A stretch of 33,311 bases of DNA, taken from Planctomycetota bacterium. GTDB lineage: Bacteria; Planctomycetota; Phycisphaerae; Phycisphaerales; SM1A02. The notes under the pieces are model-generated. The model was given only the letters and a program-made list of their open reading frames with translations. It was not told where the DNA came from and searched no databases. Each line of letters opens with the position of its first letter. Position 1 is the first letter of the stretch. The DNA lies in assembly GCA_016873115.1 (NCBI GenBank), contig VGYB01000024.1, positions 1-33,311 of the forward strand, read 5' to 3'. Shown piece after piece: positions 1 to 33,311 of the stretch. The translations under genes and the position numbers were made by a program.

Positions 1-43
1 TGGTTCCTGAGCTGGTTCCTGAGCTGGTTCCTGAGCTGGTTCC
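1..43. repeat. 12-bp tandem repeat (about 3.6 copies) encoding PAQE
   Basis: TGGTTCCTGAGC repeats perfectly at 1-12, 13-24 and 25-36, followed by a partial copy TGGTTCC at 37-43. The left end may continue outside the window. On the minus strand it is in frame with the exported protein and encodes repeated Pro-Ala-Gln-Glu. Because the unit is a multiple of three, copy-number change would alter linker length without breaking the frame. Confidence 0.85.
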
Positions 44-276
44 GACGGTTCATCGGGCTCGTTCGTTGGTTCCTGCGCGGGTTCACGCGAGGGATCGGCG
101 GGGCGCGTGGTCGGCGCAGTTGGTGGTGCGGGCTGCGGCGTGGGCGGGATCTGGCGGCCGCCCTGGGCCAAGGTGGTGGTTGCCGTGGGCAGCAGCGTCA
201 GGGTGGCCGCCGTGGCAAGCAGCGTGGTGAGCATGGTGGCGTTCGATCGGTTCACGGGAGTTCCAGGTCTGGTCAT
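1..276 (-). CDS. Exported protein N-terminus, probable T2SS secretin (GspD), partial
   Basis: The reading frame enters at ATG 276, 15 bases after the preceding gene's stop, and runs off the left edge of the window. A second in-frame ATG at 234 is an equally possible start. The first residues form a signal peptide: a short Arg-containing n-region, a hydrophobic stretch MLTTLLATAATLTLLPTA, and a likely cleavage after TTTLAQ. The mature protein begins with a Pro/Gln-rich segment and then PAQE tetrapeptide repeats encoded by the 12-bp tandem repeat at the edge. No conserved domain is visible in this piece. The secretin guess rests only on context: it ends a T2SS operon in which every other core component except the prepilin peptidase and GspD is present, and secretins are exported. 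No Shine-Dalgarno sequence is obvious. Any exported Pro-rich protein remains possible. Confidence 0.5.
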   Translation of the reverse strand, partial: MTRPGTPVNRSNATMLTTLLATAATLTLLPTATTTLAQGGRQIPPTPQPAPPTAPTTRPADPSREPAQEPTNEPDEPSEPAQEPAQEPAQEP

Positions 277-291
277 TGGTCGTTCGGTGGT

Positions 292-1204
292 TCAGTCGTG
301 CTTGTTGACTCGATCGATGAGCAATTGGCGTTCGCGCTCCAGCCGCTCTCTCACAGCTTGGTCGCTGGTGCTGCCGCGCAGCGCGCGGCTCACCTCTTCA
401 AGGGCCTTCGCAGCCTGCTCCCGGTCCATGGCCTCGATCGCCGAGGATTCCAGCGCTGGAGGCACGGCGGGTGGGAGATCACTCGATGCAGGCAGCGCGC
501 CGGAAGCGGGGGCTTCGGGCGTGACGGGCGCGGGCACCGATGCAGGTGTCGTGGCCGGGTTGGTACTTGGATCGGCGGCTACCGGCGTGATGCCCGGAGG
601 ATTCGTGCGACCTATCGAACTGCTTGAGCCCGACGAGAGCACGCTCGTATCGAACTTCTCGCGGAGCAAGACCGTGTACTCGCCGCCTGACCACTTGAGG
701 CGGACTTGATCCGGCGGAAGGATGGCCACGACCGTCACGCCGTCTCCTGACTCGCCGACCTTGACCGTGCGGCCGCCGGCAAGCACCAGGAGGTCGGCGA
801 CCACGCCCGTCGGGCGTGGCCCGCCGTAGGTCGCCGGTGGTCCAGCTGGCTTTGGGGGTGTCACTGGCTTGGGTGGTTCGGCTTGGACCACGGGTGCCGG
901 CTTGGGCCTGTTCGGCGGCTTGAGTGGTGTGCTTGGGCCTGTTCGGCGGCTTGAGTGGTGTGGTGAACAGACTGCGTCCCTCGAAGCGCTTGCGATGGAT
1001 CAGTGCCATCTGTTCATGACGCGTGAACTCCGGGCTCACCCGATCGGCCCGCTCGGGATCCACGCTCGGAGCCAGCAGCGAACCGCCAAGGTCACTGATG
1101 CCCGTCACGACGACGATGGCAAGCACCGTCACGGCGACGGCACTCGCGATCACGCGCGGCGATCGCAGGAGGTCGGTGGGAATGGCGTGGCGCAGGTCGA
1201 TCAT
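292..1204 (-). pseudogene. GspC/PilP-like inner-membrane T2SS component, broken by a 31-bp tandem duplication
   Basis: The start ATG 1204 overlaps the gspM-like stop (ATGA). The N-terminal frame encodes a short cytoplasmic part, one TM helix (about residues 17-37, VIASAVAVTVLAIVVVTGI), then a periplasmic segment leading into a Pro/Lys linker. After the duplication at 900-961 this frame becomes nonsense and stops at 479. The natural continuation lies in another frame and ends at 292: a Pro-rich linker, then a small beta-rich domain around VVAILPPDQVRLKWSGGEY, resembling the HR domain of GspC or PilP, and a helical C-terminus. Removing one 31-bp copy joins the frames into about 293 residues with a seamless linker (NRPKPAPVVQAEPPKP). 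GspC identity is inferred from architecture and operon position. As written, the gene yields about 241 residues lacking the HR-like domain. An assembly error is possible. Confidence 0.65.
900..961. repeat. Perfect 31-bp tandem duplication (900-930 and 931-961)
   Basis: Two identical 31-bp copies lie head to tail, beginning GCTTGGGCCTG and ending GAGTGGTGT. Thirty-one is not divisible by three, so the second copy shifts the reading frame of the gspC-like gene by one base. The frame before the repeat and the frame after it differ by exactly the phase expected from one extra copy. Confidence 0.95.
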
Positions 1205-1794
1205 GGCGTCCTCGCCTTCCCTGCGGTGACCCAAGCCTCGGCCATCAGCCGAACGCTCAGCTTCTTCGCCTTGTCGTCCCAGTCCATGCGTACGCTGCCG
1301 AGGGCGTCGACGGCGGGCGATGACTCGAGCGATTGGATGAACCCGAAGGTGTCCTGTGGGCTCGCGACGAAGTTCACCTCGCCGATCAAACGCTCGACGC
1401 GCGAGGCAATGCCCGCCGCGTCGGAGGCCGCCTTGGGGAGCTTGCCACCGGTCCGGGTCTGGAAGGTGTAACTCGAGACCTTGTTCTTCTTCGCTGCATC
1501 CTTCACCGCGATCGACAGCGCATTCGCGCCCTCGGCCTCGGAGCCGGGCAGGTCGAGCCGTCCGTACACCGCGATCGAGTCGCGCACCTTGCCGGGCAGG
1601 TCTTCCTCGTTCCGGGCGCCCTCGTGCAGCAGCTTCTGCACATGGTCGGCCTCGGCGGACCAGGAGCGCGCGAGCGCCCACGGATAGTCATCCAGGAACG
1701 TGTAGACGACCAGCGCGGCAACGACCGAGATGCCGGCGCGCATGATCGGCCGCTGCGCTTGGAAGCGCGCGATGGCGTCCTGGAGCAGGCTCAT
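1201..1794 (-). CDS. T2SS GspM/PilO-like inner-membrane protein
   Basis: This 197-residue protein has a short cytoplasmic N-terminus, one TM helix (about residues 19-36, RAGISVVAALVVYTF), a predicted coiled-coil/linker region, and a periplasmic alpha/beta part containing SVRMDWDDKAKKLSVRLMAE-like strands. GspM and its PilO relatives have this bitopic layout with a ferredoxin-like periplasmic fold and bind GspL in the inner-membrane platform. The sequence is too divergent to call by motif, so the assignment rests on topology, size and position directly after the gspL-like gene. The start ATG overlaps that gene's stop (ATGA at 1794-1791), and its own stop overlaps the next ATG at 1204. Both overlaps suggest coupled translation and fixed stoichiometry. 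Confidence 0.7.
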   Translation of the reverse strand: MSLLQDAIARFQAQRPIMRAGISVVAALVVYTFLDDYPWALARSWSAEADHVQKLLHEGARNEEDLPGKVRDSIAVYGRLDLPGSEAEGANALSIAVKDAAKKNKVSSYTFQTRTGGKLPKAASDAAGIASRVERLIGEVNFVASPQDTFGFIQSLESSPAVDALGSVRMDWDDKAKKLSVRLMAEAWVTAGKARTP

Positions 1795-3920
1795 GGCTTC
1801 CGTGTCCTTGCCTTGAGCATGTCGAAGTCCTTCTTCAGGCGCGCGGTGGTTTCCTCGTTGAGTCCATCCCGCTGGCGTACCCCTGCAATCATGATGAGCA
1901 TGTCGCGTGCTTCGTCTCGGCTCATCGCATCGACCTGGTCCTGCGTGAGCGCAGGTGGAATGGGTTGCTCGGCTGGCTGCGCTGCACCGACGGCGGGTCG
2001 TCCACGACGCGAGGCTTCGGTCGGCCCGCTGGCACCGGGCAGGCCACCCCGACGACCGCCACGGCCTTCGCGGGCCTCGCCAGCGGCTTCGGTCGAGCCT
2101 TCGCCATTCGCCGCAGCGACCTCGTTGCCACCGTCCGTTGCAGCGTTCGCATCAACCGTCGCAGGAGCACGGGCTGCTTCGCTTGCCGCTGTGGCTGCCG
2201 CACCAGCGGGCACCCGTCCCGTCGATCCACCAGCTGCCTCGGTGGCTGTGGCGATGGCCGCCTGGCCCGAACCCGAATCCCCTCCGGCCACCGTGCCGGG
2301 CACGACCGGCATGAGCGGGGAATCGCCCATGGCCACTGGTGTGGTCGTCGCGGGGACGGATGGGGTGGTCGGCGTGGAGCCGGCCTCGATGAGGAATCCG
2401 TCGCTGTCGATGGGTCCCCAGCGCTGCTCGGCGAGGGTCTTCTTGCCGTAATCCTGCGACTCCGCGTAGCGCACGATCAGCATCGGATCGGCGACTTGTG
2501 CGGTGATCGAGAACTCCGTGCTGCCACCCTTGGGTTCCTCCCAGCTCTTCACGATCCGCGCGAAGACCCTCGAGGAACGCATGCGTTCCTCCATCATCAC
2601 GATGGCATCCACGCTCGACAGATCGCCCAGGCCGCGCGCCAGGCCGCGCAACTGGACATTCGAGCCATGGTCGATGTTGATCGACTCGAGTTCGATGCCA
2701 TCGGGCGTGGTGCACGCGATGTCGCTGAGCAACTTGCTCATCGGCCAGCCGAGCTTGTCGACCTGGCCGTAGAGCGCGATCCGCCGCTCGCTCGACACCA
2801 TCGATGCCTCGAAGGCCGCTGCATCGGAGAGCCTGAACTTCAGCCACGCCAGACGAAGCCCGGCCACGGCCATCGGCCCGAGGACCACCGCGAGGCTGGC
2901 GGCGATGAGCGCACGCTTGGTGAAGGTCGGGTTGTCCATGCGCATCAGCGAGTCGATGATGAGCCCTTGGGATCGGCGCGGTTCGATGGGCAGCAGTCCC
3001 ATGAGCGGCGCGAGCGGACTGCGCAGGGCCAGCGCTACGCCGGCCAAGTCACCGAACTGCGCACGCCACCCGGCATCATCCGGTGCGCCGGCCAGTGCAG
3101 AGCCCAACGCATCAGCGCCAGCAAGTCCGACGAATCCCTTGGTGAACGCGGCCGGCATCGAGCGGCGTGCTGCAATCAGGTCCTCCTCGGACCAGTGTCC
3201 GAGCATCGCCGTGTCGTTGACCGCCTCGCTGATGGCGCCGGCGAACTCCGAGGCATCGTCGCTTCGTTCGATGAGCGTGCGCACCACAAGATGGCCCTCG
3301 CGCGAGGCCACGACCGCCACGGATCCCGTGGAGGCTTGCACGTCGATGCACATGCGGGCGGCGCGTCCCACGCCATCGGCTGACATCAGGCCCAAGAGAC
3401 CCGCCACCGGTGCAGTGAAGGTCACCCGCGGCGCAACGGGTCCATGCGTCGTACGACGCCCGTCGCCGGCCTTGAGGCCGGGCGGCAGATGGGCGGCACC
3501 GCTGGGCTTCCATTCGAGCACGATGCCCAGACGCTCCTCGGCACCGGTCGAGCCATCAGGCACGATGACGCACGCCGATCGGCACCGGGGCGCGTCGGGC
3601 GACAGAGCGCCCTCGGCTTGCAGGGCCAGAGCCTGCTGCTGCTGGGCGGGCGTCGCGCGGGGGAGGGGAATCGACCGCAGGATGACATCGCTGCCGGGAA
3701 CGACCACGACCACGCGCTCGGGCATCAGTTCGTGCAGCCACGGAGCCAGATCCTCGACGGCACTGCCGTCGCCACAGTCCGGGCCGAACTCCCCAGCCTG
3801 CTCGAACTGCACGCCCAGGGGGCCGAATCGAACAAGCAGCGCCTTCCAGCGCTCGCCCTCCGGACGAAGCACCGCGGCAAGATCGGCGGCGAGGGCTGGC
3901 TTGGTGGCGTTCTTCTTCAC
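1791..3920 (-). CDS. T2SS GspL-like platform protein (PilM-like plus PilN-like) with long low-complexity tail
   Basis: This is a 709-residue protein, long for GspL, which is usually about 400. Residues 1-330 form a cytoplasmic region compatible with the actin-like PilM/GspL fold, with strands such as ERVVVVVPGSDVILRSIPLP near the start. A single TM helix sits at about 336-357 (LIAASLAVVLGPMAVAG). Residues 360-480 resemble the PilN periplasmic domain, including LLSDIACTTPDGIELESINI and VQLRGLA. Residues 515-655 are Ala/Gly/Thr/Pro-rich low complexity with an RGGRRGG patch, and 656-709 form a short charged helix. GspL recruits the ATPase GspE to the membrane and contacts GspM. The stop of gspK overlaps this start (ATGA at 3920). 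The C-terminal extension is unusual and its role is unknown. Confidence 0.75.
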   Translation of the reverse strand: MKKNATKPALAADLAAVLRPEGERWKALLVRFGPLGVQFEQAGEFGPDCGDGSAVEDLAPWLHELMPERVVVVVPGSDVILRSIPLPRATPAQQQQALALQAEGALSPDAPRCRSACVIVPDGSTGAEERLGIVLEWKPSGAAHLPPGLKAGDGRRTTHGPVAPRVTFTAPVAGLLGLMSADGVGRAARMCIDVQASTGSVAVVASREGHLVVRTLIERSDDASEFAGAISEAVNDTAMLGHWSEEDLIAARRSMPAAFTKGFVGLAGADALGSALAGAPDDAGWRAQFGDLAGVALALRSPLAPLMGLLPIEPRRSQGLIIDSLMRMDNPTFTKRALIAASLAVVLGPMAVAGLRLAWLKFRLSDAAAFEASMVSSERRIALYGQVDKLGWPMSKLLSDIACTTPDGIELESINIDHGSNVQLRGLARGLGDLSSVDAIVMMEERMRSSRVFARIVKSWEEPKGGSTEFSITAQVADPMLIVRYAESQDYGKKTLAEQRWGPIDSDGFLIEAGSTPTTPSVPATTTPVAMGDSPLMPVVPGTVAGGDSGSGQAAIATATEAAGGSTGRVPAGAAATAASEAARAPATVDANAATDGGNEVAAANGEGSTEAAGEAREGRGGRRGGLPGASGPTEASRRGRPAVGAAQPAEQPIPPALTQDQVDAMSRDEARDMLIMIAGVRQRDGLNEETTARLKKDFDMLKARTRKP

Positions 3921-5266
3921 GGTTCCAGGTACTCCAAGATCGTCACGGGCAGGGTGGAACGATCAACGACGACGATCATTTCAACTTCCGTATCGGTTCC
4001 CGGGGCGCGCCCCCGGCTGGTGATGGTGTACACGGAACTCTGGGTGTCCATGGTGCGGGCCATCTGGGCAGCATCCTGCGGGCTCAGCCCGTCGATCCGG
4101 GAGAGCTCCCCGAGGGTCGTGATGCCGGTCGATGTATCGCGCCGGTCGATGATGCGCTGAGCGACCTTCGGCTCGAGCCCGTACACCTGCTCGAGCACGC
4201 GCTTGGAGACGGTGTTGATGTTCACTCGGCCCAGGTCGCCCGGCTTGGGTGCCTGGGTCACGCACTCGCGCAGCACGACATCAAGCTGCTCAGGCTTGAG
4301 CGTGGCTGATTGCTGTGCCGACGGGGCCTGCGCCCGGCCCGCGCTCGAGCGACCGCTTCGGCCGCGAGAACTCGTGGTCGGCGCCTGCTGCGCCTGCTGG
4401 CCCAGAGGCGTGCTGATGAGCTGCTCGACATAGAAGTTGGACTGCTTGGCCGACTCGACCAGTTGGGTCGCCTGCTGCTGCGACAGCCCCGTACGCTCGA
4501 CGATGTCCTGGGCCGTCGCGGTCTTCAGGTCGAGCCGATCCTCGCCGCCGAGCGTGCGCGGGAACGGGCGGGTCCGGGCCGTGAACATGCCGACAAGGCC
4601 GTCGTCGAGCACGCCATCTGCGTTGTCGTCGGGGAAGCTCGCGTCGCCGTCGTTCTCGTTGGGATCGAGCCGGTTGTTGAGGTTCCAGTCCTCGCCGCGG
4701 ACCTCCTTCGGCCACACGCCGAGGACCATCTCGAGCTCGGGGATCGAGCGGAAGTTCGCGTTGCGCGGCTCGTAATTGATGTTCAAGCGACCGAGGTACG
4801 AGCGTGACTCCGCCCCCGACATCTCCTCATCGTCGTTGGTGTCTCGCCAGTCGACGATCGCATCGGCCAGGAGACCCACATCATCCATGGTGTAGAGCTG
4901 CGCACGGCTCACCGCGTTGATGTTCATCCGCGAGTGCTCGTCGAACGGACCCGGGTAGATCGCGCCGTCGATCTCGTGGTAGATCTCAAAGGAGCCGGTG
5001 GAGAGCTCGTCGACGGCGTTGTCCTCGAGGTCGTTCACCATCGCGAATGCGCTGTCCGGTTCAGGGTTCTCGCTGTAGTACTCCATGATGGCGATCATGG
5101 TCTCGACGCCCGCTCGCGCGGCCCACCTGGCTTGCACCTTCGACATGGCCTCGCGGCCCATCACGGCCTGGCGGTAGCAGCCCAGTTGCGTCGCCGAGGT
5201 GATGAGCGCCGCCACGGCCACGCACCAGATCACGATCGGCAGCACCATCGCGCGGGGGTGCTTCAT
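3917..5266 (-). CDS. gspK: T2SS minor pseudopilin GspK with helix-hairpin-helix region
   Basis: This 449-residue protein begins with a prepilin-like hydrophobic helix (MVLPIVIWCVAVAALITSA, residues 7-25) without the Glu at position 5, as is usual for GspK. A large globular part follows. It contains SRMNINAVSRAQL and VDWRDTND elements typical of the family, an Asp/Asn-rich stretch at about 201-222 with an EF-hand-like DDNADGVLDD, and a ComEA-like helix-hairpin-helix region at about 344-405 (GRVNINTVSKRVLEQVYGLE). A Gln/Ser/Arg-rich linker lies at about 290-320. GspK caps the pseudopilus tip with GspI and GspJ. The gene overlaps both neighbours by four bases. The Asp-rich loop may bind calcium, as known for some GspK proteins; that is inference. 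Confidence 0.88.
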   Translation of the reverse strand: MKHPRAMVLPIVIWCVAVAALITSATQLGCYRQAVMGREAMSKVQARWAARAGVETMIAIMEYYSENPEPDSAFAMVNDLEDNAVDELSTGSFEIYHEIDGAIYPGPFDEHSRMNINAVSRAQLYTMDDVGLLADAIVDWRDTNDDEEMSGAESRSYLGRLNINYEPRNANFRSIPELEMVLGVWPKEVRGEDWNLNNRLDPNENDGDASFPDDNADGVLDDGLVGMFTARTRPFPRTLGGEDRLDLKTATAQDIVERTGLSQQQATQLVESAKQSNFYVEQLISTPLGQQAQQAPTTSSRGRSGRSSAGRAQAPSAQQSATLKPEQLDVVLRECVTQAPKPGDLGRVNINTVSKRVLEQVYGLEPKVAQRIIDRRDTSTGITTLGELSRIDGLSPQDAAQMARTMDTQSSVYTITSRGRAPGTDTEVEMIVVVDRSTLPVTILEYLEP

Positions 5267-6291
5267 CGTGCGCCTCCCCCTGAGGCCGGACCGCTACCCA
5301 GGCCGCGGCCTCCGCCGCCCTGGCCGCCGCGGCCACCACCTTGTCCGCGAACGCCGCCTTGGCCGGCACCCTGGCCGAACCCGCCGCGTCCACGCCCCAT
5401 GCCGCGGCCTCCGCGACTGTCGCCCGGAATCGTCACTCCGTCGGGGATCTGCACGCCCATGTTGCCGACGCCATCCACGCCAAGACCGGCCGCAGCGTCG
5501 CCGGCGGCCGCAGCGTCGCTTGCGGCGGCGGCTTCTGCCGCTGCCGCTTCAGCGGCCAGTTGCTGTTCGTAGGCGGCGATCTGCACCAAGGGAGGCGTCG
5601 CTCGATCGATGGGCACCACGGTCTGCAGCGTGACGAGGTCACGAACGAGCGGGTCGATCTCGGTGCCGGGTTCGTTGCCCAGTGCGCTCACGGTCACACG
5701 CAGCGCCCACGGGAGCCCGTCAAGGTCGCTGTCCCAGTCATCGCGCCACGCGCTGCCGTCGTATGCCTCGAAGCGCAGGCTCACCACGCCATCCATCAGT
5801 GGCACCGTGCTGCCGCCACCGCGCTCGTACTGGTCAGGCTGGCTGTCGACACGCATCCAGAGCGCTGAGCCAAGATCGTCGTCCTCGATGCGAAGGTGCG
5901 TCTCGAATTCCTGGCCGTCACCGTTGTACTCCGTCTCGCGGACCGTGCGCAGGCGCGTGTTGTAGACCAGCAGCTCATCGCGATCGACCTCGAGCCCCGG
6001 CGCGTCAGCGACGGTTGCGGTGTGGTCGTCCACGATCAGGACGCGGCAGTGGAAGAGGTCATCGCTGCGCAGCATCGACTGGAGTTCCTTGCGCACCGTC
6101 TCCATGGCGCCGAGGGCGCGGACATGAGCGTCCATACGGAGTTTGCAGACCTCTCTCGCGCGTCCGAACTGGCCAAGGCTCGTGGTGATCACGGCTGCGA
6201 TCACCACCGCGATCGTGGCGGCGATCAGCAACTCAGCGAGGGTGAAGGCTCGAAGGTCACGGCGCAACGGCGGCCTCCTCGTCCTTGCCAT
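5263..6291 (-). CDS. gspJ: T2SS minor pseudopilin GspJ with Ala-rich and Gly/Arg-rich tail
   Basis: The class III leader ends RDLRA|FTLAELLIAATIAVV, so cleavage follows Ala rather than Gly, with Glu at mature position 5. ATG 6291 is chosen because it gives a short basic leader; the frame stays open upstream to 6399 but would intrude further into gspI. The body (about residues 30-240) fits the GspJ fold and ends near LVTLQTVVPIDRA. After that comes an Ala/Glu/Asp stretch and a roughly 55-residue C-terminal tail made almost entirely of Gly, Arg and Gln, with repeated RGG and GRG motifs. This tail is not part of the normal GspJ domain. The gene overlaps gspI by 35 bases and gspK by four. It should act at the pseudopilus tip, where the tail would be periplasmic. 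Confidence 0.85.
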   Translation of the reverse strand: MARTRRPPLRRDLRAFTLAELLIAATIAVVIAAVITTSLGQFGRAREVCKLRMDAHVRALGAMETVRKELQSMLRSDDLFHCRVLIVDDHTATVADAPGLEVDRDELLVYNTRLRTVRETEYNGDGQEFETHLRIEDDDLGSALWMRVDSQPDQYERGGGSTVPLMDGVVSLRFEAYDGSAWRDDWDSDLDGLPWALRVTVSALGNEPGTEIDPLVRDLVTLQTVVPIDRATPPLVQIAAYEQQLAAEAAAAEAAAASDAAAAGDAAAGLGVDGVGNMGVQIPDGVTIPGDSRGGRGMGRGRGGFGQGAGQGGVRGQGGGRGGQGGGGRGLGSGPASGGGAR

Positions 6292-6706
6292 AGGCGCTCT
6301 GTCGATCAAAGGGTTCCGGCGGCCTGCGGTCGGGATTCGGGTCCTCACCCAGACGCGGTGCGATGCGCGTCTCGACGGTGTACGACTGGCCGCGCGCATC
6401 GCGCACCATGGCCGTCACCGTGTACGGGTCGCCAAGGCCCTCGGGATCGATCAGGATCTCGAACTCCCAATCCTCGAAGGGCGCGTCGAAGCGGCCTGAG
6501 GTGGCGTTGAGCTTGGGGAAGTCGATCACGCCGTCGACGAGCACCTGCGAAAGCAGTCCATCGAGCAGCGACGAGGCGATGACCTCGGCTTCGCCGCGAC
6601 GCTGCATGTCCATGGCGCGCATCGACACATTGATGATGCCGGCAAGCCCGACCGCCAGGATCACGCCGGCGATCACCACTTCGACGAGGGCGAAGCCGCG
6701 GCGCAT
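6257..6706 (-). CDS. gspI: T2SS minor pseudopilin GspI
   Basis: This 149-residue protein has a very short leader, MRRG|FALVEVVIAGVILAVGL, with canonical Gly at -1, Phe at +1 and Glu at +5. ATG 6706 shares a base with the TAA stop of gspH (TAATG), so termination-reinitiation is likely. The rest is a small globular domain (DWEFEILIDPEG, YTVTAMVRDARG) as expected for GspI, ending in a charged tail. GspI forms the pseudopilus tip complex with GspJ and GspK, the next two genes. The frame is open upstream to 6997, but that part lies inside gspH and has no pilin leader, so it is rejected as coding. Confidence 0.87.
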   Translation of the reverse strand: MRRGFALVEVVIAGVILAVGLAGIINVSMRAMDMQRRGEAEVIASSLLDGLLSQVLVDGVIDFPKLNATSGRFDAPFEDWEFEILIDPEGLGDPYTVTAMVRDARGQSYTVETRIAPRLGEDPNPDRRPPEPFDRQSAYGKDEEAAVAP

Positions 6707-7263
6707 TACCAGTCCTCCTGGGTCAGTCCGCTTGAGTCGAGGTCGACGCCCTCGCGCTCGGCCACCAGCGACACGCCGTTGTCCGCGCGTCGGGGGATCA
6801 ACTGGGTCGAGGGCAGGCGCAGTTCGGTCTCGCCCGAAGGTCCGACCCAGGTCATCACGATGTCGGGCCGGCCACCCGACGGGATGCTTGCGATGATCCA
6901 GGTCCGGGGGTCGAGTTCCTGGCCATCGGCCGTGATCGCCACCAGTTCCATCTCGCTCGGCACCCGGAACGGCTTGACCATCGTGTCGTACTCCCACTGC
7001 GCCTCGGCCTCAAGGCCGGGCGGGCGCTTCATCACGACCACGGCGATGTCGCCGGTCTCGCCATCGCGCATGAGCGCCACCTGCTGCGTACCCGACGACT
7101 CGCGGTAGGCGAACATCGCCAGCACCTGCTCCATCTGCGACATCGCCGAGTCGTGGCTGAACCAGCCCAGGCCGGCCATGCGTGGCACGACCGCCGCCGC
7201 GAGCACCACCAGGATGATGGTCGCCACGAGGATCTCGATGATCGTGAACGCGCGGTGGAGCAT
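6706..7263 (-). CDS. gspH: T2SS minor pseudopilin GspH
   Basis: This 185-residue protein has leader MLHRA|FTIIEILVATIILVV, which places Glu at mature position 5 and Ala at -1. A hydrophobic N-terminal helix is followed by a beta-rich globular domain (about residues 40-170) with segments such as WIIASIPSGGRPDIVMTWVG. GspH-type minor pseudopilins link the GspI-J-K tip to the GspG shaft. It starts seven bases after the gspG stop and overlaps gspI. Assignment between GspH and other minor pseudopilins rests on order (G-H-I-J-K) and size. Confidence 0.8.
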   Translation of the reverse strand: MLHRAFTIIEILVATIILVVLAAAVVPRMAGLGWFSHDSAMSQMEQVLAMFAYRESSGTQQVALMRDGETGDIAVVVMKRPPGLEAEAQWEYDTMVKPFRVPSEMELVAITADGQELDPRTWIIASIPSGGRPDIVMTWVGPSGETELRLPSTQLIPRRADNGVSLVAEREGVDLDSSGLTQEDW

Positions 7264-7270
7264 CAGGTGA

Positions 7271-7711
7271 TCACTTGACGGGAGGTTCGCTCAGGCGGAT
7301 GTCGGCGTCCTCGCCCTCGCCACCGGGCTGGCCATCCGCGCCATAGCAGAGGATGTCGAACTCGATGCCGGGGGGCACATCATCGAAATCGAGCACATAG
7401 TCGTTCTTCCACGGGTCCTTGAGCGCGCTGGCAGGCATGAACGGCGGATCACCCTCGATCAGCTCGGCGAGCTCGAAGTCGTCGCCGAGCGAGCTCATGC
7501 CGTTCTGGGTCATGTAGATGGCGATCTGGTTGTTCAGCGTGGCCATCTCGCTGAAGGCGCGCTTCTGCTTGGAGGTGCCGATGAGGAAGCCCAGGCGCGG
7601 CACGAACACGGCGGCCATGATGGCGAGGATCGTGACTGCGATCAGGATCTCGATGAGGCTGAACGCGCGGCGGGCGCGACGGCGGTTGGAGCGGGAGGGG
7701 TGCATGGTCAT
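7271..7711 (-). CDS. gspG: T2SS major pseudopilin GspG
   Basis: This is the shaft subunit of the pseudopilus. The basic leader ends RRARRA|FSLIEILIAVTILAIM with Glu at +5. The C-terminal part carries the family signature DPWKNDYVLDF and then YGADGQPGGEGEDADI, the calcium-binding loop that stabilises GspG. ATG 7711 is chosen because GAAAGGAACC precedes it; ATG 7705 (third codon) has better spacing from that Shine-Dalgarno sequence and is also plausible. An upstream GTG at 7747 touches the gspF stop and would add 12 residues, which is less likely. The protein is 146 residues, normal for the family. A prepilin peptidase (GspO) is required but none is present in this window. Confidence 0.93.
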   Translation of the reverse strand: MTMHPSRSNRRRARRAFSLIEILIAVTILAIMAAVFVPRLGFLIGTSKQKRAFSEMATLNNQIAIYMTQNGMSSLGDDFELAELIEGDPPFMPASALKDPWKNDYVLDFDDVPPGIEFDILCYGADGQPGGEGEDADIRLSEPPVK

Positions 7712-7746
7712 GGTTCCTTTCGTCGGGGTGCGGTTGGAGCGAGGCA

Positions 7747-8997
7747 CTAGGCGCCCAGGGCGGTCTGCATGTTCAGGAGCGGCAGCAGCATGCCCAACAG
7801 CACGAATCCGGCCACGACCGACATGACCAGGATCAGGGCGATGGGCAGGATCTTGGTGAAGAGCTTGAGCGAGTTGTTGACCTGCCGGTCGAACGCACCA
7901 GCCGCATGCATCAGCATGGGCTCGAGCTTGCCGGACTTCTCGCCGATGTTGACGATCTGGATGAGCAGCGGCGGAAAATACCCGCTGCGCTCCATCGGAT
8001 CGGCCAGCGACGCGCCGGTCGACACACGGTCGCTCACATCATCGATGGCGGCCATCATGGCGTAGTTGCCCAGCGTGTCGCGCACGGTGCGCAGGGCCGT
8101 GAGGATCGGGATGCCCGCACTCACGAGCGTGCCCAGCGTGCGCGTGAAACGCGCCACGGCCACATCGCGCAGCAGCGTGCCGAGCACGGGGACCTTGAGC
8201 AGGGCGGCATCGACGATCATGCGGTTGGAGGGCACCCGGAGCCATCCGCGCAGGGCGAACCAGCCGATGGTGGCCCCCAGCAGCATGACCCACCACCAGG
8301 CCCCCACGAAGGAAGCCAGGCTCATCAGGACCTGCGTCGGCCAGGGGATCGCGATCTTGGTCCCGCTGGCGATCGGCGCCAGCAGCTTCGGCAGCACGAA
8401 GGTCACCATCGTGATGATGCTCGCCGCCATGACGCCGGCCAGGATCATTGGATAGATCGTCGCACCGATCACCTCGCGGCGCAGCTCGACACTGCGGTCG
8501 AGCAGGTCGGCGAGCTGGTGCATGATCTCGCTCATGCGGCCGGTGGCATCGGCTGCGCGGAGCATGCCGACCGTCATCTCATCGAACGGCGGGCCGTAAT
8601 CCTTCGCGGCCTGGAAGAGCGGCTGCCCGGCCTCGACCCCTTCAATCAGGTGATCGAGGATCACCGGCAGCGCCTTGCCCGCCGCCTGGCGACGCGTGGT
8701 CTTCAGCGCCTGCATGAGCGGCAGGCCGGCTTCGAGCGCCGTGGCGAGCTCCCGCACCAGGTTGGCGAGTTCCGCGCGGTTGATCGTTGGGCGGCCACGC
8801 ACGGCCGCGGTCTGCACCGGACCCGAGAGACGCGACGCGCGGCTCCTCACAGCCTCGACACCCTCGGCCTCGAGCGACAGCGGCAGGATGCCACGCTCGC
8901 CGAGCATGCGCACTGCGCTGCCGCGATCTGACGCCGACACGGAGCCGATGCTCATCGTGCCGTCAGGGCCCATGGTCTGGTAGCGGAAGCTCGGCAT
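7747..8997 (-). CDS. gspF: T2SS inner-membrane platform protein GspF
   Basis: This polytopic protein of 416 residues is the usual GspF length. It has an N-terminal ARM-like region (PSFRYQTMGPDG), then two homologous T2SSF domains. The first contains LANLVRELATALEAGLPLMQ with YPMILAGVMAASIITMVTF as a TM segment. The second contains FTRTLGTLVSAGIPILTAL and LIQIVNIGEKSGKLEPML, followed by a C-terminal TM (LPIALILVMSVVAGFVLLG). A further pair of TM segments lies between the two domains. GspF sits at the centre of the assembly platform and converts GspE ATPase motion into pseudopilus assembly. It starts three bases after the gspE stop. Confidence 0.94.
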   Translation of the reverse strand: MPSFRYQTMGPDGTMSIGSVSASDRGSAVRMLGERGILPLSLEAEGVEAVRSRASRLSGPVQTAAVRGRPTINRAELANLVRELATALEAGLPLMQALKTTRRQAAGKALPVILDHLIEGVEAGQPLFQAAKDYGPPFDEMTVGMLRAADATGRMSEIMHQLADLLDRSVELRREVIGATIYPMILAGVMAASIITMVTFVLPKLLAPIASGTKIAIPWPTQVLMSLASFVGAWWWVMLLGATIGWFALRGWLRVPSNRMIVDAALLKVPVLGTLLRDVAVARFTRTLGTLVSAGIPILTALRTVRDTLGNYAMMAAIDDVSDRVSTGASLADPMERSGYFPPLLIQIVNIGEKSGKLEPMLMHAAGAFDRQVNNSLKLFTKILPIALILVMSVVAGFVLLGMLLPLLNMQTALGA

Positions 8998-9000
8998 GGA

Positions 9001-10668
9001 TCATGTCTTGGTGGGCGCGTCGTCGAGGTCCTGCGTCGCACGGAGCACTTCGCTCACCGTCGTGTCGCCGTCGATCGCCTTGCGTACACCGTCCTTGCGC
9101 ATCGTGATGAAGTCATCGCCGAGCAGCGACTTGAGCACATGCACCGGCTCGCCCTCGGCCACGGCCTGGCGCAGCGCGGGGTGGACCTTGATCAGTTCGT
9201 AGAAGCCGAGTCGGCCGCGGAAGCCCGACCCACGGCATTCGTCGCAGCCCAGGCCCGCCCACGCGTTGGGGCCGAATTGCGATCGTTCATCGGGCGCCAG
9301 TCGGGATCGAAGGTCCTCTCCCAGCGGGGCCTGCACGCGGCACGCTCTGCAGATGCGCCGACCAAGCCGCTGCGCCAACACGCCTTCGGCCACGCTCGCG
9401 ATCAGGTAGGGCTCGGCTCCCATGTCGCCGAGTCGTCCGAAACTGCTGACCGAGTCGTTGGTGTGGAGCGTGCTGAAGACCAGGTGCCCGGTGAGCGCGC
9501 TGCGGATCACGATGTCGGCGGTCTCGCCGTCGCGGACTTCGCCGACGAAGATCACGTCGGGGTCCTGTCGCAGGATCGCGCGGAGCCCCGTGGCGAACGA
9601 CAGACCGCGCTTGGGATTCACGGGGATCTGGTTGATGCCCGTGAGCTCGTACTCGACGGGATCCTCGATCGTGATGATCTTCTTGCGCGGGTCGTACAGC
9701 TTGCTCAGGGCCGCATAGAGCGTGGTCGTCTTGCCGCTTCCGGTCGGACCGGTCACGAGCACGAGGCCGTGGGGCTTCTCGATCAGCCGGTCCATCGTCA
9801 TGCGGTGCGACTCGGACATGCCGAGCGTCTGCAGGTCGAGCCGCAGGTTGCTCTTGTCCAGGATGCGCATGACGATGCTCTCGCCATAGATCGTGGGCAC
9901 GGTTGACACGCGGATGTCGACCTTGCGACCTTCGAACTTCAGCGCGATGTGCCCATCCTGCGGCACATAGCGCTCGGCGATGTTCATGTGCCCCATGATC
10001 TTGACACGGCCCGCGATCGCGGCTTGCAGGTGCTTGGGGGGCTGCGGCTGCTCCATGAGCACGCCGTCAATGCGGTACTTGACCTTGAGCTCGCTCTCAA
10101 AGGGCTCGATGTGGATGTCACTCGTGCGGCTCTGGATGGCCTCGAGGATCAGCAGGTTCACGAGGTTCACCAGCGTCGGCGCCTCGGCCATGCGGTGCAC
10201 ATCGTCGGCCTCGATCGCGTCGAGATTGTGCTCGCTCTCGCTGGACGCGTCCTCGCTCGAGCCGCCGAGGCTCTCGGCCATGCGTGCGGCCGTGGTGCCG
10301 TAGCACTTGCGGATCAGCTCGGCGAACGCTGCAGCCTCGACGCCCACGCGCTGCACGCGCCGCTCGACGATGGTGCTCACTTCGTCCGCAGCACCGATGT
10401 CGAAGGGATCCACCATCGCCAGGACGAGTCGACCGCTGCGCTCGCGCAGCGGGACCACGCGGAGCCGCACGGCGACATCGGGCAGCAGCAGCCCGACCAC
10501 GGCCGTGTCGGCTTCGGGTGCCTTGTCGTGCCATTCGATGCCAAGCGCGGCGCATCGTTCGCGCAGTCGTTCTTGCTCGTCCTTGGTGGAGCCGGGGACC
10601 TGAAGCAGGGTCTCGGCCGGTGCCTGCTCGGTCTCGGAGGTGGTGGTGTCGAGGGGCTGCTGTTGCAT
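9001..10668 (-). CDS. gspE: T2SS assembly ATPase GspE
   Basis: This hexameric cytoplasmic ATPase powers pseudopilus assembly. ATG 10668, 13 bases after the preceding stop, gives 555 residues; the longer open frame would overlap the upstream gene. Residues 35-125 form the N-terminal MshEN/T2SSE_N region that binds GspL. Walker A is GPTGSGKTT (307-315), the Asp box includes TIEDPVEYELTGINQ, and Walker B is DPDVIFVGEVRD (370-381). The His box STLHTNDS follows. A CxxC-x31-CxxC zinc motif uses Cys440, 443, 475 and 478 (CRACRV and CDECRGSG). The tetracysteine element places it with the GspE/PilB class rather than the PilT retraction ATPases. Confidence 0.96.
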   Translation of the reverse strand: MQQQPLDTTTSETEQAPAETLLQVPGSTKDEQERLRERCAALGIEWHDKAPEADTAVVGLLLPDVAVRLRVVPLRERSGRLVLAMVDPFDIGAADEVSTIVERRVQRVGVEAAAFAELIRKCYGTTAARMAESLGGSSEDASSESEHNLDAIEADDVHRMAEAPTLVNLVNLLILEAIQSRTSDIHIEPFESELKVKYRIDGVLMEQPQPPKHLQAAIAGRVKIMGHMNIAERYVPQDGHIALKFEGRKVDIRVSTVPTIYGESIVMRILDKSNLRLDLQTLGMSESHRMTMDRLIEKPHGLVLVTGPTGSGKTTTLYAALSKLYDPRKKIITIEDPVEYELTGINQIPVNPKRGLSFATGLRAILRQDPDVIFVGEVRDGETADIVIRSALTGHLVFSTLHTNDSVSSFGRLGDMGAEPYLIASVAEGVLAQRLGRRICRACRVQAPLGEDLRSRLAPDERSQFGPNAWAGLGCDECRGSGFRGRLGFYELIKVHPALRQAVAEGEPVHVLKSLLGDDFITMRKDGVRKAIDGDTTVSEVLRATQDLDDAPTKT

Positions 10669-10681
10669 GGGTTCCAGTCGT

Positions 10682-12007
10682 TCAGCGCGGGGCGTCGCCG
10701 CCATCGCCGCCGCCCTTGCCGCGCTGGTTGGGGTTCTGCGTGCCCAATGTGCCGCCTTCGAGGCCCATCGGTACGCCGTCATCGCTGCGGAGCGCCTTGC
10801 CCTTCTTGGAGGAGTCGGAGCCCGGCTTCGAGCTCTCCTCATCCCGCTCGAGGTACTTCTCGATGCCCGGGATCTTCGCCTTCTGCTCCTCGTTGAGCAC
10901 GGCGATCACGCGCTTGCGCGCATCCTCGATCAGGCGGTCTCGTTCGGCGATCAGGTCCTTGTATGGCTCCTGTTCGCCCTTGCTCGCGTTGACATTGCGC
11001 GCTTGGTCTGCGGCAAGCCGCGCGCGCTCCGTCTCGCGCTCAGGCTCGACCTCGCGGACCTTGGCCACGAACCTGGCCTGGAGCGCGTTCATCGAGTCGT
11101 TGAACACCGAGCGGATCGCGTTGATCTGGGCAAGTTGCTCGGCCGAGAGGTCTGCGATGGCGAACACATTCTCGAAGAACGGATCGAGCGGGGGAGTACG
11201 GCACGCCAAGGGGTACGCGTCGCGCATCGCACGCTCACGGAACTTCGGTCCCCATTCGGCACCGAACGCCGTGGCCAGTGCCTCGATGTGAGCATCGGTC
11301 ACATCGCGCACCGCGATGCGCGCAGCCACGATGCGCTCGAGCTCCACGAGCCCGGCGGCGGGATCGTTGTCGGTGAGGGACTTGCGGATGCGGGGTTGGC
11401 TCACTTCCTGCTGCTTCATGCGCTGCATCAGCGCCAGATCAAGCGCCGTCTCATAGGCGGCGATGGCATCCTTGGCCTCGATGCGGTTGTCCAGGGGCAC
11501 ATCGATCTGGCGCATGACGATGACCAGGTCGGTCTTCTCGCCGCTCAGACGGCCCTGCGGCAGTTGCTTCTCGCGGCGCAGCGCACGCTCGAGGCTCGGC
11601 CATCGCTCAAGCTGCGCGTCGGAGAGTTGTCCCTTGACGTCATCGAGGAAGCGCTGCTTCATCGCTTCCTTCTCGGCCTTCCACGCTTCGATGGGCTTCA
11701 TCAGCACGGTGAGCGCACCGTGCTCGCCAGCGCCAGCGATCTGGTCCTTCATCGAGGTGAGTGTGTCGCGCAGCCCTTGCTCGCCGGCCCGGTACTCGGC
11801 CTGATAGTCGACCAGCATGGCTTCGAGCACTTGCTTCTGCCAGTCCTCAAGCTGGAGCGTGTCGACGAACAGCGACATGTCCCGGGGCATGAAGTCGGTC
11901 GAGAAGATCTCGTTGAAGCCGGCCTCACGCGGCAATTGCGCGTGCACGAGGGGAGTGATCGCGAGGGCGGCGGCGGCGACAGTCGTGACGAGCAAAAAAC
12001 GCTTCAT
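10682..12007 (-). CDS. Exported helix-rich protein at the head of the T2SS operon
   Basis: Translation from ATG 12007 gives 441 residues with a clear signal peptide, MKRFLLVTTVAAAALAITPL, cleaved near HAQ. GGAG lies about ten bases upstream. The mature protein is nearly all amphipathic, charged helix, with repeated patterns of the type LQLEDWQKQVLEAMLVDYQ, LSDAQLERWPSL and LSAEQLAQINAI. These recall the LTxxQ helical hairpins of Spy/CpxP-like periplasmic proteins, though the length is several times greater. The C-terminal 40 residues are Lys/Ser/Gly-rich and disordered. No known domain can be named with confidence. It is followed after 13 bases by gspE, so it is probably co-transcribed with the secretion machine and may be a periplasmic partner or regulator of it; that is inference from position. 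Confidence 0.75.
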   Translation of the reverse strand: MKRFLLVTTVAAAALAITPLVHAQLPREAGFNEIFSTDFMPRDMSLFVDTLQLEDWQKQVLEAMLVDYQAEYRAGEQGLRDTLTSMKDQIAGAGEHGALTVLMKPIEAWKAEKEAMKQRFLDDVKGQLSDAQLERWPSLERALRREKQLPQGRLSGEKTDLVIVMRQIDVPLDNRIEAKDAIAAYETALDLALMQRMKQQEVSQPRIRKSLTDNDPAAGLVELERIVAARIAVRDVTDAHIEALATAFGAEWGPKFRERAMRDAYPLACRTPPLDPFFENVFAIADLSAEQLAQINAIRSVFNDSMNALQARFVAKVREVEPERETERARLAADQARNVNASKGEQEPYKDLIAERDRLIEDARKRVIAVLNEEQKAKIPGIEKYLERDEESSKPGSDSSKKGKALRSDDGVPMGLEGGTLGTQNPNQRGKGGGDGGDAPR

Positions 12008-12181
12008 GGTGTGAAGTCTCCAGGGCTCTGGGGTGCGGAACGAATCAGGCTCGGGTGAAACGGCCCAAGGGCCGGCATGTTGCACTCATCGACGCAGGGG
12101 GTTGGATTTGGTGCGAGTGGTCGAGTCATGGATGAAGGTCCGAGAACACCGATTGCGGTCGCGGCAGTGCGTGAACCGAGT

Positions 12182-12202
12182 GGGTTGGATTGGCCTCAAC
12201 CC
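12182..12202 (-). terminator. Hairpin at the end of the CoA-transferase gene
   Basis: GGGTTG (12182-12187) and CAACCC (12197-12202) form a 6-bp stem that overlaps the stop codon of the CoA-transferase A gene. There is no clear U-tract, so termination is uncertain. The rest of 12008-12181 has a GGCCC/GGGCC mini-palindrome at 12062-12073 but no convincing promoter by eye. Confidence 0.3.
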
Positions 12203-12891
12203 TTGCTGACGGTGCGCTGCTCGATCCGCTTCTGGCTGGTCGTGACCACGATGCGTTGAACGAAGATGCCGGGGGTATGGATCTGATCGGCTTCGAGTGA
12301 GCCCAAGGGCACGAGTTCCTCGACTTCGGCGATCGTCACGGCACCGCAGGTTGCCGCCATGGGGTTGAAGTTGCGCGCCGTGCGGCGGAAGACCAGGTTG
12401 CCTGACGGGTCGGCTCGCCAAGCCTTGACGAGCGCGACATCGGCCTTGATCGCGCGCTCCATCACATAGGTCTCGCCGTCGAACTCCATGTGCGGCTTGC
12501 CGTCCGCAACAACCGTGCCCACACCGGTCTTGGTGTAGAAGGCCGGGATCCCGGCGCCGCCAGCGCGCATGCGCTCGGCCAGCGTCCCCTGTGGCGTGAA
12601 CTCCAGCTCAAGTTCGCCACTCATGAACTGACGCTCGAACTCGGCGTTCTCGCCGACATAACTCGAGATCATCTTGCGGATCTGCCTCGTCTGGAGCAGG
12701 AGTCCGAGTCCCCAGTCATCCACACCGGCATTGTTGCTCACGGCGGTCAGTCCCTTGGCACCGGAATCGCGAAGCGCCAGGATCAGCTGTTCGGGGATGC
12801 CGCAGAGCCCGAATCCTCCGACGGCGACGGTCATCCCGTCACGAATCACCCCTTCGAGAGCTGCCGTGGGAGAGGCAAAGACCTTGTTCAT
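12196..12891 (-). CDS. scoA: 3-oxoacid CoA-transferase subunit A (SCOT/AtoD type)
   Basis: This 231-residue protein matches the alpha subunit of succinyl-CoA:3-ketoacid CoA-transferases. The N-terminus MNKVFASPTAALEGVIRDG is followed by the glycine-rich GGFGLCGIPEQLI signature. Further on are VSNNAGVDDWGLGLLL, the IRKMISSYVGEN segment, FTPQGTLAERMRAGGAGIPA, and FRRTARNFNPMAATCG near the end. The enzyme moves CoA between succinyl-CoA and acetoacetate, in ketone-body or leucine breakdown. The catalytic Glu lies in subunit B, which normally follows directly (scoA-scoB). Here no B subunit is adjacent: the T2SS operon lies downstream and a plus-strand transporter upstream. Activity therefore depends on a B subunit encoded elsewhere. 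Confidence 0.93.
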   Translation of the reverse strand: MNKVFASPTAALEGVIRDGMTVAVGGFGLCGIPEQLILALRDSGAKGLTAVSNNAGVDDWGLGLLLQTRQIRKMISSYVGENAEFERQFMSGELELEFTPQGTLAERMRAGGAGIPAFYTKTGVGTVVADGKPHMEFDGETYVMERAIKADVALVKAWRADPSGNLVFRRTARNFNPMAATCGAVTIAEVEELVPLGSLEADQIHTPGIFVQRIVVTTSQKRIEQRTVSKG

Positions 12892-12981
12892 GGTGCGATG
12901 GTAGTGACCGCCCCGGCGTGATTGTGGTGCTCAGCTCGGTTCGACCGGCCCCAGAGGCGCGCTCCCGGCTACCGTGTCCCG

Positions 12982-14217
12982 GTGCAGCGACTGGTCTGTC
13001 TGCTCATCTTCCTCTCGGCCCTTCCCGATGCCATGGTCGTGCCCGTGCTGAAGGACCTCTGTGTGGACCGTTACGGCGTGACCCGCACCGAGGCGCAGGC
13101 GTTCCTGTTGGTCAACCTGCTCGGCGCAGCCGCGGCCATCGGCGTGGTCGCTCGGCTCCAACGCTCGATCGAACCGGTTCGGTTGCTGGTCCTGGCGTCC
13201 CTCCTGGACGCGGTCCTCATCGCATGCCTATGGCTCCCGCTTGGATGGCCGGGGACGATGGCCGTCCGAGCGCTGGAGGGCGTTCCAGACGCCATCACCT
13301 TCGGTGTGCTGATGCAGCTGCTCGGCCGCTCGGATTCAGGCTCGGTAGCCAGTCGCCTGGGCTTGGGCTCCATGGTGCTCCTCGGCGGGGTCGGTTGTGG
13401 CATGACCATTGGAGGCCTGGCAGCGAAGCTCATGGTGCTCCTCGGCGGGGTCGGTTGTGGCATGACCATTGGAGGCCTGGCAGCGAAGCTCATGGGCCCG
13501 GGGTCGGAACGGGTGGTCTTCGTCCTGGGGGCAGGCAGTTCGGCCCTTGTGGCCGCACTGGCGGCCGCTCGGCCCGACGATCTTCGGGGGGCGGCCGAGT
13601 TGCACCAACCCCAACCATCCACGATGCGGGGGGCAGGCGCGCCGTTGGAGACCGCGCGCAATGTCCCGGCATGGGTCGTGCTGGCGATGGCGTTCGTCGA
13701 TCGCGCCACGGGAGGCGTGCTCACCGGCACGCTGAGCCTCTTCCTGGCCGGCTTCTACCCCTACGACGCTGGCGAGCGGGGGTGGATGGTGGGGTTGCCG
13801 CTCTTGGCCATGGCGGTGGGAGCGTGGCCGGCGGGCGCCCTCGCCCATCGGATCGGCACGCTTCGCGTGCGGCAGTGGACTGGCGCGATCTACGCGCTCG
13901 CCCTGGCTGTGGTGCCATTCGTCAGCGAGTCGCAGCTTGCCCTGGTCAGCGTGCTCGCCGTGCTGGGGCTCGCCGGGGCGGCTCTGCTCCCAACCAGCCT
14001 GGCACTGGAGCACGCCGTTGATCGAGGACCGGTCGGTTTCACCGCGTTTGCCACCAGTGGTGGTGTGGGCTACGCCAGCGGTGCGGTGATTCCGGTGATG
14101 GTGCTCGGTGTGGCCGGCGACGGGGCGTCGAGTTACCAGGGCATCATCGTGGGCTTCGCGCTGCTGCACGCTGCGGTGACATGTTGCGCCGTGGCCGCGT
14201 CACGGCCACGGCAGTGA
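12982..14217 (+). CDS. MFS transporter with duplicated motif-C helix
   Basis: The start is taken as GTG 12982, directly before the first hydrophobic helix (LVCLLIFLSALPDAMVVPVL); the frame is open upstream to 12922 and no Shine-Dalgarno sequence decides. The 411-residue product is highly hydrophobic with about twelve TM segments. A central loop (about residues 205-230, LHQPQPSTMRGAG) separates two halves, as in the major facilitator superfamily. The predicted fifth helix contains a motif-C-like GCGMTIGGLA. That helix is present twice: residues 131-150 and 151-170 are identical because of a 60-bp duplication. An extra TM would invert the topology of the second half unless one copy stays out of the membrane. 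The substrate cannot be inferred. Without the duplication it would be 391 residues, normal for MFS. Confidence 0.8.
   Translation: MQRLVCLLIFLSALPDAMVVPVLKDLCVDRYGVTRTEAQAFLLVNLLGAAAAIGVVARLQRSIEPVRLLVLASLLDAVLIACLWLPLGWPGTMAVRALEGVPDAITFGVLMQLLGRSDSGSVASRLGLGSMVLLGGVGCGMTIGGLAAKLMVLLGGVGCGMTIGGLAAKLMGPGSERVVFVLGAGSSALVAALAAARPDDLRGAAELHQPQPSTMRGAGAPLETARNVPAWVVLAMAFVDRATGGVLTGTLSLFLAGFYPYDAGERGWMVGLPLLAMAVGAWPAGALAHRIGTLRVRQWTGAIYALALAVVPFVSESQLALVSVLAVLGLAGAALLPTSLALEHAVDRGPVGFTAFATSGGVGYASGAVIPVMVLGVAGDGASSYQGIIVGFALLHAAVTCCAVAASRPRQ
13371..13490. repeat. Perfect 60-bp tandem duplication (13371-13430 and 13431-13490)
   Basis: The two copies are identical base for base, starting CATGGTGCTCCTCGGCGGGG and ending CAGCGAAGCT; the first four bases recur after the second copy. 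The unit is exactly 20 codons, so the frame is kept. Perfect identity, including wobble positions, means a very recent event or an assembly artefact. Confidence 0.95.
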
Positions 14218-14218
14218 G

Positions 14219-14258
14219 CCTGGGGGCCCGGTTCGGGCGGGCGTTCGACCAGCCCAGG
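14219..14258. terminator. Possible bidirectional hairpin between convergent genes
   Basis: The 50-base gap between the MFS stop and the sigma-factor stop contains CCTGGG (14219-14224) pairing with CCCAGG (14253-14258), and an inner GCCCG-GTT-CGGGC hairpin (14226-14238). No T-run follows on either side. It is a reasonable but weak terminator for the two convergent transcripts. Confidence 0.3.
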
Positions 14259-14267
14259 GGCGCCGAT

Positions 14268-15278
14268 TCAATTCAGCGCGAGCGCTTCATCAGGGCCGAC
14301 AAGGTCCGATCGCCGCTCGAAGCGCCGCAGGTAGGCATGGCGGAGCTTCTCGAGGGCGCGGATCTGGATCTGGCGCACGCGCTCCTTGGTCACGCCAAGG
14401 CTGGCGCCGAGCTGTTCAAGGGTCGGTAGCGCACTGGCAATGGGTGCGTTCAGGCCGAAGCGGAACTCGATGACATCACGCTCGAGGGGCGTCAAGTCAG
14501 CCTGATTGGACTTGAGGAGCCAACCCACTTCGGAAGCGCACTCACGCTCGTGTTCCGACCGCACGATGCCGGAGTGATCGCCGCGCTCCATGGCAGGGTC
14601 AAACTCCGTGGGGAAGCGCTGGCGGTGCTTGCTCTGCTTGAGGCCATGCCGGCTGAAGGCCTTGAGGATGGCGCGGCACGCATAGGTGCTGAACTTGAAG
14701 CCGCGGCAGCAGTCGAACTTGTCGACCGCACGCATGAGCGCCATGTTGCCCTCGCTGATGAGGTCGGCGAACTCGATGTCGGCATTGCGCACGCGCTTGG
14801 CCATCGCGAGCACCAGGCCGAGGTTGATCTCGGCGATCTGGTCGCGCAGGTTGGTTGCCGCATGGGCCCAATGCAGCACTTCCCGCGCCTCGCGCGTCTC
14901 GAGGGGCTGGCCGCGCTGCACCTTCTGGATTCTCGCGATCCGGTATCGCGCATAGTTGAACTGCATGAACAGCACGCGTTCCTGGGCAGCGGTCAGGATC
15001 AGCGAGTCGTTGCCGCGGCCAGAGGCCCGGGCCTCGTGCATGAGCGGGCAGTACCAGTCGACCTTCGGGCGCCGGATCGCGGGGGCTTCCGTGAAGATCT
15101 TGCGCTCAGCGTTCGAGCGAGCGAACTCCGGTGCCGGCATGAAGTCCATCGCCTCGGCCATGATGGCGCGAACGAACTCGGCATCCTGCCCGCCGAGTGC
15201 GCGTCGGGCCGATGCCGACAGCGGGGTGGGCACGAAGGTGGCCTTGCGGTCCGCCGATGTTGCTGTGCGCTGTGGCAT
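14268..15278 (-). CDS. Sigma-70 family RNA polymerase sigma factor, divergent
   Basis: This 336-residue protein has a strong start, ATG 15278, preceded by GGAGG at five bases. Residues 1-90 are poorly conserved. Region 2 spans about 145-212 and includes NLGLVLAMAKRVRNADIEFA and LISEGNMALMRAVDKFD, then GFKFSTYACRAILKAFSR. Region 4 spans about 262-318 with LTPLERDVIEFRFGL and the helix-turn-helix LEQLGASLGVTKERVRQIQI. Housekeeping sigma factors have an aromatic YATWWIRQAI at the promoter-melting segment; here it is YACRAILKAF, so both tryptophans are missing. It is therefore an alternative, non-housekeeping factor. Its leader region holds TTGAAAC repeats that could mediate regulation. Confidence 0.9.
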   Translation of the reverse strand: MPQRTATSADRKATFVPTPLSASARRALGGQDAEFVRAIMAEAMDFMPAPEFARSNAERKIFTEAPAIRRPKVDWYCPLMHEARASGRGNDSLILTAAQERVLFMQFNYARYRIARIQKVQRGQPLETREAREVLHWAHAATNLRDQIAEINLGLVLAMAKRVRNADIEFADLISEGNMALMRAVDKFDCCRGFKFSTYACRAILKAFSRHGLKQSKHRQRFPTEFDPAMERGDHSGIVRSEHERECASEVGWLLKSNQADLTPLERDVIEFRFGLNAPIASALPTLEQLGASLGVTKERVRQIQIRALEKLRHAYLRRFERRSDLVGPDEALALN

Positions 15279-15314
15279 GGGAGCCTCCGTGGGGAGCAGT
15301 CTTTCAACAACAAC

Positions 15315-15360
15315 TGAAACCTCCTTCGTCCTACGCCGCTCGTCAGTTTCAAGGTTTCAA
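15315..15360 (-). promoter_or_regulatory. TTGAAAC repeats upstream of the sigma-factor gene
   Basis: Reading the minus strand, TTGAAAC occurs twice with one base between (15360-15346), about 70-80 bases upstream of the start codon. An inverted partner, AGGTTTCA, is closer to the gene (15322-15315), forming a TGAAACCT...AGGTTTCA inverted repeat with the distal copy. These could be an operator or -35-like elements. No properly spaced -10 box was found, so the function is open. Confidence 0.3.
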
Positions 15361-15447
15361 ATGGTGCAGACTTTGACCGCCCAATAACTTCGTGATCGAT
15401 GGTCGGATCACCACGGGCCGTTCCGGCCCAACACCGTTCAGCAACGC

Positions 15448-15479
15448 ACCGCGGCACCCCAGTGCTCGCGTGCCGCGGT
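15448..15479 (-). terminator. Terminator-like hairpin downstream of ndk
   Basis: ACCGCGGCAC (15448-15457) and GTGCCGCGGT (15470-15479) form a perfect 10-bp stem with a 12-base loop, 36 bases after the ndk stop. A U-tract is absent, as is common in high-GC genomes. It separates ndk from the downstream sigma-factor gene on the same strand. Confidence 0.55.
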
Positions 15480-15514
15480 CGATGGTCTGGTTGCGAGGGC
15501 CGATCGCCGCGGGG

Positions 15515-15985
15515 TCACTCAGGCTTGCCGCCCAAGGCGTCGTAGATCCAGGCCTCGCTGGCGCGTGGGAACCCGATCACTTCGCTGGCCTTGAAGAAGA
15601 TCCCCAACTCGCGCGCGGCGGCCTCGGGGCCGTCCGAACCGTGGATGAGGTTGAAGCTGTTCGAGACGCCGAAGTCGCCACGGATCGTGCCGGGGTTGGC
15701 CTTTGAGCCGAAGGTGGCGCCCATCATGTTGCGGCAGATGGTGATCGCACCGATGCCGCGCACCGCCATCACGACCACCGGGCTGCTGGTCATGAAGCGG
15801 ACCAGACCCGGGTAGAACGGCTTGCTTGCGTGGTCCTTGTAGTGGGTCGCGGCAAGGTCCTGCGAGATCTGCATCAGTTTCAGGCCGACGATCTGGAGGC
15901 CCTTCTCCTCGAAGCGGCTGATGATGCGCCCGCACAAGCCGCGTTGGACGGCATCGGGCTTCAGGATGATCAGGGTCGTTTCCAC
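15515..15985 (-). CDS. ndk: Nucleoside diphosphate kinase
   Basis: This enzyme transfers the gamma-phosphate from ATP to nucleoside diphosphates through a phosphohistidine. The start is GTG 15985, preceded by AAAGGAG at seven bases, giving 156 residues; the upstream extension of the frame has no family similarity. The N-terminus ETTLIILKPDAVQRGL is diagnostic, followed by ISRFEEKGLQIVGLK, HYKDHASKPFYPGLVRFMTS and the nucleotide-binding GATFGSKANPGTIRGDFG. The active-site His lies in NLIHGSDGPEAAARELGIFF (shown with flanks). It is slightly longer than the typical 140-150 residues because of a C-terminal SEAWIYDALGGKPE segment. It is divergently oriented to the Topo VI genes. Confidence 0.97.
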   Translation of the reverse strand: METTLIILKPDAVQRGLCGRIISRFEEKGLQIVGLKLMQISQDLAATHYKDHASKPFYPGLVRFMTSSPVVVMAVRGIGAITICRNMMGATFGSKANPGTIRGDFGVSNSFNLIHGSDGPEAAARELGIFFKASEVIGFPRASEAWIYDALGGKPE

Positions 15986-16149
15986 GCGGTGCTCCTTTGG
16001 TGGAGTTGGGGCGGGAATGATAGCGCGTTCGGCGGGACGGGCCAGTCGGGTGCCGCGTCGGCGTCCCGGGCGCCGGTCGCTAGGATCCAAGCGCTCCCCG
16101 TTGGTGCGGGGCAGCAGGGCACGGATGCCGGACGAAGGCGAGCTGGAGC
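15986..16149. promoter_or_regulatory. Divergent intergenic region between ndk and the Topo VI operon
   Basis: This 164-base region must hold promoters in both directions. On the minus strand TATCAT (16022-16017) lies 32 bases before the ndk start and is a fair -10 box, though no good -35 accompanies it. On the plus strand TAGGAT (16081-16086) is a possible -10 for the Topo VI operon, also without a consensus -35. Both are weak calls by eye. Confidence 0.3.
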
Positions 16150-18309
16150 ATGGATGCCGTGAGCGAAACCACCGCAAAGCGTCGCAAGGGAGCCACTGCC
16201 GAGGAACTGGCCACGCGCCAGCGTGACATCTCGGTCAGCGAGTTCTTCGCCAAGAATCGCCACCTCCTGGGCTTTGACAATCCCCGCAAGGCGCTGCTCA
16301 CGGCCGTCAAGGAAGCCGTCGACAACAGCCTCGATGCCTGCGAGGAAGCCAGCATCGTTCCCGAGATCGCCGTCATCATCGAGGACCTGCAGCCCGAGCG
16401 CCCTGCGAGCGCCAAGAGTTCGCGCTACCGACTGACGGTCATCGACAACGGCCCCGGCATCGTGCGCAAGCAGGTGGAGAACATCTTCGGGCGATTGCTG
16501 TACGGATCCAAGTTCCATCGCCTGAAGATGAGCCGGGGCCAGCAAGGGATCGGCATCAGCGCAGCGGGCATGTACGGCCTCATCACGACGGGACGCCCGA
16601 TGGTGATCCATACGAAGCCGAAGGCGGGTGGCCCGGCCCACCACATCGAGCTGGCGATGAACACCAAGACCAACCGCGCGGAGGTCACCACCGACGACGA
16701 GGTCAAGGACTTCCCGCCGGCGCGTTTGGCAGGACTGTCATCGGGGACCAAGGCGCTCTCGGCAGAGGGTGGCTTCCTCTCGACCGAGGCGTTCCGGACC
16801 GGCACCAGCGTGAGCATCGAGCTCGAGGGCCGCTACCAGCGCGGCCGCGGCAGCGTCGATGAGTTCCTCGAACTCACCGCCATCGCCAACCCGCACGCGC
16901 GCATCACCTTCGTGCCCCCTTCGCGTGAGTCATCGGAGGACGACGAGGGATCGATCCTCGCCGGCGCCGAGGCAAGTGCTGCGACCAGGGCCACGGCCAC
17001 GACCGAGACCGGCGGCGTCGTCATCTATCCGCGAGGCGTGCACGAACTCCCTCCGGAAACGCGTGAAATCCAGCCGCATCCCAAGGGCATCGAGCTCGGG
17101 ATCCTGCTGCAGATGCTCAAGGACTACGAAGCCACCGAGAAGGGAAGCCTCTTCAAGTTCCTGCAGGAGCGTTTCTGCCGTGTGAGCAGCGCGACCGCGG
17201 CGCAGATGTGCAAGGCCGCCGGGGCCACGAGCCGCACGCGCGCCGGCGACATCGAGGCGCCGCAGGCCGAGAAGCTCTTCCAGTTCTTCCAGGAGGTCAG
17301 GCTGCCGCCGCCGCCGACCGATTGCCTTGCGCCGATCGGCGTGCGCCAACTGCTCGCTGGTCTTCTCAAGGGTGTGCGCGCCGAGTTCTACGCCGCCAGC
17401 AGCCGCAGCGCCGAGGTCTATCGCGGGCGTCCGTTCCAGATCGAGGCGGCGATCGCCTTCGGCGGCGATCTGCCCGCCGACGATCCTGCGCGCGTGATCC
17501 GCTTCGCCAACCGTGTGCCGCTGCTCTTCCAGCAGAGCGCATGCAGTTCCTTCAAGGCAGTGCTTGAGACCGGCTGGAAGAACTACAACCTGCAGCAGCC
17601 TCGCGGGAGCCTGCCGGCCGGACCGATCGTGATCATGCTCCACATGGCCAGCGTCTGGGTGCCGTTCACCAGCGAGAGCAAGGAAGCGATCGCCGACTAC
17701 GACGAGATCCGCAAGGAGATGAAGCTCGCACTCATGGAGTGCGGCCGAAAGCTCGGCACATACCTCAACAAGCGCGCGAAGATGCGTCGCGAGGGCGAGC
17801 GGCGCGATGTCTTCGAGCGCTACATCGGAGAGATCGCCAAGGCCGTCAGCGCGATCACCGGCGAGGACGCCAAGCGCCTCTATGACGCACTGCACGCGCA
17901 GGCCAAGCGCAAGACCGCCGTCGCCGACCAGCAGCTCGACGAGGATGGGAGGGTCGTCCGTGGGCAGGAAGACCCCGACGACGATGGCGTGATCATCGTG
18001 CCCGAGGCGATGACGGGCGGCCCCGTCGACGAAGCCATGAGCGGTCCCCAATCGGAGGCGCCTGGGCGGCGGCCGGCCACCAGGGCGCCCGGGGAACGGC
18101 CGGCGCGCGCCAAGCCTGCCGCCTCGTCGCCGCCGGCGAAGGCCTTGCCCAGGGCCAAGCACGCGTCACCCAAGGCCGCGTCGCCCAAACGAGCGTCCAA
18201 ACCCGCCTCCAAGCCTTCCGGCAAGCCCGCCCCGGCAGCGCCGCCCAAGGTCCCGCCGCCGCGCCCAGCCCCGCGCCGCACCTTCCCCGATGGTCCGACC
18301 CTCTTCTGA
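16150..18309 (+). CDS. top6B: DNA topoisomerase VI subunit B
   Basis: This is the GHKL-ATPase subunit of the type IIB topoisomerase, which gates DNA passage through an A2B2 complex. The Bergerat fold is clear. The N box is VKEAVDNSLDACEEA (residues 53-67), G1 is VIDNGPGIV (97-105), and G2 is SRGQQGIGISAAGMYG (128-143). An H2TH-like region lies at about 310-380. The transducer domain at about 395-560 includes the switch lysine in ETGWKNYNLQQPRG. Residues 640-719 form a Lys/Pro/Ala-rich basic tail with repeated SPK/KPAS elements, ending TFPDGPTLF. At 719 residues it is longer than the roughly 530-residue archaeal proteins. The A subunit follows 18 bases downstream. Topo VI is typical of archaea and plants; bacterial copies are sporadic. 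Confidence 0.94.
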   Translation: MDAVSETTAKRRKGATAEELATRQRDISVSEFFAKNRHLLGFDNPRKALLTAVKEAVDNSLDACEEASIVPEIAVIIEDLQPERPASAKSSRYRLTVIDNGPGIVRKQVENIFGRLLYGSKFHRLKMSRGQQGIGISAAGMYGLITTGRPMVIHTKPKAGGPAHHIELAMNTKTNRAEVTTDDEVKDFPPARLAGLSSGTKALSAEGGFLSTEAFRTGTSVSIELEGRYQRGRGSVDEFLELTAIANPHARITFVPPSRESSEDDEGSILAGAEASAATRATATTETGGVVIYPRGVHELPPETREIQPHPKGIELGILLQMLKDYEATEKGSLFKFLQERFCRVSSATAAQMCKAAGATSRTRAGDIEAPQAEKLFQFFQEVRLPPPPTDCLAPIGVRQLLAGLLKGVRAEFYAASSRSAEVYRGRPFQIEAAIAFGGDLPADDPARVIRFANRVPLLFQQSACSSFKAVLETGWKNYNLQQPRGSLPAGPIVIMLHMASVWVPFTSESKEAIADYDEIRKEMKLALMECGRKLGTYLNKRAKMRREGERRDVFERYIGEIAKAVSAITGEDAKRLYDALHAQAKRKTAVADQQLDEDGRVVRGQEDPDDDGVIIVPEAMTGGPVDEAMSGPQSEAPGRRPATRAPGERPARAKPAASSPPAKALPRAKHASPKAASPKRASKPASKPSGKPAPAAPPKVPPPRPAPRRTFPDGPTLF

Positions 18310-18327
18310 TCGAGCACGAGCACCACC

Positions 18328-19449
18328 ATGGCCAAGAAGACCACCCACTCCATCGCCGAGCGCGACGCCCGGACCCAGCACAAGATCGTCGAACTCGCGA
18401 AGGACATCTCGAAGATGACCCTGTCCGGCCGGGAGCCGCAGTTGTCGATCCCCACCCGCACGAAGAGCAACACCCTGTGGAACCGCAAGAAGGGGATCCT
18501 CGAGATGGGCGACGGCACGGCCGACCGCCCGCTCTTCGACCTCAAGACCGCCAAGCAGTTCATGCAGACCATGCTGCACGCGAGCACGATCAAGGACCTG
18601 ATCGAGGCCCGCAAGACCAGCAGTCTCCGTGGCGTCTTCTACAAGGCCAAGCACACTGTCGCGGGCACGAAGGAGAACACCTTCGACACGCAGGACGAGA
18701 GCGATCCGATCCTCGAGGACCTCGAGGTGGCGCTCGGTGCGCTGCGCGAGGAACTGCATGTCTTCGCCGAGAACCGCGGCTCGATGGTCGGCAACATCAC
18801 GATCGTCGACAAGGGAGACGAGATCGATTGCCGGCGCATGGGATCCGGCGGCTACGCGCTGCCCTCGATCGTCGAACCGGATGTGATCCAGTTCAAGAAG
18901 TGCGAGGCGAAGTTCATCCTCCATGTCGAGAAGGGCACCGTCTGGAACCGGTTCAACGAGGACCGCTTCTGGGAGAAGCACAACTGCATCCTCACGCACG
19001 GAGCGGGCCAGCCCCCGCGCGGCTGCCGTCGCCTGCTGCAGCGGCTGAACCAGGAGCTCGGCCTCCCGATCATCTGCGTGCTCGACAGTGACCCGTGGGG
19101 GCATTACATCTACAGCGTGATCAAGCAGGGCTCGATCTCGCTGGCGTTCGAGAGCACGCGCCTGGCGATCCCGGAGGCCAAGTTCCTGGGCATCCGTGCC
19201 AAGGACTTCCGCCAATGCGGCCTCGACGATGCCGTGAAGATCGACCTGACGGAGAACGACATCAAGCGTGCCCGCGAGATTGCGGCCTACCCGTGGTTCG
19301 AAGGGCACAAGGGCTGGCAGAAGGAGATCCAGGCCATGCTCACCAACGGCTTCAAGATGGAAGTCGAGTCGCTCATCACGAAGGACATTTCCTACGTGAC
19401 CGAGGTCTATGTGCCCGAGCGCCTGAAGGCGAAGGACTGGCTCGATTGA
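18328..19449 (+). CDS. top6A: DNA topoisomerase VI subunit A (Spo11-like)
   Basis: This is the DNA-cleaving subunit, homologous to eukaryotic Spo11. The protein is 373 residues. The winged-helix 5Y-CAP part has the catalytic tyrosine in SSLRGVFYKAKH (Tyr105); archaeal enzymes usually have a YY pair here, so the first Tyr is Phe. The Toprim domain supplies Glu201 in ILHVEKGTVWNRF and Asp253/Asp255 in CVLDSDPWGHYIYSVIKQGS. The segment SMVGNITIVDKGDEIDC is also characteristic. It should cut both strands with a two-base stagger, forming 5'-phosphotyrosyl links, when partnered with the upstream B subunit. The gene ends three bases before the stop of the convergent histidine kinase gene. Confidence 0.95.
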   Translation: MAKKTTHSIAERDARTQHKIVELAKDISKMTLSGREPQLSIPTRTKSNTLWNRKKGILEMGDGTADRPLFDLKTAKQFMQTMLHASTIKDLIEARKTSSLRGVFYKAKHTVAGTKENTFDTQDESDPILEDLEVALGALREELHVFAENRGSMVGNITIVDKGDEIDCRRMGSGGYALPSIVEPDVIQFKKCEAKFILHVEKGTVWNRFNEDRFWEKHNCILTHGAGQPPRGCRRLLQRLNQELGLPIICVLDSDPWGHYIYSVIKQGSISLAFESTRLAIPEAKFLGIRAKDFRQCGLDDAVKIDLTENDIKRAREIAAYPWFEGHKGWQKEIQAMLTNGFKMEVESLITKDISYVTEVYVPERLKAKDWLD

Positions 19450-19452
19450 ACC

Positions 19453-20307
19453 TCACCCGGCGGCGGGCAGTTCGATCGTGAAGTCGCTGCCGCGACCGGG
19501 CTCGCTGTGCACCCGGATGTCGCCGCCATGCTCACGCGCGATGCGCCGCGCGACCGGCAGCCCCAGCCCCGTTCCGCCGGCCTTCGTCGTCACGTACGGC
19601 AGGAAGATGTCGTCGATGCGGTCGGCAGGGATCCCCGGGCCCGTGTCGATCACATGCAGCCGGGCGCGACCGCCGCCATCCTCGATGCGCAGCATGAGCT
19701 CATGCTGTCCACCGTCCGCGCGTGGTGCGTTGCCCATGGCCTGCATCGCGTTGAGCATCAGGTTCAGTGCCGCCTGCTTCAGCAGGCCGCGATCGGCCTC
19801 GACGGCGACCGACCGCTCGGGTGGCGGCGAGAGCAGGAGCCGGATGCCCGACTGGGCGGCCTGCGCATGCAGGAAGTCGACCAGGTCCACCGCCACGTCG
19901 CGTAGCTCGATGCGTTCGCGGTCCACTTTCATGCGCCCGGCGTACTGCAGGAAGTCGGTGAGGATGTCGCGCAGCCGATCGGTCTCGCGCACGAGCGCGT
20001 CCACCCGACGGACCATGCCGGCGGACTGATCGGCCTCGAGCGGCGCATCAAGGATGTCCTCGCGCAGGAGTTGTGCGTTCAGGACGATCGTCGAGAGGGG
20101 ATTCTTGATCTCATGTGCGAGGCCGCTCGACATCGTGCCGAGCTGAGCCAGTTGCTGCGCCTCGACCGCACGCCGCTCGGCGGCGCGGGCGCGTTCCTCG
20201 CGCTCGGCAAGGCGAGTGCGCTGGAGCCACCATGCCAACAGCCCTGTGACAGCCGCGCCGGCGATGAACACAAGCGTTGCTGGAACCATCATGGATTGGT
20301 CAGGCAT
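19453..20307 (-). CDS. Membrane-anchored sensor histidine kinase
   Basis: This 284-residue kinase has a single N-terminal TM helix (about residues 8-28, VPATLVFIAGAAVTGLLAWW) and a basic, coiled-coil linker, but no periplasmic sensor, HAMP or PAS domain. The H box is GLAHEIKNPLST with His65. The HATPase_c domain shows N box KQAALNLMLNAMQAM, G1 VIDTGPGIPADRID, F box IFLPYVTTKAGG and G2 GTGLGLPVARRIA. It resembles the NtrB/ZraS-type minimal kinases (HisKA). No response regulator gene is adjacent, so the partner is unknown. It lies upstream of the cold-shock gene in the same direction, with 67 bases between them. Confidence 0.93.
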   Translation of the reverse strand: MPDQSMMVPATLVFIAGAAVTGLLAWWLQRTRLAEREERARAAERRAVEAQQLAQLGTMSSGLAHEIKNPLSTIVLNAQLLREDILDAPLEADQSAGMVRRVDALVRETDRLRDILTDFLQYAGRMKVDRERIELRDVAVDLVDFLHAQAAQSGIRLLLSPPPERSVAVEADRGLLKQAALNLMLNAMQAMGNAPRADGGQHELMLRIEDGGGRARLHVIDTGPGIPADRIDDIFLPYVTTKAGGTGLGLPVARRIAREHGGDIRVHSEPGRGSDFTIELPAAG

Positions 20308-20374
20308 GGCCGTTCCCGCCTGAGCGGCGCTGTCGCGGTCGCCGGCCCTTGGGCGCGACGACCGGCGTTCCTGC

Positions 20375-20626
20375 TCACGCCTGCGGCGTGGTCACGCGTG
20401 CGGCGCTGCGGGCGAAGGTCGCTGACCAGCCCTTGGCACCGCAGCTGGCGGAGTAGGTGACCTTCTCGCCGTCCTTGAAGGTGCGGAAGCCGGTCTCCTG
20501 GTCGATCACCGTGAAGTGGACGAAGATGTCCTGGCCTTGCGGCCCAATGATGAAGCCGAACCCCTTGCGGGCATCGAACCACTTGATGGTTCCCTCGGCA
20601 TTCTCGATCTTCTGGGTGTCGGTCAT
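20375..20626 (-). CDS. Cold-shock domain protein (CspA family)
   Basis: ATG 20626, preceded by AAAGG at six bases, gives 83 residues. The cold-shock OB fold is complete: GTIKWFDARKGFGFI holds RNP1 (KGFGFI, 21-26), and RNP2 is DIFVHF (33-38). IDQETGFRTFKDGEKVTYSA completes the core. The family binds single-stranded RNA and DNA and acts as an RNA chaperone. The C-terminus (WSATFARSAARVTTPQA) is slightly extended and lacks the usual final G-x-x-A-x-N-V. The frame is open upstream to 20719, but that part has no similarity to the family. Confidence 0.95.
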   Translation of the reverse strand: MTDTQKIENAEGTIKWFDARKGFGFIIGPQGQDIFVHFTVIDQETGFRTFKDGEKVTYSASCGAKGWSATFARSAARVTTPQA

Positions 20627-20753
20627 GTGCTGCCTTTGCTCGTTCCTGGATGCTGGTGGAATCCCCCCGAACCACAACCCGTGCGACCTGATTCTCGCTC
20701 CGATTTGCAGGGGGCGCAACCCGTTATCCAGCGAAACCTGACAATCGGCCGAA

Positions 20754-20777
20754 CTTCCCGTCCCGAAGGGCGGGAAG
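20754..20777 (-). terminator. UUCG-capped hairpin downstream of pnp
   Basis: On the minus strand, CTTCCCG and CGGGAAG form a 7-bp stem; one mismatch and two further pairs close a UUCG tetraloop. It starts 14 bases after the pnp stop. There is no U-run, but UUCG-capped stems are typical of stable terminators and 3'-end protecting structures. Confidence 0.6.
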
Positions 20778-20791
20778 CCCGGCGGTGCGGA

Positions 20792-22957
<2,166 letters not shown>

Positions 22958-23021
22958 GGAATGATGCCTTTCTAGGAAGTGGTGTGGTGAGGCACCGCCC
23001 TCTTGGAGGCAGAGACCAACA

Positions 23022-23053
23022 GGCAGCCGAGCGCGGGTCGTCGCGAGGCTGCC
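23022..23053 (-). promoter_or_regulatory. Composite hairpin in the pnp leader
   Basis: GGCAGCC (23022-23028) pairs with GGCTGCC (23047-23053), and an inner 4-bp CGCG stem (23032-23035 with 23042-23045) closes a six-base loop. It lies about 65-95 bases upstream of the pnp start codon. In E. coli a pnp leader stem-loop, cut by RNase III, mediates PNPase autocontrol; a similar role here is inference. Confidence 0.4.
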
Positions 23054-23064
23054 GATTGCCCACT

Positions 23065-23079
23065 GCCGCCGGGGGCGGC
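23065..23079 (-). terminator. GC-rich hairpin just after rpsO
   Basis: GCCGCC-GGG-GGCGGC is a perfect 6-bp stem with a three-base loop, 13 bases after the rpsO stop. It resembles the terminator between rpsO and pnp in other bacteria. With no U-tract it may only partly terminate, leaving read-through into pnp. Confidence 0.45.
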
Positions 23080-23092
23080 GAAGCCCGTGCGC

Positions 23093-23362
23093 CTACTTGC
23101 GCAGGCCGAGCTTCTTGATGAGATCGGTGTAGCCAGAGCGGTCGACCCGTGCGAGATAACGCAGCAGTCGGTTCCGTTGGCCGACGAGGAGCAGCAGGCC
23201 GCGGCGGCCGGCATGATCCTTGCGGTTGGTCTTGAAGTGGGCTTGGAGCGTGTTGATGCGCTGTGTGAGGAGCGCGATCTGGACCTGCGGCGAACCTGTG
23301 TCCCGCTCGTGGCGGCGGTTCGCGGCAATGGTCGTGGTCTTGGCGGCAGTCGAGGTCGGCAT
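23093..23362 (-). CDS. rpsO: 30S ribosomal protein S15
   Basis: From ATG 23362 the protein is 89 residues, the same length as E. coli S15. The signatures [20 protein letters not shown] and [20 protein letters not shown] are diagnostic, followed by [12 protein letters not shown] and [13 protein letters not shown]15 binds the central domain of 16S rRNA (helices 20-22) and is a primary assembly protein. The frame is open to ATG 23419, but the extra 19 residues are not part of the family. No Shine-Dalgarno sequence lies at normal distance from ATG 23362; a purine-rich one sits beyond a hairpin in the leader (see 23374-23400). pnp follows. Confidence 0.97.
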
Positions 23363-23373
23363 TGCGGTTGAGT

Positions 23374-23400
23374 GGGTCCGTCGCGGACCCTTTCCTTTCC
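23374..23400 (-). promoter_or_regulatory. rpsO leader: Shine-Dalgarno followed by a hairpin in the spacer
   Basis: On the minus strand GGAAAGGAAA (23400-23391) is followed directly by GGGTCCG-CGA-CGGACCC, a perfect 7-bp stem with a three-base loop (23390-23374), then 11 unpaired bases and ATG. Unfolded, the ribosome-binding purines are about 28 bases from the start codon; folded, they come within about 11-14 bases. S15 is known to control its own mRNA through leader structures in several phyla, so this is a candidate control element. Confidence 0.5.
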
Positions 23401-23526
23401 AGAGTTGTGAATCGCGCATGGTAGCGATGCGTCAGGTGGGGTCAAGCAGTTCGATGACCAGCCCCTGCGTTATCAGGCGTCCGGAGGCGGGCCCTCCTGG
23501 GCGCGCTCCGTATGCTCCAACCTGCC

Positions 23527-25164
23527 ATGACCACCACCGCCGATTCGTCGCTGCGGAACGCCACGCATGAGTTCGTCGCCCTCGCGGCGAAACTCGAACA
23601 GGGCGGTGGACCGTCGGGCGCGGACCGCCAGCATCGCCACGGACGCCTGACCGCCCGGGAGCGCATGGACAGGCTCTTCGACTCCGGAACGTCCACGCTC
23701 GAGTGCGGTCTCATGAGTGCCTGGAACATGTATCGCGAGTACGGCGGTGCACCGGCGGCAGGCGTGGTGACCACGATCGGCCAGGTCGACGGTCGACTCT
23801 GCATGGTGGTGGCCAACGATGCCACCGTGAAGGCCGGTGCCTTCTTCCCGATGACGTGCAAGAAGATCATCCGCGCGCAGTGGATCGCCGAGCGCGCGCG
23901 GCTCCCCTTGCTCTACCTCGTCGACAGTGCGGGCGTCTTCCTGCCGCTGCAGGAGGATGTCTTCCCCGACACCGACGACTTCGGCCGGATCTTCCGGAAC
24001 AACGCCGTCATCAGCGCGCAGGGCATCCCGCAGTACGCGGCGATCATGGGCAACTGCGTCGCGGGTGGCGGCTACCTGCCGGTCATGTGCGACACGCTGC
24101 TCATGACCGAAGGCAGCGGGCTCTACCTCGCCGGCCCCGCTCTCGTGAAGGCCGCCATCGGTCAGGATGTCTCGAGCGAGGAACTCGGCGGTGCCTCGAT
24201 GCATGCCGCCATCAGCGGCACGATCGACTTCAAGGAGAAGGATGATCCGTCGTGCATCGAACGGTTGCGCCGCCTGATGCAGGCGAACCAGTCCGCGCCT
24301 GCCGCGTGCACGCCTCCGATCGCCGCGACGGCGCCCGAGCGCGATCCTGGCGAGGTCTATGCCGTGTATCGCTCCGAGCCAGGCTCGCAGTACGACATGG
24401 TCGAGCTGCTCCGTTGCATCGTGGACGGTGGCTCGATCGACGAGTACCGCGCCGAATACGGCTGCAGCATGGTCTGCGCCTACGCGCGCATCGGCGGATT
24501 CCCCTGCGGCCTCGTGGCCAACCAGCGCAAGCTCACCCAGCGCACCATGTCCGGCGGCAAGGCGGGTCCCTCGAAGGCCGGAGCGATGCCGGCGGTGATC
24601 TACGACGACAGCGCGGACAAGGCCGCGCGCTTCATCCTCGACTGCAACCAGCGAAAGATCCCGCTCGTGTTCGTGCACGACACCACGGGCTTCATGGTCG
24701 GCCGCGACAGCGAGCAGGCGGGCATCATCCGCTCGGGGGCCAAGCTCGTGAATGCCATGAGCAACAGCGTGGTGCCGAAGATCGTGCTCATCACGGGCGC
24801 GAGCTACGGCGCCGGCAACTACGCCATGTGCGGCCGCGCCTTCGATCCGATGCTCACGCTTGCGTGGCCCAGTGCCTGCTGCGCGGTCATGGGCGCAGCG
24901 CAGGCCGCCGGCACGCTCCTGCAGATCGACCTTGCCGCGCGCGAACGAAAGGGTGAGCAAGTCGACGATGCCATGCGCAAGGAACTGCTGGACGCGATCA
25001 CCGCGAGTTACACCGAGCAGCAGGACATCCGCTACGCCGCCTCGCGCGGCTGGGTCGACCGCATCATCGAGCCGCACCGCACACGCGACGAGCTCACCAT
25101 GGCGCTCAGGATCGCCGCACAGGCACCGGTGGGCGAACTCAAGGTCGGCGTGCTGCAGACCTGA
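23527..25164 (+). CDS. Acyl-CoA carboxylase carboxyltransferase (beta) subunit, methylcrotonyl/propionyl type
   Basis: This protein of about 545 residues (ATG 23527; ATG 23512 is an alternative) is a biotin-dependent carboxyltransferase with both crotonase-like halves. RHGRLTARERMDRLFDSGT opens the N half, and GNCVAGGGYLPVMCDTLLMT carries an oxyanion-hole glycine pair. The C half has QRKIPLVFVHDTTGFMVGRD and GASYGAGNYAMCGRAFDP followed by a WPSACCAVMGAAQAAGTL segment, closest in style to methylcrotonyl-CoA carboxylase beta (MccB). The reaction moves CO2 from carboxybiotin to an acyl-CoA. No biotin carboxylase or biotin carrier gene is adjacent, so the partner lies elsewhere. It is followed after three bases by rdgB. 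Substrate is uncertain; leucine degradation is the leading guess. Confidence 0.9.
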   Translation: MTTTADSSLRNATHEFVALAAKLEQGGGPSGADRQHRHGRLTARERMDRLFDSGTSTLECGLMSAWNMYREYGGAPAAGVVTTIGQVDGRLCMVVANDATVKAGAFFPMTCKKIIRAQWIAERARLPLLYLVDSAGVFLPLQEDVFPDTDDFGRIFRNNAVISAQGIPQYAAIMGNCVAGGGYLPVMCDTLLMTEGSGLYLAGPALVKAAIGQDVSSEELGGASMHAAISGTIDFKEKDDPSCIERLRRLMQANQSAPAACTPPIAATAPERDPGEVYAVYRSEPGSQYDMVELLRCIVDGGSIDEYRAEYGCSMVCAYARIGGFPCGLVANQRKLTQRTMSGGKAGPSKAGAMPAVIYDDSADKAARFILDCNQRKIPLVFVHDTTGFMVGRDSEQAGIIRSGAKLVNAMSNSVVPKIVLITGASYGAGNYAMCGRAFDPMLTLAWPSACCAVMGAAQAAGTLLQIDLAARERKGEQVDDAMRKELLDAITASYTEQQDIRYAASRGWVDRIIEPHRTRDELTMALRIAAQAPVGELKVGVLQT

Positions 25165-25167
25165 GCG

Positions 25168-25776
25168 ATGGACCTCGTCGTCGCGACCGGCAATCCGCAC
25201 AAGATCGAGGAGATCCGCGCGATCCTCGGACCATACGGTGTGTGCATCGTGGGCCTTGATGACCTCGGCGCGACCGTGCCCGAGCCCGATGAGCCCGGCG
25301 ACAGTTTCGAGGAGAACGCCGCCATCAAGGCCCGTGCCTATGCCGCGGCGCTTGGCCGCACGGTGCTCGCGGACGACAGTGGGCTCGAGGTCGATGCACT
25401 CGGTGGCCGGCCGGGCGTGCACAGTGCGCGCTACGCCGGTGTGGGCTCCACGCGCGAGGAGCGCGATGCTGCCAACAACGCCAAGCTCCTCCGGGAACTC
25501 GCCGGTGTCGCCCCGGCCCAGCGCACCGCACGCTTCGTCTGCGCGATCTGCGTGGCCGCTCCCGACGGCCGTGTGCTCGTCAGGTCGCGCGGCTCGTTCG
25601 ATGGCGTGATCATCGACTCGCCCCGGGGCAGCCATGGGTTCGGCTACGACCCGTTGCTCTTCGTTCCTGATGCCGGATGCACGAGTGCCGAGCTCGACCC
25701 CGCCGAGAAGAATCGCCGCAGCCATCGGGGCCAAGCCGTGCGCGCACTGATCGGCATGCTGCCTTCGATCGGATGA
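25168..25776 (+). CDS. rdgB: XTP/dITP diphosphatase (RdgB/HAM1 family)
   Basis: This 202-residue house-cleaning enzyme hydrolyses XTP, ITP and dITP to monophosphate and pyrophosphate, keeping deaminated purines out of nucleic acids. The family signatures are all present: LVVATGNPHKIEEIRAIL at the start, SFEENAAIKARAYA, LADDSGLEVDALGGRPGVHS with the metal-binding Asp pair and the following ARYAG, SHGFGYDPLLFVPD, and AELDPAEKNRRSHRGQA. ATG 25168 lies three bases after the carboxyltransferase stop, so the two are co-transcribed. Its stop is one base from the stop of the convergent YkgJ-like gene. Confidence 0.96.
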   Translation: MDLVVATGNPHKIEEIRAILGPYGVCIVGLDDLGATVPEPDEPGDSFEENAAIKARAYAAALGRTVLADDSGLEVDALGGRPGVHSARYAGVGSTREERDAANNAKLLRELAGVAPAQRTARFVCAICVAAPDGRVLVRSRGSFDGVIIDSPRGSHGFGYDPLLFVPDAGCTSAELDPAEKNRRSHRGQAVRALIGMLPSIG

Positions 25777-25777
25777 G

Positions 25778-27076
25778 TCAGGTCCACTCCACGCCGCAGG
25801 GGTGCAGCGCACAGCTGCGGCGCAGCCCATCGTCGAGGGCGAGGTACGACAGCCTCAGGCGCTCGCCGGAGGTGGCGAGCCATGGGGCGCGTCCGGCGGT
25901 GCGGTCGATGCGAGCGACCGCAGCCGCCATGTCTTCGAGCACCACACGGTTGGCAAGGGGATCCCGGCCCGCCGCATGCACTCGTGCGAGATAGGCCGCG
26001 CTGGCCACATCCACGCAGAGTGCCGCCAGACCCTCGATCGCGCTGAAGCCGTAGTAGCCCGCACCCCAGGTTCTCGCTCCGCGAAGTCGTGCGCGCACCC
26101 ACCGCGTCACGAGGTCATCGATCGGGTCATCGTGCCCTTCAGCAGCATCATGCAGTGGATTCGGGATGCACTCCGCCTCCTGGAACCTCACGCCTTGCGC
26201 AAAGCCGCGCAGGTCGGGGACGGTGCCCCAGCCCTTGAGGAACGCCCGCTGGCGGTGCCACTGTCGCCAGGCGGTGCGCAGGAATCCATCGGCCTTCATG
26301 CGGTCAAGCCGTGGGTCCTCGGTGCGCATGAAGATCGCCTGGCGCAGCATGCGCTCCTGGCGCTCGGTGGCCACGCCGACGGGATCCGCCTCGAGCTCGT
26401 CCTTGAGCGTCGCCACGATCGTGGTGATGAGCTCGAGGAAGCGATCATCCTTGACGCTCGCGAGCTTTGCATGACGCAGCGCTTGCGCGATCCACGCCAA
26501 CCCATCGATGCGCGTTGCGATCGATGCCTCCTCGCGGCCCATCCATTGGTCGAGCACGCCAGCGAGCGCTCGCAGCTCGAGTGGCGAGGCTTCGCGGCCG
26601 GGCAGCAGCGCGACCGTTTGGGCCCGGCCGACAGTCTCCGGGGCATCCTGGGCGATGCGACGCAGGTCAGCCAGATGCGTGGCCATGGCCGCACCCTTGT
26701 TGAGCTGCACACTGCCGCACGCGAAGTTGAGGCCCTGCTGCGGTCCATCGGCGGTCGGCATCACGCTCAACGGGAAGGAGCGACACGCGACGGGCTTCTC
26801 CTGAAGGCCGTGCCGCGCATGGATTCGGCAGAGTCCATCCTCCTGAAGGAAGATGCACGCCCCGTCGGATCGCTGGCGCAGGAACCTGCTGCCGCGGAAC
26901 TCGACCCATGGTTCGAAGCCGAGCTCGGCCTTCCAGCCCTGGCGTGCGAGTCGCTCGATGTCCTCATTGCGCAGCTGCACCGTGAAGTCACGGCAGCAGT
27001 TGCCGCATGCATGGCAGCTGTAGCGTTGCCCGGTCAGATCCAACGCGAGGATGGGCAGCGACACAGCCACGGTCAC
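25778..27076 (-). CDS. YkgJ-type cysteine-cluster protein with long C-terminal region
   Basis: The start is taken as GTG 27076, which overlaps the upstream stop (GTGA), giving 432 residues; ATG 27133 is an alternative that would overlap the upstream gene by 61 bases. Near the N-terminus YSCHACGNCCRDF supplies Cys21, 24, 27 and 28 in a CxxCxxCC pattern, and further cysteines follow in DGACIFLQEDGLCRIHA and KPVACRSFPL. This is the zinc/iron-chelating YkgJ domain (PF03692 family), related to the region found in FliB flagellin lysine methylases. Residues 120-432 are helix-rich, with a segment RMKADGFLRTAWRQWHRQRA, and have no recognisable domain. It ends the operon containing floA and a glycosyltransferase. 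Function is unknown. Confidence 0.75.
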   Translation of the reverse strand: MTVAVSLPILALDLTGQRYSCHACGNCCRDFTVQLRNEDIERLARQGWKAELGFEPWVEFRGSRFLRQRSDGACIFLQEDGLCRIHARHGLQEKPVACRSFPLSVMPTADGPQQGLNFACGSVQLNKGAAMATHLADLRRIAQDAPETVGRAQTVALLPGREASPLELRALAGVLDQWMGREEASIATRIDGLAWIAQALRHAKLASVKDDRFLELITTIVATLKDELEADPVGVATERQERMLRQAIFMRTEDPRLDRMKADGFLRTAWRQWHRQRAFLKGWGTVPDLRGFAQGVRFQEAECIPNPLHDAAEGHDDPIDDLVTRWVRARLRGARTWGAGYYGFSAIEGLAALCVDVASAAYLARVHAAGRDPLANRVVLEDMAAAVARIDRTAGRAPWLATSGERLRLSYLALDDGLRRSCALHPCGVEWT

Positions 27077-28083
27077 GGAGCGCTCGGAGCGCGTTGCACC
27101 CGACGGGCACGGAGGATGCGGAGTCCGCACCATGAACCGCCGATGGAGCCAAGCGGAATGGAGGCGAGGGCCTCGCCAGCACTTTCCACGAGCGCCAACT
27201 GCGCGAAGGCCACGCCGACATCGAGTCCGGTCTCGCCCGCGAGCCGGCTCGCGACGAAGGCCATCGTGGCCTCGCGGAACCCGAGTCGCCCGAGCGGGTT
27301 GTAGCTCACGATGTATCCCGCCAGCGCCATGAGCAGGATCTGCTGCGTGTCCAGCGGCAGGTCGAGGATGCGGGCGGCACACCATGCGCGTGCGGCGAAC
27401 ATGGCAAAGTCCGCGAAGCGCGTGGCGGCCACCAGGCGCAGCGAGGCGCGCGAGGCGAGCATCGACTCTGCGCCGCCGAGCTTGCCTGCCACCAGTGGGA
27501 CATGCCGGACCAAGCCGACCAGCCACAGGCATGTTTCCGTGGCGGCCACCCCACACACCAGTCCGGCAATGATCGATGCCGTTGCGCCCAGGCCCAGCAT
27601 GTCGATGGCACAGACGCCCACCATGGCGCCACAGGTCATGCCGGCAAGCGCACTCAGCGTGCACGCGCCAACGGTGGCGACCCAGCCCGCGACCAGCCAA
27701 GCACCCATCCCATCGACGCCCATGTGGTAGACGAATCGGCTCGGTACCCCAAGACGCACGGGGGCATAGTTCACCAGCGTGGCCATGGCGTTGACAGCCT
27801 GATGCACACCCCATGCAAGCTGTCGAGCGGGACGCAAGGCGAGCCAGAAGGAAGTGCCAGCACACAGCATGCTCAGTGCACTCACGACGATCATCGTCGT
27901 GACAAGCCCCGGATCGGCCTGCCTGAGCCGATCGAGGTCCGCCGAGCCGATCGCCTTCACGATGCACCAGGCAAGCAGTGCGGTGCCGATCGCGAAGCCC
28001 GTCACCTGCGTGACGATGTGCAACGCGGAGAGGGTGGGTCGATCGGCGGGCATGGCTCCGGCGGGGCGGTCGGGGCTCGTCAT
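27073..28083 (-). CDS. LPG-synthase-TM/UPF0104-like integral membrane protein
   Basis: ATG 28083 overlaps the glycosyltransferase stop (ATGA) and gives 336 residues. About eight TM segments are visible. Two conserved elements of the lysylphosphatidylglycerol-synthase TM family (PF03706, YbhN/UPF0104 type) can be read: NYAPVRLGVPSRFVYHM, matching the loop that normally reads PxRxGExxR, and YNPLGRLGFREATMAFV, matching the PxGxGxxEA loop. Members flip or handle lipids and lipid-linked sugars; no aminoacyl-transferase domain is attached here. The pairing with a GT2 enzyme directly upstream is a common arrangement for lipid glycosylation. The next gene overlaps it by four bases. Confidence 0.75.
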   Translation of the reverse strand: MTSPDRPAGAMPADRPTLSALHIVTQVTGFAIGTALLAWCIVKAIGSADLDRLRQADPGLVTTMIVVSALSMLCAGTSFWLALRPARQLAWGVHQAVNAMATLVNYAPVRLGVPSRFVYHMGVDGMGAWLVAGWVATVGACTLSALAGMTCGAMVGVCAIDMLGLGATASIIAGLVCGVAATETCLWLVGLVRHVPLVAGKLGGAESMLASRASLRLVAATRFADFAMFAARAWCAARILDLPLDTQQILLMALAGYIVSYNPLGRLGFREATMAFVASRLAGETGLDVGVAFAQLALVESAGEALASIPLGSIGGSWCGLRILRARRVQRAPSAP

Positions 28084-28808
28084 CGCAGGCGCTCCCGCAC
28101 GATCACCCAGAGCGCACGCAGCCCGTCGCGCATGCCGATCTTCTTGCCGTCGACGAAGCCCCGAGCCTCGTAGCGCACTGGAATCTCGCGGACCGAGCCA
28201 CCGGCCCGCGCGATCGCTGCCGTGAGCTGGGGCTCGATGCCGAACCTGCGCTCGGTCAACCAAGGCCGCACGGTCCGGAGCAGCGGGATCCGCAGCAGTT
28301 TCGAGCAGCACTCCATGTCGTGCACCCGCAAGCCGCTCACGACATTGCTGAGCGTCGTGAGCGCACGGTTGCCGGTGCGGTGCAGCCACGCCACGATGCC
28401 GGGGCGGATGCTGACGCCGTGCCAACGATCGCCGAAGACGGCCACCATGGGATCGGACGACAGCGCCTCGACGAGCGCGGCATGGTCCGTGGGGTCGTAT
28501 TCAAGGTCAGCATCATGCACCAGGGCAGCATCCTCGTCATGGGCCCTGGCCAGGATCCAATCGAAGCCGGTCATCAAGGCTGCACCCTTGCCGGCATTGC
28601 GTGGATGGCGCAGCAGATTGAACCCGGCATGGTCGCGCGCCGCCATGGCATCCGCGGCCGCCCGCCCCGCAGGTGCGCTGGCGTCATCGACCAGGATCAC
28701 ATGTCGTGACCAGTCCGCCGGAAGCGGGGCCGACTGCAGGCGATCGAGGCACGCAGCAAGCGTGCGCGGTTCATTGAAGTAGGGGACGACCACGAAGAGC
28801 GTGGGCAT
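28080..28808 (-). CDS. Family 2 glycosyltransferase (dolichyl-phosphate mannose synthase-like)
   Basis: This 242-residue GT-A enzyme begins FVVVPYFNEPRTLAACLDRL. The nucleotide-binding ILVDDAS (Asp41/42) and the metal-binding LVHDADLEYDP (Asp99 and Asp101) are clear, with HPRNAGKGAALMTG between them. The later segment RRFGIEPQLTAAIARAG matches the region after the catalytic base in DPM1/GtrB-like enzymes. It ends in a basic helix with no TM anchor. It should transfer a sugar from an NDP-sugar to a lipid phosphate or membrane acceptor; donor and acceptor cannot be told. GGAGGG four bases before ATG 28808 makes a strong start. It follows floA by 18 bases and overlaps the LPG-TM-like gene. Confidence 0.9.
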   Translation of the reverse strand: MPTLFVVVPYFNEPRTLAACLDRLQSAPLPADWSRHVILVDDASAPAGRAAADAMAARDHAGFNLLRHPRNAGKGAALMTGFDWILARAHDEDAALVHDADLEYDPTDHAALVEALSSDPMVAVFGDRWHGVSIRPGIVAWLHRTGNRALTTLSNVVSGLRVHDMECCSKLLRIPLLRTVRPWLTERRFGIEPQLTAAIARAGGSVREIPVRYEARGFVDGKKIGMRDGLRALWVIVRERLR

Positions 28809-28826
28809 GCCGCCCTCCGTCGATGG

Positions 28827-29828
28827 TCAGGGCTTCCCGAGCGATTGACGCATGCCGGTGTCGGCCTGCAGATTCTTCAGGCGCTCGTAGTCCATGACAC
28901 CCAGGTTGCCGCTGCGGAAGGCCTCCGCGACGGCGCGCGGAATGTCCGCCTCGGCCAGGATGACCACGGCACGGTTCTTCTGGGCCTCGGCCTGGAACTC
29001 CGCCTCCTGCGCCACGGCCAGCGCACGACGCTGTTCGGCCTGCGCCTGGAAGCGCTTGGTGTCGGCCTCGGCCTGCGCCGCCTGGAGTTGCGCACCGATG
29101 TTCTCGCCGACATCCACATCGGCAATGTCGATCGACAGGATCTCGAAGGCCGTTCCGCTGTCGAGCCCCTTCGCGAGCACCGTCTTCGAGATGCGATCGG
29201 GGTTCTCGAGCACGCTCTTGTGGTCCAAGGCCGAGCCGATCGTGCTGATGATGCCTTCGCCGACGCGAGCGATGATCGTCTCCTCGGTGGCGCCGCCAAC
29301 GAGACGGGCGATGTTCGTGCGCACCGTCACGCGGGCCTTGGCGCGCAGCTGGATGCCGTCCTTCGCCACGGCATCGATCGTGTTCTTGCCGCTCGCACGG
29401 CTCGGGCAGTCGATGACCTTGGGGTTCACGCTGGTGTTCACGGCATCGACGATGTCACGACCGGCCAGGTCGATCGCTACGGCGCGATCCCAGAGCAGGT
29501 CGATCTTCGCCTTCTCCGCGGCGATCATCGCGCGCACCACGTTGGTCACGCGTCCACCGGCCAGGTAGTGGGCCTCGAGCATGTTGGTGGCCAGGTCGAT
29601 GCCGGCCTTCTTCGCGCTGATGCGGTTGAGCACGATGACGGTAGGGTCGACCTTGCGCAGGCGCATCATGATGAGGTCGATCAGGCCCACGCTCGCGCCC
29701 GACAGCATGGCCTGCAGCCATAGCCCCAGGTACTTGCTGACGATGACGAACAGGACCAGGCCGATCAGTCCGAGTACGCCGAAGCCGACCCAGGCCCACG
29801 GTTCGAGCGCGAGGAAGAGAGGATTCAT
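28827..29828 (-). CDS. floA: Flotillin-like protein FloA
   Basis: This 333-residue protein matches the bacterial FloA (YqfA) family: an N-terminal membrane hairpin ([20 protein letters not shown]), then a conserved [20 protein letters not shown], an SPFH domain with [20 protein letters not shown] and [17 protein letters not shown], and a C-terminal Ala/Glu/Gln-rich coiled coil ([20 protein letters not shown]). Flotillins form large oligomers that organise membrane microdomains and affect protein secretion and lipid fluidity. FloA is normally encoded next to an NfeD protein, as here. A GT2 glycosyltransferase follows directly, which is not part of the standard pair. No strong Shine-Dalgarno sequence precedes ATG 29828. 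Confidence 0.96.
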
Positions 29829-29883
29829 GCCCGAAGCGTAGCCGACCGCCGCCCCCTGATCGTGAACGCCGGGGCACGGACCA

Positions 29884-29917
29884 GAATCCCCGTCCGCACG
29901 CGATCCGGCGGGGATTC
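29884..29917 (-). terminator. Long hairpin between the short nfeD gene and floA
   Basis: GAATCCCCG (29884-29892) pairs with CGGGGATTC (29909-29917), and CCG/CGG extends the stem past a bulged T to about 12 bp around a nine-base loop. It overlaps the short nfeD stop codon and lies 56 bases before the floA start. It could be a terminator, attenuator or processing site that sets floA level relative to nfeD. Confidence 0.5.
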
Positions 29918-30497
29918 AGGGCAACTGTGGAAGCGTGCGAACCTTGGGCTGCCCATCCACATGGCCGATCACGATCACCCGCTCGCCTTCGGCGACGAAC
30001 CCTGATTCGGCGACCGCATCGACGCGCACACCGTCGAAGTCGACGAACCCGACGGGTCTCAGCACCGTTGCGGCCACGCCCGTGACGCCCCGTTCGATCT
30101 GTGCGCGTGAGCGAGGCGCGGCGATCTCCTCGCCGTCGTCGTCACGGCGCGGGACGCGATCGGCCTCGGCCGACAGGATGGCGCGCTGACCGAGCGCGGA
30201 GCCCGACCAGACCTTGATGGCCTGGACGATCGCGAAGGGCGCGCTCGCCAGAAGCACCGCCCCGTAGATCAATCCCCACGAGGTGCTGTAACTGAACATC
30301 GATCCAATGGAGCCAAGCATCGCGACGGCGGTGAGCAGTCCCAACAGTCCGCCCGACGGGATGAAGAACTCGAGGGCGAAGAGCACCAGGCCCACGACCA
30401 GGAGTCCGATCGCCACGAAGAGGTAGGTGTCATCGGGAGATGCCGGGGCCTGCTGCATGGCCATCACGATCGAATGGGCCGTCATGGAACCGATCAT
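29916..30497 (-). CDS. Short NfeD-family membrane protein
   Basis: From ATG 30497 (GAGG about nine bases upstream) the protein is 193 residues; ATG 30485 is an alternative. A TM region of three to four helices is visible (LFVAIGLLVVGLVLFALEFF, LLGLLTAVAMLGSIGSMF, and a further one around LIYGAVLLASAPFAIV). The C-terminus is an OB-fold NfeD domain with GVTGVAATVLRPVGFVDFDG and a final ERVIVIGHVDGQPKV. Such truncated NfeD proteins partner flotillins through the OB domain. It lies between the long NfeD protease gene and floA. The frame is open upstream to 30632, but that part overlaps the protease gene and has no hydrophobic or NfeD character. Confidence 0.88.
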   Translation of the reverse strand: MIGSMTAHSIVMAMQQAPASPDDTYLFVAIGLLVVGLVLFALEFFIPSGGLLGLLTAVAMLGSIGSMFSYSTSWGLIYGAVLLASAPFAIVQAIKVWSGSALGQRAILSAEADRVPRRDDDGEEIAAPRSRAQIERGVTGVAATVLRPVGFVDFDGVRVDAVAESGFVAEGERVIVIGHVDGQPKVRTLPQLP

Positions 30498-30525
30498 GCT
30501 GCGAGCCCTCGTGTGAGATGGTCGA

Positions 30526-32217
30526 TCATGCTGTGCGCTCCACCACCACCGTTTCGCCGTGATGCGCCACCACGCGGATTGTCGTGCCGGCTTGGATGAA
30601 TCCCTGCGACGAGACGGCATCGAACGGCTCACCGTCGATCGTCACCCGGCCGGAAGGTCGCAGCGTGCTCGAGGCCACGCCCGTACTGCCGGGGGCGGGC
30701 AGCGTGGATGGTTCGGTGTTCAGACGCGCATGGCCGCTCGCCACGGTGGCCTCCAGCACCGAGAGCCGTGCCAGACCCCACTGGGGCAGGAGCCGCGCAG
30801 CGAGCCAGGCACCGAAACCCCCGAGCAGGATGCCGCCAAGCACGACCGCGAAGCCGCGCGCCAACTGGCCCTGGCCCTCGGGTGTCGACAGCCCATCGCT
30901 CACGAACAAGCCAAGCAGTCCAGCGAGGATCGAGCCGGCACCCAGGAGTCCGACGATCCCGCCGGAAAAGAGCGTGGCGACCTCGGCGAGCACGGCGGCG
31001 ATGCCCACACCCACTGCCAGCAGGGTCCACCACTGGGACAGCCCCGCGATGAAGGGCGCACCCACCAGAGCGAGCAAGGCGGCGGACGCGATGCCTCCGG
31101 CGATCCCGAAGCCGGGCGTGAAGAACTCGATCACGCCGAAGATCACGACGAGTGCCACCAGCAGGAGTTGGATGGGCCATTGCGTCAGGGTGCGCCCGAG
31201 TGACTCCGACCACGACTCGGGGTAGCGGAGCACGCGCGTGGCGCCGAACCAGGCCGACAGGGTGTCGTCACCATCGACCTCGCCGGCGGCCAGACCCAGC
31301 GCACGCGCCTGGTCGCTGCGCACGACCAGCAGAGCATCGTTCGCCACCAATTGCCCGAGTGGTCGCCATCGCCCGCGCTCCGAAGCAGGGATGGGTTCGC
31401 GCGTCGCCACCGCGTCACGCGTGGGTGACTGAAGCACATCCTGATCGCCCACCAGTCCGCGTATCAGGGCTTGCGGGATGGCACTCGTCGAATCGGTTGC
31501 ATCGGGCAGCGAGATCGGTGCATCGCGGTCGGGCTCCGTGCCAACCGCGCGTTCGTACTCGGTCGCATCCACGACGGCCCGGATGCCGTCATCGCGTTCG
31601 ATCAGCCAGAGTTCCGAGCCCAGTCGCACGAACGCTTGCACCAGACGCTCGTCGTAGCCGCGTCGGCGGGCACTGTCGAGGACCTCGCCCACGATTGGCG
31701 CCTCGATCTTGGCGCGCTCGGTGGGAGGCAGGCCGATCAGTCCCAGTCCGGGCAGTCCGGTGATCGGGGCCGCGTCACCGAAACTCGCGGCAGGGGACAC
31801 CACGATCTCCCGGGCGCTGAGGGCGATCATCGTGCCGGCGCTGTAGGCCTTGGGGTGGACCCAGGCCACGGTGTTCGCCGGCGCTTCGGACTTGATGATC
31901 GAGCAGATATCGAGCGTCGCGACGACCTCGCCGCCGGGCGTATCGAGTTCAAGCACGACGGCATCGCAGCCGTCCTTCATCGCGCGCTCGAGCCGTCGCT
32001 GCACCGTGGCCTTCGTGATGGCATCGATCTCACCGTGGATCTCGATGATGCCGACCGTCGAGGCGTATCGCCAGGCAGGAACGGCAAGGGGAGCAACCCC
32101 CGACGGCGGCGCCTGGCCAATCGACGGGGCGGCAGCCAGCAGCACACCTGCTGCGAGCAACACCACCAACAGCCGATGGATCACGCGCGGGCGAGGAATC
32201 TGGGCGGGATCGCACAT
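30526..32217 (-). CDS. NfeD1b: membrane-bound ClpP-class serine protease with NfeD domain
   Basis: ATG 32217 gives 563 residues; ATG 32259 is an alternative with a poorer signal peptide. A signal sequence (HRLLVVLLAAGVLLAAAPS) leads to a ClpP/SppA-like protease domain at about 55-215: GIIEIHGEIDAI, VVLELDTPGGEVVAT and the nucleophile Ser126 in KAYSAGTMIALSA. A candidate catalytic Lys170 lies in ERAKIEAPI, consistent with the Ser-Lys dyad known from archaeal 1510-N. Four to five TM helices follow (about 348-475), then the OB-fold NfeD domain (about 505-563, TGVASSTLRPSGRVTIDG). Known relatives cleave stomatin/flotillin-like partners, and the short NfeD and FloA follow directly. Confidence 0.92.
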   Translation of the reverse strand: MCDPAQIPRPRVIHRLLVVLLAAGVLLAAAPSIGQAPPSGVAPLAVPAWRYASTVGIIEIHGEIDAITKATVQRRLERAMKDGCDAVVLELDTPGGEVVATLDICSIIKSEAPANTVAWVHPKAYSAGTMIALSAREIVVSPAASFGDAAPITGLPGLGLIGLPPTERAKIEAPIVGEVLDSARRRGYDERLVQAFVRLGSELWLIERDDGIRAVVDATEYERAVGTEPDRDAPISLPDATDSTSAIPQALIRGLVGDQDVLQSPTRDAVATREPIPASERGRWRPLGQLVANDALLVVRSDQARALGLAAGEVDGDDTLSAWFGATRVLRYPESWSESLGRTLTQWPIQLLLVALVVIFGVIEFFTPGFGIAGGIASAALLALVGAPFIAGLSQWWTLLAVGVGIAAVLAEVATLFSGGIVGLLGAGSILAGLLGLFVSDGLSTPEGQGQLARGFAVVLGGILLGGFGAWLAARLLPQWGLARLSVLEATVASGHARLNTEPSTLPAPGSTGVASSTLRPSGRVTIDGEPFDAVSSQGFIQAGTTIRVVAHHGETVVVERTA

Positions 32218-32267
32218 GTCTGCGTGATGGTACGCGCAGCGCATGCACCGACAGCCCATCAGATGAA

Positions 32268-32294
32268 CAGGGGCCGGCGCATGGCCGGCCCCTG
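32268..32294 (-). terminator. Strong hairpin downstream of the prepilin-like gene
   Basis: CAGGGGCCGGC and GCCGGCCCCTG form a perfect 11-bp stem with a GCATG loop, 28 bases after the stop of the prepilin-like gene and about 50 bases before the NfeD protease start. It lacks a clear U-tract but is the most stable hairpin in the window and probably separates the two transcripts. Confidence 0.6.
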
Positions 32295-32322
32295 AGGGGA
32301 GTCGTTGTGAACTCTGACGGAC

Positions 32323-33243
32323 TCAGTCCGGTGCCGAGATTTCGTGAACAATGCTGGTTGCGGAGCCTGTGCACTGCTTGACTATGGCGAGGTAAATGTC
32401 GTAGCGGCGTCCACTTGACGGATCGCCCGTTTCGCCAAGGAACAGGTTGTCGAACTGCGGAATGGTCTGTCCAACGGGGATGATCGAGTCCGTGCCCTGT
32501 GGCACAAAGGAGTCTTCAAACTTGACATGGTTGTCGTTGTAGCAGATGTTGCCTTCCCAAACCTTGGGATCGCCATGGATCTCAAGCGTCTTCGAGGTTG
32601 GGCTGCAGCTGAGCACTCCACCCGTCGTGGTGATCAGCCCGCAACGATTGCCCAGGACCGCAAATCGTGAGTTGGCCGACAGTTTCCACTCTTGGATACG
32701 TCGGGTTGTCCCATCCGCCAACGGCATGGTTGCGTAAGACGTACTGCACTTGGCGGCCAGGTCGGTCGTGACAGATCTCGTGGGAGCGACAGTTCCCACA
32801 CCTTCCGCGGTGTCGCCATCCCAGAATCGATCGAGCGACGGACTCCACGAAGCCCAGTTGTAGTTCGTCGGTACAGCGACATTACCGCTGACCTCGGACG
32901 GGCTGACCAGTACTGCAGGGCTGAACATGGTGCGGGCGAGACAGATGGCCCAAAGATTGGCGTGACTGTTCTTTACCTCGTCAACCGCGCCTCGCCCTGC
33001 AATCTGCACTCCATTGACTCCCCTTCGGTTCTTCTCGCCCGGCAGGATGAAGGAGTTGCCAGGGTTCTCGGAGGCTTGAACGAGCAACGACTTGTGGATC
33101 TGGGCAACCTGAGTTCCGCACTTGACTTGTCGGGCGGAAGCCCGGGCCTTGGCCAAGGCAGGAAGCAGGATGGCCAGAAGCAGAGCGATGATCGCCATGA
33201 CCACGAGCAATTCGATCAGCGTAAATGCGCGATTTGTTCTCAT
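32323..33243 (-). CDS. Prepilin-type N-terminal methylation domain protein, orphan pseudopilin
   Basis: The 306-residue protein starts MRTNRA|FTLIELLVVMAIIALLL, a textbook prepilin leader with Glu at +5 and Ala at -1. The remaining 280 residues form a secreted globular part rich in Ser/Thr/Asn with several Cys (KCGTQVAQIHKSL, NLWAICLARTMFSP, CYNDNHVKFEDSF). The late NDNHVKFED resembles the FxDGHV-type motif near the end of planctomycete pseudopilin-like proteins (DUF1559-type and relatives), although the classical H-x9-DG is not evident. These families are highly expanded in Planctomycetota. It is not in the T2SS operon. Its GC content, roughly 52-62% in three 60-base rows counted by hand, is lower than its neighbours. 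GGA lies seven bases before ATG 33243. Confidence 0.85.
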   Translation of the reverse strand: MRTNRAFTLIELLVVMAIIALLLAILLPALAKARASARQVKCGTQVAQIHKSLLVQASENPGNSFILPGEKNRRGVNGVQIAGRGAVDEVKNSHANLWAICLARTMFSPAVLVSPSEVSGNVAVPTNYNWASWSPSLDRFWDGDTAEGVGTVAPTRSVTTDLAAKCSTSYATMPLADGTTRRIQEWKLSANSRFAVLGNRCGLITTTGGVLSCSPTSKTLEIHGDPKVWEGNICYNDNHVKFEDSFVPQGTDSIIPVGQTIPQFDNLFLGETGDPSSGRRYDIYLAIVKQCTGSATSIVHEISAPD

Positions 33244-33311
33244 AGGTGTTCCGTGTGTGAAGATGATCTTGAGGATGTCGAAGTGATGGAGTTGATCAGG
33301 GTGTGAGAAGT

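Follow-up and report, generated by a model that had tools for sequence, protein, structure and literature searches.

A type II secretion operon at the contig edge

The window analysed here is an entire contig (C24, 33,311 bases) from a 2.36-Mb draft genome that is 95.9% complete and assembled in 87 contigs. One end of it carries a type II secretion system (T2SS) operon arranged in the order gspE, F, G, H, I, J, K, L, M, C, D (Table 1), with the gspD frame staying open onward on a second contig of the same draft, C20. Pfam models support E, F, G, J and K, and a weak NCBIfam match supports L; the matches to the NCBIfam models of GspE, F, G, J, K and L all lie below their curated cut-offs, and the gspM-like gene yielded neither a Pfam nor an NCBIfam match. 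When E to M were compared with two congeners, no frame change was observed over the parts available for comparison, the last 53 residues of J being unaligned. As far as this comparison extends, it supports the view of the first-pass annotation that the T2SS is otherwise intact. The unaligned C-terminal tail of gspJ (5263-5424, after residue 325) contains a degenerate 30-bp repeat at 5323-5393. According to an excerpt of a published study, few T2SSs are predicted outside the Proteobacteria (PMC4793230).

Elsewhere on the contig, the genes of the type IIB DNA topoisomerase subunits are adjacent on the plus strand (16150-19449, topoisomerase VI B and then A), and a FloA flotillin-like gene lies near an NfeD gene on the minus strand (28827-32259).

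Table 1. Features of the window, with the evidence on which each assignment is based.
Feature	Position	Strand	Evidence
gspD secretin start	1..276	-	continues on contig C20; secretin domain at C20:2048-2533, E 4.9e-45
Interrupted gspC-like gene	292..1204	-	translations in two frames; intact orthologs
Frame read from the start codon	479..1204	-	native for ~91 residues, out of frame from there to a premature stop at 481-479
HR/PilP-type domain (predicted)	634..858	- (displaced frame)	model, mean pLDDT 55; best VIA-align 2 row GspC 3oss_C, Z 6.3
Exact tandem duplication	900..962	.	31-bp unit x 2.03, 63 bp, 100% matches, Tandem Repeats Finder
gspM-like, intact	1201..1794	-	position; 95% identical to G120 and G123, ungapped, residues 1-195
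gspL-like, intact	1791..3920	-	TIGR01709 E 2.8e-6 (under cut-off); residues 1-709 aligned in two congeners
gspK	3917..5266	-	T2SSK_1st E 2.1e-9; NF037980 E 9.9e-20
gspJ	5263..6399	-	T2SSJ E 2.1e-6; aligned to two congeners over residues 1-325 of 378
gspI-like pseudopilin	6257..6706	-	ATG at 6706, prepilin-like N terminus; named by position
gspH-like pseudopilin	6706..7263	-	N_methyl E 4.9e-4 (under cut-off), prepilin-like N terminus; named by position
gspG major pseudopilin	7271..7747	-	T2SSG E 4.2e-11
gspF	7747..8997	-	T2SSF E 3.9e-51; TIGR02120 E 1.2e-95 (under cut-off)
gspE ATPase	9001..10842	-	T2SSE E 1.6e-126; TIGR02533 E 3.9e-170 (under cut-off)
Exact tandem duplication, in frame, MFS transporter gene	13371..13495	.	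60 bp x 2.08; MFS_1 E 2.2e-10, above cut-off

A 31-bp tandem duplication interrupts the gspC-like gene

The gspC-like gene is split over two frames: its N half consists of a membrane anchor and the start of a Pro-rich linker, and its C half, which lies in another frame, of the remaining linker, an HR-like domain and a C-terminal tail. At the start of the linker sits an array of two identical 31-bp units (copy identity was checked) followed by one extra matching base. The first-pass annotation had placed this array at 900-961; the duplication itself was confirmed, yet its extent had been given one base short, as the array ends at 962. A chance repeat was ruled out, since none of 100 first-order Markov sequences as long as the window contained an exact array of at least two copies with a period of 15-300.

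The frame opening at the ATG (1204) comprises 241 codons and loses its native course after the first 31-bp copy (~residue 91), while the downstream native frame, also on the minus strand, can be read without interruption from position 999 down to 295 and terminates at the stop codon 294-292. As 31 is not divisible by 3, the extra copy puts translation out of the native frame ahead of the HR domain; the resulting protein retains the anchor and ~91 native residues but not the HR domain. A fragment initiated within the displaced frame would be without the anchor.

The locus is present in all eight congeners searched. Seven of them carry a complete ortholog, which reads through as a single frame of 289-309 aa and contains the 31-bp unit once, and the start (1204) and end (292) of the gene studied here match these orthologs. 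The eighth, G118, is cut off by its contig end beyond the junction, where it too has one copy. Thus, the alignment with related genomes that had been proposed as a check returned a single copy at the junction in 8/8 congeners, and by sequence comparison the duplication is specific to the genome under study among the genomes examined. The uninterrupted orthologs rule out two separate genes and bear out both the single-gene view and the proposal that one extra 31-bp copy splits that gene. Homologs from other genera of the family share the same layout, i.e., an N-terminal hydrophobic segment, a GRSxF motif, a Pro-rich linker and a beta domain, in an alignment of 15 sequences (five congeners and 10 of 11 others, with homolog L040 from another genus and congener L045 left out). 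Related proteins occur in seven named records, labelled as Phycisphaerae (2), Planctomycetaceae, Planctomycetia, Planctomycetota, Singulisphaera sp. and an uncultured bacterium (1 each), and six of the titles contain "MAG".

We also considered whether +1 ribosomal frameshifting could still give full-length GspC. The two open frames overlap between 999 and 481, where a +1 shift would rejoin the native frame; however, the congener genes need no such shift, and a shift away from the array would insert foreign residues, making this reading extremely improbable.

Position, layout and predicted fold point to GspC

Several lines of evidence, namely position, layout and predicted fold, make GspC-like the best name for this gene. 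It adjoins gspD in the T2SS operon, the secretin being reached across the contig join. In all six orthologs scanned, 19-residue stretches with a mean Kyte-Doolittle value of at least 1.6 start at residues 12 to 27, and the native N part in the window has the same hydrophobic peak, starting at residue 18; this hydrophobicity scan points to the single N-terminal membrane anchor characteristic of GspC.

As to the fold, a low-confidence model of the 75-residue HR piece (pLDDT 55) was compared using VIA-align 2, run on Foldseek's candidates. Its best match was GspC 3oss_C of enterotoxigenic E. coli (Z 6.3, rmsd 2.1, 57 aligned), a score to be read with the tool's own caution that Z values below 8 may reflect a common arrangement only. 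Six of the top eight matches are T2SS or type IV pilus entries (GspC, GspB, 4av2_M, LspC, PilP and the PulC HR domain), the other two being a Tudor domain (Z 4.7) and a Dot/Icm chain (Z 3.8). Plain Foldseek returned no match for the same piece at E 0.001. The HR-like domain that had been predicted downstream of the break is thereby supported, by VIA-align 2 on a low-confidence model. The model of the full ortholog is weak (pLDDT 45) and ends in a predicted helical tail.

Profile searches were less telling. Pfam T2SSC (PF11356) had no match in the genome under study at E 10, and a Pfam search of 15 relatives found neither T2SSC nor PilP. NCBIfam GspC_delta matched three of the 15 relatives under its cut-off (best E 0.025), and NF041515 scored 13.2 bits against the ortholog of one congener, where the cut-off is 150. 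No match to E. coli K-12 GspC was obtained with hhalign. In sequence searches of the PDB, one profile found no match and another found three, the best being a weak one to bactofilin (2n3d, E 0.012). On sequence, then, membership in GspC is left unassigned, no curated profile having been matched at its cut-off.

Like GspC proteins (PulC, XcpP, LspC), the product is encoded directly before gspD in a T2SS operon and has one N-terminal hydrophobic segment, a Pro-rich linker and, according to the model, an HR-type beta domain. Unlike them, it matches the corresponding profiles under cut-off or not at all, and it has a predicted helical tail at its end. Moreover, C and D come last in this operon, whereas in E. 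coli K-12 gspC and gspD lie ahead of gspE. The HR-like model also resembles PilP of type IV pili, aligning to 2y4y_B (Z 4.6) and to 4av2_M (Z 4.9), the latter from an entry on PilQ complexes whose chain M we take to be PilP (both scores are below 8). The product nevertheless differs from PilP in its membrane-anchor-like N terminus with no cysteine in the first 60 residues, and in the location of its gene within an operon with gspE, F, G, J and K.

The stranded half shows no clear sign of decay

We assessed selection on the two halves of the gene separately. Read in its own frame, the C half gave dN/dS values of 0.101-0.140 against seven relatives, compared to 0.077-0.180 in the 21 pairs of intact relatives. 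The N half gave 0.037-0.074, with one value slightly above the range of the relatives' pairs (0.015-0.070). Private amino-acid changes numbered six of 128 in the C half (0-13 in relatives) and six of 163 in the neighbouring gspM (0-10 in relatives); the N half had three of 74, the highest of the set (0-2 in relatives). With neither an excess of non-synonymous or private changes nor a further stop in the C half, an old pseudogene was ruled out, and the stranded half carries no clear sign of decay after the break. A search for a second gspC in the same genome found none at E 0.001. Given the lack of relaxed selection on the C half, and of a second gspC at this threshold, the lesion would be either very young or an assembly error. 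The dN/dS values and private-change counts of the C half thus support the "very recent" option of the first-pass annotation.

A real duplication is favoured over an assembly error

If the duplication were an assembly error, the organism would have one copy and an intact gene, the second copy having arisen during assembly, for example where two graph ends were joined with a 31-bp overlap left unmerged. Consistent with this are the division of the draft into 87 contigs, the fully selected appearance of the C half, the single copy in 8/8 congeners and the presence of another exact duplication, of 60 bp, elsewhere on the contig.

The contig ends provide evidence on the other side. The first 127 bases of contig C20 are the exact reverse complement of the first 127 bases of the window, an overlap which, in this one contig-end pair, suggests the trace of a de Bruijn assembler with a word size of 127. 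As this apparent word size exceeds the 63-bp array, the array would be read inside single words and its junction directly, making an invented copy unlikely. The 127-bp overlap itself (1-127) falls in the gspD start and its 12-bp repeat. It suggests a branch in the assembly graph, and hence perhaps strain variation beside gspC.

In addition, no N bases occur in the 1,145,115 bases examined of this genome, and no other interrupted gene was recognised in the window span compared with two congeners. In a frame-change scan against these congeners with laxer filters, 12 of the 276 relative ORFs with a match gave a frame change, two of which are gspC (one per relative); the other ten, by their coordinates and frames, are antisense to predicted genes, read in a different frame from them or span their ends. 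A stricter frame-break scan gave nine rows, one of them gspC, the match of gspC to G123 being lost to its strict overlap filter.

The second duplication on the contig adds 20 residues to an MFS transporter gene. It is absent from all seven congeners in which the gene occurs, where tblastn alignments show gaps of 20-28 residues, and overlapping nucleotide pieces were found at it in all three relatives processed; the region had no match in congener G119. Two genome-specific duplications on one contig hint at a local cause, possibly a technical one. Assuming random placement in the sampled sequence and that only two such events exist, both would fall in the window by chance with a probability of ~0.0008, a rough and post hoc figure; of the 15 arrays seen elsewhere, one was examined for genome specificity. 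These counts refer to exact arrays of at least two copies with a period of at least 18, of which there are two in the window and 15 rows elsewhere (in 1,145,115 of 2,355,203 bases, window included). Three of the 15 have at most 2.2 copies, with periods of 33, 18 and 78. The 78-bp array, on contig C36, has about the same matched length in six of the eight congeners and is about one unit shorter in the other two (G116 and G123); by this comparison it is an older in-frame repeat. By eye, the starts of contigs C7 and C26 (L055:18-209 and L110:1-160) seemingly share one 56-bp tandem unit, inverted relative to each other, and may be parts of a single broken array.

Taken together, the contig overlap, the shortness of the array and the lack of any other recognised interrupted gene favour a real mutation, and we consider an assembly error unlikely, if worth keeping in mind. 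The gspC-like gene has probably undergone a real and very recent tandem duplication of 31 bp, an ordinary loss-of-function mutation, and from the assembled sequence we infer that the two-copy allele is present in living cells.

Proposed consequences for secretion

Under the favoured reading of a recent loss-of-function mutation, a replication error would have doubled 31 bases where the Pro-rich linker begins. With only one base in common, the two ends of this unit offer little help for slippage. The cell would then produce the anchor without the secretin-docking HR part. The HR domain of GspC docks on the secretin GspD; with this contact lost, the T2SS would presumably be blocked in secretion. 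A short direct repeat of this kind may also collapse back at low frequency, and we see no sign of evolution for that.

Such collapse raises the question of an evolved phase-variation switch, in which the linker gains or loses a 31-bp copy and secretion is turned off or on, as the first-pass annotation had offered among its options. The two exact copies of a frame-breaking unit in a gene that otherwise appears selected would fit such a switch. Duplications in pneumococcal capsule genes offer a precedent: in excerpts of the respective papers, sequence duplications in these genes are called reversible (PMC4243769) or said to have the potential to revert (PMC4022640). The case described here resembles this inactivation (Waite et al. 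2001, 2003), as far as those excerpts describe it, in that a short tandem duplication located within the reading frame inactivates a gene and is revertible in principle; it differs in that it concerns another gene in another phylum and is known from one assembled sequence. However, the array has only two copies, and the copy-number variation among relatives expected of a phase-variable locus was not found, one copy being present in 8/8 congeners and two only in the genome under study, i.e., there is no conserved switch element. With no congener carrying the second copy, an evolved switch is improbable, and we give this option, which the comparison does not support, little credence.

We give slightly less to a related scenario, in which one- and two-copy gspC alleles coexist in a population and the duplication is a revertible off state of secretion: cells would save the cost of exoenzyme export and live on their neighbours' products, regaining export upon collapse of the repeat.

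These findings call for caution with frame-breaking short tandem duplications in draft metagenome assemblies, and they indicate that comparison with congeners, combined with a selection test on the stranded half, can show that such a duplication is confined to one lineage and arose very recently. Should the allele prove to be both real and common in the population sampled, it would represent a natural loss of T2SS function in a planctomycete-type bacterium, one that could be traced in reads.
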